Part shown: piece by piece, positions 1-64,000 of the stretch
How the letters are laid out: every line of letters begins with the position of its first letter
Numbering within the stretch: position 1 is the stretch's first letter
From: Promineifilum sp.
Lineage (GTDB): Bacteria > Chloroflexota > Anaerolineae > Promineifilales > Promineifilaceae
DNA length: 64,000 nucleotides
Assembly: GCA_017983515.1 (NCBI GenBank)
Contig: JAGOBF010000018.1
Coordinates: forward strand, 1-64,000
Direction of reading: 5' to 3'
Position numbers and translations under genes: made by a program
The notes under the pieces: model-generated
The model's input: only the letters and a program-made list of their open reading frames with translations
What the model was told of the DNA's origin: nothing
Databases searched by the model: none

Positions 1-79
1 GCCAAAGCCCGCCAAAAAGCCGCTGATCATCATGGTCATCCTGACCATGATGATCAGCGGCTTTTTGGCGGGCTTTGGC
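1..79. repeat. Perfect 38-bp inverted repeat with 3-bp centre at window edge
   Basis: Bases 1-38 are the exact reverse complement of bases 42-79, with TCC between them. Both arms encode the same conserved permease segment in opposite orientations, so one arm appears to be an inverted copy of real coding sequence. This looks like a fold-back joint at a contig end rather than a natural terminator. It has no T-run and lies inside the coding region. Confidence 0.9.
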
Positions 80-799
80 GGCGCTGGAGTTTAGGCCGAC
101 AGTGCGAATTTCATAGCCCAGCGTCGTTCGGTAGAGAAGCCACCAGACAATGAAGGCGGCAATGATAGCAAAAATAAAGCCCAGGGGGATATTGCCCAGG
201 ATGGGTATCTCGGCCGACGGCTGTATCTTGGGCGTGCGGGCTACGATGTTGCCGGGCGACATGTCTTTCCACGGCCCGTCGGCCAGATAGTCGGTGATGT
301 TGATGGCTACGTAGTTGAGCATAATGGTCACGATGACCTCATGCGCACCGGTATAGACTTTCAATGCGCCGGGAATGTAACCATAGAGCGCGCCGGCCAG
401 GCCGCCGATCAACAGAGCCAGTGGCGCATGGATAATCGCTGGAAGACCCTCAATCGCGAAACCGACATAGGCGGATACAATGGCGCCAATTAGCAATTGC
501 CCCTGCGCGCCGATATTGAACAGACCGGCCTTAAAGGCGAAGGCCACGGCCAGACCGCTGAATACCAGGGGAGTGGCCTTCTCCAACGTGCGTTGTATGG
601 CCACCGGCGTGCCAAACGCGCCCTTGATGAGCGCGCCGTAAGCTTCGAATGGATTGGCGCCAGAGACAAACAAAAGGATCCCGCCGATGATCAAACCCAA
701 CAGCACGGCGACAAGAGGGACGCTGACACCACGCCAAATTCGCCGCACCGCTCTGATAGCCCGGTCCTCTCCTTCGTCTTTTGCTGGAATCGACGTCAT
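1..799 (-). CDS. ABC transporter permease, BMP/nucleoside type (partial, broken at left edge)
   Basis: Inner-membrane permease of the BPD_transp_2 family, which partners BmpA-type lipoproteins to import nucleosides. Reading from ATG at 799 (preceded by AGGAGG) gives MTSIPAKDEGEDRAIR, a first membrane segment near residues 28-48, then the family-typical stretches ATPLVFSGLAVAFAFKAG and LFNIGAQGQLLIGA and further hydrophobic helices. The reading stays family-like to about position 80 (GYEIRTVGLNSSAAK). It then enters a perfect inverted repeat and the frame no longer matches the family. The expected next segment (MTMMISGFLAGFG) can be read in another frame within the repeat. The gene follows the BMP lipoprotein gene by 125 bp. 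It probably continues to the left in the real genome. Confidence 0.8.
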   Translation of the reverse strand, partial: MTSIPAKDEGEDRAIRAVRRIWRGVSVPLVAVLLGLIIGGILLFVSGANPFEAYGALIKGAFGTPVAIQRTLEKATPLVFSGLAVAFAFKAGLFNIGAQGQLLIGAIVSAYVGFAIEGLPAIIHAPLALLIGGLAGALYGYIPGALKVYTGAHEVIVTIMLNYVAINITDYLADGPWKDMSPGNIVARTPKIQPSAEIPILGNIPLGFIFAIIAAFIVWWLLYRTTLGYEIRTVGLNSSAAKARQKAADHHGQDDHDDQRLFGGLW

Positions 800-817
800 G
801 GCCGCCTCCTGGTAGAC

Positions 818-853
818 GATGTGCGACGTATCTCAGAAGACACGTCGCACATC
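818..853 (-). promoter_or_regulatory. Intercistronic hairpin between BMP lipoprotein and permease genes
   Basis: GATGTGCGACGT (818-829) pairs perfectly with ACGTCGCACATC (842-853) across a 12-nt loop. It sits after the lipoprotein stop codon and before the permease ribosome-binding site, with no T-run. Such hairpins usually protect the upstream mRNA or reduce read-through, which would let the binding protein be made in excess over the permease. Function is inferred. Confidence 0.5.
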
Positions 854-924
854 ATTAAACATCACAAAATCGTGAGCGGATGAATCAGGCTAAGACGCCA
901 ATCATCCAGATTGCTATCGATAGC

Positions 925-2037
925 TTAGCCGGGGTTGTAGCCGGTGGTGATCGAACCGTCCAGCAGGCCGGCCTTGGTTGTGTCCAGCAGATCCTTGATC
1001 TCCTGAGAGATAGCGGCCTCATGATCGTGGAACGGAGCCAGGCCGGAAGCGCCGAAGAAGTTGCCGCCCGGGAATTCCCCGTTGGCCGACATCGTGGCCA
1101 GGTCAACGACTCCGGGGGTGATGAGCTTCATCGCGCTGGAGACGAGGCAGGCGTGGGCCTCAGGTACTGTTTCCCACTGGTCGGAGTCGACGCCGATGCA
1201 CCACACGCCCTCGTGGCCCGCAGACTCAATCAACGCGCCGTTACCCGTCTTGCCGCCGGCGCCAAAGACAACGTCGGCTCCGTTGGAGATGGCCTGGGCG
1301 GCCGTCGTGGCGCCCCATTCGGGGTCGGTGAAGGCGACGTCCATGCCACCGGGATGATAGGTATCGATAATGGTGATGTCGGGGTTAACCGACATGGCGC
1401 CATTCTTGTAGCCTTCGTTGAAAGCCACGACCGGCGGAACCAGGTTGGTGCCGAGGACGGAGGCGATGGTGCCGCTCTGGCTGAGCGAGGCGGCCAACAC
1501 ACCGGCCAGGTAGCCGGACTGGTCTTCGTGGAAGACCAAGCCAGTCACATTCGGAACGTCGGCACCCTGGAATTGGTCGACGCCGATGAAGTTGATGTCG
1601 GGATAGGTCCCGGCTGCTGCAATCGTCGCCTCGCCCATGGCGAAGCCGACGGTCACGATAATATCATAACCCTGATCGGCGAACAGAGCGATATTCGCGC
1701 CATAATCTTTGGCGTCCTTGGTCTCGATGTAGTTGACCTCGCCCGCGCCAAGTGCTTCGGCCGCCTGCTGCGCGCCTTCCCAAGCCGACTGGTTGAAGGA
1801 CTTGTCGTCAATTTCGCCTACGTCGGTCACCAGGCCGATGCACAGAACGGCTTCGTCGGAACACTCGCCGCTGGCTACTTCTTCCACAACCTCTTCGGTT
1901 GGCTCCACTACTACTTCCGCTGCTTCCTCAGTCGGCGCAGCCTCTTGGGCCGGCGGCTCGGCCGCGGTGCCGCCGCAAGCGACGACGAGCATGGCCAGGA
2001 GCAGCAACCCTGTCAGCAACAACATAATTCGCTTCAT
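925..2037 (-). CDS. BMP family ABC transporter substrate-binding lipoprotein
   Basis: Extracytoplasmic binding lipoprotein of the BmpA/Med family (370 aa), likely for nucleosides or purines. The N-terminus is a lipoprotein signal peptide with lipobox LVVAC (Cys21). An acidic Glu/Pro/Ala/Val linker follows (about residues 24-55), then the periplasmic-binding domain with the family hallmarks GLVTDVGEIDDKSFNQSAWEG and YDIIVTVGFAMGEA. The late segment INGADVVFGAGGKTGNGAL (seen as SNGADVVFGAGG) matches the second half of the ligand fold. The start is supported by AGGAGAAG just upstream. The permease gene follows on the same strand; the ATPase is presumably outside the window. Ligand identity is inferred from the family only. 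Confidence 0.9.
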   Translation of the reverse strand: MKRIMLLLTGLLLLAMLVVACGGTAAEPPAQEAAPTEEAAEVVVEPTEEVVEEVASGECSDEAVLCIGLVTDVGEIDDKSFNQSAWEGAQQAAEALGAGEVNYIETKDAKDYGANIALFADQGYDIIVTVGFAMGEATIAAAGTYPDINFIGVDQFQGADVPNVTGLVFHEDQSGYLAGVLAASLSQSGTIASVLGTNLVPPVVAFNEGYKNGAMSVNPDITIIDTYHPGGMDVAFTDPEWGATTAAQAISNGADVVFGAGGKTGNGALIESAGHEGVWCIGVDSDQWETVPEAHACLVSSAMKLITPGVVDLATMSANGEFPGGNFFGASGLAPFHDHEAAISQEIKDLLDTTKAGLLDGSITTGYNPG

Positions 2038-2260
2038 AATCTTTCTCTTCTCCTTGTGAAACAGAAAGTAAGGGATAAATAGCGGTTGAGGTTGGTTGAG
2101 GTAAGCCTCTTGGAATTGTCTATCGCCACAGCTGTGGCCTCCCGCGGACTCGCACTTCCCATCCTCTGCCCGCTCTTTGGTCAGTATTGTGTACTATACG
2201 GGCGGAAAAGACAATATATTATGATACTTATTTCTTACAGAATGTAGATTCAAAACATGA

Positions 2261-3136
2261 TTATTTGTCACTCATGGGCGAAGCGACCGGGGCGTGTTCG
2301 GAGATGAAAGTAAAAACAGAATTCCATAGCGTTTGGTGAATCGGCTCAAACGGGCGCATCATCTCATGCCCCACATCGGGATAGACTTGCAGTTCCTTGT
2401 CCGGGGAGGGCAGCAGCGCAAATATCTGGCGAGCGTTATCGGGCGGGGCGGCGTAGTCATCCTCGCCCGCGAAAATCCGCACCGGCGTGTCGAGGCGTGG
2501 CCACAGCGTGCGCCCTTTGTCGATCATCTGCACCATTGCGTGCATCCCCGACAGGGGCACACGACTCACCTGCGGAAGCTGCGCCTGAAATTCGGGACTA
2601 TCGAAGTCGATTTGTGGGTCGAAATCCATGACGCGCTCCCGGACCAGATGTTGCATACTTTCGCGCTTGCTCTTGTGCGGATAGTACCAGGGCACGAATA
2701 AGCGAGCGTATTTAACCAGCCGCAGGCGCGAATCCGGTACGTCGATGATCGGCGCGAGCATGGCAATCCCCCGAATATCGCCGTACTTCAGGGCTACGTG
2801 GGCGGCCAGAATGTTGCCCATTGAGTGGGCGATGATAAACAAGTCATCGCAGGCGGCACGAGCTACCCGGTAGGCTTCCTCGACCTCGGCCAGCCACTCC
2901 AGTGACGACACCCCATAGAGTTTGTCGGGATAGCTGCCGTGGCCGGGCAGAAGCGGGCAATGGACGTAGAGGCCCCGCTCGTTCAGATACTCAGCCATCG
3001 GCCGCGAACTGAGCGGACTGCCGATGAATCCATGAAAAACCAGAACCCCCACCTGCCGGTCGCCTTTCGGGGCACTTGGCTCAAAGGTATAGGCCCGACG
3101 GTTCGGTTGCACGTCATAAGTTGGTTGAAATGGCAT
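2261..3136 (-). CDS. Alpha/beta-hydrolase, esterase/monoacylglycerol-lipase-like
   Basis: Serine hydrolase of 291 aa. The order FHGFIGS (oxyanion region, about residue 35), AHSMGN with nucleophile Ser105, the acid region AGEDDYAAP and DVGHE with catalytic His257 is that of the Est30/carboxylesterase and monoglyceride-lipase group. No signal peptide is visible, so it is probably cytoplasmic. The start has GAGGTG 4 nt upstream, and a promoter lies just before it. It is transcribed divergently from mutL. The substrate cannot be read from the sequence; short or medium acyl esters are the usual ones in this group. Confidence 0.85.
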   Translation of the reverse strand: MPFQPTYDVQPNRRAYTFEPSAPKGDRQVGVLVFHGFIGSPLSSRPMAEYLNERGLYVHCPLLPGHGSYPDKLYGVSSLEWLAEVEEAYRVARAACDDLFIIAHSMGNILAAHVALKYGDIRGIAMLAPIIDVPDSRLRLVKYARLFVPWYYPHKSKRESMQHLVRERVMDFDPQIDFDSPEFQAQLPQVSRVPLSGMHAMVQMIDKGRTLWPRLDTPVRIFAGEDDYAAPPDNARQIFALLPSPDKELQVYPDVGHEMMRPFEPIHQTLWNSVFTFISEHAPVASPMSDK

Positions 3137-3156
3137 TCGTTCACCTCGAAGGACGA

Positions 3157-3185
3157 AGTATAAAGTTTACTCGACCTTCCGGCAA
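3157..3185 (-). promoter_or_regulatory. Sigma70-type promoter for the esterase gene
   Basis: On the minus strand TTGCCG (3185-3180) is followed after 17 nt by TATACT (3162-3157). The predicted start lies a dozen or so bases before the ribosome-binding site of the hydrolase. Confidence 0.5.
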
Positions 3186-3205
3186 TCATCCGCCGCCGAA
3201 TTTGG

Positions 3206-3217
3206 TACAATCCTGCA
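3206..3217 (+). promoter_or_regulatory. -10 box placing mutL transcription start at its ATG
   Basis: TACAAT at 3206-3211 ends 6 nt before the mutL ATG (3218). Normal -10 to +1 spacing would start the transcript at or next to the ATG, giving a leaderless mRNA. No Shine-Dalgarno sequence and no good -35 are visible. Confidence 0.45.
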
Positions 3218-5002
3218 ATGACCATTCACGTATTGTCCGATCAGTTGGCCTCGCAGATCGCCGCGGGCGAAGTGGTGGAGCGCCCCTCGTCGGTCGTCAA
3301 GGAGCTGACGGAAAATGCCATCGATGCCGGAGCGACGACTATCACCATCGATATTCGCGGTGGCGGCCGGGAGCTTATCCAGGTGGCCGACAACGGCGTC
3401 GGCATCGGCGCTGACGAGATCGAGACCGCTTTCCTGCGCCATGCCACGTCGAAGTTGTCGTCGGCCGCCGATCTGTGGGCCATTCGTACGCTTGGCTTTC
3501 GCGGGGAGGCGCTGGCCGCTATCTCCGCCGTCAGCCGGGTAACGATTGTCAGCCGCATTAGGGACGCGGCTGCCGGCGTGCGGCTGGTGCTTGAGGGGGG
3601 CGAGATCGGCGCGCGCGAGGCGGTCGGCGCGCCGGCCGGGACGGTCATCGCCGTCGAGAACCTGTTCTACAACGTCCCCGCCCGGCTCAAATTCCTCAAG
3701 AGTATGACGACCGAGAAACGTCTGATCGACGAGTTTGTCACTCGCTATGCCCTGGCTTATCCGGGGATACGCTTTCGACTGAGCCACGACGGCCGGGTGA
3801 CGTTCCAGACCGCCGGCAGCGGGGCCACGGCCGACGTGCTTCTGTCGGCCTATGGCCCCGATACGGCGCGGCAACTGATAGAAGTTGCCGCGCCGCCCAC
3901 GGAAGCCACTCCTTCGGGCGACGGCCGGCGCGCGGCCATCGGCGTGCGCGGTTTCGTGAGCGACCCCGCCCTGACCTGGGCCGGGCGCAATCACATCCAG
4001 CTGTTCGTCAACGGCCGCATGATACGCGACACCCGCCTGACATTCGCCGTCGTCCAAGCCTACCATACCCTTCTGCCCGTGGGGCGATTCCCGCTGGCGA
4101 TCCTGTTTATTGAGCTGTTGCCGGAAGAGGTGGATGTCAACGTTCATCCGACCAAAGTCGAGGTGCGTTTTCGGGACGAGGGGGCGGCGTTCGGTGCGGT
4201 GCAGCGAGCAGTGCGGGCGGCCTTAATGGACACGGCTCCGGCGCGCGGGCTGGGCAGTTGGTCATCGGGCCTGGCAAGTGGCTGGGGCGGGATCCGGCCG
4301 GCGAGCGACCGTGCCGGTTCGCCTTCCACGCAGTTGGACATCCCCTGGCAATTGCATGGCCCGGGGCGAGAGGAGCCGGCGGCGGCCGAGGCATCAGCGT
4401 CGCTGCCCGGAACAACCGATCGGCGGCTGCCGATCATGCGGGTTATCGGCCAGGTCGGTGCGGCCTATATTATCGCCGAGGGGCCGGACGGGTTATATCT
4501 CATCGACCAGCACGCGGCCCACGAACGGATCCTTTACGAACAGTTTCTGGCGCAGCGCCAGGGGCAACAGGCAGTGTCGCAGGGGCTTGTGGCGTCGGCC
4601 ACGGTCTATTTGTCGCCGTCACAGGCGCGACTGGTTGAAGAGAGGTTGCCCTTGTTGAGCTCGCTGGGCTTCGAGATCGAAGCTTTTGGGCCGAATGCTT
4701 TCAGCATTCGAGCCGTGCCGGCTATCCTCAGCCGCTCCGATCCGGGCGAGGCGTTGGCGGCCGTGGTCGCCGATCTGGAGAATGAGACCACGCCGCTGCA
4801 ATCGGAGATAGAGGCGCTGGTGATCAAGCGGGTGTGCAAGACGGCCGCGGTGAAGGCCGGACAGAGCCTGACGCGCGACGAGATGGAGGCGATGATCCTG
4901 CAGCTGGAGGCGTGTGAAGTGCCCCATACCTGCCCGCATGGACGGCCGACGCTGATCCATCTGTCGGCGGCGCTGCTGGCGCGGCAGTTTGGCCGGACGT
5001 AG
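3218..5002 (+). CDS. mutL: DNA mismatch repair endonuclease MutL
   Basis: 594 aa mismatch-repair ATPase and nicking endonuclease acting downstream of MutS. The N-terminal GHKL ATPase has TENAIDAGAT (31-40), DNGVGIGADE, ATSKLSSAADLWAIRTLG and GFRGEAL. A transducer domain with the HVNPTK-like motif (VNVHPTKVEVRF) follows, then a low-complexity linker. The C-terminal domain carries the metal-dependent nuclease motifs DQHAAHERILYEQ, VCKTAAVKAG and CPHGRP near residue 572. These motifs mark the nicking type of MutL used by bacteria without MutH. mutS is not in the window. It is read divergently from the esterase gene. Confidence 0.97.
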   Translation: MTIHVLSDQLASQIAAGEVVERPSSVVKELTENAIDAGATTITIDIRGGGRELIQVADNGVGIGADEIETAFLRHATSKLSSAADLWAIRTLGFRGEALAAISAVSRVTIVSRIRDAAAGVRLVLEGGEIGAREAVGAPAGTVIAVENLFYNVPARLKFLKSMTTEKRLIDEFVTRYALAYPGIRFRLSHDGRVTFQTAGSGATADVLLSAYGPDTARQLIEVAAPPTEATPSGDGRRAAIGVRGFVSDPALTWAGRNHIQLFVNGRMIRDTRLTFAVVQAYHTLLPVGRFPLAILFIELLPEEVDVNVHPTKVEVRFRDEGAAFGAVQRAVRAALMDTAPARGLGSWSSGLASGWGGIRPASDRAGSPSTQLDIPWQLHGPGREEPAAAEASASLPGTTDRRLPIMRVIGQVGAAYIIAEGPDGLYLIDQHAAHERILYEQFLAQRQGQQAVSQGLVASATVYLSPSQARLVEERLPLLSSLGFEIEAFGPNAFSIRAVPAILSRSDPGEALAAVVADLENETTPLQSEIEALVIKRVCKTAAVKAGQSLTRDEMEAMILQLEACEVPHTCPHGRPTLIHLSAALLARQFGRT

Positions 5003-5050
5003 GCGACCAGCGAACGATGGCCCGTCCGCCGGAGCCAATAGCCGGGAAAC

Positions 5051-5075
5051 AAAAATGGCTCCCTTCGGAGCCATT
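5051..5075 (-). terminator. Rho-independent terminator of tRNA-Leu
   Basis: AATGGCTCC (5054-5062) and GGAGCCATT (5067-5075) form a 9-bp stem with a 4-nt loop. On the minus strand it is followed by TTTTTGTTT. It lies downstream of the tRNA and convergent to the end of mutL. Confidence 0.8.
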
Positions 5076-5118
5076 GCTTGCCCACCGATGGGGCCAGCCC
5101 TATAATCCTGTTGGTCGT

Positions 5119-5201
<83 letters not shown>

Positions 5202-5219
5202 AGGGCTTATCAAGAGCGG

Positions 5220-5248
5220 AGTATAAAACAAGGGCCGTCTTCTGTCAA
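5220..5248 (-). promoter_or_regulatory. Sigma70 promoter of tRNA-Leu
   Basis: Minus-strand TTGACA (5248-5243), a 17-nt spacer and TATACT (5225-5220) lie 18 nt upstream of the tRNA 5' end. It overlaps the leader of the divergent sigma-factor gene, so the two may influence each other. Confidence 0.8.
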
Positions 5249-5268
5249 TTGAAACGGGCCTGAACAAG

Positions 5269-5868
5269 ATGAACGAAGAGACTCTCATTCAGCAGGCCCA
5301 GAAAGGCGACATCGTGGCCTTCAACCGGCTTGTCGTCCAATATCAGGAACTCGTCTTCAACGTGGCCTATCGCATCATGGGCGATCCGGCCGAAGCCGAA
5401 GACGTGGCCCAGGAGACGTTCATCACCACTTACAAAAGCCTGCGCAGTTTCCGCGGCGGCAGCTTTAAGTCATGGTTGATTCGCATCGCCACCAATCGCT
5501 GCTACGACGAACTGCGCCGCCGCAAGCGCCGGCCTCAGACCTCGCTCGACGCCATGACAGATGAAAATGAGTCGTTTGCCTTTCTGCGCAGCCCCAGCGA
5601 GGGGCCGGAAGCCCACCGCCAGAGGGTTGAACTGGCGCTGATGATCGAGCGCTGTCTGAAAGACTTGCCTGATGATCAGCGCATCGTCACCGTCCTGGGG
5701 GACGTGGAGGGGTATGATTACCAGCAGATCGCCGAGATCACCAGCGTGTCGTTGGGCACGGTGAAGTCGCGCCTCAGCCGCGCGCGGGCTAAGTTGCGCG
5801 ACTGTTTGCAGGAGGTCGGCGGGGAACTATTGCCGTCCGCATATCGTCTAGAAACCAGAGGAACATAG
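5269..5868 (+). CDS. RNA polymerase sigma factor, ECF (SigW-like)
   Basis: 199 aa group IV sigma factor. Region 2 is seen in AFNRLVVQYQELVFNVAYR followed by DPAEAEDVAQETFITTYKSL and WLIRIATNRCYDELRRRKRR. Region 4 is LPDDQRIVTVLGDVEGYDY with the helix-turn-helix QQIAEITSVSLGTVKSRL. The next gene, 10 bp downstream, encodes a membrane protein of anti-sigma type, so it is probably held inactive at the membrane and released by an envelope signal. The target promoters cannot be told from the window. Confidence 0.92.
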   Translation: MNEETLIQQAQKGDIVAFNRLVVQYQELVFNVAYRIMGDPAEAEDVAQETFITTYKSLRSFRGGSFKSWLIRIATNRCYDELRRRKRRPQTSLDAMTDENESFAFLRSPSEGPEAHRQRVELALMIERCLKDLPDDQRIVTVLGDVEGYDYQQIAEITSVSLGTVKSRLSRARAKLRDCLQEVGGELLPSAYRLETRGT

Positions 5869-5878
5869 GCGGACTAAG

Positions 5879-6778
5879 ATGTTTGATTTTCTACGAGATC
5901 GCGGATCGACGGCGGCGGATAAACGCCAGGAAGCGCTGAGCGCCTACCTGGACAAGTCCCTCACGGCCGCCGAACGCGAGCGCCTCGAAGGGTTGATGGC
6001 CCGCGATACGACGCTCCGCGATGAGATGGAGCGGATGCGCCTGCTCAAGTTGCAGATGCGGGCCATGCCGCGCCGGCGTGTGCCGCGCAGCTTCGCCCTC
6101 GATCCGGCGCTCTATGGCCGTCCCCAGGCTCAACCCGGGCGACAACTTTACCCGGTCTTGCGCGGGGCCACGGCTCTGACGGCTTTCTTCCTGATCTTCA
6201 CCCTGGCGTTGGGTATGTTTCAGGGGCAATTTGCCGGCAACGAGTCGGCTGCGCCGGCCGCTATCTCGGAAAGTGTGGCCGTGGAAGACAGCGCGGCTAT
6301 CGGTGTGGTCGAGGCTCCCCAGGAGCAGGCGGCTGGCGGAGCGGAAGAAGCGCGGATCATGGCGACGGAGACCGTGGCCGAACTCGCCGCCCCAGCGCCG
6401 ATCACCGAAACGTTCGCCATCGAGGCGCTGCCGCCGGTGGCCGGCACGCTGACGCCCGAAACGTCCGAGGCCGTCACGGCCGTGCCAGGGGCCGATCTGG
6501 CCCTGGAAGCGCCGCTGCCCGCAGAGACATCCAATTTTGAAGCCACTGCGGAAACGGCATCCATCCCGGAGACGGCTGTTGAGGAAGAAGAAGCGCCCGC
6601 GCTCGACACCGCTGACACCGCTGCCCCTGAAGACACCGTGAACAATACCGAAGTTGTCGCAGCCGAAGAGCAGAGCTTTAGCTCATCCCTGCGCCCGCTT
6701 CAGATTGGGCTGGGGGTTCTCTTCTTGCTGCTGCTCGTTACCTGGCTGATCGTTAGGCGGCGAGTACGCTCCTTCTGA
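5879..6778 (+). CDS. Anti-sigma factor-like protein with two membrane segments
   Basis: 299 aa. The cytoplasmic N-terminus (about 1-85) has the helical anti-sigma-domain pattern (LSAYLDKSLTAAERERLEGL, then MRMRLLKLQMR-like helices) but no HxxxCxxC zinc motif. A first membrane helix (about 100-122, LTAFFLIFTLALGMF) is followed by about 150 residues rich in Ala, Glu, Pro and Thr. A second helix near the C-terminus (LGVLFLLLLVTWLIV) precedes a basic RRRVRSF tail. The paired helices would leave the acidic linker outside and both ends inside. Pairing with the upstream ECF sigma gene supports an anti-sigma role, which is inferred. Confidence 0.7.
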   Translation: MFDFLRDRGSTAADKRQEALSAYLDKSLTAAERERLEGLMARDTTLRDEMERMRLLKLQMRAMPRRRVPRSFALDPALYGRPQAQPGRQLYPVLRGATALTAFFLIFTLALGMFQGQFAGNESAAPAAISESVAVEDSAAIGVVEAPQEQAAGGAEEARIMATETVAELAAPAPITETFAIEALPPVAGTLTPETSEAVTAVPGADLALEAPLPAETSNFEATAETASIPETAVEEEEAPALDTADTAAPEDTVNNTEVVAAEEQSFSSSLRPLQIGLGVLFLLLLVTWLIVRRRVRSF

Positions 6779-6782
6779 GGTG

Positions 6783-7313
6783 ATGAGCGGCATCCCTGAG
6801 TTGCTCGCGGATGAGAGCGCACCGGCCTGGTTTGCTTTCTGTCCGCGCTGCGGTGCGCCCATGACGACCGAGCGCGTGGCCGATAAGCCGCGTCGAGTGT
6901 GCCCGTCGTGTCGCTACGTCTATTACACCGATCCCAAAGTCGGTGTGGGAGTAGCCGTGGTCGATAGCGGCAAGTTGCTGTTGGTGCGCAGAGCCATGAA
7001 CCCGGAACGGGGCAAGTGGAGCCTGCCGGCCGGCTTTGTCGATCAGGGCCTCGATCCCAAGGTGACGGCCGCCCGTGAAGCGTTGGAAGAGACAGGCCTC
7101 ACGGTAGAGATAGAAGACGTCATCGACGTATTCTTTAACCCGCCCGGCCTGGGTGGGGCGAGCATTTTCATCCTGTATCGGGCGACACTGCTCGGCGGCC
7201 AACTTCAGGCCGGCGACGATGCCGACGCGGCCGGATTTTTCGCACCGGATCGCTTGCCGGAGTTGGCCTTTGCCAGCACTCGGGCGGCTGTGGCCGCGCT
7301 TTTCGAGCCGTAG
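6783..7313 (+). CDS. Nudix hydrolase with N-terminal zinc ribbon
   Basis: About 176 aa. An N-terminal zinc ribbon (CPRCGAPM and CPSCRYVYY) precedes a Nudix domain, an order also found in NADH pyrophosphatase-like proteins. The Nudix box keeps AAREALEETGL (RExxEExG, metal-binding glutamates). The glutamate expected just after GFVDQG is leucine. Substrates of this group are nucleoside diphosphates linked to another group. GTG at 6780 is an alternative start. The start lies immediately after the anti-sigma stop, so translation is probably coupled. Confidence 0.85.
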   Translation: MSGIPELLADESAPAWFAFCPRCGAPMTTERVADKPRRVCPSCRYVYYTDPKVGVGVAVVDSGKLLLVRRAMNPERGKWSLPAGFVDQGLDPKVTAAREALEETGLTVEIEDVIDVFFNPPGLGGASIFILYRATLLGGQLQAGDDADAAGFFAPDRLPELAFASTRAAVAALFEP

Positions 7314-8444
7314 CTACCTGCACTCCTCGTTTAAAGACATCCGATAGTGCCGGTGGCGCTTGTACCACACGATGCCCATCGTCTCCATGTCCGAGCGGCT
7401 GTTGAAGTTCGTCTCGTTGACCTGCACAACGTCGATGTGCTTGAAGCCATGGGACGAAATGGTGTCGCGCAGCTCGGTGTAGAGCATTGCGTTTGCGCCC
7501 AGACCGCGATACTGCGGCAGTAGGCCCAGGCCGTTGACGTTGACCCAATCCGTCTTTTGCCGGTCGCGCAGGATGTGGAACCAGCCGAATGGGAACAGAC
7601 GGCCGCGCGCCTTCTGCAATCCGGCCGACACATCGTGATAGGCGATGAGAAAACCGGCGATCTCGTCGCCTTTCATCACCAGCTTGATCAGCGACGGGTC
7701 GACGATGGCCAGCAATGAATTGATGATCGTGCGCGTTTCGGCCTCGGTCGGCGGGAAGAAGCTGTGCAAGCCGCTCATCGCCTGGCGGTGGATCTTCATC
7801 GCTTGCGGAATCCACTCGCGAATTTCGGCCTTGGAGGCGAAGGTCTTGATCCAGTAGCCCCTTTTCTCCTTTACCTTGGCCGCAATTTCGTAAAGGCGCG
7901 GCGGTATTTCATGGTCGCCACGCGCGTAGCCGGACAGATAGTCGGTGTCCTTGTCGAAGCCGGAATCCTTGATGTAGGCGTCGTAATAAGGGTAGTTGTA
8001 GGGGATGGTCATGGCCGGGCGGTGCTCGAAGCCCTCGACTAGAATGCTGCCGTCGATGCCGGCCAGACCGCGCGGTCCGATAATCGTGTCAAGGTCATGT
8101 TTCTTGGCCCACGCGACCGCCTGGCGCAGGAGCAGACGGGCGACCTCGATGTTTTCGATCACCTCGAAATAGCCGAAAAAAGCCGTCCGCGTGTTGTGGT
8201 AATTGTTGAAGCTGCGATTCTCGAGCATCGCCATGCGGCCGAGGACACTATCCCCCTCCTCAACGACGAAGAAGTCGGCGTAGGAATGTTGATAGAAGGG
8301 ATGCTTCGCCTTGTCCAGCAGGTTCATAGCGTCTGAGCGCAGCGGCGGCACCCAGAGCGGGCTGTCCTTGTATAGGTCAAAGACGAAATCGACGAACCGC
8401 GCCCGCTCTTTCTTTTGCGTGGTATCCAGTTTACGAATTTGCAT
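7314..8444 (-). CDS. GNAT-fold acyltransferase-like protein
   Basis: 376 aa protein of the large GNAT-like family whose genes often stand in lipid and surface-sugar clusters. The C-terminal half holds an acetyl-CoA-binding pattern, LLPQYRGLGANAM, followed by HIDVVQVNETNFNSR. The N-terminal half (YKDSPLWVPPLR, then YADFFVVEEGDSVLGRMAML) looks like a degenerate first GNAT repeat. It is the last gene of the nonulosonic-acid-like operon and its start overlaps the end of the neuB-like gene by 14 bp, so translation is coupled. An N- or O-acylation of the operon's sugar is a reasonable guess; the substrate is not shown by the sequence. Confidence 0.65.
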   Translation of the reverse strand: MQIRKLDTTQKKERARFVDFVFDLYKDSPLWVPPLRSDAMNLLDKAKHPFYQHSYADFFVVEEGDSVLGRMAMLENRSFNNYHNTRTAFFGYFEVIENIEVARLLLRQAVAWAKKHDLDTIIGPRGLAGIDGSILVEGFEHRPAMTIPYNYPYYDAYIKDSGFDKDTDYLSGYARGDHEIPPRLYEIAAKVKEKRGYWIKTFASKAEIREWIPQAMKIHRQAMSGLHSFFPPTEAETRTIINSLLAIVDPSLIKLVMKGDEIAGFLIAYHDVSAGLQKARGRLFPFGWFHILRDRQKTDWVNVNGLGLLPQYRGLGANAMLYTELRDTISSHGFKHIDVVQVNETNFNSRSDMETMGIVWYKRHRHYRMSLNEECR

Positions 8445-9339
8445 GGCTGGGTTGAGTCGTATCGACGCGCCGCAACTTCTTCATGGCCGCCAACTCGCTG
8501 GGATAGATGCGCTTGATGCCGTCGCCCAGGGACTTCTCGATATCGCGGACGTTGCGCACGAGATTGTGAAAACCCATCACCTCGACCGAGGCCGCCTGGT
8601 CGGAACCCCACATGGCCCGGTCGAGGGTGATGTGGCGCTCCACGAAGGTCGCCCCCAACGTAACGGCCGCCCACGTCGGTGCCAGGCCGACCTCGTGGCC
8701 CGAATAGCCGATGGGTACGTCGGGGTAAAGAGCTTTCAAGGTGGGAATCATCCGCAGATTGAGTTCTTCCGGCGGGCAGGGATAGGCCGACGTGGCGTGG
8801 GCGATCATCAGGTCAGTATGGCCGATCAAGTCCACGGCCGCCTGAATCTGCCACATTTCCGACATGCCGGTGGAGATCATGAGCGGCCGGCCCGTCTCCT
8901 TCATCTTTTGCAGGAGAGGCAAGTCGGTCAGGGTAGCCGAAGCGACTTTATAGAGCGGTGTGTCGAACTGCTCCATGAAGTCAACTGCTTGCTCGTCCCA
9001 GCACGAAACGAACCAGTCCAGGCCACGCGCACGACAATAGCGGTCGATGGAGCGGTACTGTTCATAGGTGAATTCCATCTTGTGCCGGTATTCCAGGTAG
9101 GTGATGCGGCCCCAAGGGGTGTCACGCTCGATGCTCCATTGATCGCGCGGTACGCACAATTCGGGCGTGCGCTTCTGGAACTTAACGGCATCGGCCCCGG
9201 CGAATATGGCCCCGTCGATCAGTTTGCGGGCTTGCTCCAGCGAGCCGTTGTGATTAATGCCGATCTCGGCAATGATGTAAACCGGTTCGCCGTCACCAAT
9301 GGTGTGGCGTCCCGTCTTCACTGTGGCGGATTGTGTCAT
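8431..9339 (-). CDS. N-acetylneuraminate synthase family protein (NeuB-like, no SAF domain)
   Basis: 302 aa TIM-barrel enzyme that would condense phosphoenolpyruvate with an aldose to make a nonulosonic acid. The family signature AEIGINHNGSLEQA is near residue 24, followed by GADAVKFQKRTPE, YKVASATLTDLPLL, MISTGMS and PIGYSGHEVG. The protein ends shortly after the barrel. The C-terminal SAF (antifreeze-like) domain of about 60 residues that NeuB and Pse/Leg synthases normally carry is absent. The start has AGGGAGAA upstream. Neighbours are a KdsC-like phosphatase and a cytidylyltransferase, as expected for such a pathway. Confidence 0.9.
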   Translation of the reverse strand: MTQSATVKTGRHTIGDGEPVYIIAEIGINHNGSLEQARKLIDGAIFAGADAVKFQKRTPELCVPRDQWSIERDTPWGRITYLEYRHKMEFTYEQYRSIDRYCRARGLDWFVSCWDEQAVDFMEQFDTPLYKVASATLTDLPLLQKMKETGRPLMISTGMSEMWQIQAAVDLIGHTDLMIAHATSAYPCPPEELNLRMIPTLKALYPDVPIGYSGHEVGLAPTWAAVTLGATFVERHITLDRAMWGSDQAASVEVMGFHNLVRNVRDIEKSLGDGIKRIYPSELAAMKKLRRVDTTQPSHANS

Positions 9340-9353
9340 AATTACTATTCTCC

Positions 9354-9869
9354 CTAGGCGGCCGGCCCGGCGCGCGCAGCGATGATGAATTCGGCCAGGT
9401 CGCGAAACGCTCCATAGCCGCCCCGACTGGCGCAGACATAATGCGACACTTCGCGCGCGAACGGCGTGGCGTCGGCCGGACAGGCGGCCAGGCCGACCTG
9501 GCGCATGATCTCGACGTCGTTGGTGTCGTCGCCGATGTAGGCTATCTGCTCGGCTCTTAATCCCCGACGGACCAAGATTTCCCTCAGGGCGGCCGGCTTG
9601 TCCTTGATTCCCAGATGTAACTCGGTAATCATCAGTTTTTCGGCCCGGCGCTCCACTGCGCCAGACTGCTCGCCGGTGATGATGCCCACCTCGACGGCGG
9701 CGAACTGGCGCAGGCGTTCGACGCCCATACCGTCTCGAATCGAAAAGCGCTTCATCTCCTCTCCGGCGGAGGAGTAGTATACCCCGTTGTCAGTGAGGAC
9801 GCCGTCGCAGTCGGTCAGCAGGAAGCGAATGGCGCGGGCGCGGAGTAATAGTTCATTGGTTGAATCCAT
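9354..9869 (-). CDS. KdsC-like HAD phosphatase (ulosonate-phosphate type)
   Basis: 171 aa HAD-superfamily subclass C0-type phosphatase of the KdsC/NeuA C-terminal family. It shows motif I LLTDCDGVLTDNGVYY, motif II IITGEQS, Lys in LGIKDKP, and motif IV YIGDDTNDVEIM. These proteins act as tetramers and dephosphorylate 8- or 9-phosphorylated ulosonic acids. It lies directly upstream of the NeuB-like gene. A -10 box TATACT ends 7 nt before the ATG, suggesting an internal promoter with a leaderless transcript for the last three genes of the cluster. Confidence 0.88.
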   Translation of the reverse strand: MDSTNELLLRARAIRFLLTDCDGVLTDNGVYYSSAGEEMKRFSIRDGMGVERLRQFAAVEVGIITGEQSGAVERRAEKLMITELHLGIKDKPAALREILVRRGLRAEQIAYIGDDTNDVEIMRQVGLAACPADATPFAREVSHYVCASRGGYGAFRDLAEFIIAARAGPAA

Positions 9870-9876
9870 GAGCCGG

Positions 9877-9882
9877 AGTATA
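9877..9882 (-). promoter_or_regulatory. -10 box 7 nt before the KdsC-like ATG
   Basis: TATACT on the minus strand (9882-9877) is separated from the ATG at 9869 by 7 nt. No Shine-Dalgarno sequence is visible. It may be an internal promoter giving a leaderless message. A TTGCTG at 15-nt spacing is a weak -35 candidate. Confidence 0.4.
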
Positions 9883-9949
9883 CCGTATTCAGTGGGTCAG
9901 CAATCCGGTGAGTCAGTCAGGTTGAATTCAGTGAATACCGACTGACCGC

Positions 9950-10759
9950 TCACCATGCCGTCCAACCGCCATCAACCACCAGATTGGCTCCGGTCATATA
10001 GGCTGAAGCGTCGGAGGCCAGAAAGACGAGCGCGCCCTGGTAATCGGTCGGTGCAGCCATGCGACCTAGCATCGTTCGTGCCGAATAATTATCGATGAAA
10101 TATTCCTGCTGGTTGTTCTCGACGCCGCCGGGCGAGAGTGTATTGACGCGCACGCCGGCGTGGCCCCAATAGGCGGCCAGGAAGCGGGTGAAGGCGATCA
10201 CCGCCCCTTTGGTGGTGGGGTAGGCGGGCGACTTGTAGAAGGGTTGGCGGCCGTCGGGCGTCAGGTAGAGCGACTGATCGGGGGCGACCATGCCGTAGGT
10301 CGAGGCGACATTGATAATGCTGCCCCGGCCCTGATCGGCCATCGGCGCGCCCAGGATTTGTGAGCACAGGAAGACGCCAGTCACGTTGACGTCGAGCGAC
10401 TTTTGCCACATGGCCGGCGGGTAATTCTCGAAGCGCGATTGCTCGGCGGCCAGGGCGGGATTCTCGAACATATCATTGATGGCGGCATTATTGACCAGCA
10501 CGTCGAGCCGGCCGAACCGGGCCAGCGCCGCGTCGCGCAGAGCGGTGATGGAGTCGGGAGCCGTCACGTCGAGCGCCAGGCCCAGCGACGGGCTGGGCAA
10601 TGTGGCGGCGAATTCGGCCGAAGTCGTGGCGTCGAGGTCAGCGACGATGACGTTGGCCCCGTGGGCGGCCAGCGCCTCGCAATGCTTGCGTCCGATCAAC
10701 CCCAGCGCGCCGGTGACGACGGCCGTCTTGCCGGCCAGCGAGAAGAGATTCCCTTCCAT
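9950..10759 (-). CDS. Short-chain dehydrogenase/reductase
   Basis: 269 aa classical SDR. The nucleotide-binding motif [12 protein letters not shown] is at the N-terminus, NNAAIND in the middle, and the catalytic Ser-Tyr-Lys set is in NVASTYGM and YPTTKGAV. The C-terminus [17 protein letters not shown] is typical. It sits between the class III aminotransferase and KdsC-like genes with short gaps, and GGGGGA precedes its ATG. By position it resembles the PtmA-like oxidoreductases of legionaminic-type sugar clusters. A 3-oxo sugar or NDP-sugar substrate is inferred. Confidence 0.88.
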
Positions 10760-10767
10760 TAGTCCCC

Positions 10768-12105
10768 CTAGCGCCGGGCCGGCTTCAGATTGAAACTGTC
10801 TGTGCGTCGGAAGACCGGCTGGACGGGGCGGCCGCGCAGGCGCGATTCCAGTCCGCCATCTTGCAGCGCGCTCCTGAAAAGGGCCAGGACTTCGCCATAG
10901 GCCGCCAGCGTGTAGTCGAGGTCGGCCTCGGTGTGGCTATAGCACATATTGTGGAAGCCGGACCAGAGGATGCCGCGCTTGATGAGTTCCTGCTGCACGA
11001 ACGATTTCATCAGCAGGCTTTGGCCGCCCTTGTCGTCGAAGACGATCAGGCCGCGGGCGGGGTGGCCCTTGCAGTGGGTCACGTCGCGGATGCCCAGTTC
11101 TGTGACGATGTCATTGTAGCCGTCCATCAGCTTTTGGCCCTTGCGGGCCAGGTCGGCGGGCACGTTCTTGTCGCGCAATTCGCGGATGGTGGCCCCGGCC
11201 GCGGCCAGCGACAGCGCCTCGCCGCCGAAAGTGGTGAAGAAAAAGACTTGTTCGTCGAGCAACGACATCACGTCGGCCCGCCCGGCGAGCACAGCGAGGG
11301 GCATGCCGTTGGCGATGGCTTTGGAGTAGCACGACAGGTCGGCCGTGACGCCAAAATATTCCTGCGCCCCGCCCAGCGCCCAGCGGAAGCCGGTCCACAT
11401 CTCGTCGAAAATGAGCAGGCTGCCGTTTGCCTCGCAGGCCGCCTTCAGCCGGGCCAGAAAGTCGTCTTTAGGGAAGTCGAACGTCATCGGCTCCAGGATG
11501 ACGCAGGCGGTGTCCCCATCAAGGGCAGCCATGACCGAATCCATATCGTTATAGTTAAAGGTATAAACAAGGTCTTTCACTGCCTGGGGCACGCCCAGAT
11601 CGCGGGCGGTTATGCCGATGTACCAGTCGTGCCAGCCGTGATAGCCGCAGCAGAGCACCTTGTCGCGGCCCGTGTAGGCGCGGGCCAGACGGACGGCGGC
11701 GCTGGTGACCTCGGCCCCGGCCTTGGCGTAGCGTACGCTCTCGGCGTTGGGAATGACCTCGCGAACAAGTTCGGCGATCTCGACTTCCAGCGGGTGGATG
11801 AGCGGGAAGACGATCCCGTCCTCGAGCTGCCGGCGAATGGCTTCGTCGACTACCTCATAGCCGTAGCCGAGCGAGATGGGGCCGATGGCCATGTTGTAGT
11901 CGAGATATTCGTTGCCGTCCACATCCCATACGCGCGCGCCCTTGGCACGTCGTAGATACTTGGGGGCCACGCCGTCGACGTATTGCGTCGGCCCTTTGGC
12001 CAAGGTCTGGGCAAAGGCGGGCATGAGGCCCTGGGCGCGCTCGTAGAGCTTTTCCGATTCGGTGATAATGGGATAGTCCTGGTTCAATCGGACTTGATTA
12101 GGCAT
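10768..12105 (-). CDS. Class III aminotransferase, glutamate-1-semialdehyde aminomutase-like
   Basis: 445 aa PLP enzyme. It shows the entry motif [33 protein letters not shown] with the PLP-binding Asp, the Schiff-base lysine in [12 protein letters not shown], and [16 protein letters not shown]. It resembles HemL by fold, but its place in a sugar operon and the lack of other tetrapyrrole genes point to transamination of a keto-sugar or sugar-derived semialdehyde. AAGGA precedes the start. Reaction and substrate are inferred. Confidence 0.85.
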
Positions 12106-12185
12106 GTTATTTGTCCTTTATATGACCGGGGTTTCTTAACACGTGTGTGAGAATACGAGTCAGCAAACCCCTGTGATGGCGGTGA

Positions 12186-13097
12186 TCAAGCGCGAGCCGG
12201 AACCCTCTCCAGTATTCGGGCCGCGATTTGCTCGCCGGTAAAGCCCTCGTACTGGAGGACATCATTGAGCAGCGCCGGCCGGAACCAGCGCTCGTCCAGG
12301 GCGAAGGGCAACACGTCGGCCGTTGCGCCGTGGCGCAGCAAGGTCTCGGCGACGATGGAGTAGAGCCCGCCGGTCAGAAAATGATCTTCCAGCGTGACCA
12401 GCAGATTCGTCTCGCGGGCGGCGCGCAACACGGCTTCTTCATCGATGGGTTTGGGCATGCGCACGTTGATGAGGCGGACCGACACCCCTTCGGCTTCCAG
12501 CAATGCCCTGGCCTCCCAGGCCTGGGCGAAGAGCATCCCGTAGACGAGAATGGCGACGTCCGACCCGTCCGATACCTGCTCGGCCCGGCCGATCTCGAAA
12601 TCGGCGGCGTGGTCGACGACCGGCTTAAGGCTATTGTAGCGAATGTAGGTAGGGTTGGGGCTGTTGATGATGTGGGGCAGGCCCAGCAGCATATCCTGTT
12701 CGTCGGCCGGACAAAAGACGTGCATGTGGGGAATTCCGCGCATCAGGGCTACGTCCTCAATGGCTTGGTGGGTTGGGCCATTGCCGTCGGACAGGAAGCC
12801 GGGCACGCCGCCGACCAGCTTGACCGGCAGGTTGCCGATGCCCACGTCGGTGCGGACGAATTCAAAAGCGCGCAGAGTGAGGAACGTCGCCAGTGCGTGG
12901 AGCACGGGAATGCGGCCGCGCAAAGCGAGACCGGCGGCCGCTCCGACCATCGTCTGCTCGGTGATGCCGGTGTCTATGAAACGACCCGGAGCCAGATTCG
13001 GCAGGTTACGGATGGCGGCGCGATTTTCGGCGGTCATGACGATGATGCGCTCATCGCCGGCCATCATCTCCAGCAAGGTCTGTTCGTAATTCTTCAT
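12186..13097 (-). CDS. Transketolase C-terminal subunit (pyrimidine and C-terminal domains)
   Basis: About 303 aa; start taken at MKNYEQTLLEMM, preceded by GGAG, rather than the longer upstream reading. It contains the thiamine pyrophosphate pyrimidine-binding domain (DTGITEQTMVGAAAGLALRG with the catalytic Glu, ALATFLTLRAFEFVR) and the transketolase C-terminal domain (VAILVYGMLF, LEDHFLTGGLYSIVAE). Together with the next gene it makes one split transketolase. In this operon the enzyme probably builds or shortens a keto-sugar precursor for the NeuB-like condensation. It is separate from central-carbon transketolases, which are single-chain. Confidence 0.9.
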   Translation of the reverse strand: MKNYEQTLLEMMAGDERIIVMTAENRAAIRNLPNLAPGRFIDTGITEQTMVGAAAGLALRGRIPVLHALATFLTLRAFEFVRTDVGIGNLPVKLVGGVPGFLSDGNGPTHQAIEDVALMRGIPHMHVFCPADEQDMLLGLPHIINSPNPTYIRYNSLKPVVDHAADFEIGRAEQVSDGSDVAILVYGMLFAQAWEARALLEAEGVSVRLINVRMPKPIDEEAVLRAARETNLLVTLEDHFLTGGLYSIVAETLLRHGATADVLPFALDERWFRPALLNDVLQYEGFTGEQIAARILERVPARA

Positions 13098-13121
13098 GAT
13101 TTCTCCAACGAGAGAAGAAAC

Positions 13122-13169
13122 CACAGATTACACTCAGTTCACGGATCGAAGAATAATTCTTAATCTGTG
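13122..13169. repeat. Palindromic intergenic element between the two transketolase genes
   Basis: CACAGATT (13122-13129) and AATCTGTG (13162-13169) form an inverted repeat. The loop contains a smaller hairpin AGAAT-A-ATTCT, and a partial copy CTGTGG follows near 13190. It resembles dispersed intergenic repeats built on (A)ATCTGTG units. No coding sequence is supported here. Confidence 0.5.
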
Positions 13170-13195
13170 AAATCTGGGCCGTCTGTGGAGCTTCT

Positions 13196-14053
<858 letters not shown>

Positions 14054-14096
14054 GTTTTTCTCTGAGGAACGGGGCTTCGCGGGAGTAGTCTTGTTC

Positions 14097-14915
14097 CTAA
14101 TCGTTGACTCGTCGGGTTTGCACGGCCGACACCGTCTTGAGTTCGTCCATGTGATGGCGATACCAGTTGACTCCCGCGTAATGGCTATTGAGGGCCGCCA
14201 CTTCCGGGTGTGATTTCAGAAAGCTTAGAATATCTTCCAGGCTAAACAACGGATCGATTTCGTATAGTGAGTCATAAATGGCGGCTATGAATCGGTAATC
14301 TTCTTCGTAGTCTATGGTCCAACGATGGCTCATGGAGTAGTCCAGTCCCGTGTCCCAGGTGACGTTACCGATGCGAAATCGGTCGGGATTTTCCCATAGG
14401 AAAGGCGTAGTATGCTCTCGTTCCAGCGGCCTCACGGCCTCGCGATGGGCGACCGTCAACGCCGCCATCGTCATGATCTCAACATCATTTCCATCGGGAT
14501 AGGTGGCCGGGTGAAGATTGCTGACGTAGTCGAAGCGGTCGATATGATCCAGATAATAAGTGATGACCCGGTCGATGACGCGCGGGTCGATCAGCGGGCA
14601 GTCGGAGGGGATCTTGATGACCGCCGACGCACCGTACCGCTTCCCGGCCTGATAATGGCGGTCGAGCAGGTCGTCGGCGTCCCCCCGATAGCACGGCCAG
14701 CCTTCGGCGCGGCACAGGGCGGCCAGCGGATCGTCGGCCGTCTGGGTGGTCGTCGCCACCACGACGGTTTCGACCCGTTGGGCGGCCAACACGCGTTCCA
14801 CCATGCGCGTCAGCAACGGCTGTCCTGCCAGAGGCAGCAGCACCTTGTCGGGCAAGCGCGTCGATCCGGTGCGGGCCTGGATGACGGTGACGATTCCGCC
14901 GCTAGGCTGGGTCAT
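14097..14915 (-). CDS. SpsF-like cytidylyltransferase
   Basis: 272 aa nucleotidyltransferase of the SpsF/acylneuraminate cytidylyltransferase family. The N-terminus TVIQARTGSTRLPDKVLLPL is the family signature and supplies the CTP-binding loop. IKIPSDCPLIDPRVID contains the metal-binding Asp. It would activate the nonulosonic acid made by the NeuB-like enzyme as a CMP-sugar. It overlaps the upstream glycosyltransferase-like gene by 14 bp, which suggests translational coupling. Confidence 0.87.
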   Translation of the reverse strand: MTQPSGGIVTVIQARTGSTRLPDKVLLPLAGQPLLTRMVERVLAAQRVETVVVATTTQTADDPLAALCRAEGWPCYRGDADDLLDRHYQAGKRYGASAVIKIPSDCPLIDPRVIDRVITYYLDHIDRFDYVSNLHPATYPDGNDVEIMTMAALTVAHREAVRPLEREHTTPFLWENPDRFRIGNVTWDTGLDYSMSHRWTIDYEEDYRFIAAIYDSLYEIDPLFSLEDILSFLKSHPEVAALNSHYAGVNWYRHHMDELKTVSAVQTRRVND

Positions 14916-15909
14916 GAGTCAGGAATTCCTCCCAGCGGACGGGTTCACCCAACAGGATGTGGCGACAGACGCGGGCGATATTCTGGCCGGATACGCCGCC
15001 GTTTTGCATCGGGGCCAGGCGCTTGAGCATTTCCAGATCGAAGTAGGAGTGCACTTCCTTATTGAGGGCGATACCGGTGTAGACAACCGTTGAGTATTGG
15101 CAGATGAGCGCCTCGCAATTGGCTATCATGTGATCAATATTGCCGTCGGTATAGATCGGCACCTCGCCCACGACCTCGCGTATTTCGCGGGTGGCTCGCT
15201 CGAATTTCTCATTGGGATGGAGCTTGAAAATGATGGGCCGGCCGGCGGCAATCTCGACGATCCGGCGCAGATATTTCTTGCGATTGTCAAACTTGTACGT
15301 CTCACGCGCGTCGGATGTCGCCACCAGCACGTAATCGCGCAAGGGAAAGTCATTGTCCAGATAAGCGGCGCAGTTGTCGTAGTTAGGGATGCCGGTGACG
15401 ACCAGCTTCTCCTGCTTGACGCCCTTACGGGTGAAGAAATCCCTGTACCCTTCGGAAGCGACGCAGAAATAGCGAAATTGATTCGACAAGCCGTTGGTTG
15501 ACGTGCTGGCGAGATAGCGCGGCAGCTTGAAGCGCCGCACCAGGTGGTACATAAACCCTTCGGGATCGGTCATGCCTTCCTGGATGAGGATGAACGGCTT
15601 GTCGCGCAGATTCTTGGGGACGTACAGATCGGTCGTCGCCACGTAGAGGTCGTACTGTCGGGCCTGACCCCGATAATCGATGGGCAGGTTATGCAGCTTC
15701 AGATAGGCGTCTGTTTGCCGGCGAAAATTGCCGCCCAGGATGGTGAAGTTGAGAAGGTCGCTATTACTTGCCAGAATGTCGTACAAGCCGTCAGAGTAGA
15801 AGGGACTGAACCAACAGTCGAATTCGTCCTGTAGGTGGCAGGCGACCGCATGCGTCATGCGCGTCATGTTCAGCGATCCGCCGATGAAGAGGATTCTCTT
15901 GCGTACCAT
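14902..15909 (-). CDS. GT-B-like glycosyltransferase or glycerophosphotransferase-like protein
   Basis: 335 aa. An N-terminal Rossmann-like start (KRILFIGGSLNMTRMTHAV) is followed by a C-terminal half with IIFKLHPNEKFERA and a late segment ALICQYSTVVYTGIALNKEVHSYFD. This pattern occurs in CDP-glycerol:poly(glycerophosphate) transferases and polysialyltransferase-like GT-B enzymes. Its gene overlaps the cytidylyltransferase gene, so it likely uses the CMP-sugar made by that enzyme. A -10 box TAAACT lies 9 nt before the ATG. Donor and acceptor are not evident. Confidence 0.6.
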   Translation of the reverse strand: MVRKRILFIGGSLNMTRMTHAVACHLQDEFDCWFSPFYSDGLYDILASNSDLLNFTILGGNFRRQTDAYLKLHNLPIDYRGQARQYDLYVATTDLYVPKNLRDKPFILIQEGMTDPEGFMYHLVRRFKLPRYLASTSTNGLSNQFRYFCVASEGYRDFFTRKGVKQEKLVVTGIPNYDNCAAYLDNDFPLRDYVLVATSDARETYKFDNRKKYLRRIVEIAAGRPIIFKLHPNEKFERATREIREVVGEVPIYTDGNIDHMIANCEALICQYSTVVYTGIALNKEVHSYFDLEMLKRLAPMQNGGVSGQNIARVCRHILLGEPVRWEEFLTHDPA

Positions 15910-15996
15910 AACCGCGTTAGTTTACACTCATGACGAGGGGATTCCAACCCAGCGCGCCGGCGCCTGGTTGCCTGAAGCTGACAGCACGGCCGCGTG

Positions 15997-16737
15997 CTAT
16001 ACCTCCGGTTGCGGGGCCGACGGCGTTTCCAGCGATTTCTGGTTGATGCGATAGAAGCCTTCGGCATAGGCAAAGCCAACTCGCTTACCTGCTTCGGCCG
16101 CCCATTCGCGGAGCATGTCGGCCGGATCCCATCCATTGAGTTGGCTGACGTGTCGCTTCAGTGCCTCTATCTTGAGATCGATCGTGTCGCTGATGTCGAC
16201 GAAGTAATTGACGCGCTCGCTGAAGGTGATGAAAACGTAATCGACCTTGTGGCCGGACAGTCCCTCGGCGGCTAAATCGGGGTAGAGCAGATCCATCTCG
16301 GCCGCGGGGAAGATGGCATCGAGGGCGGCCGTTCCGCCGGCGCGATGATCGGGATGGTTGATGTAATTGTCGCTGGGGAAGAAGTTGGTAGGGTCGGTGC
16401 ATACCACGGCATCTGGCCTGTAGTGGCGAATCAGGCGCACCAGATCCTTGCGCAACTCGAGCGTTGGTTGCAAAAACCCGTCGTGGTAGCCGAGGTACAC
16501 GCACTCCGCACCGGCGACTTCTCCGGCGGCCGTCTGTTCCGCGCGCCGAATTTCGGCCAGCTTTTCAGCGGTCATGCCGTCGTCGTGGCTGCCAACGTTG
16601 CCGTCGGTAATGAGCACGTAGATCACGCGACTGCCGGCCCGCGCCCACTTGGCGGCGGTTCCAGCCACGCCAAACTCAATATCGTCCGGATGGGCGAAGA
16701 TGAACATCGCCGTCTGGGGAATATATGCAGCAGTCAT
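15997..16737 (-). CDS. PIG-L family deacetylase
   Basis: 246 aa zinc-dependent N-deacetylase of the LmbE/PIG-L family. The metal site is visible as FAHPDDIEFG near the N-terminus and NHPDHRAGG in the middle. Members remove acetyl groups from GlcNAc-type sugars. It is the first gene of the minus-strand sugar operon and has GAGGT before its ATG. Deacetylation before re-acylation by the GNAT-like protein would make sense, but is inferred. Confidence 0.9.
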   Translation of the reverse strand: MTAAYIPQTAMFIFAHPDDIEFGVAGTAAKWARAGSRVIYVLITDGNVGSHDDGMTAEKLAEIRRAEQTAAGEVAGAECVYLGYHDGFLQPTLELRKDLVRLIRHYRPDAVVCTDPTNFFPSDNYINHPDHRAGGTAALDAIFPAAEMDLLYPDLAAEGLSGHKVDYVFITFSERVNYFVDISDTIDLKIEALKRHVSQLNGWDPADMLREWAAEAGKRVGFAYAEGFYRINQKSLETPSAPQPEV

Positions 16738-16874
16738 ATTTACCTCTCACAGAGGAGTTCGGCTCCACGAACGGAAACCGACCCGTCTCAATTCAGTATG
16801 ATGGACCGTGGATAATGCGCGATGATGCGGGCTCCGTCAAGCGAATCCCGTTATCTGACAGCCGGGCATTCTGA

Positions 16875-17726
16875 CTACGGAACCAGGGTAACCGTTCCAA
16901 ACAGCGACCGGTCAAACTCATTGATGCGATCCGGCTCCAGGGCGGCGAGTGCGGCATAGACGCGGGCAACGTCGGCCCGCAACCCGGCCACGTCTACGCT
17001 CCGGCACACGTCGGGCAGCGGATCGAGCCACTGGCGCACGCGCAACAGCATTTTGACCGCGCCGCGGTAATTGCCTTGCTCGATCTGGTAGTAGGCGATG
17101 CCGATCTGCAGGATGCCCCGGTAGAGATCGCGGCCGGCGCCTTCATCGACAACCCAAGCCTCCTCCAGCAAGTCGTGGGCTGGGTAATATTCACCCTGGT
17201 TGAACCGCTCGATACCTTGGCGGGCCAACGCGGCCAGCGGTTCGGCGCAGGCGGCACCGAGGGCCGTGTGGTCGGGGATGCGCGCGTAGCGTTGAAACAG
17301 GGCGGGCATGTCGGCCGTGAAGCGCGAGCGAGCCAGCACCACGTCTGCCCCAACGCTTTTGGCCGCGCCCATCGTGGCGACGTCCTGGTGCGAGCCAAAG
17401 CACATGACCGGGATGCGGCGAGTGGCGGCAGCCGACTTGAGAGCGGCGATCCATTCTCGCCAAGGGATGGCGGCATTGTTGAGGTCGAACAGCAGCAAGG
17501 CCGGTTGCCATAGGGTCACCTGCTCAAATAGGCGACCTTCACGCCCGCGCAGTAGCTCGCCGGGCGTCTCCGGTACGCGCTGGGGGACGAGCGAACCAAG
17601 CTGGTCGGCCGATTCGATCCAGATGATCCGGTAGCCGATGTGCTCAGCAACCTTGGCAATCCGCATCGTAAACATGAGGTCGGCGACGAAGGCGACGATC
17701 AGGGGCGTGGTGGCAGGATCAGTCAT
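16875..17726 (-). CDS. DUF309 domain protein with receiver-like N-terminal domain
   Basis: 283 aa. The N-terminal 120 residues have a response-regulator-like alternation (LIVAFVADLMFTMRIAKVAE, then ALLLFDLNNA and IPVMCFGSHQD) with an Asp where phosphorylated aspartates lie, but few other receiver hallmarks. The C-terminal part is a DUF309 helical domain (FNQGEYYPAHDLLEEAW, then YRGILQIGIAYYQIEQGNY). DUF309 has no established function. The gene stands alone, divergent from the GH31 gene. Confidence 0.75.
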   Translation of the reverse strand: MTDPATTPLIVAFVADLMFTMRIAKVAEHIGYRIIWIESADQLGSLVPQRVPETPGELLRGREGRLFEQVTLWQPALLLFDLNNAAIPWREWIAALKSAAATRRIPVMCFGSHQDVATMGAAKSVGADVVLARSRFTADMPALFQRYARIPDHTALGAACAEPLAALARQGIERFNQGEYYPAHDLLEEAWVVDEGAGRDLYRGILQIGIAYYQIEQGNYRGAVKMLLRVRQWLDPLPDVCRSVDVAGLRADVARVYAALAALEPDRINEFDRSLFGTVTLVP

Positions 17727-17840
17727 GGGTGGATGGTGTAGCTTAACAATCTCGGTGAGCAGGCGAGGCTATCTCGCGCAGGTTGGAGTATAACCCGGTT
17801 TGGCGGATCTGTTGAATTCATTAAGACGGCCGGGCTGCGC

Positions 17841-17846
17841 TATAAT
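17841..17846 (+). promoter_or_regulatory. Consensus -10 box upstream of GH31 gene
   Basis: A perfect TATAAT at 17841-17846 lies 65 nt before the proposed start. No matching -35 at 16-18 nt spacing is apparent, so this is a tentative promoter. Confidence 0.35.
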
Positions 17847-17911
17847 CTCCTTGCCGGGCGGACGGCATGATCATTGCCAGCTCTTGATTTGGAAACCATC
17901 CGCTTGTAGAG

Positions 17912-20581
17912 GTGCCGCAGTTGACTGAACAACCCGCCTATACTCGTGTTACCTTTAACTCCTTGGCCGACCCCGCGGCCGTTGTCCAGGCCGGGGCGTC
18001 CCGGTTCACGATCCTTACGTCGCGGCTGATTCGTATGGAATACTCGCCCGACGGCCGTTTCGAGGATCGTCCCAGCCAGGTCTTTTGGCATCGCCGCCAG
18101 CCCGTTCCCCACTATCAGATCGAGCCAGACGGCACCAGTCTTATCCTGACGACCGACCACTTGCGTCTGGAATATGCTGGAGGAGACGCGCCTTTTGCTC
18201 CCGATACCCTGACCGTTTCTTTGTTGCCCAACGGGCCGGTCTGGCGCTATGGCGACGTGGCCGCCGGGAACCTGTTGGGCACAGCGCGCACGCTGGACAA
18301 GGTCAGCGGCAGCACGAAACTCGAGCCGGGCCTGCTATCCCGCGACGGGTGGACGGTGGTCGATGACAGCCGGACACTCGTGTTCGACGAGTCGGGTTGG
18401 CTGGCCCCACGGGAGATGGCGCCCGGTTCTCACGACCTTTACTTCTTCGGCTACGGCAGCGATTATCGGGAAAGCTTGTGCGCCTACCGGTCGGTGAGTG
18501 GCGGCGCTCCCTTGCTGCCCCGCTGGGCTTTGGGCAACTGGTGGAGCCGCTATTGGGAATATTCTGACGAAGACCTTCGACAGTTGATGACCGAATTTCG
18601 CGACCACGATGTGCCGTTGTCGGTATGCATTGTGGACATGGATTGGCATCTGGTGAATGTGGGCGAGGGCATCAGCGGTTGGACCGGCTACACGTGGAAT
18701 CCGGCGCTCTTTCCTGACCCTCCCGGTTTTATAGACTGGTTGCACGCGCAGGGGCTGCGGACGGCGTTGAATTTGCATCCGGCGCTGGGGATACGGCCGC
18801 ATGAGGCCGCGTATGCCGTCATGGCCGGCCGGCTGGGCATCGATCCGCAGGAAGGCCATTCAATCCCGTTCGACATCGCCAACCGGCGATTTACCGACGC
18901 CTACTTCGAGGTCCTTCACCATCCCCAAGAGGCCATAGGCGTCGATTTCTGGTGGATGGATTGGCAGCAGGGCACGCAAACGACCATTGCCGGACTGGAT
19001 CCGTTGTGGTGGCTCAATCATCTGCATCACTACGATTTGGCGCGAGGTGGCAAGCGGCCGTTTATCTTCTCGCGATGGGGTGGCTTGGGCAATCATCGCT
19101 ACCCGATTGGCTTCTCCGGCGATACGGTCGTTTCCTGGGAATCGCTGGCCTTCCAGCCCTATTTCACGGCCACGGCAGCCAACGTCGCCTACGGTTGGTG
19201 GAGTCACGACATCGGCGGGCACATGCAGGGTATCGAAGACCGCGAACTGTACACGCGCTGGGTGCAGTTTGGCGTCTTCAGCCCGATTTTCCGGCTGCAT
19301 TGCACCAAGAACCCGTTTCACGAGCGGCGGCCGTGGGGCTACGACGCCGAAGTCTTGCGCGTTACACGCGATGTGATGCAGCTGCGGCACGCGCTGATCC
19401 CCTATCTGTATGCGATGGCCCGCCTGGATGAGACCGCGGGCATCACCTTGGTCCGGCCGATGTACCATGACTATCCCGCCCGGGATGAAGCCTATGCCTG
19501 TCCGCAGCAGTATTTGTTCGGCGCCGACTTCATCGTGGCTCCCTATACGGAACCGGCCGACCCCGATACACGATTGTCCCGGCAGGCCGTCTGGATGCCG
19601 CCGGGCGACTGGTATCATTTTTTGTCCGGGGAGTATTTTCGGGGCGATGCCTGGTATACATGTTACGGCAGCCTGGACGACATTCCCATCTTCGTGCGGG
19701 CGGGAGCTATTGTGACTCTGGGGCCAAAGGCCGGCTGGGGTGGTGTGGATAATCCGGCTGAGTTGCATGTCCACGTCTTTGCCGGAGAGGACGGCCGCTT
19801 CGTCCTCTACGAAGATGACGGCCAGACGACCGCCCACCGGGAAGGAGAATTCGCTCTCACACGCTTTGAGCAGCGATGGGACGACGGCCGCCTTCGGATA
19901 ACCATCTCGCCGCCTGGCGGCGATCATTCGTTTGTGCCCGAATTGCGAACTTATGTCTTGCATATCCACGGGCTTGCGGTGCCGAATAGCGTCTCGCTGG
20001 TGGTTGACGGGGATTCTCAGAGCCGAGCCTATGATTATGACGTTACGGGGGAGATTTGCCGCGTCGAACCGCTGATGCTGCGTTCCGGCGCGCACGCGCG
20101 AATCACCATTTCGTTTGCCGCGGGCGCAACCCCTCTCTCTCGTCGCGACCGCACTCAGGAGAAGCTGCACGACATGATCGCCGCATTTCGGATGGATTCG
20201 CTGGCTAAAATGTGGCTCGTTTCCCGTGTGGCAGAGGTAGGCGAAAATCCGGAACGGTTGGCCGACTTCGGCATCGATCTGGCGCCCTCGCAAATGCGTG
20301 CCCTGTTGGAGGTTACGCAGGGAGTGGGGGTACATCTGGTCGTGGATAAGTCTGAACCGTACCTGTTGGTCGTATGGAACAACCGCGGCCTGAGCGGCTT
20401 TCGACATCATTTCGCCCAGTTGCGGCCGGAAAAATGGTTTGTTCGGGAACGGTTCGGTTCTTCGGTCGGAACCACGCCCGGTTTTCGAGCCGTTCGTCCG
20501 GAAGGGGAAAGGTGGCGCCTGTCCGTGGATTATTTCGGGTTGCATACCCTATCCTTTGGCGGTCGCGGCCGATCGGATTGA
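17912..20581 (+). CDS. Glycoside hydrolase family 31 alpha-glucosidase-like
   Basis: 889 aa retaining glycosidase. The GH31 nucleophile region is VDFWWMDWQQGT, and the acid/base region GFSGDTVVSWESLAFQP follows. FSPIFRLHCTKNPFHERRPW and PYLYAMARLDETAGITLVRPMYHDYP are typical GH31 segments, followed by beta-sandwich domains and DDGQTTAHREGEF. The last about 140 residues (from RTQEKLHDMIAAFRMDS) are not part of the usual GH31 core. No signal peptide is visible, so intracellular action on oligosaccharides is likely. The start is GTG at 17912 with a possible TTG at 17921. Substrate may be alpha-glucosides or alpha-xylosides. Confidence 0.9.
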   Translation: MPQLTEQPAYTRVTFNSLADPAAVVQAGASRFTILTSRLIRMEYSPDGRFEDRPSQVFWHRRQPVPHYQIEPDGTSLILTTDHLRLEYAGGDAPFAPDTLTVSLLPNGPVWRYGDVAAGNLLGTARTLDKVSGSTKLEPGLLSRDGWTVVDDSRTLVFDESGWLAPREMAPGSHDLYFFGYGSDYRESLCAYRSVSGGAPLLPRWALGNWWSRYWEYSDEDLRQLMTEFRDHDVPLSVCIVDMDWHLVNVGEGISGWTGYTWNPALFPDPPGFIDWLHAQGLRTALNLHPALGIRPHEAAYAVMAGRLGIDPQEGHSIPFDIANRRFTDAYFEVLHHPQEAIGVDFWWMDWQQGTQTTIAGLDPLWWLNHLHHYDLARGGKRPFIFSRWGGLGNHRYPIGFSGDTVVSWESLAFQPYFTATAANVAYGWWSHDIGGHMQGIEDRELYTRWVQFGVFSPIFRLHCTKNPFHERRPWGYDAEVLRVTRDVMQLRHALIPYLYAMARLDETAGITLVRPMYHDYPARDEAYACPQQYLFGADFIVAPYTEPADPDTRLSRQAVWMPPGDWYHFLSGEYFRGDAWYTCYGSLDDIPIFVRAGAIVTLGPKAGWGGVDNPAELHVHVFAGEDGRFVLYEDDGQTTAHREGEFALTRFEQRWDDGRLRITISPPGGDHSFVPELRTYVLHIHGLAVPNSVSLVVDGDSQSRAYDYDVTGEICRVEPLMLRSGAHARITISFAAGATPLSRRDRTQEKLHDMIAAFRMDSLAKMWLVSRVAEVGENPERLADFGIDLAPSQMRALLEVTQGVGVHLVVDKSEPYLLVVWNNRGLSGFRHHFAQLRPEKWFVRERFGSSVGTTPGFRAVRPEGERWRLSVDYFGLHTLSFGGRGRSD

Positions 20582-20891
20582 TCTTTTTTCAGGGTATAAC
20601 TATAATTCATGCGTTAAGCATCAGACACGATTCAAGCGCAACGCGACTTCAATAAATTGATTACCGTGATATTTTGCTTCGGAAACACGCACCCGGCGAC
20701 CGTATGGTCTGGGCACCGGGGGATTGAATAGCCTTGTCTGTCTCCCTCTCGGAGCCGCCGAGTTATTACCCTACACTCTCTTCACGGCAGCCAGCGGCCG
20801 ACTTGCACGAGGGCGAGTTTACGTCCACAGGCGTAAACTATTTCATGTTTCTTTTCTCTAGTTCTACATCGGTAGCCGGGACTGCCTGGTC
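20582..20891 (+). promoter_or_regulatory. 310-bp structured leader upstream of the CNNM transporter pair
   Basis: No gene is visible. Two clear foldable elements are present. The first is CCCGG...CCGGG (20692-20696/20716-20720) enclosing GACC-GTAT-GGTC (20698-20709). The second is AGTTTACG...CGTAAACT (20816-20823/20832-20839) with an 8-nt loop followed by a T-rich tract. CTCGG...CCGAG near 20745 is a third short stem. The layout would fit a structured 5' leader ending in an attenuator or terminator. It does not match the M-box or yybP-ykoY consensus as I know them. Confidence 0.4.
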
Positions 20892-22259
20892 ATGATGACG
20901 GCCCTTATCGCATTTGTCACCATCAGTTTGATGATCTTTCTGACCGGGTTGTACGTGGCGGCCGAGTTCGCCACTGTCTCGGCCCGACGCACGAAGATCA
21001 GCCAGATGGCGGCGCAGGGCGACTCGTTATCCCGCATGCTCCTGCCCATCCTGGAGGATAGTACCAAGCTGGATCGGTATGTTGCCGCGTGCCAGGTTGG
21101 TATCACTATCACCTCTTTGGTGCTGGGCGCATACGCGCAGAGAGCGATAGCCACCCGGTTGGCCGGCCCCTTAACCCAACTGTTCGGCACATCCCTGTCG
21201 CCGGAGGCGGCCGCGCGCCTGGGACATTCCGCGTCGATCATGGGCATCCTCATTTTCATCACGGCCCTGCAAGTGATATTGAGCGAGCTTTTCCCCAAAT
21301 CGCTCGCTATCCAGTATCCGGAGGGCGTTGCCCGCGCTCTCGTCTGGCCGATGCGCATTTCGTTGGCGTTGTTCGCCGTTCCAATCTGGATTTTTAACGG
21401 CAGCGCGAACGTGCTCTTGCGCCTGGCGGGTCGTAATACACGCGACGCGGTCGGCCGCGCTCATTCGCCGGAAGAGATCGAACTGTTGGTGACCGAGAGC
21501 CATGAGGGCGGCTTACTCGACGACAACGAGCGCCGCCTGCTGCGCAATGCCTTGCGCATGCGCGATTTGACGGCGCGGCAGGTGATGGTGCATCGCACCC
21601 GGATCGTCGCCGCCCGACTCGACACCGGGGCCTACGACCTGATGCAAATCGCCATCGAGGGTGGTTTCTCGCGCATCCCCTTGTATCGGGACTCGATTGA
21701 TGAGATCGTCGGCTTTGTCCACGTTAAGGATGTCTTTCGTATCCACAGTCAGGGCATCAACGAGGTCAGCAGCGTCATTCGCGACATAGTCTACGTGCCG
21801 GAGACACTGCCTATCAATGACGTATGGGACCAGCTCGACCTGCAAAATCGTTATCTGGCTGTCGTCTTCGATGAATTCGGCGGCACTGCCGGCCTATTGA
21901 CCCTGGAAGATTTGATCGAAGAGATATTCGGTGAATTACAGGACGAATTCGACGACGAGGCGGCCATTATTGCCCGCGATAAAGAGGGCCGCATCTATCT
22001 GCGCGGCGACCTGCTGATATCCGACGTGAATGAGTACCTGGAATTGGAACTGCCCGAGGAGACGGCCGACACGCTGAGCGGGCTGGTCTTTAGTCTCCTC
22101 GGCCGTCCGCCGGTTGAGGGTGATGAGGTGCGCTTCGGAGACGTGGTGATCCACGTTGAGACGATGGAAGACCTGGGCGTGGGCGAATTATCCCTGATAC
22201 TACCGCCTAGTGATGCCGACGCGCATTTCACGGAATGGGATATGGCCGACCATGATTAG
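20892..22259 (+). CDS. HlyC/CorC family (CNNM) transporter, first copy
   Basis: 455 aa. An N-terminal DUF21/CNNM membrane domain (four hydrophobic segments from LIAFVTISLMIFLTGLYVAAEF, with KISQMAAQGD and VGITITSLVLGAY) is followed by an acidic connector. A tandem CBS pair follows (MVHRTRIVAARL; IPLYRDSIDEIVGFVHVKD; FDEFGGTAGLLTLEDLIEEI), then a C-terminal CorC_HlyC domain. The family exports or transports Mg2+ and other divalent cations, with CBS domains sensing nucleotides or Mg-ATP. The next gene is a paralogue that overlaps this one by 8 bp. Confidence 0.92.
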   Translation: MMTALIAFVTISLMIFLTGLYVAAEFATVSARRTKISQMAAQGDSLSRMLLPILEDSTKLDRYVAACQVGITITSLVLGAYAQRAIATRLAGPLTQLFGTSLSPEAAARLGHSASIMGILIFITALQVILSELFPKSLAIQYPEGVARALVWPMRISLALFAVPIWIFNGSANVLLRLAGRNTRDAVGRAHSPEEIELLVTESHEGGLLDDNERRLLRNALRMRDLTARQVMVHRTRIVAARLDTGAYDLMQIAIEGGFSRIPLYRDSIDEIVGFVHVKDVFRIHSQGINEVSSVIRDIVYVPETLPINDVWDQLDLQNRYLAVVFDEFGGTAGLLTLEDLIEEIFGELQDEFDDEAAIIARDKEGRIYLRGDLLISDVNEYLELELPEETADTLSGLVFSLLGRPPVEGDEVRFGDVVIHVETMEDLGVGELSLILPPSDADAHFTEWDMADHD

Positions 22260-23703
22260 GCTTGTTCTGTTGGGTTTGGGGCTGCCTGGCGTCGGTCTGT
22301 TCTTCGCCGCCCTGACGGCCGAGGAGGCGCTGCCATCGGCGACTGTCTTGATCGTCCCCTCCCTTATTATCCTGCTGCTGGTGATCATCAACGGCGTTTT
22401 TGTGGCCGCGGAGTTCGCCATCATCGGCGTCCGGGATACGCAGATGGAGCAGCTGGCGGATGAGGGCAATAGTATCGCCGGGAATGTGTTGCAAATCCTG
22501 GAGTTACGGCCGCGCCTTGATCACTATATCGCCACCGCTCAGTTAGGCATCACGCTGGCCTCTCTGGGGCTGGCGATGTATGGCGAGCCGGCCATCGGTC
22601 ATTTTGTCGAACCCTATCTGGAGGCGGTGGCCGGCCTGACCCCGTCGGCCGCGGCGACTGTCAGTTATATCGTCGCCCTCTCGCTGCTTACCTATCTCCA
22701 CGTCGTCGTCGGCGAGATGGTGCCGAAGGCTCTGGCCCTGTCGAACCCTTCGGCCATGGCGCTGACGCTCGACGGATTTATGCGCTTTATCGGTGGAGTA
22801 TTTGGCGTACCTGTAAGACTGCTCAATAACATCGGCAATCTATTGCTGCGCCTTTTCCGCATTCCACCGGCTCATGGACATGAGCGTCTTATGGCGGCCG
22901 AGGAGCTGGAGTTGATCGTCGCCGAGAGTGCCGAGGGCGGCCTGATCGAGGACGACGAGCAAGAGATTATCCGCAATATCTTTGACTTCAGTGAACGTAC
23001 TGTCGGTCAGGTGATGACGCCGCGTCGCAAGATACAGGAAATCTCCGTCGACTGCGACCAGGAACAGTTGATACGCATTGTCACTGAGAGCCGCCACAGC
23101 CGGTTCCCCGTGTATGGTTCGGACTTTGACCACATTGTCGGCATCCTGCACCTGAAAGATCTGATCCGGGCCACGTTACGGCCAAATGGCCCGTTTGACC
23201 TGCGCCTGATCCTGCGCACCGCTCCGGAAGTGCCGGAGGATTATCGCGTCGATCGGTTATTGGCTGCGTTCAAGCATGAAAGACTTCACATGGCGATCGT
23301 GCGCGACGAGTTCGGCGGCTTGGCCGGCGTCGTCACGTTGGAAGACCTTGTCGAAGAGGTTGTCGGAGAGGTACGCGATGAGTTCGACGTCGAGGGTGAG
23401 CCTTACCATAAAGTCGGGCCGGGCGAGCTGGAGGTCTCCGGCGACTATCTGCTGGACGATCTGGCCGACGACGTTTATTTGGGCGAAGAGGACGAATTAC
23501 CGCAGGTAGAGACGATCGGCGGCCTGATTGTCGCCCTGTTGGGACGGCCGCCGGTGAACGGTGATGTAGTAACCTTCCAGCGAGATATTCGCCTGACTGT
23601 TTTAGATATCGACCGCCTCGCCATCACTCGCGCCCGGGTGGAGTTTCCTTCCGTGAATCGGACCGCCGGTGATGGAGAAGGCGAAGATAAGGAAGAAGAG
23701 TGA
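22252..23703 (+). CDS. HlyC/CorC family (CNNM) transporter, second copy
   Basis: About 483 aa paralogue of the preceding protein. ATG at 22252 overlaps the previous stop (ATGATTAG) and is preferred over the longer in-frame reading from 22210. It has an extra N-terminal hydrophobic segment, the DUF21 membrane domain (GVFVAAEFAIIGVRDTQMEQ, LGITLASLGLAMYG), a CBS pair (VMTPRRKIQEI; FPVYGSDFDHIVGILHLKD; RDEFGGLAGVVTLEDLVEEV) and the CorC_HlyC domain. The two proteins may work as a heteromer. The spacing argues for co-translation. Confidence 0.92.
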   Translation: MIRLVLLGLGLPGVGLFFAALTAEEALPSATVLIVPSLIILLLVIINGVFVAAEFAIIGVRDTQMEQLADEGNSIAGNVLQILELRPRLDHYIATAQLGITLASLGLAMYGEPAIGHFVEPYLEAVAGLTPSAAATVSYIVALSLLTYLHVVVGEMVPKALALSNPSAMALTLDGFMRFIGGVFGVPVRLLNNIGNLLLRLFRIPPAHGHERLMAAEELELIVAESAEGGLIEDDEQEIIRNIFDFSERTVGQVMTPRRKIQEISVDCDQEQLIRIVTESRHSRFPVYGSDFDHIVGILHLKDLIRATLRPNGPFDLRLILRTAPEVPEDYRVDRLLAAFKHERLHMAIVRDEFGGLAGVVTLEDLVEEVVGEVRDEFDVEGEPYHKVGPGELEVSGDYLLDDLADDVYLGEEDELPQVETIGGLIVALLGRPPVNGDVVTFQRDIRLTVLDIDRLAITRARVEFPSVNRTAGDGEGEDKEEE

Positions 23704-23754
23704 GCGAGCGGTCATTTTGCCGGCTCCTCATAATCGTTAAGGAGTAGAGTTCTT

Positions 23755-24144
23755 ATGGATACGTTAATGACGATCCACGGCGAGATTAGATGGTTGGTTG
23801 TCCTGGTGGCCGCCGTCGTTGTCGTTAAGTTTGTCATCGGCTGGCTGGGCAAGCGGCCCTATGCCGCCATAGACAGGACCTTGTTGATGATATTCACAAT
23901 CCTGCTGGACATTAATGTCCTGCTAGGTCTGATCCTGCTGTTTTTTGGCGGCGGCTTCAGCGGGCCGCGACTGGAACACGCGACGACGATGATCCTGGCC
24001 GTCATCGCCGCCCACATGAGCGCCATGTGGCGCAATACGGCCGACTCATCTATCAAGTATCGCAATCAGATGCTAATGGTTGTGCTGGCGTTGGTATTGG
24101 TCATCTTCGGCGTGCTCAGGTTGCGCGGCGGCTTCATGTTTTAA
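23755..24144 (+). CDS. Small four-helix membrane protein, unknown function
   Basis: 129 aa with four predicted membrane segments (LVVLVAAVVVVKFVIGWL; TLLMIFTILLDINVLLGLILLFF; ATTMILAVIAAHMSAM; MLMVVLALVLVIFGVL). Two histidines lie in or near helix 3 (EHATTMILAVIAAH), which would allow a metal or heme site, but no family is recognised. It follows the CNNM pair by 51 bp with AAGGAG before its ATG and precedes a terminator, so it is probably the third gene of that operon. Confidence 0.6.
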   Translation: MDTLMTIHGEIRWLVVLVAAVVVVKFVIGWLGKRPYAAIDRTLLMIFTILLDINVLLGLILLFFGGGFSGPRLEHATTMILAVIAAHMSAMWRNTADSSIKYRNQMLMVVLALVLVIFGVLRLRGGFMF

Positions 24145-24151
24145 GGCTAGA

Positions 24152-24210
24152 CAGTTATCCCGGAGCACGGCGCATTTCCACAGACCGGGCATCCGGGATA
24201 ACTGCTTTTC
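24152..24210. terminator. Terminator between convergent genes
   Basis: CAGTTATCCCGG (24152-24163) pairs perfectly with CCGGGATAACTG (24193-24204), with a 29-nt loop and CTTTT after the stem on the plus strand. It lies between the CNNM operon end and the convergent M32 gene end. Confidence 0.6.
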
Positions 24211-24230
24211 ATCCTCATCGTCCTCTTTCT

Positions 24231-25739
24231 CTAATTTAACTGATAAAGCTCGCCGAATTTCGCGCGAGCATAGCGTATAAAAGCGTCGTGGCTCAGCGGT
24301 TGCCCGGTCACGCGCTGAACGAGCTCCCCGGGGGTGAATTTCTTGCCGTGCTGGTGGATGTTCTCGCGCAGCCAGGTCAACAGGGCGTGGGTCTTTCCGG
24401 CCTCAATCTCTTCGGCGATGGCCGGATTTTGGGCGACGGCCGTCTCGTAAAACTGCGTGCCGTAGAGGTTGCCCAGGGCATAGGTGGGGAAGTAGCCAAA
24501 GCCAGGCCGCGACCAGTGGACGTCCTGCAGACAACCCTCGGCATCATTGGGCGGCGTGATGCCGACCAGCGACTGCATCTTGTCGTTCCAGGCCGTTGGC
24601 AGATCAGCTACGGCCAGGTCGCCATTGAGCATGGCCTGCTCCAACTCGAAGCGCAAGATGATGTGGAAGTTATAGGTCAGCTCATCGGCCTCAACGCGAA
24701 TCAGCGAAGGCTGAGTCTTATTGATGGCCTGATAGAAGTCCTCGGCCGTGTTCTTGCCCAACGCTTCCGGGAAGTACGATTGCAGCTTTGGGAAATGGGC
24801 CCGCCAGAAGCCCCGGCTGCGGCCGACGATGTTCTCCATCATCCGTGATTGCGACTCGTGGATGCCCAACGATGTGCCGCGCGCCAGTGGCGTCCGTGCC
24901 AGATCGGCATGTGTGCCCTGCTCATACATGGCGTGGCCGCACTCGTGGAGCGTGCCGAACAGCGAAGGATTGAGGAAATCGGGATACCAGCGTGTGGTGA
25001 TGCGGGCATCGTTGCGGCTGAAGCTGGTGGCAAAGGGGTGGACGACCGTGCCCAGGTGGCCGCGGTCGAAGTCATAGCCGATGGCCTCGGCGATATAGCG
25101 GGCAAACGCTTTTTGCTTGTCCACGTCGTAAGCGCGGTGGACGATGCTGTCATCGAGTATGACCCGGCTGGAATCGATGGCTTCGCGCAAGGGGATCAAC
25201 TCCGCCTTCAGGGCGTCGAAGATGGCCCGCACATCTGCCGTCTTCATATTCGTCTCGTACTTGTCGAGCAGGGCGTCGTACCTTTCGTCTTCGTAGCCGT
25301 AATAGTCGGCCATCTCCTGGCACAACTCGACGACCTGCTCCAGCCAGGGTTGGAAGCGCGCGAAATCATTCTCGGCCCGCGCGCGCACCCAGGCTTCGCG
25401 TGCCTGCCCGCCGACGGCCGATGAGCGCGCGACGTAGTCGGCCGGCAGCTTGCGGGCGTCGGCGTAGTTACGCTGAAGCAGCCGGATCAGGGCGGCCTCG
25501 TTGCTCTCATAGGGCGCACCGTCCAGTTCGGCCGCAGCGTTCTCGATCAGCTCGCCCATTTCATCGGCGGTCGACATGCGGTGAATAAGGCTGCTCATGG
25601 TGGTCATCTGGGCGATGCGCGCGGGCGCACCGGCGCGAGGCATGTTGACCTCGCGATCCCAGGATAGCAGCGCCGCCGCCTTGTTCAGGTCGTCCAGTTC
25701 ATTGACGCGCTCGGTCAGTTTTTCGTAATTTGTGGGCAT
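24231..25739 (-). CDS. Carboxypeptidase M32 (Taq-type)
   Basis: 502 aa zinc metallocarboxypeptidase. The M32 active site is GTLHECGHAMYEQG (HExxH with the two zinc histidines and catalytic Glu), followed by GIHESQSRMMENIVGRS carrying the third ligand. The C-terminal IRYARAKFGELYQLN end is typical. The start is taken at MPTNYEKL (25739, GGAG upstream), which matches the usual 500-residue length; the longer in-frame extension is not supported. It removes C-terminal residues from peptides in the cytoplasm. It lies after the ubiquitin-like cassette but about 210 bp away, so is probably separate. Confidence 0.93.
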   Translation of the reverse strand: MPTNYEKLTERVNELDDLNKAAALLSWDREVNMPRAGAPARIAQMTTMSSLIHRMSTADEMGELIENAAAELDGAPYESNEAALIRLLQRNYADARKLPADYVARSSAVGGQAREAWVRARAENDFARFQPWLEQVVELCQEMADYYGYEDERYDALLDKYETNMKTADVRAIFDALKAELIPLREAIDSSRVILDDSIVHRAYDVDKQKAFARYIAEAIGYDFDRGHLGTVVHPFATSFSRNDARITTRWYPDFLNPSLFGTLHECGHAMYEQGTHADLARTPLARGTSLGIHESQSRMMENIVGRSRGFWRAHFPKLQSYFPEALGKNTAEDFYQAINKTQPSLIRVEADELTYNFHIILRFELEQAMLNGDLAVADLPTAWNDKMQSLVGITPPNDAEGCLQDVHWSRPGFGYFPTYALGNLYGTQFYETAVAQNPAIAEEIEAGKTHALLTWLRENIHQHGKKFTPGELVQRVTGQPLSHDAFIRYARAKFGELYQLN

Positions 25740-25947
25740 CGTTCTAACTCCAATTCCTGGTAAATTCATGAGGCGTGAGCAAACATCGGTGTGACAACAG
25801 CCCTCCACAGGGCATGGCAACTTTACAAACTGCACGGGAAAAGGCAAGCGAACGGAGGGCCGAATAAGAACGCGGCCGCAAAAGAAGCACCGTGATGAAG
25901 AGGGTGGAATGCCGGAGCCGGTTGACAGACGGCAAGGTCGAACGGTT

Positions 25948-26487
25948 CTAAAGGATGGGGAGAGACGCGAGGAAAATTAAACCTTCGGACAACGGAAGGC
26001 GATAGGGCAGGTCCCATATTTGTAACATCAAGTAATCGGCGATGGCCCACAGACCGAAACAGCCGACGGCAAAAAGGACAATCGCCAGGGCTATGGCCAA
26101 TAGCAGGCACGTTTGGGCACAGCCAACCCCGCCTGCGGGCAGCGTCCGCACCTTAGAACCAGGCGCGTTGGGAATCGGTCGGGCGGGGTGGGGATCGACG
26201 TGCGAGCGCCCGGGTTCCTGCGTAATGACGCGCGGCCGATGACTGGATGGCTCCTGGTTGGGCCGTTCCCTGCGCCGCAGCACGACCGGCGTGCCGATGG
26301 CGCCTTCGCCGCGACAGCCATAGGCCGTGCATTTGTTGTCATTGGCCTGCCAACAGCGCACGTGATGGCGGCTGCCGTCGTCGGGACAGATAACGATCTC
26401 GTCACCGGCGGCGAACTCCTGTTTACAGAGGGCGCAGGTCTGCCCCAAAAACGTGGAGGTTTCGCCGATGTGATGGGCGCGAATCAT
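25948..26487 (-). CDS. Membrane-anchored RING-like (Prok-RING type) protein, putative E3
   Basis: 179 aa. The N-terminal binuclear treble-clef finger has C18-x2-C21-x12-C34-x2-D37-x4-H42-x2-C45-x7-C53-x4-C58. It aligns column by column with the finger of the neighbouring gene, but has Asp37 where a Cys zinc ligand would be. A basic/proline-rich linker (60-120) leads to a membrane helix at about 126-152, and the C-terminus is hydrophobic again. It is the last gene of the ubiquitin-like cassette. The likely role is a membrane-localised E3 or adaptor that recruits the E2. E3 activity is inferred from the fold and operon, not shown. Confidence 0.7.
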   Translation of the reverse strand: MIRAHHIGETSTFLGQTCALCKQEFAAGDEIVICPDDGSRHHVRCWQANDNKCTAYGCRGEGAIGTPVVLRRRERPNQEPSSHRPRVITQEPGRSHVDPHPARPIPNAPGSKVRTLPAGGVGCAQTCLLLAIALAIVLFAVGCFGLWAIADYLMLQIWDLPYRLPLSEGLIFLASLPIL

Positions 26488-26523
26488 TGGCTTTCGCTGG
26501 GGGCGATAAGACCCAGCCCGTTG

Positions 26524-26949
26524 CTAGGGATTGATCTTGATTTGATCGAGCAGCCAGCGCCAGAAGCGCTCGAAAAGCGTCATACTGCGCACCTGGCGGC
26601 GCTGCTCTTCCTTGAGCCGGCGATTGCGGGCGTTGGTGGAGGGGCGGCCGTTGGCGGAATGGGCCGGCAGGTCGGTGTATTTGACCTTGAGCACCGGCCG
26701 GGTATCGAGGCCGTGGACGTGGAACTTGGTGCTGCCACATCCTAGCACGGCGCACTTGGCGCCGCTCTGTTCCCAGCAGGCGCGATGATAGAGCGTGCCG
26801 CACTGGTCGCAGATGATAGGCACGAGCGCCGCGCCGTCGACGTGGTCCTCGACCGCGCTGCCGCATATCGGACACGACAAGCTCAACTGATTGGCTTCAG
26901 AGATGTCGTTGTCCGTGATGCGAATCAGGGGTAACTCTTGTTCTTGCAT
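26524..26949 (-). CDS. RING-like (Prok-RING type) protein, putative E3 ligase
   Basis: About 141 aa from ATG at 26949; an in-frame ATG at 27054 would add 35 residues of no clear fold, and neither has a strong ribosome-binding site. The N-terminus carries LIRITDNDISEA, a motif repeated in other products of this operon. The zinc finger is C26-x2-C29-x17-C47-x2-C50-x4-H55-x2-C58-x7-C66-x4-C71, the complete ligand set of a RING-like binuclear treble clef (CPIC, CDQCGTLYHRACW, CAVLGC). A basic helical C-terminus (RNRRLKEEQRRQVR; FERFWRWLLDQIK) follows. With E1, E2 and Ubl genes upstream, an E3 role is the best reading. Confidence 0.75.
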   Translation of the reverse strand: MQEQELPLIRITDNDISEANQLSLSCPICGSAVEDHVDGAALVPIICDQCGTLYHRACWEQSGAKCAVLGCGSTKFHVHGLDTRPVLKVKYTDLPAHSANGRPSTNARNRRLKEEQRRQVRSMTLFERFWRWLLDQIKINP

Positions 26950-27094
26950 GAATCCATACTCGGAAGCAGAAAATCGGCCGTTCCGATTGCCAAAATCGCC
27001 CGCTGATGTGGGGTGATGATCGCCTTCCGCTTCAAGATTCTGATTATACCTCATTTTCGGACTCTCGTTTCAAGCCGGCCGTTCTCTCAGACAG

Positions 27095-28165
27095 CTACCA
27101 GGAACCGTCCATCCAGGCCGGCCACAGAAAATCATAGCGATTGACCTTGGTGCGCTGGCGGTTCCAACAGAAAAAGCCGCTGGTGCGCGCGCGCGGATCG
27201 AGGACGTAGGCTACGTGCCAGAGCTGGGTGAAGAAGTTCTGATGAATGAACAAGTCCATCCCCGACAGGAAAATGCCGAAGCCGGGATGGGTATGGTACC
27301 AGCCGACGATGAAGGCGCTTTCGTCGGGGTAACGTTCCCAGAGTGTGTCGGTCATGTAGCGCCAACTTTCGGGCGTATAGGTCACGCTGGCCCCTTGCAT
27401 GACAGTATGTTGGGCAATGATGCTGTCGATGACGTGGACGACGTAGCGGCCGTCTGGCTGTTTCTCTGGTTGGCGGCCGACCATGACCCCGGCCACCTCG
27501 CGATCCAGACTACTGAGAGCGTGGGCCTGCATGGCCCGCAGCGGAGCTTCGTCGAGAAGTATGTCCACCGCCGCGCCGCTTGATTCGGCCAGAGGCAACC
27601 GCCCGCCGGCCACGCGCACGCGAGCCTGGCTGGGGATGATATGGGGCGGCACTGGCTTGGCGACGGTGATGGGGACCGGCTCGGCCGCTGGTTCGGGCGC
27701 AGCGGTCAGGGGCGGTTCGGGCTTGGCCGGCTCTATCAGCGGTTCATCCGCGTGTTCGGGCTGTGGGTCGTCCGACGCGGCTGCTTCCGCTGGGTCTTCA
27801 CTGGCCGCACTTTCGAGCGGCTCTGCGAGTCGTGGGGCTAACACGATGGCCTGATTCAGCCAGTCCTCGATCTCATCCGCAGCCTGGCCCTGGTCATCGA
27901 GGGCGGCGACGCGGACGATAACCTGCTCATCCCGGCGCAGGTCGAGGAGCGAAATAGCCTCATAAGCATCCCATACGTCGGCTTCCAGCGCCTCGGCATA
28001 AGCACTCAGCTCGGCCAGCGTGCAGGCCGCCAGGGGCTTAACCTTATCGCCGAGCGGAATTTTGTCGGCCGGCGCCAGGGTGACGACGGCCGTTACCGTC
28101 TCGGGCCGGCCGGGCAACGTTAGAGAGATTTGGGCCACGTAGGTGACGTTCGTCTTGTCGGTCAT
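27095..28165 (-). CDS. JAMM/JAB (MPN+) metalloprotease 2, soluble, putative deubiquitinase-like
   Basis: 356 aa from ATG at 28165 (MTDKTNV), just after the other JAMM gene. N-terminal about 110 residues form an alpha/beta domain of unknown function (ISLTLPGRPETVTAVVTL). A long Ala/Pro/Glu linker follows, then a C-terminal MPN+ domain. All JAMM ligands are present: Glu in SLDREVAGVMVG, then GWYHTHPGFGIFLSGMD giving H-x-H-P-x6-S-x2-D. Known JAMM enzymes cut isopeptide or C-terminal bonds of ubiquitin-like proteins. Here it most likely removes the cassette's Ubl from targets. There is no membrane segment. Confidence 0.88.
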   Translation of the reverse strand: MTDKTNVTYVAQISLTLPGRPETVTAVVTLAPADKIPLGDKVKPLAACTLAELSAYAEALEADVWDAYEAISLLDLRRDEQVIVRVAALDDQGQAADEIEDWLNQAIVLAPRLAEPLESAASEDPAEAAASDDPQPEHADEPLIEPAKPEPPLTAAPEPAAEPVPITVAKPVPPHIIPSQARVRVAGGRLPLAESSGAAVDILLDEAPLRAMQAHALSSLDREVAGVMVGRQPEKQPDGRYVVHVIDSIIAQHTVMQGASVTYTPESWRYMTDTLWERYPDESAFIVGWYHTHPGFGIFLSGMDLFIHQNFFTQLWHVAYVLDPRARTSGFFCWNRQRTKVNRYDFLWPAWMDGSW

Positions 28166-28170
28166 AATTT

Positions 28171-29433
28171 TTAGGGCTGCCCGGCATTCACCGGAGTCAG
28201 ATTGACGTTGACAATGCACGGGCTGCTGTTTGCCAGGCGGATATTATTCAAATCAACAGGTGACAGGCGCGCTTCATAGCTCCCGGCCGGAAATTCACTG
28301 GTTTCCCAATTGGCTAACAGACCAAGAGATGTATCGCGCCGCGAACGGTCGATCAGGTTCCACTCGGTATCGCCGGTCGGCCGGACTTCGATCTGGTAGC
28401 GGCGAGCCTCCGGATAGTCAGCCGTGCCGATGATTTGCAACGTCGAGCCCGCGGCATAAGCCTGGCCGTTCAGGGGCGTCAGAATGCGCAGACGCGGATC
28501 GGGGCAGGTGAGCGCGTTGCTATCGGCCAGCGACACCTGGGCCAGGTTAAGGACTGTCGTCTCCAGCAGGCTGACCCGTCTCTGAAGAGGAAGAACGCCG
28601 CCGACGATTAAAAAAAAAGACAGCATTAGCGCCGCTGCCGAAGCGGCCAGCCCCAACTCGCGGCCCGAAAAGCGCGGCCGTCCGCTGCGGGCCAATACCA
28701 CGCGGCTATCTGCATCGCTTGGCGTCTGCAATTCATACGGCTGATCCCAGACTGACGAGCGGACGACCCGCCAGGGGGTCTGAGTGTCTGGCTGCCGTTC
28801 TGGTAATTCATAGAAGCCGCCCAGGGGAGACAAGACGCCCCCCACCCAGCCGAAAAAGGCTGCCTCGTCGCGGATGGGATCAACGACCAGACCCACGTGC
28901 CACGGGAGAGTGAAAGCTGCCGAATGAACGACGACGTCGTCGCTCGAATAGAATACACCCAGATCGGGGTGAGTGTGGAACCAGCCGATGATGTCCAGAT
29001 TGCTGTAATGGGCAGTGCGGTCGCGGTGCAACTTCGACCATGAGTCGGCCGAGAAGGTGAAATGAACTGGCCCGTGGTCGGCGCTCGTTGCTGGCACAGC
29101 GGCCTTGACCTCGACGATCACGCTGTTCTTGTAGCGGTAGGTGTGGCCCAATAGCGCGCCGCCCAACTCGCACCTGGTATCGCTGCGACTGTGGGCGACG
29201 ACTTGCAGCAGGGCCGTCTGATGCATCAGGACGATCGGTTGGCCCTCGACCGGCGCGTCGCCGTGCGCCAGCCACTCTCCGGGTGGGGCGGGTGGTTGAC
29301 GGAAGGGCAGAGCCGCCATTGCCTCGCGGTGGGCGGCCGGCGTTTCCACGCGCACCGATTCGCCGCGCGTCGTTGCATCCGCCGGCGGGGGTGACGCTTT
29401 GTCGCGTTTATCCGAATTTGATGCCGAGGTCAT
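28171..29433 (-). CDS. JAMM/JAB metalloprotease 1 with membrane helix and external Ig-like domain
   Basis: 420 aa from ATG at 29433 (GAGG 6 nt upstream). The start lies inside the E2 gene, a 26-bp overlap. Layout: disordered N-terminus (1-55); MPN+ domain with the JAMM set Glu89 (CELGGALLGH), His153, His155, Ser163, Asp166 (GWFHTHPDLGVFYSSDD); a linker; one membrane helix at about 259-282; a short coiled stretch; and a C-terminal beta-sandwich (about 314-415, LRILTPLNGQAYAAGSTLQI) that would lie outside the membrane. A JAMM peptidase tethered inside with an external sensor-like domain is unusual. It probably deconjugates the Ubl near the membrane. Confidence 0.88.
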   Translation of the reverse strand: MTSASNSDKRDKASPPPADATTRGESVRVETPAAHREAMAALPFRQPPAPPGEWLAHGDAPVEGQPIVLMHQTALLQVVAHSRSDTRCELGGALLGHTYRYKNSVIVEVKAAVPATSADHGPVHFTFSADSWSKLHRDRTAHYSNLDIIGWFHTHPDLGVFYSSDDVVVHSAAFTLPWHVGLVVDPIRDEAAFFGWVGGVLSPLGGFYELPERQPDTQTPWRVVRSSVWDQPYELQTPSDADSRVVLARSGRPRFSGRELGLAASAAALMLSFFLIVGGVLPLQRRVSLLETTVLNLAQVSLADSNALTCPDPRLRILTPLNGQAYAAGSTLQIIGTADYPEARRYQIEVRPTGDTEWNLIDRSRRDTSLGLLANWETSEFPAGSYEARLSPVDLNNIRLANSSPCIVNVNLTPVNAGQP

Positions 29434-29941
29434 CTGAATCCTCGTCGCCAATGACGATCATGTCGGCCACGGACTGGCCCTTGAGTTCCCGGCGATCGAT
29501 GGGGAAGAGCGATTTGCGCTGGATAGCCCAGGCGGCCGCCTTGGAATTCATCGGGTCGCGTGGTTCATAGTTCTTGTACTGGATCATCTCTCCAAGGGTC
29601 AGGAGTAGTTCGTCCAGCGTTTTGGCCGGCCACCATGCGCCGATACACACCGCGCCGGTGACGTGGATATTGGGATGAAAGATGGGCGACACCCATTTGA
29701 GCTGGGGCTGTTTCAACGGGTATTCCGCGTGCAGATAGATTGTCACATCGTGCTGCTCACGGTAGATAGGTTGATTGGCCCCGGAGATGCCCTCTACACC
29801 CTTGCAGGTGAAGCGGATCAGGTATTTCTCCGGCGGGTCGCCCTCAGTCCTGATGATATGAATAAAATCGCTCCGATTCGCCAGATCGCGCACGCGCTGA
29901 TAGTCGTTGCGCAATCGGGTTTCACGAATGTCAAAGGACAT
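29408..29941 (-). CDS. E2 ubiquitin-conjugating enzyme-like (UBC fold)
   Basis: 177 aa. A canonical UBC core: the N-terminal helix (RLRNDYQRVRDLANRS), beta meander, the P-x(n)-P motif YPLKQPQLKWVSPIFHPN with His89-Pro90-Asn91, the catalytic Cys99 eight residues later (GAVCIGAWWPAKTL), and a crossover helix (LDELLLTLGEMIQ). The Asn of HPN, which stabilises the oxyanion in eukaryotic E2s, is retained. The C-terminal tail MIVIGDEDSDDLG is hydrophobic then acidic. AGGAG precedes the ATG. It would take the Ubl from the E1 and pass it to targets with the RING-like proteins. Confidence 0.93.
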   Translation of the reverse strand: MSFDIRETRLRNDYQRVRDLANRSDFIHIIRTEGDPPEKYLIRFTCKGVEGISGANQPIYREQHDVTIYLHAEYPLKQPQLKWVSPIFHPNIHVTGAVCIGAWWPAKTLDELLLTLGEMIQYKNYEPRDPMNSKAAAWAIQRKSLFPIDRRELKGQSVADMIVIGDEDSDDLGIKFG

Positions 29942-29968
29942 GATTGCTCCTGCTTCGATTCATGTTCA

Positions 29969-30017
29969 AATGCCCTTCGCGGCGCTTACCGAAACCGGTG
30001 AACTCCGGAAGGGCATT
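29969..30017 (-). promoter_or_regulatory. Hairpin in the Ubl-E2 intercistronic gap
   Basis: AATGCCCTTC (29969-29978) and GAAGGGCATT (30008-30017) form a perfect 10-bp stem whose loop has a further weak stem. It lies just upstream of the E2 ribosome-binding site in the only long gap (250 bp) of the cassette. It has no T-run. It may be an RNA processing or stability element, or may adjust E2 translation. Confidence 0.45.
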
Positions 30018-30191
30018 CTCAGTTACACAACTAAAGATAGACCCGGCAGGCCGGCGAGAAACATACCGGTCAGACGGAATGTCGCACAACGACGGGTCAG
30101 GTCTTTTCTTATCCAATCCACTTAAGTCGGATGAAGGCGCTGGAAACTGTGGACAGAATGATTGCCGCAGTCCCACCTAACACTTCGTTCG

Positions 30192-30458
30192 TCAGCCGGC
30201 CGTTACTTCGGGGAACAGGCTGAGGATGTCGTCTTCCTTCACACTGGCATCCCGCAACGATTCCTCGTCGCCGAGACGCTTGCCGGAAGAGCGATGATCC
30301 AACCGGTAGGTGATCGGATTCGCGCCCTGCGTCGTCGGCAGACCCATCTTGCTCACTAGAGCGGGGATCAACCGGCGCATCGGAACGTCGTCCGGCAACT
30401 CGACCGGGGTCTTCTTGGATCCGGTGGGATCATAAATGATTACTTTTGTACTTGCCAT
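30192..30458 (-). CDS. Ubiquitin-like protein (YukD/ubiquitin fold) with C-terminal glycine
   Basis: 88 aa from ATG at 30458 (MASTKVII), with GGAGG 11 nt upstream. An in-frame ATG at 30476 would use that same GGAGG as coding sequence and is less likely. The pattern VIIYDPTGSKKTPVELPDD, a central helix (MRRLIPALVSKMGL), YRLDHRSSGKRLGDEESL and VKEDDILSLFPEV is that of YukD-type ubiquitin-like proteins. The chain ends in Thr-Ala-Gly, so it has the C-terminal glycine needed for adenylation by an E1 but no Gly-Gly and no extension to be cut off. It lies between E1 and E2 genes and is the evident modifier. Confidence 0.88.
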   Translation of the reverse strand: MASTKVIIYDPTGSKKTPVELPDDVPMRRLIPALVSKMGLPTTQGANPITYRLDHRSSGKRLGDEESLRDASVKEDDILSLFPEVTAG

Positions 30459-30568
30459 CTTCTTAAAAGCCTCCATCAATATTGTCGTAACACATTACGC
30501 AAAAAGGTTGTTGCGGTTGCAGCCGCTTGATCCGGTTCCAGCCGGGCGGGCCGCCGCATGCTCTGAGA

Positions 30569-31750
30569 TCAAGCGAACTGCAAAAAGGTCGCCTTGTCTC
30601 CCGTTAACTCATAATAAACCCGTTCGCTGCCGTTGCGCGCCCGGATGATGCCGAGCGGCGGCACGTCGATCTCGGCGAACGTGCGCTCCAGGAACGTCTC
30701 TTCGCCGGTGATGCGATGGGTCATGCGCATCTCGCGCTTGGCGCCACAGACTGGGCAGACGGCCGCATCCTCGTAAAGGCGAGCCATCCGCTTAAAGATC
30801 GGCTCTTCATTGCCGCAAGAGTCGCAGACCATTGCGATGACCAGTTCGCTGTCGAACTCCAACACGGCCTCCGGGCCGAGCCGTTCTCGAGCCGTCGCCA
30901 GCAGGTCGGCCAGTGTGGTTTCGGCGGCCGAGGCCTCTGGCAGCTCGATAATCGGCTCCAGTCGGGAATGACTCATGCAAAACTCTTTCACCGGATATTC
31001 CGTCAGATAGATGTCGTTTGTTAAGCCGTTGATCATCAATGCCTTACCGGGCAGCACTTCCATGTTGTGTATCAGCTTTAGTGCCTCTTGGGTCTGGAAA
31101 GCGGCTACGATCGACGCGCTGGTGGGCGTCGTCGGCACTTTGCCCATCAGGATATCCTGCCGCGCAAGAAGCGGGCAGGAGTAGCGCAGATTGATGATCT
31201 GATAGTCCAGGTCGGTCAGGGTGCATTCGTAGCACGCGCCCTCGCCGGGGCGAAAGACGCGCACGATGCCCATCAACTCCTGAATGGCCCCATCAACCCA
31301 CGGCCGATCGATGGCCCAGCTGAAGCGATTGATCGACAGGCGCGCCTCGCGATTGTCGAGGCAACCGACGATGGCATCGACATGGCGAAAGACGCCCAGC
31401 CCCATCTCATAATTAATGTCCCCGTGCCAAGCTTTGACCTTGACGTCGGGGTTGATAGCCTTGACCGCCTCGGCCGCGGCATCGACCTTGCGCCGGCCGC
31501 GGTCGGTCGTTCGAAAGAGGATCGACCGGCTGAGATTGCTGTCCTCGATGGTGTCGAAGTCGGCGATCAGGATGTTGCCGATGCCCATCAGGGCCAGATT
31601 CTTGATGACCTCGTTGCCCAACGCGCCCGCGCCGATGACCAGCACGGTCGCTTTGCGCACAACTTCCTGCTGCCACCAACTGATGTAGCCGAAGGTGTGA
31701 TAGCGGTCGCTATCGGGGTCGGTGATAATTATCGTTTCCGTATCCGTCAT
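30569..31750 (-). CDS. E1-like ubiquitin-activating enzyme (ThiF/UBA family)
   Basis: 393 aa. The adenylation domain shows VLVIGAGALGNEVIKNL (ATP loop, 36-52), IADFDTIEDSNLSRS with Asp64/Asp66, Asn72 and Arg75, Lys88 and Asp132 (CLDNREAR). CYEC (173/176) matches the first half of the E1 zinc site. Cys192 in YSCPLLA aligns with the catalytic Cys region of UBA3-type E1s. A C-terminal domain (about 270-393) adds CDSC (309/312) and CPVC (332/335). GAGGAG precedes the ATG. It would adenylate the Ubl glycine and load it onto the E2. The long C-terminal part sets it apart from MoeB/ThiF. Confidence 0.92.
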   Translation of the reverse strand: MTDTETIIITDPDSDRYHTFGYISWWQQEVVRKATVLVIGAGALGNEVIKNLALMGIGNILIADFDTIEDSNLSRSILFRTTDRGRRKVDAAAEAVKAINPDVKVKAWHGDINYEMGLGVFRHVDAIVGCLDNREARLSINRFSWAIDRPWVDGAIQELMGIVRVFRPGEGACYECTLTDLDYQIINLRYSCPLLARQDILMGKVPTTPTSASIVAAFQTQEALKLIHNMEVLPGKALMINGLTNDIYLTEYPVKEFCMSHSRLEPIIELPEASAAETTLADLLATARERLGPEAVLEFDSELVIAMVCDSCGNEEPIFKRMARLYEDAAVCPVCGAKREMRMTHRITGEETFLERTFAEIDVPPLGIIRARNGSERVYYELTGDKATFLQFA

Positions 31751-31771
31751 TGTCTCCTCAATTCACCCTCG

Positions 31772-32419
31772 TCAGACCGGTTTGGTCAACGTGGCGATGA
31801 AGTTTTGCGTCACAATTAATTGGCCTTCGGGCGCATAGGCGATGCCGATGCCCACGTGGGTCCACACCGGATTCAGGATGTTGCCCCGGTGGTTTGTCAG
31901 CCGCCGCGGCTGGTTCATGAAAGCCGCGTGCACTTCCTGTGGGCCCCGCTCGCCATGACTGGCCGGGCCATAAATGACGCCGATGTTCTCGCCGCAGGCC
32001 AGATAGCTGATACCCTGACGATCCAGCCGATTGGCGACGGTGACGCCCTCCGGCGTTGCGTGGGCTACATAGCGGCGCTCGAGCATGTCGTTGGCATGGA
32101 GCCGGGCTGTTCGCGCCAGCTGCGGATGCCATTGGAGTGGCCCACGCCCCAACCACTTGGGAACATGCTCAGCCCGCGCCTGATTCACCATGATAAAGAC
32201 CATTTCTTCCAGCGGTCGGACGACTTCCTCCCCTGCGGGTTGGAAGGCGGCGATGTCGTCGGCCGTGATCAACAACGTGTGGCCTCGATGAGTATCGCGC
32301 GCTGGAGGAGCCTCGGGTACATCCTCGGTGCGGATCGTCAACACCGGCGGGGCCGTCACGCGGCCGACCTGTGACTCGATGTCTTCTGCGGTTACCCGCA
32401 AGGGATCGGCGTCGGTCAT
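31772..32419 (-). CDS. CAP/SCP domain protein without signal peptide
   Basis: 215 aa. Residues about 70-212 form a CAP (SCP/PR-1, YkwD-like) domain: VNQARAEHVPKWLGRGPLQW, ARLHANDMLERRYVAHATPEG, GENIGVIYG and TNHRGNILNPVWTHVGIGIAY. The N-terminal 65 residues have no signal peptide. Instead they carry three copies of a short motif (PLRVTAEDIES, VLTIRTEDVPEA, TLLITADDIAAF). CAP proteins are normally secreted, so a cytoplasmic one inside a ubiquitin-like operon is odd. Its N-terminal motif array may bind the Ubl or other cassette proteins. Function is unknown. Confidence 0.8.
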   Translation of the reverse strand: MTDADPLRVTAEDIESQVGRVTAPPVLTIRTEDVPEAPPARDTHRGHTLLITADDIAAFQPAGEEVVRPLEEMVFIMVNQARAEHVPKWLGRGPLQWHPQLARTARLHANDMLERRYVAHATPEGVTVANRLDRQGISYLACGENIGVIYGPASHGERGPQEVHAAFMNQPRRLTNHRGNILNPVWTHVGIGIAYAPEGQLIVTQNFIATLTKPV

Positions 32420-32430
32420 CTACTGTTTGC

Positions 32431-33657
32431 TTAAGCCTTCAGCGTCCGGTAGAAGGGCAGCGTAAAATGTGTCCGGTCGGCATTCAGCGTGATCGATTTG
32501 CGTTCGACCTCTCCACCATAATCGCGCGGCCAGGTGACGTCCACGTCGTAAGTCAGCCCGGCATCGATTTGCACCGGCAGTTCGCAAACGAATTCGCCGT
32601 CCTTGTTGGTCGTGCCGGCCACGTAGCGGCGAATGCCCCGCGAACTAACGCGTACTTGCAGCCCGTATAACCCCGGCCCGTCCGGCTGATCCTGGACGAC
32701 GACGCGGAGCTTGGTCGACTTCATCGCCGCGCGGCCTCGGCCGCCGCGCCGAACGGCCGAGGCGGCGGCCGACGTGTTGGCTCCGGCGGTGGCGTTCGGC
32801 ATGACGACGTTCGACGGTCGCGCGGGAGCCGGACGCTGGGTACTGGGCGGAGCGGGAGGCACGGCCTCCGATAGATCGATGCGTAACGGCGGTTGGGTGA
32901 TGGGCGAGGTTGGCCCGGTCGTCGCGCTGCCGGGGGCCAGATCGTCGGCGGTGATGCTGAGCGGGCTGCCCGGAGCCGGCGCCGCGGGGCGCTCCATTTC
33001 ATCCGGCGAGACCTCGATGCCGGTATTATACTCCGGATAGCGTTCCGGAATCGGCGTCCGATAGTAGGGCGGCAGCGGCGCGATAGTGCCATCCGGTTGC
33101 AGTGTATTCAGGGATGGCGGGCCGCCGGCGGCGTGGGCCAGCTTGCGGCCCAGCTTGTCGCGCTCGGTAGCGCTGCGCTGCACTTCTTGGCGGATAAAGT
33201 AAGCCGCCCGCTTGAGCACCTGACCGGCCGGGCTGAAGGGGTCGGGCGGAGAGGCCGGGTCGAGGCGGTCGAGCAGGAAATCGGCCCGCCACGCGTAGGC
33301 GGCCACAATGAGCGCCAGCCAGGCCGGAGCGGGTTGTTCCGTGGGCGGGGTGGTTCCGGCCGAGGTGGCCGCCAGAACGGCCACTTCTTCGTTGTCGGCC
33401 AAGCCGCTTTCTTGCAATAGGCCATAGAGCGCCAGCCGTGTGGCCTGTTCAGACTCCACGGCCTGGGCAAAGCTGTTACGTGTCGGCTCATCGAGTACGT
33501 TGGCCGCCAGCAGGAGCGCGCGGGCACGGGACTCGGCCAGCGCTTCGCCGTTGGGGTTCAGGTCGCGGTTTAGCCAGTCCAGCAAACGGCCGGCAAAGCT
33601 CATGAGTTGAGGCTTGCCGGGGAAAGACTGTATTTGCTTCTGGACAGTTTCGTGCAT
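32431..33657 (-). CDS. Cassette protein with helical N-terminus, Pro-rich linker and beta-sandwich C-terminus
   Basis: 408 aa, family not recognised. Residues 1-180 are helical (FAGRLLDWLNRDLN, ARALLLAANVLDEPTRNSF, KRAAYFIRQEVQRSATERDK). About 190-310 is a disordered Pro/Ala/Thr-rich linker that contains one copy of the operon motif (PLSITADDLAPG). The C-terminal 95 residues look like a carboxypeptidase-regulatory or transthyretin-like sandwich (TKLRVVVQDQPDGPGLYGLQ; GTTNKDGEFVCELPV; HFTLPFYRTLKA). No membrane segment. AAGGAG precedes the ATG. It lies between the GTPase and CAP genes and may be a scaffold; the role is unknown. Confidence 0.6.
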   Translation of the reverse strand: MHETVQKQIQSFPGKPQLMSFAGRLLDWLNRDLNPNGEALAESRARALLLAANVLDEPTRNSFAQAVESEQATRLALYGLLQESGLADNEEVAVLAATSAGTTPPTEQPAPAWLALIVAAYAWRADFLLDRLDPASPPDPFSPAGQVLKRAAYFIRQEVQRSATERDKLGRKLAHAAGGPPSLNTLQPDGTIAPLPPYYRTPIPERYPEYNTGIEVSPDEMERPAAPAPGSPLSITADDLAPGSATTGPTSPITQPPLRIDLSEAVPPAPPSTQRPAPARPSNVVMPNATAGANTSAAASAVRRGGRGRAAMKSTKLRVVVQDQPDGPGLYGLQVRVSSRGIRRYVAGTTNKDGEFVCELPVQIDAGLTYDVDVTWPRDYGGEVERKSITLNADRTHFTLPFYRTLKA

Positions 33658-33685
33658 CGCAGACTCCTTGAGAGCGCAGCCGGCA

Positions 33686-33742
33686 GACGACGGCCGGCAA
33701 ATCCACGGTTTGTTACTTCGTCGTGGATGGCCGTCCGTCGCC
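33686..33742 (-). promoter_or_regulatory. Imperfect hairpin between GTPase gene and next cistron
   Basis: ACGGCC...ATCCACG pairs with CGTGGATGGCCGT with a 5-nt bulge, in the 98-bp gap after the dynamin-like gene. No clear T-run follows on the minus strand. Possibly a partial terminator or RNA stability element. Confidence 0.35.
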
Positions 33743-33755
33743 CGCCGTCGGTCGT

Positions 33756-36404
33756 CTAAATCGCTAGCCCGGTCTCCAGATGATGCAGGCCGTCCCAGAC
33801 GCGCATCAACTCTTCCATGTCGGAGACAGACTCCATATCGACTTCCAGCGCCTTGCGCAATTCCGGCTTGTGGAGATTACGGTCGTGCTGGCGGAGCATG
33901 GGCTTGATGAGCAGATTATTGAAATCGCGCTCGGTCTTGATGGCCTCCAGCCAGAACAGCCGGCGCAAGCGAGGTAACAGGTCGTCGTCGCTGAAAAGGT
34001 CGTCGATGATGGCGGCGAAAATGCGGTTGACCTTAACGGCTACGTTGTCCAGCAGATCGGCGTAACTTGGCTCCAGGTCGGCCGCCACCGGGGCCGCTTT
34101 GCCCTCGCCCAGGAAGCTAATGTCGATGTCGGGCATGACCTCACCGGCCGGCGTGTCGAGAATATTAATCTCAATCGATTCTTCGGCCGGTTGGGTGGCT
34201 GCCTGGGCATTGTTGTTGTTAGCCGACAGTTGCGGCATCGACGCTGCGATCTCGCGGGCCACGCGTTCCGGGCCGTAGAGAGCCACGTCGAGCAAACGCT
34301 CGTTGGTCGGCAGCGCCAGCTCCGCTTCGCCCGCGAAGAGACGCGAATGAACCGATCGATCGGTGCGCATCAGCTCATACATCGTCGCTTGCTGGCAGGT
34401 GTAGCGGAAGCTGCGCCCAATGCGGTTGATGAGCGTGCGATAGGCGTCGGACAAGGGCACGGCGTTTTCGACCTCTCCGGGGATGATGTAGGTGTACTCC
34501 TGGGCATAGGCGGCGCGTTCCAGACGCGAGAAAATCTCGTGCGCTTCCAGGGTGCGATTTAGTTCGTCGGCCATGATATCGGCCGCTTCGGGCATAAACT
34601 TGGACACGGCGTCCTGCATGACCAGTTCGACCTGGAAGAGGATGCGCTTGATCGGCACTTCGATGCCGCTGGTGCCCCAGATAAGGTTGTCGTAGGTGAC
34701 ATCGCGGCCGTCCCAATATTCGGTGCCGTAGTTATCCAGCAGCATTTCGACTTCGCGCTGGACGGCGTCCTGGACCATGCCCTTGATGCCGTTGAGCGTC
34801 GGCCGCAGCAGTTGGCGGAAGCGCTCGTCGCTGTTCGTCCGGCTGCTCAGCTCCAGCAGTGCGTTATGGAAGGCGCGTGGCAGTTCCTTTTGCTGGCGGT
34901 TGAGTACGTTCTCGTAGCGCCGCTCCTGTAACTGCTCCCAACTGGTGGAGAAGGGCGGCTGCACGCCGCGGGCCGCCAGCTGCTTCTCATAGTAGAAGCG
35001 CAGGGCTTGCAGGGCATTACGAGTGCGGGTGGCCGCCTCGCGCAGCTGGCTGCGAACGCGCTCGTGCTGGATGAAGTGGATCAGGCTCTCGCGCAGCAGC
35101 GGCACTTCGCTCAGCTTGAGCAATGCTTCCTTGGTCTCCGGTTCCAGGGGGTCCTTGGTCGGGACTGTGCCCATCTGATCCTTGAAGACCTTCAGGATGC
35201 GCTCGGTTTCGCTGGCGAACTCTTCCGGCGCGTGCTCCGGGTCCTGCACATAGAGGGCCGAGGGAGCCATAATGAGAAAGTAGGGCCGGTTATGGCCGCG
35301 ATTGCTGTAACGCTCCCAATAGTTAGGGGCGATGTAGCGGGTGACGTCCTTGACTTCCAGTTCGGCTTCGGGCAGGCCGGAATTGAGGCGATCAAACGCC
35401 TGCCGGACGTTAGCCCCATTGACGGCCAGGAAAATCTTCGATGCGGCTTCGTCCAGATCGCCGCCGCTCAGGCCGAAGAGGCGGTTTTCCTTGATCCAGT
35501 TGACGGCCGACAAGGACTTCATCTCGTCGACGCGCTGCCGCCCAGCGTCGGTGACCAGCACGACCATGGCATCCTCGCGCTTCATTTCTTCGAGGGTAAT
35601 GGCCTCATGCAAGCGCATCCCCGCGCCAAGGCCCGGTACGTCGACGATGCGCAGGTAGCCGTTCATCAGCAAGTTGGGCACGCCCGCTTTGGGCTGAATG
35701 CGAAAGGTAGCCGATTTGATCAGGCGAATCTGACGTTGCTGACTGCCCTTGAAGCTGTCCTCGCGCAGGTGCTTGAGCGATTCTTCGTTCTCCAGAACGA
35801 GGCTGGCCGGCGCCGGTACGCCGTCCTTGTACAAATTTTTATTGTTTTCGTAGGAGTCGATGCAGTCGAGGAGGATATCGAGATATTCATCGCGCTCCGT
35901 CTTGGCCTGATCCTTGCGGGATTCTTCCAGGGCCTCGATGTCCTTGCGCGCCTGCTCACGCTCGCCACTGTTGGTGATGTCGAAGCCGTCGATCTCCGCC
36001 AATTGGCATAGGCGGCGGACGCGCTCGGCGAACTCTTCCTTGCTCCAATAGCTCAGCACGAGTGATTCGGCCTCGCCTTCGGCGGCCTGCTCGATATATA
36101 CGATGGTGCCGGTGACGGCCGTCACTGCGCCCGTCGGCAGCAGGTTGCGGCCGAGAAGGGCGTTGATGAGCGTGCTCTTGCCCACGCCCGTCCCACCAAA
36201 GAACACGAGGGTGTAGGTGCGCTGGGCCAGAATCTTTTGGGCTTCGTCGATGCTGAATTGGGCCTGGGGAACAGCCCGGATCAGATAATCCCGGGTGCGG
36301 TCAATCGTTTGCTGTAGATCGACCCATTGTTCTACCTGGGCGGGATTGATGAAAGGGAGCTCCGCTAGGGATGCTCGTAGGGAATCATTATCATTCTTGC
36401 TCAT
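33756..36404 (-). CDS. Dynamin-like large GTPase
   Basis: 882 aa from ATG at 36404 (MSKNDNDS), with AGAAGGAA upstream. The N-terminal GTPase domain has the P-loop VFFGGTGVGKSTLINALLG (about residues 68-86), a G2 threonine in AVTGT and the G3 motif RIVDVPGLGAG near 255. No standard NKxD is evident (FLAVNGAN may replace it). The remaining 550 residues are helical with several charged heptad-like stretches, as in bacterial dynamin-like proteins. No membrane helix is visible, but such proteins often bind membranes through a paddle. It is the first gene of the cassette and may bring the conjugation machinery to membranes. Confidence 0.8.
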   Translation of the reverse strand: MSKNDNDSLRASLAELPFINPAQVEQWVDLQQTIDRTRDYLIRAVPQAQFSIDEAQKILAQRTYTLVFFGGTGVGKSTLINALLGRNLLPTGAVTAVTGTIVYIEQAAEGEAESLVLSYWSKEEFAERVRRLCQLAEIDGFDITNSGEREQARKDIEALEESRKDQAKTERDEYLDILLDCIDSYENNKNLYKDGVPAPASLVLENEESLKHLREDSFKGSQQRQIRLIKSATFRIQPKAGVPNLLMNGYLRIVDVPGLGAGMRLHEAITLEEMKREDAMVVLVTDAGRQRVDEMKSLSAVNWIKENRLFGLSGGDLDEAASKIFLAVNGANVRQAFDRLNSGLPEAELEVKDVTRYIAPNYWERYSNRGHNRPYFLIMAPSALYVQDPEHAPEEFASETERILKVFKDQMGTVPTKDPLEPETKEALLKLSEVPLLRESLIHFIQHERVRSQLREAATRTRNALQALRFYYEKQLAARGVQPPFSTSWEQLQERRYENVLNRQQKELPRAFHNALLELSSRTNSDERFRQLLRPTLNGIKGMVQDAVQREVEMLLDNYGTEYWDGRDVTYDNLIWGTSGIEVPIKRILFQVELVMQDAVSKFMPEAADIMADELNRTLEAHEIFSRLERAAYAQEYTYIIPGEVENAVPLSDAYRTLINRIGRSFRYTCQQATMYELMRTDRSVHSRLFAGEAELALPTNERLLDVALYGPERVAREIAASMPQLSANNNNAQAATQPAEESIEINILDTPAGEVMPDIDISFLGEGKAAPVAADLEPSYADLLDNVAVKVNRIFAAIIDDLFSDDDLLPRLRRLFWLEAIKTERDFNNLLIKPMLRQHDRNLHKPELRKALEVDMESVSDMEELMRVWDGLHHLETGLAI

Positions 36405-36469
36405 TTTCTGTTCCTTCTGTCTCGCCAAAAACCTATGCTGGTCGTTCGACTTGCCGGTTATCCTGATTC

Positions 36470-36475
36470 ATTATA
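36470..36475 (-). promoter_or_regulatory. Consensus -10 box for the ubiquitin-like cassette
   Basis: Minus-strand TATAAT (36475-36470) lies 65 nt before the GTPase ATG. The -35 region at 16-18 nt (around GGCTAAT) is weak, suggesting an activator or an alternative sigma factor. This is the only consensus -10 seen between the cassette and the divergent GNAT gene. Confidence 0.45.
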
Positions 36476-36607
36476 CCCGACACGAAAATAGATTAGCCTG
36501 ATTTGCTACCTATCATTACGCCTGTTAGCCAGAAAGGTTGCAGAGATATGTAAATCAAACTGCGCCAGTTACCGACCGGACCCCCCCTCATGAAGCTTAG
36601 TCTATTG

Positions 36608-36620
36608 GCGTTAATAACGC
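36608..36620. promoter_or_regulatory. 13-bp palindrome in divergent promoter region (possible operator)
   Basis: GCGTTA-A-TAACGC is a perfect inverted repeat with a 1-bp centre, lying between the cassette promoter and the GNAT -35 box. It may be bound by a dimeric regulator. No regulator gene adjoins it. Confidence 0.35.
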
Positions 36621-36640
36621 GTTGGAAAGCTTAGAGTATC

Positions 36641-36669
36641 TTGATTTCCATCGTTCTCTATGTTATCAT
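36641..36669 (+). promoter_or_regulatory. Sigma70-type promoter of the GNAT gene
   Basis: TTGATT (36641-36646), 17 nt, TATCAT (36664-36669). The start point falls near 36676, within the TGACGCA palindrome. Confidence 0.65.
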
Positions 36670-36674
36670 AAGTA

Positions 36675-36689
36675 TGACGCAGTGCGTCA
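36675..36689. promoter_or_regulatory. 15-bp palindrome at the GNAT transcription start (possible operator)
   Basis: TGACGCA-G-TGCGTCA is a perfect inverted repeat with a 1-bp centre, placed right after the -10 box. A repressor bound here would block initiation of the GNAT gene. Confidence 0.5.
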
Positions 36690-36701
36690 CAGGAATAATT
36701 T

Positions 36702-37307
36702 ATGAACAAGAATACCTTTTACAACAAGTTTGAGACCAAGAACGGACTAATCGTTAAAACACGGCCGATTACATCGGAAGATGCTCCATATCTGGTGGAT
36801 ATTTTTGAGCATATGGGCCCGGAAAGTCGCTACAATCGCTTCCTTCAGACGGCCGAACACGTCGACATGGACCGAATTTGGAAGGAGGCGGAAAAGATCG
36901 CGGATATCTCGGACGATGGATCCACCGGCTACCTGGCATTTGTGGATCTACCCGAACAACCGCAGGCTCCCGTCGGCGGCGCGCGCTATATCAGGATGTC
37001 GTCCACACAGGCGGAATTCGCCGTTTCAGTGCGCGACGATATGCAAAGTATGGGTATTGGTACACATCTCCTGAGGCTGCTGATTGAGAGTGCCCTTGAC
37101 GACGGCGTTGAGCAATGGGTCGGCACGATTGAAAACAACAATACGCCGATGTGGGCCCTGCTGAGGAAGCTGGGCTACCGGCTTGAGCGGCAACCCGAAG
37201 GCAACTATTCGGTCGTCACGATCTACATTCAGGAGACCGGCAGCCGACTCGAAGACTTGCTGGATGCGGCGGCCGATTTCTCACCGGAACCGCACATCAT
37301 ATGGTAA
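36702..37307 (+). CDS. GNAT family N-acetyltransferase
   Basis: 201 aa. The acetyl-CoA-binding motif is VSVRDDMQSMGIGTHLLRLL (R/Q-x2-G-x-G), followed by GVEQWVGTIENNNTPMWALLRKLGY, the motif B region. It resembles the GNAT domain of protein lysine acetyltransferases such as Pat-like enzymes, but no cyclic-nucleotide domain is attached. It is read divergently from the ubiquitin-like cassette and has its own promoter and operator-like palindrome. AGGA precedes the ATG. Its last 27 bp overlap the end of the convergent sppA. The substrate is unknown. Confidence 0.85.
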   Translation: MNKNTFYNKFETKNGLIVKTRPITSEDAPYLVDIFEHMGPESRYNRFLQTAEHVDMDRIWKEAEKIADISDDGSTGYLAFVDLPEQPQAPVGGARYIRMSSTQAEFAVSVRDDMQSMGIGTHLLRLLIESALDDGVEQWVGTIENNNTPMWALLRKLGYRLERQPEGNYSVVTIYIQETGSRLEDLLDAAADFSPEPHIIW

Positions 37308-39134
37308 CAGCATCATAGGTTGGCTTCCCAAAGCGCGCAATGCTTCGCCGCTCAATAAACGGCCGACCTCATCGACAAGAGCCGATGGCGTTGACGGCGG
37401 GAGCGCGTAGCTGGAGCTTCGCGCGTAGAAGTTCGCGATCGTTACAACGTGATCATCATCAATAGGTAGGGCGGCCAACTCGGCCGCCTTTTTGATGGCA
37501 TCGATAAAATCACCGTGACTGTCGACCAGACCTAACGACTGGGCCTGCCGTCCCGTCCACACGCGCCCGCCGCCGATCTCATCGATCCGCTCCGGAGACA
37601 AGCCTCGGCCCCGGGCGACGACTTCTTTGAACTGTTCATAAATCTCGTTGATCATGCGCCAGTAGATGGCCTTCTCTTCGGCCGTCATTGGGCCCGAATC
37701 GCGGTAGAGTCCGGCGTGCCGGCCGCGTTCCAGCGTGACGCGGTTGGCCGATAGTTGCTCGTAGAGGCCGGCGGTATTGATTCTGGCCTGAATGACGCCG
37801 ATCGAACCGGTTATTGTGGCCCGCTGGCTCATAATATGCCCTGCCGGCGCTGAAACGTAATAGCCCCCCGACCCGGCCACGTTGCCCATATAGACAACGA
37901 CGGGCATTCGGGCGGCCACTCGTTCCAGTTGGCGCTCGATCAAATCCGATGCCAGCGCCGAACCTCCGCCGGAATCCACGTGGAAGATGAGCGCCGCCAT
38001 ATCGGGCAGCTTTTCCACACGGCGCAATAAACCGACTACTGTCTGTTCGCCGGCCGTTTGCCCGCCGATCAAGGGGATGGGCAGATCTATCGGGGGCTTG
38101 CGGCTGGCGCCCATCGCGATCAACCCCTCCAGCGAAATTACGCCCACAAAACGCCGGCTGCGATGTCTCGGCCGTTCGAGCAAAAGGCGGCGAGCCTGAG
38201 GCCAGAGCTTGAGGATGACCTTTTGCCCCTCACTGTTGCCAGTTTCCGAAGCAACCTTTCCCGGCTCGCCTTCGCCCGACACGTTGCGAGGCGGGTTCAA
38301 CCGACCCAGCCATTGGGGCAGTTCATCGTCATAGGCGACGCCATCCACCAGTCCGGCGGCGCGAGCGGCCTCGGCCGTCAGCGGGCCGTTGTCGATGATT
38401 TGACGCACGGTGGCCTGATCCAGCCTCCTATCGACGGCAATGTCGGCTGTCAGCATGTCAAACTGCTCGTCGAGCAGCCAGTCCAGCTGCTCACGCTGTT
38501 CAGGCGACATGTGATCGCGGCCGAACTGATCCATCGCTGTTTTGTAGGGCGAGATTTGAATGACCTGGGCCTCCACGCCTACTCTGGCCAGACTGTCCTT
38601 GAGGAACGTCAGTTCGGTGAAGAGGCCCAGCACTTCAAAATGGCTGCTCGGCGGAATGACGATCCGATCGGCCGCGGACGCGGCATAGTAGTGGGCCAGA
38701 TCGACGAATGGAGTGTAGACGATAACTTCCTTGCCGGCGGCCCTGAGGCGGGCGATGCTGGCCCGAAAGTTCTGGAGAGTGGCTAACCGGGCCTCGAAGC
38801 CGCGGAATACGAGGATGACGCCGCGCACGTTGCCGGCATCGGCAATGGTCTGGAAGCGAGCGTTCAACGCTTGCAGGCTAAGCGGATCGGGCGGCAGCGG
38901 CAGACGGCGCTCGATGAAGCTTCTTGGCGGGCCGCTGCGCTCCGGTAAGGGCCCACCGACGGGGATGACCACATAGTCGAGGCGAGCGTTGCGCATCCGC
39001 CGCCAGCCGTTGCGCAGGTTGATCTGGGTCGCCGACCAGCCGTCGGCCAAAGCGCGGCCGGCGGTGTGGATGATCCGACGCTCCGATTGATCCAGTTCGT
39101 CTGGACGATCCGAACTGTCCGTTAATTCAGTCAT
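37281..39134 (-). CDS. sppA: Signal peptide peptidase SppA, long (67K) type
   Basis: 617 aa S49 protease with the two tandem domains of the 67K form. The catalytic lysine is Lys198 in [11 protein letters not shown] (N-terminal domain), and the nucleophile serine lies in [17 protein letters not shown] (C-terminal domain), as in E. coli SppA. It digests signal peptides left in the membrane. The usual N-terminal membrane anchor is not evident; the N-terminus is polar and charged, so this copy may be cytoplasmic or peripheral. It is convergent with the GNAT gene. Confidence 0.92.
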
Positions 39135-39309
39135 GGTTATCTTCCGTCTGCTGCGAATGATAGGAGTTTAGTCCGATGGCCGGCGCGGGGTCAAGTAACC
39201 ATTCCGGCCACGGCCGATCCGGGGCTGTGGCGTCGGAGAATGGGAACCGTTAACATATCGGCTACGATAAGACGCCGCCTACAAGCCTTTATCTCGGAGA
39301 AGTGGAATT

Positions 39310-39969
39310 ATGGTCCCCCATCGGGAATTTGTCCTCGTGTTCGCCAATGGAATCATCGAAGATTTGTCCTGGGTCGAGCCGTACCTGGTTCAGGCCAAAC
39401 ACGTGGTGGCCGCCAACGGCGGAATTCTTCACCCTCTGGCGCTGGGCCATCTGCCAGACGGGCTGATCGGTGACCTGGATTCTCTGCCGGAAGGTGTCGC
39501 TGAGGCGCTGGTGAATTGGGACATCGAGGTCGTGCGTTTTCTCCCGGCCAAGGATGAAACGGATCTGGAGCTGGCGCTCCTCTATGCCGCGCGCCGCTTT
39601 CCGAATGATGACCTGATCATCTTGGGCGGCTTTGGCGGCAGGGTGGATCATATGCTGGCTAACATCCTGCTCCTGGCTCATCCGGCGCTGAGCGGGCATC
39701 CCATCTATCTGGTGGAGGAAAGACAAAAGGCCTGGTTGATCACGGGTGAAACCATCATCTCCGGCCGCCCCGGCGACACGGTGTCGCTCATCTCCCTGGG
39801 TGGCGACGTGGTCGTGAGCGAGACGACAGGCCTGCGCTGGCCGCTCATCGATGAGGTCCTGGCGTTTGGCCCGGCGCGCGGCATCAGTAACGAGATGACG
39901 GAGGAGATCGCCACGGTTCGACTGGCGAGCGGCCGGCTGCTGTGCGTGCACACCGCGAGCGGCCAGTAG
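39310..39969 (+). CDS. thiN: Thiamine pyrophosphokinase
   Basis: 219 aa. It converts thiamine and ATP to thiamine diphosphate. Family motifs are visible in order: ANGG (residues about 35-38), GDLDSLPE (metal/ATP site), AKDETDLELAL with the conserved Asp-x-Asp/Glu set, ILGGFGGRVDHMLAN, and the C-terminal thiamine-binding beta domain (LISLGGDVVVSETTGLRWPL). It is a single gene followed by a short hairpin. It supplies the cofactor used, among others, by the split transketolase of this window. Confidence 0.93.
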   Translation: MVPHREFVLVFANGIIEDLSWVEPYLVQAKHVVAANGGILHPLALGHLPDGLIGDLDSLPEGVAEALVNWDIEVVRFLPAKDETDLELALLYAARRFPNDDLIILGGFGGRVDHMLANILLLAHPALSGHPIYLVEERQKAWLITGETIISGRPGDTVSLISLGGDVVVSETTGLRWPLIDEVLAFGPARGISNEMTEEIATVRLASGRLLCVHTASGQ

Positions 39970-39973
39970 GGAC

Positions 39974-40004
39974 CGCCTGTAAAGTGGAAAGGCAGGCCCT
40001 TTTG
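39974..40004 (+). terminator. Weak terminator-like hairpin after thiN
   Basis: GCCTG and CAGGC (about 39975-39979 and 39992-39996) enclose a 12-nt A/G-rich loop and are followed by CCTTTTG. The stem is short. Confidence 0.35.
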
Positions 40005-40006
40005 CT

Positions 40007-40014
40007 GCTATACT
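40007..40014 (+). promoter_or_regulatory. Extended -10 promoter upstream of the riboswitch
   Basis: TGC followed by TATACT (40009-40014) gives an extended -10 element just before the preQ1-like aptamer. No -35 is recognisable. Confidence 0.4.
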
Positions 40015-40021
40015 TCCCCGC

Positions 40022-40055
40022 GCCGGTGGCAGACTACCCGGCCTAAGAAAACTGC
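40022..40055 (+). promoter_or_regulatory. PreQ1-I riboswitch aptamer (candidate)
   Basis: P1 is GCCGG (40022-40026) pairing with CCGGC (40038-40042), enclosing loop TGGCAGACTAC. An A-rich tail CTAAGAAAACTGC follows, in which CTGC (40052-40055) can pair with GCAG (40029-40032) of the loop to make the P2 pseudoknot. The loop end CTAC before the 3' P1 strand and the A-rich tail match class I preQ1 riboswitches. The downstream gene is a queuosine-precursor transporter, the expected target. A further GGCGG...CCGCC stem lies between aptamer and AAAGGAG. Confidence 0.7.
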
Positions 40056-40100
40056 GGCGGTCGATGTACCCGCCTCAACAAAACAAAGGAGACGACTCAT

Positions 40101-40805
40101 ATGTCCCAAACAGAAATGCCGGCCGTTGCCCCTCGGGCAGCGGCCTCTACATTTAGCCGAGTGGCGATTATAGCCACTGCCTCGTATGCTGGTGCCCAGA
40201 TGTTGTCGGATATTGCCAGCCTGAAGATTGGCATAGTAGCCGGCTTTGCCGTCGACATGGGCACGTTCATCTATCCTATTACGTTCACCTTGCGCGATGT
40301 CGTTCATAAAACATTGGGCAAACGAAACGCGCAGACGCTGATCATCATGGCCGCGGTCATCAATCTAGTGATGGCCGTCTATCTGGCCTGGGCCGCCCGC
40401 GTGCCCAGCGACCCCTCCTGGGGGCTGGGCGAGTCGTTCAGCGCCATCCTGGGGCCGGTGTGGCGCATCGTCACCGCCTCGATTCTGGCCGAGATCGTCA
40501 GTGAGTTAGTCGATACTGAGGTGTATCACTGGTTTGTGACCAAAGTGACGACGCGCTACCAGTGGGCGCGCGTCCTGGCCAGCAACAGCGTGAGCATCCC
40601 GATCGACAATCTTATCTTCGCCGTGGGCGCCTTCGGCCCGCTGCCGGGGCTGGAGAATAATCCACTCAGTTTGCCGTGGGCTGTGGTATGGCAGATTTTT
40701 GTGTTTAATCTGCTGGTGAAATTCGTGGTGACTCTGGTTAGCCTGCCGCTCATTTACACGACGGCCGATCCGGACTGGAGCCAGCGCGAGGAGAGCGACC
40801 GCTAG
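40101..40805 (+). CDS. Queuosine precursor transporter (YhhQ/VUT family)
   Basis: 234 aa integral membrane protein of the DUF165/YhhQ family that imports preQ0, preQ1 or queuine. Six hydrophobic segments are seen. The family motif appears as YPITFTLRDVVHKTLGKRNA, followed by SILAEIVSELVDTEVYHWF and ASNSVSIPIDNLIFAVGAFG. AAAGGAG precedes the ATG. A preQ1-I-like aptamer in its leader supports the assignment. It overlaps the convergent rlmN end by 4 bp. The exact precursor is not decided by the sequence. Confidence 0.9.
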   Translation: MSQTEMPAVAPRAAASTFSRVAIIATASYAGAQMLSDIASLKIGIVAGFAVDMGTFIYPITFTLRDVVHKTLGKRNAQTLIIMAAVINLVMAVYLAWAARVPSDPSWGLGESFSAILGPVWRIVTASILAEIVSELVDTEVYHWFVTKVTTRYQWARVLASNSVSIPIDNLIFAVGAFGPLPGLENNPLSLPWAVVWQIFVFNLLVKFVVTLVSLPLIYTTADPDWSQREESDR

Positions 40806-41854
40806 AGCCGCAGCGTAGCCAGTTGGCCGCAGCCGGCGGCGACGTCGATGCCACGACGCTGGCGCACGGTGCTGGGCAGGCCATAATCGGCCAGGATCGC
40901 CTGAAATCCTTTGGCTGCCAGCGATTCGGCCGGACGCCCGTCGAAGCCTGTCGTGGGGTTGAGCGGGATGAGATTGACGTGGGCATCCAAACCCTGCAAC
41001 AAACGACCCAGGGCATGGGCCTGCTCCGGTCTGTCGTTGGCCCCGTCGATAAGTGCCCATTCGAAGAAAATGCGCCGTCCCAGCGTCTCTGTGTAGTCGC
41101 GACAGGCGGCGATCAGCTCGGCCAGCGGCCAGCGACGGGCGGGGGGGACGAGCCGGGAGCGTTCCTCGTCGGTCGCGCCGTGCAAGCTAACGGCCAGGCG
41201 CATCGGCCGCCGCTCTTCCGTCAGCCGCCGGATGCCCGGCACGACGCCGACCGTGCTCAGCGTGATAAAGCGTGGGGCGATGGCCAGCCCGCGCTGATCC
41301 ATCACTGTTTCCAGGGCGGCCATTGTGGCCTCATAGTTGTGCAACGGTTCGCCCATGCCCATCAGGACGATATTCCGCAAGGGTTGGTCGTGCCGGCGCA
41401 GCTCGCGGGCTACGTGCACGACTTGAGCCACGATCTCTCCGGCGGTCAGGTGGCGGCGAAAGCCCATCTGGCCGGTAGCGCAAAAAATGCAGCCCATCGC
41501 GCAGCCGACTTGCGTGCTGATGCAGGCCGTGGCCCGGCCGCGAAAGTACATGAGTACGGTCTCGATGGCTTGTCCGTCGGCCAGTTCGAGAAGGAATTTG
41601 CGTGTGTGGCCATCGGCGCTGTCGATAGCACTTCGCATAGTTAGACTGGTGATTATCGCGGAGGTCGAGAGCTGGTTGCGCAATTCGGGACGCAATGAAG
41701 TGATATTGTCCGTGTCAATTGCTAAGTCGCGATAGAGCCCGGCCCACACCAGCCCGGCAAAATAATCGCTATGACCCCATCCCGCCAGCACTTCGGCCAG
41801 ACGGGGCCGGCTCAGGTCATAGAGGTTCATAGGCTGGGCGATCACGTTCGACAT
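40802..41854 (-). CDS. rlmN: 23S rRNA (adenine2503-C2)-methyltransferase RlmN
   Basis: 350 aa radical SAM enzyme. The [4Fe-4S] motif is CAMGCIFCATG. GEIVAQVVHVARELR, LMGMGEPLHNYEA, LSTVGVVPGIRRL and AVSLHGATDEERSRLVP are typical. The two catalytic cysteines are expected in STQVGC and near AGCGQLA at the C-terminus. It methylates A2503 of 23S rRNA (and often tRNA A37). The start at 41854 is preferred because a -10 box ends 7 nt before it, implying a leaderless transcript. Confidence 0.95.
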   Translation of the reverse strand: MSNVIAQPMNLYDLSRPRLAEVLAGWGHSDYFAGLVWAGLYRDLAIDTDNITSLRPELRNQLSTSAIITSLTMRSAIDSADGHTRKFLLELADGQAIETVLMYFRGRATACISTQVGCAMGCIFCATGQMGFRRHLTAGEIVAQVVHVARELRRHDQPLRNIVLMGMGEPLHNYEATMAALETVMDQRGLAIAPRFITLSTVGVVPGIRRLTEERRPMRLAVSLHGATDEERSRLVPPARRWPLAELIAACRDYTETLGRRIFFEWALIDGANDRPEQAHALGRLLQGLDAHVNLIPLNPTTGFDGRPAESLAAKGFQAILADYGLPSTVRQRRGIDVAAGCGQLATLRL

Positions 41855-41861
41855 CGGTTGG

Positions 41862-41890
41862 ATTGTAGCCCGATGCCCCAACTCCATCAA
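41862..41890 (-). promoter_or_regulatory. Promoter for leaderless rlmN
   Basis: Minus-strand TTGATG (41890-41885), 17 nt, TACAAT (41867-41862), then 7 nt to the ATG. Spacing and both boxes are good, and there is no Shine-Dalgarno sequence. Confidence 0.65.
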
Positions 41891-41929
41891 CGGCGCTCAT
41901 GCACGCGTTTCCGCCGTCGTGGTTCGTGT

Positions 41930-41935
41930 TACAAT
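41930..41935 (+). promoter_or_regulatory. -10 box 7 nt before xth ATG
   Basis: TACAAT at 41930-41935, then TCGCCCC and ATG (41943). It mirrors the divergent rlmN arrangement and implies a leaderless message. The -35 is weak. Confidence 0.5.
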
Positions 41936-41942
41936 TCGCCCC

Positions 41943-42731
41943 ATGCTTCGTCTGTATAGTTGGAATGTCAACGGCCTGCGCGCTGTCCATCGCAAGGGTA
42001 TCTTTCTGGAGTGGCTGGAGCGCACGCAACTGGACATACTTGGCTTGCAAGAGACGAAATGCCGTCCCGATCAGTTAGGCGAGGAACTCCTGCGCCCGGT
42101 TGGGTATCATACCTATTGGGCGGCGGCCGAGCGCGGCGGCTACAGTGGAGTTGCCCTCTATAGCAAGCAAGAGCCGCTTTCCGTGCGCATCGGCCTGGGA
42201 ATCGATGAATTCGATCGCGAAGGGCGCACCATCGTTGCCGACTACGGATCATTCGTCTTCATCACCGCTTACTTTCCGAACGGCAGCCGCGGTCAGGACA
42301 GGCTGCCATTCAAGATGCGCTACAAGGGCGATTTTCTGGCCTACATAGAAGCCCTGCGCGGCATGGGCCGGCCGGTCATCTTTTGCGGCGACATCAATAC
42401 GTCCCACCAAGAGATCGATCTGGCGCGGCCGAGACATAATCGCCAGACGTCCGGCTTCTTGCCCATCGAACGGGCGTGGCTCGATGAGGTGGTGAGCCGC
42501 GGCTATCTCGATACTTTTCGGACGCGCAATCCGGAATCGGCCGGGGCGTATACGTGGTGGCCTCAAGTTACGTTCTCGCGCCAGAAGAACGTCGGCTGGC
42601 GGCTGGACTACTTTTTCGTGTCGCCCGATTTGTGGCCGCAGGTCGTCGAGGTGGGGATTCACCCCGACGTCATGGGATCAGACCATTGCCCGGTTAGTCT
42701 CACACTCGACGTGAATGGGGATGGCAGCTGA
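41943..42731 (+). CDS. xth: Exodeoxyribonuclease III / AP endonuclease
   Basis: 262 aa member of the exonuclease-endonuclease-phosphatase family. The metal and catalytic residues lie in LYSWNVNGLRA (Asn), LGLQETKC (Glu), YSGVALYSK, FCGDINTSHQEID (Asp, Asn), WRLDYFFVS and MGSDHCPVSL (Asp-His). It cuts DNA 5' to abasic sites. ATG at 41943 gives the usual N-terminus MLRLYSWN; the GTG at 41919 is upstream of the likely promoter. It is followed by a GT39-like gene that overlaps its end. Confidence 0.93.
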   Translation: MLRLYSWNVNGLRAVHRKGIFLEWLERTQLDILGLQETKCRPDQLGEELLRPVGYHTYWAAAERGGYSGVALYSKQEPLSVRIGLGIDEFDREGRTIVADYGSFVFITAYFPNGSRGQDRLPFKMRYKGDFLAYIEALRGMGRPVIFCGDINTSHQEIDLARPRHNRQTSGFLPIERAWLDEVVSRGYLDTFRTRNPESAGAYTWWPQVTFSRQKNVGWRLDYFFVSPDLWPQVVEVGIHPDVMGSDHCPVSLTLDVNGDGS

Positions 42732-44679
42732 ATTGGGCCAGCGAGCGGCGACATCTGTGGATCGGCGCGAGGCTATCGTCCTGCTCCTCATCCTGCTCGT
42801 GGCCGCCGTCCCCCGGCTGGCCCGGCCCGATTTGACCGAGTTCAAAGCCGATGAGGCCCGATTGCTCACCCTGGCGCTGAACATGAGCGACGGGCAGTTT
42901 GCCTGGCGCGGCATCAGCAGTTCCGTTGGCTTCCCCAATGCGCCAATGAGTGTGTGGCTCTATTCTCTGCCCCTGATGGTGTGGCCGCATCCCTATGCGG
43001 CGACGCTGTTTACCGGGCTTCTCAGCCTAGCCGCCGTGGGCGGCACGTACTGGCTGGGGCGTCGCTACTGGGGAGCCAGGGCGGCGTCCGCGGCGGCGCT
43101 GATGCTGGCCGTCAGTCCGTGGGCTATCATCTTCTCGCGCAAAATATGGGCCCAGAATCTGCTGCCGGTCTTCGTCGTGGGGTGGGCTATCGGTGCGACG
43201 CTAGCCTTTGTGGAGCGGCGGCGGGCGTTGATTATCCTGCATTTGCTCTGTCTGGCGGTGGCGGTCCAGATTCATCCAGCGGCTATCGGCCTCATTCCGG
43301 CCACGCTCTTGTTCCTGGTGGTCTTTTACCGGCGGATCGATTGGCGCTACTTGATTGTTGGGGGAGCGTTGGCCGCGCTGACGGCCGCGCCATTCTTATG
43401 GTACCTGTACCAACGTTGGCAGGTGGAGGGCGGTCTTCCTCTCTCGTCGGGTCAATCATCCGGGCCGGTCTCGCTGGACTCGTTGAGGTTGACCTTCACA
43501 CTGGCGACGGGCGAGGGCATCCGCGCCCTGGCCGGAGCGGACTATAGCGGCCTGCCGGGCGAGCGAGTGGTGCAGCTGCTTTGGCTTGGGTTGATCCTGG
43601 CAGCGGTGGGCTGGGCCGCCTGGTCGAGCATTCGACGCCGCGATGAACCAGCTGCGCAGGCGTCTTTCATTGGTCTGATCTGGTTCCTGGCTCCGGCGTT
43701 GCTCTTTCTGTGGCCGTGGACGCCGATCTACATTCACTATTTCATTGTGGTTCTGCCGGCGTCTTGCCTCTTGGCCGGGGTAGTCCTGGATCGTCTGTCG
43801 GCATCCGTTCGCCCCTCCCTGCGGACGCCGGTCTGGGTCATTTGGTTCGTCACCCTTGGGTTGCAGTTAGCCGCGTGGGTGGGGGTGATGACGGCAGTTG
43901 CCAGTCGCCCACTGGACGGCGGTTTCGGCATCCCGCTGGGCGATAAAGTGGCGGCCGCCGACGGCGCGCGCCAGCTTTGGGAGAGGGGCGAGGGATCGGA
44001 GGTGCTGCTGGTGGGCCACGGTTCTAACCCCGATGAGCAGGATTTTCCGGCCGAATTCCGCGCTTTGCTCCACGGCGTGCCGATTCGTTATGTCGATATC
44101 AATCGCGAGGCTTTGTTTCCGGCCGCGGAGGCAGTGGCGTTGCTAGATGTGGCCGCGGGCGACGGCCCCGCTTCGACGCGAGAGTTGTATGCCGTTTCGG
44201 CCGCAGCGTGGCAGACCTATCCGGTCGCCGGCACCGATCTGAATTATGCCGTCCGTGCCTTGCCGCCGGGCTCACAACCTTCAGCGGCCGTCGAATTGCG
44301 GCCGCCGTCACTTCTGGCGAATTTCACCCGAATCACCGGTTACAATGGACTTCGATCCCGCGGGGCGGGGATGTTGTGGGACGTTTACTGGTTGACGGCC
44401 GATAACCCCGACCCGGCCGATTACCACATCTTCAACCACTTAATCGACGGGGACGGTTGGCGCTTAGCCCAGGCGGACGGCGCGGCGTTTGCCGGACGAC
44501 AATGGCGGCCGGGCGATGTGGTCATTAGTCGCTTCCTGGTGCCGATTTCTGGCGAAGTGCGCCAGCCCGATAGCATGCGGGTGGGGATGTACCGGTTCCC
44601 CAGCCTTGAGAATGTGCCCGTATTGGACGAGGCAGCTAACCCAACGTCCGATGCCGTCATCATCCCCCTAAGCGATTAA
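42715..44679 (+). CDS. GT39-like (GT-C) membrane glycosyltransferase
   Basis: 654 aa; start at ATG 42715 or 42721, within the xth end. The N-terminus has a first membrane helix followed by EFKADEARLL, the external acidic loop that is catalytic in GT-C enzymes. About ten more hydrophobic helices follow (TLFTGLLSLAAVGGTYWLG; LPVFVVGWAIGATLAF; LIWFLAPALLFLWPW). The last 230 residues are a soluble domain (RITGYNGLRSRGAG, RFLVPISGEVRQPDSM). Such proteins use polyprenyl-phosphate sugars to glycosylate proteins or lipids outside the membrane. Substrates are unknown. Confidence 0.75.
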   Translation: MGMAAELGQRAATSVDRREAIVLLLILLVAAVPRLARPDLTEFKADEARLLTLALNMSDGQFAWRGISSSVGFPNAPMSVWLYSLPLMVWPHPYAATLFTGLLSLAAVGGTYWLGRRYWGARAASAAALMLAVSPWAIIFSRKIWAQNLLPVFVVGWAIGATLAFVERRRALIILHLLCLAVAVQIHPAAIGLIPATLLFLVVFYRRIDWRYLIVGGALAALTAAPFLWYLYQRWQVEGGLPLSSGQSSGPVSLDSLRLTFTLATGEGIRALAGADYSGLPGERVVQLLWLGLILAAVGWAAWSSIRRRDEPAAQASFIGLIWFLAPALLFLWPWTPIYIHYFIVVLPASCLLAGVVLDRLSASVRPSLRTPVWVIWFVTLGLQLAAWVGVMTAVASRPLDGGFGIPLGDKVAAADGARQLWERGEGSEVLLVGHGSNPDEQDFPAEFRALLHGVPIRYVDINREALFPAAEAVALLDVAAGDGPASTRELYAVSAAAWQTYPVAGTDLNYAVRALPPGSQPSAAVELRPPSLLANFTRITGYNGLRSRGAGMLWDVYWLTADNPDPADYHIFNHLIDGDGWRLAQADGAAFAGRQWRPGDVVISRFLVPISGEVRQPDSMRVGMYRFPSLENVPVLDEAANPTSDAVIIPLSD

Positions 44680-44682
44680 TTG

Positions 44683-45267
44683 TCAGCGGCCAGACGCCTG
44701 ATCAAGTACCCACTGTAGATCGATATCCGGCCTCAGCCGCATAGGCTCTTCGCCCTTGGCCGAGGCTTTGGCCAACAGTCTGGCGGCTATCGACCGCAGC
44801 GATTCGCCGGTTTCGGGGTGGATCAACTCTGGAAACAACTCCGCCATCGGCACGGCCGAATGAGCATAAAGCAAAAGATCGGGATCGGGAAGGTGGCGCA
44901 GGCGACCGTCGGTCGGAATGTAATCGTCGACGATGATGTCATCATTGTTCAAGCCAAGGTATAGGACGATATCGAGATCGATCGTGCGCGGCGCGAACTT
45001 GTCGGCTGTGCGCCGGCGGCCCAGTATTTGTTCCACCGTGGTCAGCAGCCCGTCTTTAAGCTCGGCCGGGGAGAGGCGGGTTTCCAGCAGGACGACGGCG
45101 TTGAAGTAGTTGGGTTGTCGGTGGGAGCCAGCGGCAATTGTCTCATAGACGGAGGATACGCCGATGACGTTGGCCGCTTCGCCGAGCAGTCGCACGGCCG
45201 CCGGGAGATTGTGCTCGCGGTCGATATTGGATCCGAGGATCACAGTGACGCGGTGGTTGCTGCTCAT
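44683..45267 (-). CDS. folK: 2-amino-4-hydroxy-6-hydroxymethyldihydropteridine pyrophosphokinase
   Basis: 194 aa HPPK of folate synthesis. It starts VTVILGSNIDREHNL and shows SSVYET, QPNYFNAVVLLET and the ATP/Mg signature RRTADKFAPRTIDLDIVLY with the two aspartates. About 40 extra residues at the C-terminus (RPDIDLQWVLDQ) go beyond the usual 160-residue core. It lies next to folB in the same direction, as in many bacteria. Confidence 0.94.
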   Translation of the reverse strand: MSSNHRVTVILGSNIDREHNLPAAVRLLGEAANVIGVSSVYETIAAGSHRQPNYFNAVVLLETRLSPAELKDGLLTTVEQILGRRRTADKFAPRTIDLDIVLYLGLNNDDIIVDDYIPTDGRLRHLPDPDLLLYAHSAVPMAELFPELIHPETGESLRSIAARLLAKASAKGEEPMRLRPDIDLQWVLDQASGR

Positions 45268-45291
45268 CGATGCGCCACAAAAGAAATCGAA

Positions 45292-45657
45292 CTAGAGACC
45301 AAAGTCCCGGCGCGTCCGCTCGATTTCGATGCCCACCGAGCGGGCGAAGCGCAGCGCGCCGGGTTTTTCGACTCGAACCTGAACGTGGTCGACGGGATGA
45401 TCGGTCAGGATCAGGCGGGCGATTTCCGTCACCAGACGTTCTACCAGGAAGAACGACGAGGCCTCCACGAAGTCAATGACCTGTTTGCTGATGTCTTTAT
45501 AGTTGGCGGCATCGATGATGTCGTCGCTTTCGGCCGCGCGACCAATATCAGTGTGGAGGACGATGTTGATGAGGATGTCCTGTTTCTTGACCCGTTCGTC
45601 CGGATTGATGCCGATAATGCCGCGGATAAGTAAGTCCTTGATGATGACCTTGTCCAT
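45292..45657 (-). CDS. folB: Dihydroneopterin aldolase
   Basis: 121 aa tunnelling-fold enzyme. It starts MDKVIIKDLLIRGIIGINPDE, with the conserved Glu; contains ANYKDISKQVIDFVEASSFFLVE with the Tyr and the aldolase-type helix; and ends VEKPGALRFARSVGIEIER with the catalytic Lys. It makes 6-hydroxymethyl-dihydropterin, the substrate of FolK encoded next to it. ATG at 45657 is chosen; the upstream extension overlaps the polysaccharide deacetylase gene. An epimerase (FolX) role cannot be excluded. Confidence 0.92.
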   Translation of the reverse strand: MDKVIIKDLLIRGIIGINPDERVKKQDILINIVLHTDIGRAAESDDIIDAANYKDISKQVIDFVEASSFFLVERLVTEIARLILTDHPVDHVQVRVEKPGALRFARSVGIEIERTRRDFGL

Positions 45658-45670
45658 AGTTAATTCCTTG

Positions 45671-46774
45671 CTAGCCCGGCTGCTTGCCGCTAACTGTCCC
45701 TTCCAGATCGATGAGGCGCTGGAATTCCTCGATAGTCGTTGTATTGCGCATTCGCACGCGACGCCACTCAAAGCGGTCGTTGAAGCCGTGCCAGCTGCCA
45801 TTCTCGGTCGTCACCGCGCCCCAGTAATCGAGTTCCTGCAGCATCTGGATCGTTTCCTCGTTGTAAGTTCCGCCTGGATAACAAAAATAACGCGGCCGGT
45901 AGCCCACGTGAGCGGCCAGTGTCTCCTGGGCGCCGAGAATTTCCCAGATCAGTCCATCATGCGATTTTGTCGCCAAATCGGGGTGAGTGCGTGAATGTGA
46001 CTCGAAGCCCTGCCCGGCCTGGGCCATCTCTTCTATCATCGGCCATGTCATGTAGCCCTCGCGGCCGGAGTCAACGAATTCAGTTATGATGAAGAATGTG
46101 CCTTTGAACCCATACTCCCGGAGAATCGGGTAGGCTACTTCGTAGCTATCCAGATAGCCGTCGTCGAAGGTTAGCAGGATTGGTTTTTCCGGCAACTCCG
46201 TTTGGGCCACGATGGCTGTGGACAGGTCGTAGAAGTCGATTGGTGTATAGCCGTTATCCTTGAGGTAGGCCATTTGTTGGCGGAACGCTTCGGGCGCGAC
46301 GGATAGATCGACGCGATAGACGTCGGAATCCGGGGGCGGTTCGCTGATGTAATGATACATCAGGATAGGTACCTTTAGCGTCCAGCTGTAAATGCCCGAT
46401 GGTGTGGGCATCGGCTCGTTCATGAGCGACGGCGCCGGGGTTGAGCCACTAATGGGCGGCGTGGGCGGATTGGCGGCGGCCGTCTGCGTGGCGATGATGG
46501 CCGCCGTGGCGGCCATGAATGGATCGCCGGTCATGGTGGGGGCGGGCGTCGGAGATGGCGGTGGCGAAAGGGTGGCGGCCGGGCTCGGCAATGTGCGAAT
46601 GATCGGCTCGTTGATGGCCGGCAGGGCCGCGCTCCCGTCGGCCGGCTCCTCGGCCGAAATCACCGCGGCCGGCTCCGGGCCGGTGTCACCACCGCAACCG
46701 ATCAGAAGGCCTCCGGCGGCCAAACCGAGTAGAAGGACAAGTAACTGGCTTCGAAACAGGCACCTTACAGTCAT
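45671..46774 (-). CDS. Polysaccharide deacetylase lipoprotein
   Basis: 367 aa from ATG 46774. The signal peptide ends in the lipobox LIGC. A Pro/Ala/Thr-rich linker (about 30-130) leads to a NodB-type deacetylase domain starting at PILMYHYISEPP. Metal-site motifs are LLTFDDGYLDSYEV (Asp-Asp) and SHSRTHPDLATKS (His-x4-His). FCYPGGTYNEETIQML is also typical. It would deacetylate cell-wall or capsule polysaccharide outside the membrane. It precedes folB by 13 bp, probably by chance of packing. Confidence 0.9.
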   Translation of the reverse strand: MTVRCLFRSQLLVLLLGLAAGGLLIGCGGDTGPEPAAVISAEEPADGSAALPAINEPIIRTLPSPAATLSPPPSPTPAPTMTGDPFMAATAAIIATQTAAANPPTPPISGSTPAPSLMNEPMPTPSGIYSWTLKVPILMYHYISEPPPDSDVYRVDLSVAPEAFRQQMAYLKDNGYTPIDFYDLSTAIVAQTELPEKPILLTFDDGYLDSYEVAYPILREYGFKGTFFIITEFVDSGREGYMTWPMIEEMAQAGQGFESHSRTHPDLATKSHDGLIWEILGAQETLAAHVGYRPRYFCYPGGTYNEETIQMLQELDYWGAVTTENGSWHGFNDRFEWRRVRMRNTTTIEEFQRLIDLEGTVSGKQPG

Positions 46775-46934
46775 AAATAGTTCACTTAGCTGGATCAATC
46801 ATGGAAATCGCCTGTCAGGATAGCCAAGCCCACCGAGTGCGTCAAGGGCAGCGGCCTCTTTTACATCAAGTACTGAGCCCTGATCATGGGTGACCTGGCA
46901 TTCACCTTGATTGTAATGAATTTCCTGATAAAAA

Positions 46935-46963
46935 TTGACATCCTACCGGGGCACTGATAGAAT
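46935..46963 (+). promoter_or_regulatory. Sigma70 promoter of the A-type Fe-S carrier gene
   Basis: TTGACA (46935-46940), 17 nt, TAGAAT (46958-46963), about 35 nt before the ATG with a GAGG ribosome-binding site between. Confidence 0.8.
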
Positions 46964-46997
46964 CACGTCTATATATACGGAGTGAGGATTGCCAATT

Positions 46998-47414
46998 ATG
47001 GATGTACAACAATTAGAGCAAGTAGAAGTTGAAACCGTTTATTTGACGGATACGGCCGTGGCAACAGTTCGCAATCTCTTGGTCCAGAAAAACGTGCCGG
47101 ATTACGGACTGCGTGTGTTTGTGGCCGGCGGAGGTTGCTCCGGCATGCAGTATGGCATGGCGCTGGAGGCCGAAGCGCGCAATTATGATCACGTCATCGA
47201 GAAGGATGGCGTCAAGGTTTTTATCGACCCGACGAGCATGATGTACTTGAATCAGGCGACGATCGATTACGTCGACAGCATCATGGGCGGAGGATTCAAG
47301 GTTGAGAATCCGAACGCGGTTACGTCCTGTGGTTGTGGCACGTCGTTCAAGACGAAAGAGAGCGGCGGCTATGCGGAGTCGGCCGGCGGCGGCGGTTGCG
47401 GCTGCGGGGGCTAA
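46998..47414 (+). CDS. A-type iron-sulfur carrier protein (ErpA/IscA-like) with Cys-rich tail
   Basis: 138 aa from ATG 46998. The HesB/IscA fold is seen in VYLTDTAVATVRNLL, GLRVFVAGGGCSGMQYGMAL (first conserved Cys), DPTSMMYLNQATIDYVDS and NPNAVTSCGCGTSF (second Cys pair). The three cysteines of A-type carriers are present. A Gly-rich extension of about 18 residues ends in GGGGCGCGG, adding two further cysteines. It delivers Fe-S clusters to apoproteins. It is a single gene with a good promoter and terminator. Confidence 0.9.
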   Translation: MDVQQLEQVEVETVYLTDTAVATVRNLLVQKNVPDYGLRVFVAGGGCSGMQYGMALEAEARNYDHVIEKDGVKVFIDPTSMMYLNQATIDYVDSIMGGGFKVENPNAVTSCGCGTSFKTKESGGYAESAGGGGCGCGG

Positions 47415-47442
47415 TTTCGCCCAAATAGACCAGGTTATTTGA

Positions 47443-47475
47443 GGGTGGCGGGAGTTTAGTCCCGCCACCCTTTTT
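47443..47475 (+). terminator. Rho-independent terminator after the Fe-S carrier gene
   Basis: GGGTGGCGGGA (47443-47453) and TCCCGCCACCC (47460-47470) form a perfect 11-bp stem with a 6-nt loop, followed by TTTTT. Confidence 0.93.
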
Positions 47476-47504
47476 GTTTAGAGATCGAATTTGACAGGGT
47501 GATT

Positions 47505-47882
47505 ATGCCCATACGTTACTTTACCGTTGAGGAAGCGGGCGCGCTGCTGCCCGACTTGGAGCCGCTGGTCGGCCGCCTGCTCGAGCTGCGCGCGCAGGTG
47601 AGTCACGACAGCCGGGCCATTGCCGACGTGTTGGCGGATGCGCATCAAGACGTCGGTGGGCCGGTTGCCTCGCGGCTGGTTGTTCAATTTGAAGAGATCG
47701 ACACCCTGATCAACCGCATTCAAAGCCATGGCTGCGTCCTCAAGAGCGTCGAATCAGGCTTGCTGGATTTTCTCTGCGAGCGAGAGGGTCGGGATGTTTA
47801 TCTATGCTGGCGCTACGGTGAGCCGTCGATTCGCTATTTCCACGAGGTTCACAGCGGATTTCAGGGGCGACGACCTTTATAA
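47505..47882 (+). CDS. DUF2203 family protein
   Basis: 125 aa from ATG 47505. The N-terminus RYFTVEEAGALLPDLEPLVG and the ending VYLCWRYGEPSIRYFHEVHSGF are the recognised marks of DUF2203, a small cytoplasmic helical family without known function. AGGGTG precedes the ATG. It stands between a terminator and the convergent cca gene. Confidence 0.85.
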   Translation: MPIRYFTVEEAGALLPDLEPLVGRLLELRAQVSHDSRAIADVLADAHQDVGGPVASRLVVQFEEIDTLINRIQSHGCVLKSVESGLLDFLCEREGRDVYLCWRYGEPSIRYFHEVHSGFQGRRPL

Positions 47883-47907
47883 TGGAAAAGGAGCGCCAGC
47901 TTGCTGG

Positions 47908-49389
47908 CTACTCCGCACGATGCCGCCGGACGAACGTAAGCGCTTCGTCCCGCGAACTGATCTCGCCCGACGCTTGGGCCTCTTCCAGTAGATGCAGCAA
48001 GCGACCGATCTCCTTCCCGGGGGGCTCATCCAACTCGGCCATAATGTCTTGTCCGCTCAGCAGTCGTGGTGGGGCGACCGTTTGTTCGTAGCCAGTGAAA
48101 TAGGTCTGGTACAAAGAGCCGACTATGCGGAGCAGGGATTCCCAGGCGCTCCGATCGCCGATACCGTCGTAGGTAGCCAGATGATCGGCCAACGCCAGCA
48201 GACCCACGTCCAGACCGGCCTCGTGGAGTGCGCGAAAGTAGCGATAAGTCGCCCGGCGCGAGGGAAGCCGCGTCTCCAACGCCAGTTGGAGCGGCCGCAT
48301 GTGTCCGGCCACGGTGGTGCGTGCGCGCCGCTTGGCCTCGTTGCTGAAGCTCAAGGATGACACGATTCGCGCAGCTATGTCGGCTCCGACCTCGTCGTGG
48401 CCAAAAAAGCGGATGCGGCCGTCATCGTCGGTCGTGCGCGTTTGGCGCTTACCGATGTCGTGGAATAGTCCGGCCCACATCAATAACAGACGGCCGCTCA
48501 TCCCTCCATCTACAGTTGACGTAAGGTGATCAGACAAGGCTTCCCGGTAAGGAAGGATAAGCGCTTCGACCGCGTGGCCCCATTCGTCCGTCGCCTTATC
48601 GCCGCCCACAAGCCGGCCAATGGCCTCCAGATAGAAAAGCACGTGCCACGTGTGGCGCAATACGTCTTCGTGATGTGGCGGGGACTGGGCGATGCCGTCG
48701 AGCGCGGCCAGATTGGGCAGCACACGGGCCAGAAGGCCCAATTCGTGCAGCAGGTCGAAACCCACGGCTGGCGCACCGGTCATCAGCAGGCGCGACAACT
48801 CGTCGCGGATACGCTCGGGTGAGGCGGAGTCGGGCAGCAGAGGCACGGCAGCCGTCATGCGGGCGGCTGTCTCATGGCTCAGCGAGAATCCGAACTGGGC
48901 CACAAAGCGGCAAGCCCGCAACGCGCGTATCGGATCATCGGCGATGGATTGTGAGTGGACTGACCGGATCAAATGCTGTTCCATGTCCGCCAGTCCTCGA
49001 TGCGGATCGACGATGTCATCTAAGGTGCGGCCGCCGGCTGGCAGGGCCATGGCATTGATGGTGAAATCCCGGCCCAGGAGATCGCTTTCGAGGGTGGGGC
49101 CGCGAAAACAGGCGATGTCTATCGACAGGTGCTGATCCGGCAGAAGGATGCGGCCGACGTCCCTTTCTCTATCGAGCACAAAAGCCGGTCGGGCCAAGGC
49201 ATCGGCCAGTTCAAAGGTTAGCGAGATGGCGCCCTCAGCGACGGCCAGATCGATGTCGTGGGTGAGGCGGCCGAGCACGGCGTCTCGAACCGTTCCACCG
49301 ACAAGGTAGACTGGCTGAGATCGGGCCGACAACAACGGGCGCAGTTGCTCCAGGAGCGGGGGCAGGATTAAGTCAACATACTCTCTCAT
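47908..49389 (-). CDS. CCA tRNA nucleotidyltransferase / poly(A) polymerase family with HD domain
   Basis: 493 aa class II nucleotidyltransferase. YLVGGTVRDAVLGRLTHDIDLAV holds the GG...R and Asp-x-Asp active site. DLLGRDFTINAMAL and RCVHSQ-like IRSVHSQSIADDPIRALRACRF follow. An HD domain is present (HHEDVLRHTWHV and GLFHDIGKRQT), as in cca genes with phosphohydrolase activity. The tRNA gene in this window lacks an encoded CCA, so such an enzyme is needed. A-adding versus full CCA-adding activity cannot be decided by eye. Confidence 0.88.
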   Translation of the reverse strand: MREYVDLILPPLLEQLRPLLSARSQPVYLVGGTVRDAVLGRLTHDIDLAVAEGAISLTFELADALARPAFVLDRERDVGRILLPDQHLSIDIACFRGPTLESDLLGRDFTINAMALPAGGRTLDDIVDPHRGLADMEQHLIRSVHSQSIADDPIRALRACRFVAQFGFSLSHETAARMTAAVPLLPDSASPERIRDELSRLLMTGAPAVGFDLLHELGLLARVLPNLAALDGIAQSPPHHEDVLRHTWHVLFYLEAIGRLVGGDKATDEWGHAVEALILPYREALSDHLTSTVDGGMSGRLLLMWAGLFHDIGKRQTRTTDDDGRIRFFGHDEVGADIAARIVSSLSFSNEAKRRARTTVAGHMRPLQLALETRLPSRRATYRYFRALHEAGLDVGLLALADHLATYDGIGDRSAWESLLRIVGSLYQTYFTGYEQTVAPPRLLSGQDIMAELDEPPGKEIGRLLHLLEEAQASGEISSRDEALTFVRRHRAE

Positions 49390-49417
49390 CAGGTAGCACG
49401 TCGCGCCTTTCCTGTGC

Positions 49418-49978
49418 CTACTCCAGAATGTGGGCGAACACCTCTGGTTTCAGGACGGCGATATATGGCAGATTGCGATAGAACTCGTCGAAGTCCAGCC
49501 CATAGCCCACGACAAATTCATCGGGGATGTCGAAGCCGACGTAATCAACCTTGACGTCGATTTCGCGGCGGGCCGGCTTGTTGAGCAGGGTGCAAATGCG
49601 CAAGGAGGCGGGCGAGCGGGCGAGCAAGCTGCGCCGCATATATTCGAGAGTGCGGCCGCTGTCGATGATATCTTCTACGATCAGGACGTTGCGGTCTTCG
49701 ATTGGCGCTTTGAGGTCCATGATGATCTTCACCGCCCCTTGACTCGTGGTGCCTTTGCCGTAGCTGGAAATGCCCATGAAGTCGATGCTGTGGGCGCGTT
49801 TTAACGCCCGGCTGATGTCGGCCAGAAACATGAACGCGCCTTTGAGGACGCAGATGAGCAATAGATCTTCATCATCGGCGTAATCCGCCTCGATCTGTGT
49901 GGCCATCGCTCGAATTCGTGTCTGAAGGGCGTCCTCGTCGATGAGCACCGTGGCAATATCGGACCAAATATCTTTCAT
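49418..49978 (-). CDS. hpt: Hypoxanthine phosphoribosyltransferase
   Basis: 186 aa type I PRTase of purine salvage. The PRPP motif is NVLIVEDIIDSGRTLEYM, and the pyrophosphate loop is VLKGAFMFLADISRAL. The SSYGKGTTSQG flexible loop and the C-terminal DYVGFDIPDEFVVGYGLD purine-binding segment with Lys/Val/Asp are typical. ATG 49978 is chosen because the family starts here; it is almost touching the tdk stop codon. Salvage genes hpt and tdk form a pair. Confidence 0.94.
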   Translation of the reverse strand: MKDIWSDIATVLIDEDALQTRIRAMATQIEADYADDEDLLLICVLKGAFMFLADISRALKRAHSIDFMGISSYGKGTTSQGAVKIIMDLKAPIEDRNVLIVEDIIDSGRTLEYMRRSLLARSPASLRICTLLNKPARREIDVKVDYVGFDIPDEFVVGYGLDFDEFYRNLPYIAVLKPEVFAHILE

Positions 49979-49980
49979 GA

Positions 49981-50601
49981 CTAAAGCCCTCCCGATGCGG
50001 CGACTATTGTGGATGCTGAGGAAATTTGATGGCACTTGCGGCAGCGGGCCTCGTACACTTCGGCCGCGCCCACCAGAACAATGGGATCGTCGTAGGCTGC
50101 GGGCCGTCCCTCGATCAGGCGTTGTGTGCGGCTGGCGTCCTCGCCACAAACGACACAGATGGCATGCAGCTTACTCACCTCCTCGGCACGAGCCAGTAGT
50201 TCGGGCATGGCGCCAAATGGCAGGCCGCGAAAGTCCTGATCCAGACCGGCGCAGATGACCCGTTTGCCGCGCTCGGCCAACACTTCGCAAACGCCGACGA
50301 TCTCATCATCGAAAAACTGGACTTCGTCGATGGCGACGACATCGGTCTCCGGGGCCACGGCGTCCAGGATAGCCGATGAGTGAGCAACCGGTTGGGCCTC
50401 GAAGTTCAAGCCGTTGTGGGACGTCACTTTCTCGACGTGGTAGCGGGAATCAAGGACGGGTTTGAAGGCCTGCACTCGTTGACGGGCGATGATTGCGCGG
50501 CGCAAGCGCCGTATCATTTCCTCCGTCTTGCCGCTGAACATACTGCCGCAAATGACTTCGATTCTTCCTCGCGGGTGAGTACCATGGGATGGCATCGTCA
50601 T
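49981..50601 (-). CDS. tdk: Thymidine kinase
   Basis: 206 aa type II thymidine kinase. The Walker A loop is [14 protein letters not shown], the Walker B-like motif [11 protein letters not shown] contains the catalytic Glu, and the lasso region [12 protein letters not shown] follows. A structural zinc is held by CVVCGEDAS and CRKCHQ. AGGAGG precedes ATG 50601. It phosphorylates thymidine in the salvage pathway and is co-transcribed with hpt. Confidence 0.95.
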
Positions 50602-50707
50602 GCTCGCCTCCTGATAACACAAAAGGGCAGATACGCCTATAACGTATCTGCCCCAATTATCCTCTTGATCTGGTTTGTTACAAGATCGTAGAACAGCTTC
50701 AGCGTGC

Positions 50708-51154
50708 CTAATTGATTAGTTCTTCATCACGCATGTAGCGTTTGATCTTGATGAGGGCGGTCTGGCCGACACCCTGCAGAGCCAGGATAGCATCATCGCC
50801 CTGCCTGAGAAGTTCCAGGACATCGCCAACGGTCACCAGGCCGGCCGCCGCCAGCGCATTGTTGGCGCGGGTGCCCAGTTCCATCTCTTCGACGCTCAGA
50901 TTTTCCGGCATCCGACCCTGTCTGACAGTCTCGGTCTGCGTCTGATGCTCTTCACGTTTTTGCAGGCGACGCATGAAGCGGTCAACCTGTCCTTCGGTGT
51001 CCATGAGGCGCTGCGTGCCCGTATAGAACGGATGCGTACCCGACCAAACCTCGATCGAGATCTCCGGCTTTGTCGAGCCGACAGTCATGACGACTTCACC
51101 CTCGACCAGCACCTTGGCGTCGGGATACCACTTGGGATGAATGGATTCCTTCAT
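50708..51154 (-). CDS. rpmE: Ribosomal protein L31 (Cys-minus) fused to an RpoA-CTD-like helix-hairpin-helix domain
   Basis: 148 aa, about twice the normal L31. Residues 1-70 are L31 ([45 protein letters not shown]) without the zinc-binding CxxC, the zinc-independent form. After a charged linker, residues 90-148 ([45 protein letters not shown]) match the helix-hairpin-helix fold of the RNA polymerase alpha C-terminal domain, including the GVGQ-x-AL-x-KIK hairpin. It is the last gene of rplU-rpmA-rpmE. The extension could bind rRNA, DNA or polymerase. Confidence 0.88.
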
Positions 51155-51161
51155 TGTGGCC

Positions 51162-51434
51162 TTACTCTCCTACGCTCTCGAGCTGAACCGGATAAACGCT
51201 GATGACCTTGCGGCCGAAGCGATTCTCAAACGTTACCTGACCGTCGATCAAAGCGTAAATCGTATAATCGCGGCCTAGACCGACGTTGTTGCCGGGGCGA
51301 TACTTCGTGCCTTTCTGACGGACGATGATCGAGCCGGGGCCGACGTTTTCGCCGCCGTAGCGTTTGATGCCCAGGCGTTGGGCGTTGCTGTCGCGGCCGT
51401 TACGGGTAGACCCGCCACCTTTCTTATGAGCCAT
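51162..51434 (-). CDS. rpmA: Ribosomal protein L27
   Basis: 90 aa. It starts [20 protein letters not shown] and continues [21 protein letters not shown], with [21 protein letters not shown], the full L27 signature. The N-terminus has no extra peptide needing cleavage, unlike L27 of Firmicutes. It lies between rplU and rpmE in a ribosomal operon. Confidence 0.97.
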
Positions 51435-51467
51435 GATACATCTCTCCCTAAATGATCCCTGATCGGG

Positions 51468-51782
51468 TTAGCCGGTAACGATCGTGTCGATGCGCAGGCG
51501 CGTATAATCCTGTCGATGACCGCGACGCCGGCGATAGCGGAGCTTGGCCCGATATTTCCAGACCAGAATCTTCTTGCCCCGATATTGCTGAACAACTGTC
51601 GCTCTTACGGTGGCCCCATCAACGGTCGGCCGACCCACCTGGACGGAATCTCCGTCGGCGATCAGCAACACATTGCCCAATTCCACCTGGTCTCCGACTT
51701 CGTAGGGCAGCTTCTCAACGGAGAAGGTGTGGCCCTCTTCGGCGCGGTACTGCCGGCCACCACTTTCAACTATTGCGTACAC
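51468..51782 (-). CDS. rplU: Ribosomal protein L21
   Basis: 104 aa. The GTG start at 51782 has GGAGG 5 nt upstream and gives the usual N-terminus (V/M)YAIVESGGRQYRAEEGHTF. YRGKKILVWKYRAKLRYRRR and GHRQDYTRLRIDTI are typical for the C-terminal L21 motif. The longer upstream reading runs through the leader hairpin and is not supported. It is the first gene of the rplU-rpmA-rpmE operon. Confidence 0.96.
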   Translation of the reverse strand: MYAIVESGGRQYRAEEGHTFSVEKLPYEVGDQVELGNVLLIADGDSVQVGRPTVDGATVRATVVQQYRGKKILVWKYRAKLRYRRRRGHRQDYTRLRIDTIVTG

Positions 51783-51790
51783 CTTAACCT

Positions 51791-51892
51791 CCAAAAAGAA
51801 CCGGCACCCGTACATGATGCCGGTGGTCGTCACTATGACTTGATGTTTATTGTGCGTCACGCAGGCGTGGTTGGAAAACCCACGTCACGCGA
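51791..51892 (-). promoter_or_regulatory. rplU leader with attenuator-like hairpin
   Basis: About 110 nt leader. ACCGGCA (51824-51818) pairs with TGCCGGT (51806-51800) and is followed by TCTTTTT directly before the GGAGG of rplU. Upstream, CGTGG...CCACG makes a second stem. The terminator-like hairpin touching the ribosome-binding site fits L21-leader style autoregulation. Inferred by structure only. Confidence 0.6.
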
Positions 51893-51898
51893 AAGTGG

Positions 51899-51927
51899 AT
51901 TATAGATTGTTTTGTGGGGCTTGTCAA
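51899..51927 (-). promoter_or_regulatory. Consensus sigma70 promoter of the rplU operon
   Basis: Minus-strand TTGACA (51927-51922), a 17-nt spacer and TATAAT (51904-51899): perfect at both boxes. The start lies near 51892. Confidence 0.95.
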
Positions 51928-52030
51928 AATTTTCGGCCGGTTATGAAAGGCCACCAAGGCATGTAAGTAGCCGGCCGGGTCGCCACCGGCGGTTCCTTTT
52001 GTTATACTGCGCTCTGTTCAAACCGGTATC

Positions 52031-52696
52031 GTGGTTAAAGACAGGTGGAATGCGGCGATTCAAATGACAAGCAGGCCATTCGAGGTAAATACCGACGAAT
52101 CGGCGCTCATCGAGCGCGCCAAAGAGGATCAAGATGCCTTTGGCCTACTCTACGAACGCTATTCGCAACGAATTTACCAATATATATATTATCGCACTGG
52201 CAGCGAGCCCGATGCGGAAGACCTGGCGGCCAAAACCTTCATGAAAGCCTGGCAGCACATGTCGTCCTACGATGACCGGGGCGTGCCCTTTTCGGCCTGG
52301 CTCTATCGTATCGCCCATAACCTGGTGGCCAACTGGCATCGGGATCGCAGCCGGCGCAAGGTAATTTCCCTGGACGATTTAAGCCGTTGGCAGGTCAACG
52401 AAGACGGCCCCGAAGCTAAAGCCCTGTTGTCCGAAGATCGCGCCGTCTTGCTGATGGCCGTCCGGCGCTTGCCATCCGAGCGCCAGGAATTGCTGTCACT
52501 CAAATTCGTCGAACATCTTTCTAACGCGGAAATCGGCAACATCATGGGGCGCAGTGAAGGGGCTATCAAATCGCTATATCATCGCACGTTGACGGCTTTG
52601 CGGGAAGAGTTGGGAGAGAATTTGCCCCTCGAGCCCAAAGGATCGCCTATTCGAAGATTGTTGGGGCGGTTGGGCGAGAAAGGGGCGGCCACGTGA
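52031..52696 (+). CDS. RNA polymerase sigma factor, ECF
   Basis: 221 aa from GTG 52031, or 210 aa from ATG 52064. Region 2 is FGLLYERYSQRIYQYIYYRT then DAEDLAAKTFMKAWQHM and FSAWLYRIAHNLVANWHRDR. Region 4 is LPSERQELLSLKFVEHLSNA with the helix-turn-helix EIGNIMGRSEGAIKSLYHR. A basic tail (about 30 residues, SPIRRLLGRLGEKG) follows. No anti-sigma gene is recognisable downstream; only a 17-codon reading frame overlaps its stop. A -10-like TATACT lies near 52003. Confidence 0.9.
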   Translation: MVKDRWNAAIQMTSRPFEVNTDESALIERAKEDQDAFGLLYERYSQRIYQYIYYRTGSEPDAEDLAAKTFMKAWQHMSSYDDRGVPFSAWLYRIAHNLVANWHRDRSRRKVISLDDLSRWQVNEDGPEAKALLSEDRAVLLMAVRRLPSERQELLSLKFVEHLSNAEIGNIMGRSEGAIKSLYHRTLTALREELGENLPLEPKGSPIRRLLGRLGEKGAAT

Positions 52697-52746
52697 ATGC
52701 GAATGCCGAAAATACCGTGGAAACTATTGCCGCAATTTATGTGTGA
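52693..52746 (+). other. 17-codon reading frame overlapping the sigma-factor stop
   Basis: GTG overlaps the TGA of the sigma gene and reads NANAENTVETIAAIYV before a stop. The overlap is the type seen where an anti-sigma gene is coupled to its sigma gene, so this may be a remnant or a leader peptide. It could also be chance. Confidence 0.2.
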
Positions 52747-52809
52747 TGGTATATACACCGGCGTATGGTCGATAGACCTGCTGAAGCATGAATTAGTGGA
52801 GACGGACAC

Positions 52810-53547
52810 GTGAGAAATAATCGCTTGTTGATTACCTGGTTGATTATATTTGCCGTTCTGGTCGGTAGCGGTCTCTTGACTATCCTGTTGCCCTCTTTTT
52901 TGGGTGGCGGCTCCGCGACGTCGCTGCCGTCCGAGACCACCGTCGTCACATTTCCGCTGCCGGTGCCCATCGGCGGCCGCTCCGAAATCACGCTGCCCAG
53001 CTGGCAATGGATGCTGGGGCTGGCCGTCCTGATTCCGGGCCTGGTCATCGGCGCCGGTCTGACTCTGGCTATCATCTACATTATCCTCTCTCGCCTCGCC
53101 ACCAACACCAAGTCCAGTACGGCCTATCAGAAAAATATAGCGGCCCTTGACAAGAAAGAAGCCGACAAGATCGCTAAACTGCGCGAGACACGGCCGACCA
53201 GCGCTGCGCCCGAATCGACCTGGAGCCGTTGGGCGGTGATCACGACGGGTATCACGATTGCCATGTTTGTGGCATTTTTGACCCTGCTTTTCGCCGGGCT
53301 GCTCTTTCCCGGAGGCCAAGTCGTGCGCAATAATGTCATCGTGAACGCCACCTCGGCTCTCGTTTTCATTTCCGTCGCCATCGCCCTGACGGCCGTCGGC
53401 CTGTGGTTTCGGTCCGAACGTATCGCGGCGATCAACCGTACTGAAAGCCTGGCGATTCCCTGGGACTTCCTGGCTATTGTATTCAGCGGTCTTCTGGTAG
53501 TCGGTCTGGGGATTGGGGTTATTGTCATTTTGAATGCCCCACAGTAG
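52810..53547 (+). CDS. Membrane protein of unknown function near the oxidase locus
   Basis: 245 aa from GTG 52810 with GGAGA upstream. About five membrane helices: LLITWLIIFAVLVGSGLLTILL, MLGLAVLIPGLVIGAGLTLA extending to YIILSRL, ITTGITIAMFVAFLTLLFAG, ALVFISVAIALTAVGLWF and FLAIVFSGLLVVGLGIGVIV. A cytoplasmic charged loop (YQKNIAALDKKEADKIAKL) links helices 2 and 3. No family is recognised. It precedes the cytochrome oxidase genes by 170 bp and may be functionally linked, but this is only positional. Confidence 0.6.
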   Translation: MRNNRLLITWLIIFAVLVGSGLLTILLPSFLGGGSATSLPSETTVVTFPLPVPIGGRSEITLPSWQWMLGLAVLIPGLVIGAGLTLAIIYIILSRLATNTKSSTAYQKNIAALDKKEADKIAKLRETRPTSAAPESTWSRWAVITTGITIAMFVAFLTLLFAGLLFPGGQVVRNNVIVNATSALVFISVAIALTAVGLWFRSERIAAINRTESLAIPWDFLAIVFSGLLVVGLGIGVIVILNAPQ

Positions 53548-53718
53548 AATCTGCGTTGCTCTGCGGCTGTCGGCGGTCATTTGCCGCAGCCTTGGTGTGT
53601 TCGAGCCGGTTCATCCGGCAATTTGTATGTTGGGTGTTGGGGGCTGCGGTAGTTCACTATCCAGTCGTAGGCAGTCAGTTCAATTGGGTGCGGATCTATC
53701 TAGTCAGGATATTGAAGA

Positions 53719-54789
53719 ATGGGACGGTTTAGACATTTAATCAACATTATCCTCTTATTAGTCGTGTCAACGGTGGGACTGCGATTTCTGTTCGAGTACA
53801 TTTTCGCCTTGCCCATCGCAGCCAGCGCTGAGGCGGGACCGATCGACTTCTTGTTCAACGGCCATTTTTGGATGATCGCCTTCCTCTTTTCGCTCATCAT
53901 GGTACTCATGATCTATGCGATCTTTGTCTTCCGCCGTGAAGACGGCGACGAGACTGATGGGCCGCACATTCATGGTAATAAAAGATTGGAGATCGGCTGG
54001 ACGATCGTCCCTACCTTTGTTGTGATCGGTTTCGGCATTTGGGGCGCTGTCACGCTCAACGAAATTACCCGTCCCAAAGAAGGCGAAATGGTTGTCAACG
54101 TGGTTGGCAAACAATGGATTTGGAATTTTATCTATCCCGAGCAGGAGAATATTGGCTCGGGGGAGCTGGTCTTGCCGGTCAATCGGACGACCGTCCTGAA
54201 GATGAACGCCGAAGACGTGATCCACTCGTTCTGGGTTCCGGAATTCCGCGTCAAGCAGGACCTGGTGCCGGGGCGGGAAACCACTTTGCGTATCACCCCG
54301 ACGAAAGTTGGCTCCTATAAGCTGGCTTGTGCTGAAATTTGCGGACTGAATCATACACTGATGCAAGCCGACGTCCGTGTTGTCGACGCCGCCGGCTTCC
54401 AGGCCTGGGTCGACGAGAAGCTGGCCGTGCCCGCTTTTGCCGATTTGACGGCCGAAGAGCGCGGGGCGTTTTGGGCCAGTGCCGAAGGGTTCGGCTGTGT
54501 CGCCTGCCATTCGGCCGATGGTTCGCCCGGCGTTGGGCCGACGTGGCAAGGTCTTTTTCAGCACGAGGTACAGTTGACGGACGGATCGACGGTCACGTCT
54601 GATGAGGATTACATCACTAACTCGATCCACGATCCCAACTCGCAAGTCGTGGCTGGTTTCAACCCAAATATTATGCCGCAAAATTACGAGGATCAATTTG
54701 CCACTCGTGAGCAGGAAATTGAGGCCGCCGAAGCAATCGATCTCGACATCACCGCCGACATCATTGCTTATATCAAGACGCTTCAGTGA
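53719..54789 (+). CDS. ctaC: Cytochrome c oxidase subunit II with fused cytochrome c (caa3 type)
   Basis: 356 aa. Three hydrophobic N-terminal segments (about 8-30, 48-71, 95-115) precede the CuA cupredoxin domain. CuA ligands are His169 (AEDVIHSFWVPEF), and Cys204, Glu206, Cys208, His212 and Met215 in CAEICGLNHTLM. A C-terminal cytochrome c domain has CVACH (260-264) and a distal Met region near IMPQNYE. The heme c would pass electrons straight to CuA. It is the first structural gene of the oxidase locus. Confidence 0.95.
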   Translation: MGRFRHLINIILLLVVSTVGLRFLFEYIFALPIAASAEAGPIDFLFNGHFWMIAFLFSLIMVLMIYAIFVFRREDGDETDGPHIHGNKRLEIGWTIVPTFVVIGFGIWGAVTLNEITRPKEGEMVVNVVGKQWIWNFIYPEQENIGSGELVLPVNRTTVLKMNAEDVIHSFWVPEFRVKQDLVPGRETTLRITPTKVGSYKLACAEICGLNHTLMQADVRVVDAAGFQAWVDEKLAVPAFADLTAEERGAFWASAEGFGCVACHSADGSPGVGPTWQGLFQHEVQLTDGSTVTSDEDYITNSIHDPNSQVVAGFNPNIMPQNYEDQFATREQEIEAAEAIDLDITADIIAYIKTLQ

Positions 54790-54817
54790 ACGCTGAGCTT
54801 AATCACGGAGCAGAAAG

Positions 54818-56692
54818 ATGTTTAGAAACACTAGAATTTTTTTAACCTCGGCCCTGGTTAAGGGTTTGGTAGGTCAGTTCGTGGCCTGGGCTTTGGGCTA
54901 TGGCTTCATCGCCATGCTACGGGCGTTTCGTGGCCTGCCTACTCCCGGACTGTATGAGCCGGCGGTGGCGTTCGGGGCGATCGTCAGCGTCATCGGCTTT
55001 CTGCTGAGCGCTGGTGTGTTGACGGACTGGCTCAAGCTGGTTGTCGGCAGGCGAACCCCCCTGCGACACGGCGCGCCGGAGGGTAAGCCGGAGTGGTCGC
55101 GCTACCTGAATGTGGATTACAACCACAAGGTCATCGGGATTCAGTATGCCATAGCCGCTATCCTGGTTCTACTGATCGGTGGCCTATTCGCTATCCTGTT
55201 CCGAATCGAGTTGGCCCAGCCGGGAATGCAATGGTTGACTAACGACCAGTTTAATACGCTGTTCAGCGCCCACGGCATCATCATGATCGCCAGCATCTTG
55301 CTCGGTGTCGGCGCGATGGTCAACTATCTGGTGCCGCTGATGATCGGCGCGTCCGATATGGCCTTTCCTCGCCTGAATGCTTTTAGCTTTTGGGTGGCCA
55401 TACCCAGCGCGGTTCTCATTCTGATGGGCATGGCTGTCGGGGGCTGGGATACGGGTTGGGTGGGTTACGCGACACTCAGTTTGCGCGCCCCACTGGGTAT
55501 CGTGTTATTTCTGCTGGGTTTTTGGATCAATGGTTTCTCTTCGATTGCCGGCTCCATCAACATGCTGGTGACCACGGCCACGATGCGGGCCAAGGGCATG
55601 ACCCTTTTCCGTATGCCCATCCTCGTTTGGGGAGCAGCGGCGGCGTCGATCATTCAGATGACCGCCACTCAGACCGTGGGTGTAGCGCTAACGATGTCGG
55701 TCGCCGAACGCGTGCTGGGCCTTAACTTTTTCGATCCGGCCGGCGGCGGCAATCCCATCCTCTATCAGCACCTCTTCTGGTTCTATTCCCATCCCGTGGT
55801 CTACGTGTTCGTCTTGCCGGGATTGGGCGTCATCAGCGAATTATTGCCCGTTTTCGCCCGCAAGCCCCTCTTCGGCTACCGGTGGGTGGCGCTTTCCAGT
55901 TTTGGCATCGCTCTTGTCGGCTTCCTCGTCTGGGCGCACCATATGTTCACCTCGGGCATGGCCGACGCGCTACGGCTGCCGTTCATGTTCTCTACGATGC
56001 TGGTGGCTATCCCTACGGGTGTGAAGTTCTTCAGTTGGGTGGCGACGATTTGGGAGGGTAAATTACCCAAGAATCCGCCTACGCCCCTTCTATTCGTCTT
56101 TGGCGCCATTTCGGTGTTCCTCATCGGCGGCGTGACCGGGCCGATCCTGGGCACAATCCCGACCGATCTTCATTTGCACGATAGTTACTGGATCGTCGGT
56201 CATTTCCATGCCACGATGTTCGGCGGCTACATCTTCCCGTTCTTTGCTGCGCTCTACTACTGGTATCCCAAGGTGACCGGCCGGATGTATAAGGAGTCGC
56301 TCGGCAAGGTTCACTTCTGGCTCATGCTGCCCGCGTTCTGGGTGATGAGCATTGGCCAGATGAGCGTGGGGTTGTTGGGCATGCGCCGCCGCGTGGCCGA
56401 CTATGATCCGGCGCTGGGCATCACCACCACCCACCTGCTGATTACCCTGGCGGCCCTGGTCATCGGCTGGTCGGTCCTGATCATGATCTACAACTTTGTT
56501 GCCAGCACGCGGACCGCGCCTTTGACCGATAGTAACCCCTGGCGCTCGCGTTCGCCTGAATGGCAGATTCCTTCGCCGGTGCCAGAATTTAATTACGCCG
56601 TGCCGTTTGAGGTCGTCGGTGAGCCGTATGATTACGGCTTGGACGGGGCAACTTATACGCGCGAACTGGTTCCTGCGCCTTCGGGTGATTAG
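54818..56692 (+). CDS. ctaD: Cytochrome c oxidase subunit I, A2 (caa3) type
   Basis: 624 aa with about 13-14 membrane helices. Heme and CuB ligands are seen in LFSAHGIIMIASILLG (low-spin heme), WFYSHPVVYVFVLPG (CuB His and the Tyr crosslink region), VWAHHMFTSGM (two CuB His) and HDSYWIVGHFHATMFGG (heme a3 and low-spin His). The usual HPEVY glutamate is replaced: the sequence is YSHPVVY, the mark of A2-type oxidases whose D-channel ends in a Tyr-Ser pair. GGAGCAGAAAG precedes the ATG. An N-terminal extra helix pair (about 1-75) resembles a small subunit fused on. Confidence 0.95.
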   Translation: MFRNTRIFLTSALVKGLVGQFVAWALGYGFIAMLRAFRGLPTPGLYEPAVAFGAIVSVIGFLLSAGVLTDWLKLVVGRRTPLRHGAPEGKPEWSRYLNVDYNHKVIGIQYAIAAILVLLIGGLFAILFRIELAQPGMQWLTNDQFNTLFSAHGIIMIASILLGVGAMVNYLVPLMIGASDMAFPRLNAFSFWVAIPSAVLILMGMAVGGWDTGWVGYATLSLRAPLGIVLFLLGFWINGFSSIAGSINMLVTTATMRAKGMTLFRMPILVWGAAAASIIQMTATQTVGVALTMSVAERVLGLNFFDPAGGGNPILYQHLFWFYSHPVVYVFVLPGLGVISELLPVFARKPLFGYRWVALSSFGIALVGFLVWAHHMFTSGMADALRLPFMFSTMLVAIPTGVKFFSWVATIWEGKLPKNPPTPLLFVFGAISVFLIGGVTGPILGTIPTDLHLHDSYWIVGHFHATMFGGYIFPFFAALYYWYPKVTGRMYKESLGKVHFWLMLPAFWVMSIGQMSVGLLGMRRRVADYDPALGITTTHLLITLAALVIGWSVLIMIYNFVASTRTAPLTDSNPWRSRSPEWQIPSPVPEFNYAVPFEVVGEPYDYGLDGATYTRELVPAPSGD

Positions 56693-56712
56693 CAGAGTAG
56701 ACTGGAGATATC

Positions 56713-56913
56713 ATGAGCGAGAGAAAATCGGCCGCCTATCGCCTCGGACTAATCACACTGGTGATTCTGGCGGTGCTGACCATTGTCGAATTCTTTGTAG
56801 CGGTGTACGTTGGGTCGCTGGTGCTGTTGTTTATCATTGCGGTCGTGAAGGCGGCGATCATCGTGCAAAACTTCATGCATATCGCGCGCTTGTGGCGGGA
56901 GGAGAGTCATTAA
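56713..56913 (+). CDS. ctaF: Cytochrome c oxidase subunit IV (caa3 type)
   Basis: 66 aa with two membrane helices (LGLITLVILAVLTIVEFFVAV and LVLLFIIAVVKAAIIVQNFMHI). The VKAAIIVQNFMHIARLW segment is the mark of the prokaryotic subunit IV family. It lies between subunits I and III and ends right before the subunit III ATG. Confidence 0.88.
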   Translation: MSERKSAAYRLGLITLVILAVLTIVEFFVAVYVGSLVLLFIIAVVKAAIIVQNFMHIARLWREESH

Positions 56914-57555
56914 ATGAGCGCTGTAACGACGCATACGCCCCATGATGATGCGCACGCCCACGAAGTGCCTTATAAGACCCAAATGCGATCTAATCGCCTG
57001 GGCTTGTGGTTGTTCATGTTTTCCGAACTGTTCTTGTTCGGTGCGCTGTTCACAACGCGCTTCGTGCTCTGGGGAAACACTCGGCCGGCACTGAGTCAGG
57101 AAATCGGGTTGTTGGCTACGGCCATCCTGCTATTGAGCAGCTTTTTCATGTACCGGTGTGAGGTGGGCGCGGCCAACGGCGACCAGAAAACGTTCTTGCG
57201 CAGCGCCCTATTGGCGGCCCTGATGGGAACCATATTTTTCATCATGGTCGTCGTGATGGAGTGGAACGTTTTCGGATTGAGCGGTGACCTGTTCGGCATT
57301 GAACTATTCGGCCACTTGAAGCCGTCGGACGGCGTCTATGGCGGCGTGTTCTACGCCATGACCGGCATGCATGCGCTGCACGTCTTGAGCGGTATCGTCC
57401 TTATTCTGATCATCTGGTGGAACGGGCGCCGCGGGTTCTACACGGCCGAGCGCCATTGGGGCGTCGAGGCCACAGCCATCTATTGGCACTACGTCGACGT
57501 CGTTTGGGTTTTCTTTTATCCGGCCCTCTATCTGATGGGCCAGGCCGTTAAGTAA
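56914..57555 (+). CDS. ctaE: Cytochrome c oxidase subunit III
   Basis: 213 aa, five or more helices. NRLGLWLFMFSELFLFGALF has the conserved Glu; AMTGMHALHVLSGIVLILI and VEATAIYWHYVDVVWVFFYPALYL are strong subunit III signatures. The ATG follows the subunit IV stop directly. A strong terminator lies downstream, so the structural genes form one unit. Confidence 0.95.
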   Translation: MSAVTTHTPHDDAHAHEVPYKTQMRSNRLGLWLFMFSELFLFGALFTTRFVLWGNTRPALSQEIGLLATAILLLSSFFMYRCEVGAANGDQKTFLRSALLAALMGTIFFIMVVVMEWNVFGLSGDLFGIELFGHLKPSDGVYGGVFYAMTGMHALHVLSGIVLILIIWWNGRRGFYTAERHWGVEATAIYWHYVDVVWVFFYPALYLMGQAVK

Positions 57556-57590
57556 TTCGTCAACCCGGGCCATGCCGGCAGGCCCAAGCC

Positions 57591-57634
57591 AACGGGGCCA
57601 CGACTGAACGTTCGGTTAGTCGTGGCCCCGTTTT
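57591..57634 (+). terminator. Strong Rho-independent terminator after ctaE
   Basis: AACGGGGCCACGACT (57591-57605) and AGTCGTGGCCCCGTT (57618-57632) form a perfect 15-bp stem with a 12-nt loop followed by TT. It separates the oxidase subunits from ctaG. Confidence 0.93.
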
Positions 57635-57659
57635 GATCCGCTTTTGGATTCAATCTCGC

Positions 57660-57665
57660 TACAAT
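57660..57665 (+). promoter_or_regulatory. -10 box 7 nt before ctaG ATG
   Basis: TACAAT (57660-57665) is followed by 7 nt and the ATG (57673), implying a leaderless transcript. No clear -35 or Shine-Dalgarno sequence. Confidence 0.45.
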
Positions 57666-57672
57666 TATCAAT

Positions 57673-58617
57673 ATGGATCCTATCGCTCGGGCGGCGCTCA
57701 ATTCCTGGGGTTGGCGCCCCGAAGTAATCGTATTTCTGCTGGTTCCAGGCGTGCTTTTCCTGCTCGGCTGGCGAAAACTGCGCCTGATTAGCGGCCCGGC
57801 CAGAGGAGGCGGCTCGCTTGGCGCTTCCTGGCGGCCGGTCGCCTATATCTCAGGCTTGCTGGTAATCGGCCTGGCCCTGATGTCACCTGTTGACGTGCTT
57901 GGCCAGCAGCTTTTCTTCATGCACATGCTCCAGCACCTGTTATTGATCATGATAGCGCCGGTGTTGTTGTTGCTTCCCAACCCGATGCCTTTTCTGCTGT
58001 GGGGCTTGCCGGCGCGCACCAGACTGGCCACCGGATCGGCCCTCAATCATGTCCTCCACAAGCGTTCGCTCGTCGGCCGTTTCCTGCGTCGAGCCACCTC
58101 GCCCGCCATCGTCTGGTTTAGCATGATCGTGTTTATCATTGGCTGGCATGATCCCAACATGTACGATGCCGCTCTAAAGAACGAGCATATCCATGATCTG
58201 GAGCACGTGACGATGTTTATCGCCGGGATGCTTTTCTGGTGGACGGTGATCGGGGCGGGCCCCCGATTGAATAAGAATATGAGCCGGCTGGCCAAAATCG
58301 CCTTCGTCATTGCCGCCGTTCCACCTAACATGGCGCTGGGCGCGGCGTTGGCCTTCAGTCGGGAACCAATCTATTCGTTCTATGTCGACATGCCCCGGCT
58401 GTGGGGAATGTCGGTGCTCGATGATCAGCGACTTAGCGGCATCATCATGTGGATTCCAGGCAGCATGATGTACCTGATCGCCGCGTTGGTGCTCATGTTC
58501 CGGATATTGTCCGGGGAAGAGAAGAAGACGCCTAGCCAGGACGCGCTGCGCCCGGCCGATGAAGGATTGGTTGTGTCCGGGGTCGCTGTCGGCGCGAGTG
58601 GGGGACAGGGCGCATGA
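57673..58617 (+). CDS. ctaG: Cytochrome c oxidase assembly factor CtaG (caa3 type)
   Basis: 314 aa membrane protein with about seven helices. FMHMLQHLLLIMIAPVLLLL, IHDLEHVTMFIAGMLFWW and DQRLSGIIMWIPGSMMYL carry the conserved His and Trp residues of the CtaG_Caa3 family, which helps insert copper into caa3 oxidase in Bacillus-type systems. It is read just after the oxidase subunits, with its own leaderless promoter, and overlaps the SURF1 gene by 4 bp. Confidence 0.92.
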   Translation: MDPIARAALNSWGWRPEVIVFLLVPGVLFLLGWRKLRLISGPARGGGSLGASWRPVAYISGLLVIGLALMSPVDVLGQQLFFMHMLQHLLLIMIAPVLLLLPNPMPFLLWGLPARTRLATGSALNHVLHKRSLVGRFLRRATSPAIVWFSMIVFIIGWHDPNMYDAALKNEHIHDLEHVTMFIAGMLFWWTVIGAGPRLNKNMSRLAKIAFVIAAVPPNMALGAALAFSREPIYSFYVDMPRLWGMSVLDDQRLSGIIMWIPGSMMYLIAALVLMFRILSGEEKKTPSQDALRPADEGLVVSGVAVGASGGQGA

Positions 58618-59432
58618 CGAGAGCGGGTAAATTGGCCCGGGCGTTGGTAGGCCGGCAGTGGTGGTGGGTCACGCTAATCGTTGTGGCCCTCATGCTGTTG
58701 CTGGCTCGCCTGGGCATCTGGCAGCTGGATCGGCTGGAACAGCGGCGGGCGGCCAACGCTCAACTCCTGGCAGCCATTGAATCACCAGCTCTGGACCTGA
58801 ATCGGCACTTGGCCGAGTATTTGGTCTTGGAGCCACGCGAAGTTTCTAGCGACATGGCCAATCGGGACGTGGCGATGGTCGGCCGGTATGATTACGATCA
58901 GCAGCGCGTTTTGAAGCTTCAGTCGTGGGACGGCCGTGCCGGGGTGCACTTGATCACGCCTCTGATTCTGGAGGGCACGGACGCAGCCGTGCTTGTCGAC
59001 CGGGGCTGGATTCCCGATGCCGCCTATGAGGCGGGTGAGATGTACGCCGAACAAGCCGGCACGCAAGCGGTGGGCGGCTATGTGGCCCTTACGGAAACCA
59101 TTAGCCGCCGCACGGCAGACGCCATCGTACCTGCTGATCCCGGTGTTGAATTATTCCGGGTGGATATTGCCGAGCTTGGCAAGCACTCGCCCTATCAACT
59201 AGCGCCTTTCTATGTGAAGCTGGTTCCTCAGGACGGCCCTTCTTCCGAGCTGCCCATTCCTGTACCCAAAGAAATCGACCTGTCCGAAGGGCCGCACCTG
59301 GATTATGCTTTTCAGTGGTTCATTTTTTCTCTCGGTCTGGGCATCGCCTACGTGATCTACGTTAATCGCTGGCTGAATATGCGTGAGAACCCACCAAAGG
59401 CCCGGGAAGAGAAATTCATTAAGTCTGTATAA
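58614..59432 (+). CDS. SURF1 family protein (oxidase assembly)
   Basis: 272 aa. N-terminal helix (WWWVTLIVVALMLLLARLGIWQLDRLEQRR) and C-terminal helix (QWFIFSLGLGIAYVIYVNRW) flank a soluble domain; GRYDYDQQRVLKL, GVHLITPLIL, VDRGWIP and GPHLDYAFQWFIFSLG are the SURF1 signatures. SURF1 supports heme a insertion into subunit I. ATGA overlap with ctaG indicates coupled translation. Confidence 0.93.
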   Translation: MTRAGKLARALVGRQWWWVTLIVVALMLLLARLGIWQLDRLEQRRAANAQLLAAIESPALDLNRHLAEYLVLEPREVSSDMANRDVAMVGRYDYDQQRVLKLQSWDGRAGVHLITPLILEGTDAAVLVDRGWIPDAAYEAGEMYAEQAGTQAVGGYVALTETISRRTADAIVPADPGVELFRVDIAELGKHSPYQLAPFYVKLVPQDGPSSELPIPVPKEIDLSEGPHLDYAFQWFIFSLGLGIAYVIYVNRWLNMRENPPKAREEKFIKSV

Positions 59433-59448
59433 CAATATTGTCACTATA

Positions 59449-59476
59449 TTGACCCCTATTCGCCACTTGTTAGAAT
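59449..59476 (+). promoter_or_regulatory. Sigma70 promoter of the transglutaminase-like gene
   Basis: TTGACC (59449-59454), 16 nt, TAGAAT (59471-59476), about 100 nt before the ATG at 59578. Confidence 0.6.
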
Positions 59477-59577
59477 TAGTCCGGCTCAATTGAGAGCAAG
59501 CAACCGCACGGAACTAAATGCCATCATCACCCTTCCGGGTCGGGAAGGATGATTTAGAAGTCTCAGGAGTAAGCCAC

Positions 59578-61842
59578 ATGGAAACTGCAGGGCGATTGCG
59601 CGAGGGCTTGCCTTCACTCTTTTTGGTGTGGGCGATGCTATTGGTGGCCAGTATAGCGGTTCTGCAAGCCGACCTCGTCGATGGCATGTATGTATTACCG
59701 ATTGTGGCGACGTTGGCGCTGGTGGCCGGTTGGCTGCTGGCCAAAAGCGTTTTCAGCGATCGGACGGCCCACATCTTCGCCCTGATTTACGGTTTGTTCT
59801 TTATCTTCTTTCTTGTCGGTTCCACCCTGCCCTATGAGGGGCCGTGGCGCGAGAGAATCATCGATCTGCTGGGTCGACAGGTGGAGTGGCTACAAAAAGC
59901 CATCGGCGGCGGCACCAGCCGGGACGGCATTATCTTCGTCATTCAAACGACGTCGCTATTCTGGCTGCTGGGTTATCTGGCCGGCTGGTACACCTTCCGA
60001 CGCGCCCATGTCTGGCGGGTGGTCATACCCACGGGGATCGTGCTTCTGAGTGTGGTCTATTACTACAATGGGCCACGGCCGCTACTCATTTATCTGGCGA
60101 TCTACACCTTGCTTGCCCTGCTCTTTATCGCCGCCACCCATCTAACGGCCGAGCAAGCCGAATGGCGTCGGGCCGCGGTTCGCTATGATCGCGGCATCCA
60201 GTTCGATTTTATGCGTGCCGGACTGCTGGCGGCGTTGTTGGCTTTGGTGATGGCCTGGAGTTTGCCGGGAATGCAGGCCAGCGCATCCGTCAGTGAGGCG
60301 ATGGCCGGCTCAGGAGGCCCGTGGCGAACCTTCCAGGACACGTGGACGCGGCTTTTTTCTTCGCTGCGCTCCTATGGCGCCGGAACGAGCGATCCCTATC
60401 AGGATACGCTGGTGCTGGGTGGGCCGCGATCGGTCGGCAATACGCTGGTGATGGACGTGCACGTGGACAAGGAACTGCCCTATGGCGTCTATTGGCAGGC
60501 CATTGCCTATGATACGTATATCAACGGCGGCTGGAAGGCGGCCGAGAGTGAGGTCGATGAACTCATCCACTACCCCGACGACGGCCCGCTCAACGTCCCA
60601 TTCTCGTTGTCGCGCACGGTCATCACCCAGACTGTGACCAACTACCTGCCCAACTCCAGTTTTCTCTATGCCGCGCCGGAAGTGGTCAACAGCGACCGCC
60701 AAATACTGGTTGATGCCACGTTTGATCCCCAGGGACAAACCCTCATTACCGCGCTGCGCTCGCGATTTATCCTGCGCCAGGGGGACCAGTACCAGGTGTC
60801 GTCGCGCGTCTCCGTGGCCGATGCGACCAGTTTGCAGCAGGACAGCACGGACTATCCACAATGGATCCGGGATCGCTACCTCCAGTTGCCGGACACGATT
60901 ACGCCGGAGACGGTGGCCCTAGCTGAGGAACTCACCGCCGGTTTGGGCAATCCCTATGACAAGGCCATCGTCGTACGGGATTATTTGCGCACCAACATCG
61001 ACTATAACGATCAAATAGCTGCCCCACCGGACACTGCCGAGCCGGTTGACTATATCTTGTTCGACCTCCAAGAGGCCTATTGCACTTATTACGCGTCCGC
61101 TATGGCGGTGATGTTGCGCTCGCAGGGCATCCCGGCCCGGCTGATTAGCGGCTACGCCCTGGGCGAATATGATGAGTCGACGCAATCGTATCGCGTACGG
61201 GCTGTGAATTCGCATACGTGGGTCGAGGTCTACTTTCCCAGTTATGGCTGGATCCATTTTGAGCCGACGCAGGCGATACCCGTCGCCGAGCGGCCGGCAT
61301 CCGGCACCGGCGATCTGACCAGCGCCGTGAACGAAGCCGCCGCGCCGGAGCCAGAGAGCCTGCTACCGCCCGAAGACTTGAATAACTTCGAATCGGCCGA
61401 CGGGTTGCTAGGGGATTCGCAAGACAACCAGGCCGATCAGGGCATTTTGGGCGGCATTTCCGCCTGGCAGATTGCCTTGGGCGTGCTTCTGTTGGGCTTG
61501 GCCGGCGGCGTCGTGTTCGCGGGGGCCAAATACAATCATCGTATCGAAGCCGACGTGGATCGGAGCTATGGTCGTCTGGGAGACTGGGCGCAGTGGCTTG
61601 GCATTCCCTGGCGCACGACGCAGACCCCTTACGAACAGGCTGACTCGCTGTTGACCGTCGTACCGGAGGGCAAGCAGCCGGTGCGCAATCTGACGCGCCA
61701 ATACGTGCTGCAACGTTTTAGCCCGGCCAAAGCCACCGAGGAGAACTTCGATCCGCTGCAGGAATGGAAGCAGTTGCGGCCGTTGCTCATTAAACGCAGC
61801 CTGGCTAATTTCCTGGATCGCTCCCGGAAATCAGGAAAATGA
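59578..61842 (+). CDS. Membrane-bound transglutaminase-like protein
   Basis: 754 aa from ATG 59578 (AGGAG 8 nt upstream). Residues 1-210 hold about six helices of the DUF3488 type. An external region of about 450 residues contains the transglutaminase-like core: nucleophile Cys in EAYCTYYASAMAVMLRSQGI, His in AVNSHTWVEVYF, and the third residue in YGWIHFEPTQ (Glu where Asp is usual). A further helix (WQIALGVLLLGLAGGVVF) and a cytoplasmic DUF4129-like tail with YEQADSLL follow. Such TgpA-like proteins are linked to cell-wall or surface functions in actinobacteria and pseudomonads. Function here is inferred. Confidence 0.88.
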   Translation: METAGRLREGLPSLFLVWAMLLVASIAVLQADLVDGMYVLPIVATLALVAGWLLAKSVFSDRTAHIFALIYGLFFIFFLVGSTLPYEGPWRERIIDLLGRQVEWLQKAIGGGTSRDGIIFVIQTTSLFWLLGYLAGWYTFRRAHVWRVVIPTGIVLLSVVYYYNGPRPLLIYLAIYTLLALLFIAATHLTAEQAEWRRAAVRYDRGIQFDFMRAGLLAALLALVMAWSLPGMQASASVSEAMAGSGGPWRTFQDTWTRLFSSLRSYGAGTSDPYQDTLVLGGPRSVGNTLVMDVHVDKELPYGVYWQAIAYDTYINGGWKAAESEVDELIHYPDDGPLNVPFSLSRTVITQTVTNYLPNSSFLYAAPEVVNSDRQILVDATFDPQGQTLITALRSRFILRQGDQYQVSSRVSVADATSLQQDSTDYPQWIRDRYLQLPDTITPETVALAEELTAGLGNPYDKAIVVRDYLRTNIDYNDQIAAPPDTAEPVDYILFDLQEAYCTYYASAMAVMLRSQGIPARLISGYALGEYDESTQSYRVRAVNSHTWVEVYFPSYGWIHFEPTQAIPVAERPASGTGDLTSAVNEAAAPEPESLLPPEDLNNFESADGLLGDSQDNQADQGILGGISAWQIALGVLLLGLAGGVVFAGAKYNHRIEADVDRSYGRLGDWAQWLGIPWRTTQTPYEQADSLLTVVPEGKQPVRNLTRQYVLQRFSPAKATEENFDPLQEWKQLRPLLIKRSLANFLDRSRKSGK

Positions 61843-61963
61843 GTTACTCCATCCGGCTCTGAACGGTTCGCCGGAGGCTCGTCAGCTTCTCGAACGGCTT
61901 CGGGGGGCTAATCTGCTATAATGTCACCAACGTCCCCGCCACAAAGGCAAAAATGTCTGTGGG

Positions 61964-63730
61964 ATGGAACGCAGATTAAATTACGGACGCGATGTGGCAA
62001 ATCACCGATTACCTTCTTCCCCGTCTACACTGGACAGTTTGCTGGCCCAAATCGATGCATGCCAAACGGCCTTAACCGAGCAACAAAAGTCATTATTGCG
62101 AGCGCCGGACGCTATGGCCCGCGCCACGGGCATTCGCGGCACGGGAATGTTGACGCGCCGCCTGGACGAGTTAAAGACCAGTGCGCAACAGCTTCAGACA
62201 GAACTTCGGCAACAGCAGACCGAGCGCGAGCGCCTGCTGGCCCTTCAGACCGTCGGCGCGGCGATCAACTCTTCCCTCGATCTTGGTGTGGTTTTGCAGC
62301 AGGTCATGGATGCCATCATCAGGCTGACCCGTGCCGAAAGAGCCATGTTGTTACTCTCCAGCCACGGAGAGTTGGAAGTCAAAATGGCCCGCAATATCTC
62401 CCAAGAGACGCTGGATGACGTGGCTTCGCTGGAAATCAGCCACAGCATTGTGCAGCGGGTGGCCGAGTCCGGTGAGCCTGTCGTAACCATCAACGCGCAG
62501 GAAGATGAACGCTTTGCAGAGCAGCACAGCATCGTCAGTTACAAATTGCGGTCGATCCTGTGCGCGCCCCTCAAGATCAAAGGCATCACCATTGGCGTCA
62601 TATACGTCGACAACCGCGTCGCCAGCGGCATTTTCAGCGATGCCGATCGCGACTTGCTGGCCGGCTTTGCCGACCAGGCCGCCGTAGCCATCGACAACGC
62701 TCGCCTGTTCCACGAGATCGCCGGCATGAAGCACTTGATGGACAACGTCTTCGCCTCAATAGCCGGTGGCGTCATCACCATCGATGAGAACGACCGGATC
62801 GCCTTGCTCAATCGCGCGGCCGGTCGCATCCTGAGCCTGGAAGTCGAAGTTGCTGGTTATGAGGATGTGTCCGCCAGACTGGGGGAGCAGGTCGTGGCCC
62901 TTATTCGACAGGTGAAGGAAGGTGGGCTATCGCAAAGCACCGAGCTGGAGCTGCCGGCACATGGCTCGTCACCGGCCTCGAAGACCTTGCATGTCACGGT
63001 TTCGCCTTTGCATACGGTGGAGAATGAGTGGGTGGGGGGCGTGGCGATCGTTCTGGATGATGTATCGGAGAAAAAGCGTATAGAGAGTCTGCGCCGCTAT
63101 TTGCCCTCGGCGCTGGTGGATCAGGTGCGGGATCTCGACTCGGCCCAGAAACCACAACGCCGGGAGATCACAGTCCTTTTTGCCGACATACGCGATTTTA
63201 GCCGTTTCGGCGAACATCTCGACCCCGAAGAATTGATCGCGCTGGCTAACGGGCTGTTCTCGGAGGCCGTGGCGGCGATTAGCGAATGTCATGGCCTGAT
63301 CGACAAGTTTATGGGTGATGCGGTGATGGCTCTGTTCAATACCCCGCTCAACCCCCAGGCGAACCACGTCGAACTGGCGGTGAGGGCGGCTCTCACGATT
63401 CAAGCGCGCTTATCCATCTACCGGCGGGCCTTGCCCCCCGAAAAAATCCTTTACTTCGGCATTGGCATTCATACGGGCGATGCGGTCGTGGGCAACGTGG
63501 GCAGCGACCAGCGCAAGGATTACTCGGCCGTCGGCGATGTGGTCAATCTCTGCAAACGGTTGCAGGAGCTGGCCGGAACTGACCAGATCCTCTTGAGCCG
63601 AGACGTCTTTGACTGTGTGCGCGATCGTGTGTTGGTGGAGTCGCTGCCGCCGGTTCAGGTGCGGGGACGGCAAGCACGTGAAGAGGTATTTCGCCTGCTG
63701 GGCGCTGTCGGCGGATTCATTCAACCATAA
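61964..63730 (+). CDS. GAF-domain class III adenylate/guanylate cyclase
   Basis: 588 aa. A coiled coil (about 65-95, LKTSAQQLQTELRQQQTERE) leads into a GAF domain (about 100-250, ICAPLKIKG region read as LCAPLKIKGITIGVIYVDN). A PAS-like segment (MDNVFASIAGGVITIDENDR) and a class III cyclase domain follow. Cyclase residues: metal Asp in VLFADIRDFSRFGE, Lys and Asp in DKFMGDAVMALF, and Asn and Arg of the transition-state site in YSAVGDVVNLCKRL. The Lys and the late Asp/Ser position favour ATP. A TATAAT at 61916 may be its -10 box. The signal bound by GAF is unknown. Confidence 0.92.
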   Translation: MERRLNYGRDVANHRLPSSPSTLDSLLAQIDACQTALTEQQKSLLRAPDAMARATGIRGTGMLTRRLDELKTSAQQLQTELRQQQTERERLLALQTVGAAINSSLDLGVVLQQVMDAIIRLTRAERAMLLLSSHGELEVKMARNISQETLDDVASLEISHSIVQRVAESGEPVVTINAQEDERFAEQHSIVSYKLRSILCAPLKIKGITIGVIYVDNRVASGIFSDADRDLLAGFADQAAVAIDNARLFHEIAGMKHLMDNVFASIAGGVITIDENDRIALLNRAAGRILSLEVEVAGYEDVSARLGEQVVALIRQVKEGGLSQSTELELPAHGSSPASKTLHVTVSPLHTVENEWVGGVAIVLDDVSEKKRIESLRRYLPSALVDQVRDLDSAQKPQRREITVLFADIRDFSRFGEHLDPEELIALANGLFSEAVAAISECHGLIDKFMGDAVMALFNTPLNPQANHVELAVRAALTIQARLSIYRRALPPEKILYFGIGIHTGDAVVGNVGSDQRKDYSAVGDVVNLCKRLQELAGTDQILLSRDVFDCVRDRVLVESLPPVQVRGRQAREEVFRLLGAVGGFIQP

Positions 63731-64000
63731 TGACCGATGGGGGCGGCACTTCCGGTGGCGCTTCCTCGATGGGAACCGTGTCAGGGAAAGGCGGGAGATC
63801 AAATAATTTGCGCCAGGCGTACTGGCCGAGCACCTTCAGCGAGGCCACGAGCGGCGCGGCCAGTATCGCGCCGAGAATGCCGGCCAACGCCGCCCCCATA
63901 AACACCCCGACGATCACCAATACGGGATGGAGATCGAGCGCGCCGCCCACAATTCGCGGAACCAGCAAGTTATTCTCGACCTGCTGAATGACGACCATCA
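63717..64000 (-). CDS. AI-2E family transporter/permease (C-terminal part, cut by window edge)
   Basis: C-terminal 94 residues, open at the right edge. VIQQVENNLLVPRIVGGALDL followed by HPVLVIVGVFMGAALAGILGAILAAP is the signature last helices of the DUF20/AI-2E permease family. A Pro/Glu-rich cytoplasmic tail ends the protein. Known members export AI-2 or act as Na+/H+ antiporters. Its stop overlaps the end of the convergent cyclase gene by 14 bp. Confidence 0.88.
   Translation of the reverse strand, partial: MVVIQQVENNLLVPRIVGGALDLHPVLVIVGVFMGAALAGILGAILAAPLVASLKVLGQYAWRKLFDLPPFPDTVPIEEAPPEVPPPSVIMVE

What the first reader, a model, noticed from the sequence alone, without database searches (positions are those of the whole stretch)
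25948..36404. Ten-gene bacterial ubiquitin-like conjugation cassette with E1, E2, Ubl, two JAMMs, two RING-like proteins and a dynamin-like GTPase
Seen: consecutive same-strand genes encode a Ubl ending in Gly, an E1 with ATP loop and candidate catalytic Cys192, an E2 with HPN and Cys99, two intact JAMM sites and two RING-like fingers. Established: each family has known roles in ubiquitin conjugation or removal, and bacterial Ubl-E1-E2-JAB(-RING) operons have been noted by comparative genomics; four-gene Bil systems conjugate a Ubl in phage defence. Inference: this is a full cascade with E3-like members, and the added GTPase, CAP and scaffold-like proteins suggest a membrane-related pathway not matched by the four-gene Bil layout.
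Basis: partly seen in the sequence, partly recalled or inferred. Interest (0 to 1): 0.95.

Follow-up and report, generated by a model that had tools for sequence, protein, structure and literature searches.

The report
Bacterial ubiquitin-like tagging gene cluster
An uncultured bacterial family carries, in nearly every genome, a full set of genes to attach a ubiquitin-like tag to its own molecules and take it off again, beside a membrane-remodelling-type GTPase and without any proteasome, so the tag probably does something other than mark proteins for the best-known shredder.

Summary
Ten intact same-strand genes encode a dynamin-like GTPase (DYN), an unknown protein (SCA), a CAP-domain protein, E1, a YukD-family Ubl, E2, two JAMMs and two Prok-RING_1 proteins. 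The window lies in Promineifilum (Chloroflexota).

E1, E2 and DYN are single-copy and occur in 49, 47 and 48 of 52 genomes of the family, and in all 17 high-quality ones. E1 and E2 are neighbours in 40 of 41 testable genomes. CAP and RING2 are optional. Catalytic residues are invariant. The Ubl tail PEVTAG is invariant, and three precursors carry extra residues after the Gly. No proteasome gene was found in 52 genomes. This near-universal, syntenic distribution argues against phage defence and T7SS roles.

The conjugation core (E1-RING-Ubl-E2-JAB) is a known predicted kind, also present in other Anaerolineae (as Ubl-E2 fusions) and scattered MAGs. New here: the DYN-SCA(-CAP) module, whose DYN and SCA orthologues were found only in this family among 249 class genomes, and a hxITxxDh linear motif shared by SCA, CAP and RING1, far above background.

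Most likely a proteasome-independent, membrane-associated Ubl pathway acting on or with the GTPase. The cascade is well supported; the membrane role is inferred.

The parts
33756..36404 (-). DYN: dynamin-like GTPase, 882-890 aa
   Evidence: Pfam Dynamin_N 2.1e-12; orthologue in 48/52 family genomes, single full-length copy; full orthologue not seen outside the family in 249 class genomes
32431..33657 (-). SCA: helical N-terminal domain (about 1-175), disordered linker with hxITxxDh motif (residues 233-240), C-terminal CnaB2/transthyretin-like beta-sandwich (about 312-403)
   Evidence: No PDB sequence match; AF2 pLDDT about 90 in both domains; Foldseek 8bdw E=1.4e-4; family-restricted
31772..32419 (-). 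CAP-domain protein without predicted TM segment; N-terminus has three tandem copies of the shared motif (two strict, one relaxed); optional gene
   Evidence: Pfam CAP 1.3e-13; motif residues 7-14, 27-34, 49-56; absent from many relatives; no TM
30569..31750 (-). E1, single adenylation domain, catalytic Cys192, C-terminal extension of about 130 aa with CxxC pairs in many but not all relatives
   Evidence: ThiF 4.4e-52; best PDB matches UBA7/UBA1 adenylation domain 4e-32; Cys192 34/34
30192..30458 (-). YukD-family Ubl ending PEVTAG (ORF open from 30479)
   Evidence: PF08817 2.2e-9; tail invariant in 28 family sequences, three with 1-7 extra residues
29408..29941 (-). E2 with HPN and Cys99, AWWPAKTL loop
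   Evidence: UQ_con 1.8e-14; closest PDB matches are eukaryotic ubiquitin E2s, 1fxt 3.6e-13
28171..29433 (-). JAB1: JAMM protease, one TM segment (residues 268-286 of the 426-aa ORF), C-terminal beta-rich tail
   Evidence: PF01398/PF14464 about 1e-8; JAMM 23/24, miss is a truncated contig; TM in 23 of 25
27095..28165 (-). JAB2: N-terminal domain, low-complexity linker, C-terminal JAMM protease
   Evidence: PF01398 1.5e-9; JAMM 29/30, miss is a truncated contig
26524..26949 (-). RING1: C4HC3 Prok-RING_1 (C61 C64 C82 C85 H90 C93 C101 C106, numbered in the 176-aa ORF), two motif copies, C-terminal amphipathic helix
   Evidence: PF14446 2.2e-9; ligands 29/29; model matches RING E3 domains; muH 0.63
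25948..26487 (-). RING2: Prok-RING_1 with Asp37 in place of the fourth Cys, one TM segment (128-146); optional gene
   Evidence: PF14446 1e-10; 30/30 with C/D, 1/30 with all Cys; TM in all 29 relatives

Best explanation
A complete, reversible ubiquitin-like conjugation pathway that is part of the ordinary equipment of the Promineifilaceae. E1 adenylates the C-terminal Gly of the YukD-like Ubl and takes it on Cys192, passes it to E2 Cys99, and RING1 (with RING2 at the membrane where present) promotes transfer to targets. JAB1, anchored in the membrane, and JAB2 remove it and trim the precursors that carry extra residues. Targets are probably at the inner face of the membrane; the dynamin-like GTPase and its partner SCA (and CAP) are the most likely substrate, reader or effector, tethered to RING1 through a shared hxITxxDh motif that may bind the Ubl as a SIM-like motif. 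The modification does not feed a 20S or HslV proteasome. Shown: genes, motifs, conservation, synteny, absence of proteasome genes. Inferred: every catalytic step, the membrane site, the role of the GTPase and the motif.
For: Families above cut-off. Catalytic residues invariant. Ubl tail TAG invariant with occasional propeptides; TAG likewise in 35 Ubls of other lineages and at 28 Ubl-E2 fusion junctions. Same order in most family loci. E1/E2/DYN single-copy in 49/47/48 of 52 genomes, 17/17 in high-quality ones. E1-E2 adjacent in 40/41, DYN-E1 in 23/28 on one contig. Core order E1-RING-Ubl-E2-JAB kept in other lineages. Top matches of the RING1 model are nearly all RING/U-box-type domains. Proteasome family absent in 52 genomes, found in 10 of 14 controls. 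DYN and SCA co-occur only with this operon in the class. Motif 2-9 per 1000 aa in SCA, CAP, RING1 against 0.24 in 340 proteins. TM segments.
Against: No biochemistry. RING1 structural matches are weak (Foldseek E 0.03, Z about 5-6.5) and the fold alone does not prove E3 activity; Prok-RING_1 is also found in proteins outside such operons. DYN moves away from the operon in some genomes (for example genus g22), so its link could be loose. CAP and RING2 are dispensable. The Ubl has one terminal Gly, not GlyGly, and B. subtilis YukD is reported not to be conjugated (PMC1779556). The motif's role is untested. Most genomes are MAGs. ATP-dependent proteases other than the proteasome were not examined, so degradation is not excluded.
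Confidence: 0.6

Rival explanations
1. Antiphage defence: like Bil and CBASS Cap2/Cap3, the pathway tags phage proteins or an immune effector, with the dynamin-like GTPase as a membrane-acting effector.
For: Known bacterial Ubl cascades act mainly in phage defence (PMC12687455); related tri-ligase systems sit in predicted conflict systems (PMC7159879); weak PADLOC LeoBC/LeoA hits for DYN, limited mainly to the P-loop region.
Against: Near-universal, single-copy and syntenic between the same flanking genes, whereas defence systems are usually patchy and mobile; Ubl 77-97% identical across the family; no operon protein beyond generic E1/JAB similarity and the DYN P-loop matches PADLOC.
Confidence: 0.15
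2. The YukD-like Ubl has a non-covalent role, as in T7SS/ESX secretion, and the E1/E2 genes serve another substrate or sulfur chemistry.
For: The Ubl belongs to the YukD family; B. subtilis YukD is reported not conjugated (PMC1779556).
Against: No T7SS genes in the operon; WXG100 proteins in only 21 of 52 family genomes; invariant terminal Gly with propeptides; Ubl-E2 fusions in relatives; E2 and RING have no place in ThiS/MoaD sulfur transfer (established knowledge).
Confidence: 0.06
3. A conjugation pathway for degradation by a non-proteasomal protease (FtsH, Lon, Clp), that is, membrane-protein quality control; the dynamin-like GTPase is a neighbour rather than part of it.
For: Membrane-anchored RING2 and JAB1; FtsH-linked Ubl systems proposed in PMC7159879; DYN unlinked in some genomes.
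Against: No protease other than the JAMMs in the conserved operon; DYN and SCA share the phylogenetic distribution of the operon and SCA shares the motif with RING1.
Confidence: 0.15

Closest known systems
Predicted bacterial tri-ligase Ubl systems with RING and YukD-like Ubl (Burroughs, Iyer, Aravind 2011; not held in the library, known here through citing papers and memory)
   Same: E1, E2, RING, JAB and a YukD-like Ubl in one operon
   Different: DYN, SCA and CAP genes, paired RINGs, family-wide core status and shared linear motif; whether that paper shows this layout could not be read
Ubl-conjugation module of FtsH-ternary vWA-MoxR systems (PMC7159879)
   Same: E1, RING E3, E2, JAB; Ubl-E2 fusions like those in Anaerolineae relatives
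   Different: Here Ubl and E2 are separate; no vWA, MoxR, FtsH, EAD1 or caspase gene in the operon
Caldiarchaeum subterraneum ubiquitin operon (PMC5654768)
   Same: Ubl precursor, E1, E2, small RING protein, JAMM protease; reconstituted in vitro
   Different: di-Gly ubiquitin there, single-Gly YukD-like Ubl here; no dynamin gene named there; two JAMMs and two RINGs here
Bil (BilABCD) and Bub systems (PMC11354881, PMC12687455)
   Same: Ubl, E1, E2, JAMM in one operon
   Different: Bil: tandem Ubl, two-domain E1, CEHH E2, no RING; phage defence

Membership tests
Prokaryotic tri-ligase Ubl conjugation systems (E1-E2-RING-JAB-Ubl) | All five components encoded together with intact active sites | tested here: met
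Prokaryotic tri-ligase Ubl conjugation systems (E1-E2-RING-JAB-Ubl) | Covalent conjugation of the Ubl | not testable with these tools
   Needs biochemistry
YukD family Ubl | PF08817 match above cut-off | tested here: met
   38.4 bits against 27
T7SS/ESX YukD | Linked WXG100 proteins and an FtsK-like ATPase | tested here: not met
   None in the operon; WXG100 in 21/52 genomes
Bil (BilABCD) | Tandem-Ubl BilA, E1 with inactive plus active adenylation domains, CEHH-type E2 | tested here: not met
   Single Ubl domain, 393-aa E1 with one ThiF domain, HPN-type E2; Bil features from PMC11354881
CBASS type II Cap2/Cap3 | E1-E2 fusion with a CD-NTase gene | tested here: not met
   Separate E1 and E2; no CD-NTase among the operon genes
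FtsH-ternary vWA-MoxR Ubl systems | Ubl-E2 fusion with vWA, MoxR and FtsH components | tested here: not met
   fusion seen only in other lineages
RING E3 ligases | Eight zinc ligands in RING-type order (C4HC3) | tested here: met
   29/29 in RING1; PF14446 above cut-off
RING E3 ligases | RING cross-brace fold | tested here: inconclusive
   Top model matches are nearly all RING/U-box domains but with modest scores: Foldseek E 0.03, Z up to 6.5
RING E3 ligases | Stimulates E2~Ubl transfer | not testable with these tools
   Needs discharge assay
Dynamin superfamily | Dynamin_N GTPase domain | tested here: met
   47.9 bits against 27
Dynamin superfamily | Membrane remodelling by GTP-driven assembly | not testable with these tools
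   Needs biochemistry

The most novel reading that the evidence does not exclude
A bacterial housekeeping Ubl pathway that controls membrane remodelling: the Ubl is conjugated to a dynamin-like GTPase, its scaffold or membrane components, and is read through a SIM-like linear motif shared by SCA, CAP and RING1. This would be the first non-defence, proteasome-independent E1-E2-RING pathway in bacteria and the first prokaryotic SIM-type reader.
Probability: 0.2. Interest if true: 0.95.

Novelty: new variant of a known kind. Interest (0 to 1): 0.74.

Why it matters
The experimentally characterised bacterial Ubl cascades named in the papers read here lack RING E3s and act mainly in phage defence. 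Here a whole uncultured family keeps a complete, eukaryote-like cascade with RINGs as near-core genes, with no proteasome and a dynamin-like GTPase alongside. If it works as predicted, it gives a bacterial model for non-degradative ubiquitin-type signalling at membranes and makes the question of what ubiquitin-like tagging does without a proteasome directly testable in a reconstituted system.

Tried and rejected
Defence filing by PADLOC: only generic E1/JAB similarity and a local P-loop match for DYN. PDB sequence matches for RING1 and SCA: none significant; structure models used instead. For SCA the Foldseek list was filled by the C-terminal beta-sandwich, so its N-terminal helical domain remains barely tested. 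Burroughs 2011 (PMC5938088) is not held. Text searches for a published link between such operons and dynamin found none, which is weak evidence because most subscription papers are missing. The motif was looked for in seven loci of the other lineages and not found in several copies in any operon protein there. G076 Prok-RING_1 loci (L067, L068) have no operon homologues by tblastn. The E1 C-terminal extension sits where eukaryotic E1s have their ubiquitin-fold domain, but its fold was not tested.
Full report
Observation. The ten ORFs exist, are intact and run on the minus strand from about 36404 to 25948. Pfam assigns nine of them above gathering thresholds: Dynamin_N, CAP, ThiF, YukD, UQ_con, two JAB, two Prok-RING_1; the tenth, SCA, matches nothing. 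Genes are tightly packed, several with gaps under 40 nt, and E2 and JAB1 overlap. Comparison with relatives moves some starts downstream: DYN 36404, Ubl about 30458, JAB1 29433, JAB2 28165, RING1 26949.

Where it is. The window lies in a 2.8-Mb genome of about 69% completeness.

Conservation. In 30-odd loci of the family the order DYN-SCA-(CAP)-E1-Ubl-E2-JAB1-JAB2-RING1-(RING2), or the part of it that the contig holds, recurs, often followed by the same M32 peptidase and CBS-domain genes. E1, E2 and DYN are found in 49, 47 and 48 of 52 genomes and in all 17 genomes at least 90% complete with at most 5% contamination. E1 and E2 are adjacent in 40 of 41 genomes where both lie on one contig; DYN and E1 in 23 of 28. 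In some genomes, for instance G020, G034 and G037, parts lie apart or on different contigs, yet all are retained; DYN stays next to SCA in G028 and G034. CAP and RING2 are missing in many loci, so eight genes form the core. DYN and SCA orthologues occur in 14 of 249 class genomes, all in this family, apart from two remote DYN relatives of 28-31% identity.

Active sites. E1 Cys192 is conserved in 34 of 34 sequences, E2 HPN and Cys in all 43 (the one regex miss, L042, reads VCVGAWW), JAB1 and JAB2 JAMM motifs in all but one truncated sequence each, RING1 ligands in 29 of 29. RING2 has Asp at the fourth ligand in 29 of 30; Asp can bind zinc in RINGs (Rbx1, from general knowledge). Both RINGs are C4HC3 with a longer spacing in the last pair, which is what a review reports for prokaryotic RINGs (PMC11354881). 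The E2 profile finds eukaryotic ubiquitin E2s first (1fxt, 3.6e-13); the E1 profile finds the adenylation domains of UBA7 and UBA1 (4e-32).

Ubl tail. All 28 family Ubls compared carry PEVTAG; in three the Gly is followed by A, RS or QGRRA. Precursor tails after a fixed Gly are what a processed conjugated Ubl shows, as in Caldiarchaeum, whose JAMM protease trims the pro-ubiquitin (PMC5654768). This is inference from sequence for the present case.

Relatives outside the family. An E2 profile scan of GTDB contigs found 141 relatives, of which the best 80 were kept. In Anaerolineales-type genomes the operon is E1 (with an N-terminal GntR-like helix-turn-helix in the two read in full), a membrane protein ending in a RING, a Ubl-E2 fusion, a second Ubl and a JAB. 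The fusion junction reads TAD[IV]TAG followed by a linker of about 7-15 residues in 28 cases, and the free Ubl ends in TAG in 34 of 35. A third set, in MAGs labelled Desantisbacteria, Marinifilum and Nitrospira, shows E1-RING-Ubl-E2-JAB-JAB or parts of it. So E1, RING, Ubl, E2 and JAB travel together across lineages, and Ubl and E2 are fused in one of them. Across a phylum-wide sample, however, only 14 of 400 genomes have such an E2.

RING and SCA structures. The RING1 model is confident over the finger (pLDDT 78-94 by blocks for residues 61-110). Its 50 best Foldseek matches are almost all RING E3 domains, though with weak E-values (0.03 and up); VIA-align gives Z up to 6.5 to RING/U-box domains. 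Middling Z can be a common arrangement, but ligand pattern, Pfam family and gene context agree. SCA has a helical N-terminal domain, a disordered middle and a CnaB2/transthyretin-like C-terminal domain.

Shared linear motif. SCA, CAP and RING1 are unrelated but share a short motif, hydrophobic-x-I/V-T-x-x-D-hydrophobic, mostly in parts predicted or expected to be unstructured: three copies in CAP, one strict plus weaker ones in SCA, two in RING1. Its frequency is 0.24 per 1000 residues in 340 proteins sampled from a related genome, where one protein has two copies, against about 2.5, 9.3 and 5.7 in window SCA, CAP and RING1. Across relatives, mean counts exceed composition shuffles by more than tenfold. 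The motif was noticed in these sequences before it was counted, so part of the excess reflects that choice, and relatives are not independent; yet recurrence in three unrelated proteins of one operon stands. Hydrophobic beta-type residues followed by acids recall SUMO-interacting motifs; a 2025 review notes that none of the recently found prokaryotic systems shares the SIM-binding groove (PMC12687455). That the motif binds the Ubl is a guess; it could equally bind SCA, DYN or another component.

Membrane context. JAB1 has one TM segment in nearly all relatives and RING2 in all; RING1 ends in an amphipathic helix (muH 0.63); DYN is dynamin-like. In the second lineage the RING protein also looks membrane-embedded. 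This suggests a membrane site but does not show it.

What it is not. No proteasome-family gene (20S or HslV) was found in any of 52 family genomes, while the same search found it in 10 of 14 control genomes. T7SS marker WXG100 proteins occur in only 21 of 52, so the YukD-like Ubl is not tied to that system. The distribution is that of a core pathway, not of a mobile defence island. It is not Bil: Bil has a tandem Ubl, a two-domain E1 and a CEHH E2 (PMC11354881).

Verdict. A real, conserved, complete Ubl conjugation and deconjugation system of a known predicted kind, in a new variant with a dynamin-like module and a shared linear motif. Confidence is about 0.85 that it conjugates its Ubl with RING help, about 0.4 that the GTPase module is its target or effector at the membrane.

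Noticed in passing
L066:8094-9827, L060:9918-11657: E1 proteins of the second lineage carry an N-terminal GntR-like winged helix-turn-helix, suggesting the activating enzyme also binds DNA or regulates its own operon.
   Followed up: partly
L066:6329-7246, L060:7712-8959 and 26 further loci: Ubl-E2 gene fusions with conserved TADITAG junction next to a second free Ubl; not known whether the fused Ubl is released by JAB or acts in place.
   Followed up: partly
L115:9974-13057: In an archaeal MAG (labelled Euryarchaeota) a related E2 sits next to a MoxR-type AAA ATPase and a likely vWA protein, without E1, Ubl or JAB found within 10 kb.
   Followed up: no
L114, L117, L119, L120: Operon copies in MAGs labelled Nitrospira, Desantisbacteria, Marinifilum and unclassified all lie beside a pdxJ-like gene; the labels may hide one source lineage or a transferred block.
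   Followed up: no
L120:6990-7286: Ubl with a long tail after the Gly (VVAG-HGVQIDRLK), another candidate precursor.
   Followed up: no
L067:9512-10687: G076 has further Prok-RING_1 proteins, one with many TM segments, unrelated to this operon.
   Followed up: no
window 29942-30191: A 250-nt gap between Ubl and E2, the longest inside the operon, with no predicted function.
   Followed up: no
window 8431-17726: Minus-strand block that looks like surface sugar (NeuB-type nonulosonic acid) biosynthesis.
   Followed up: no
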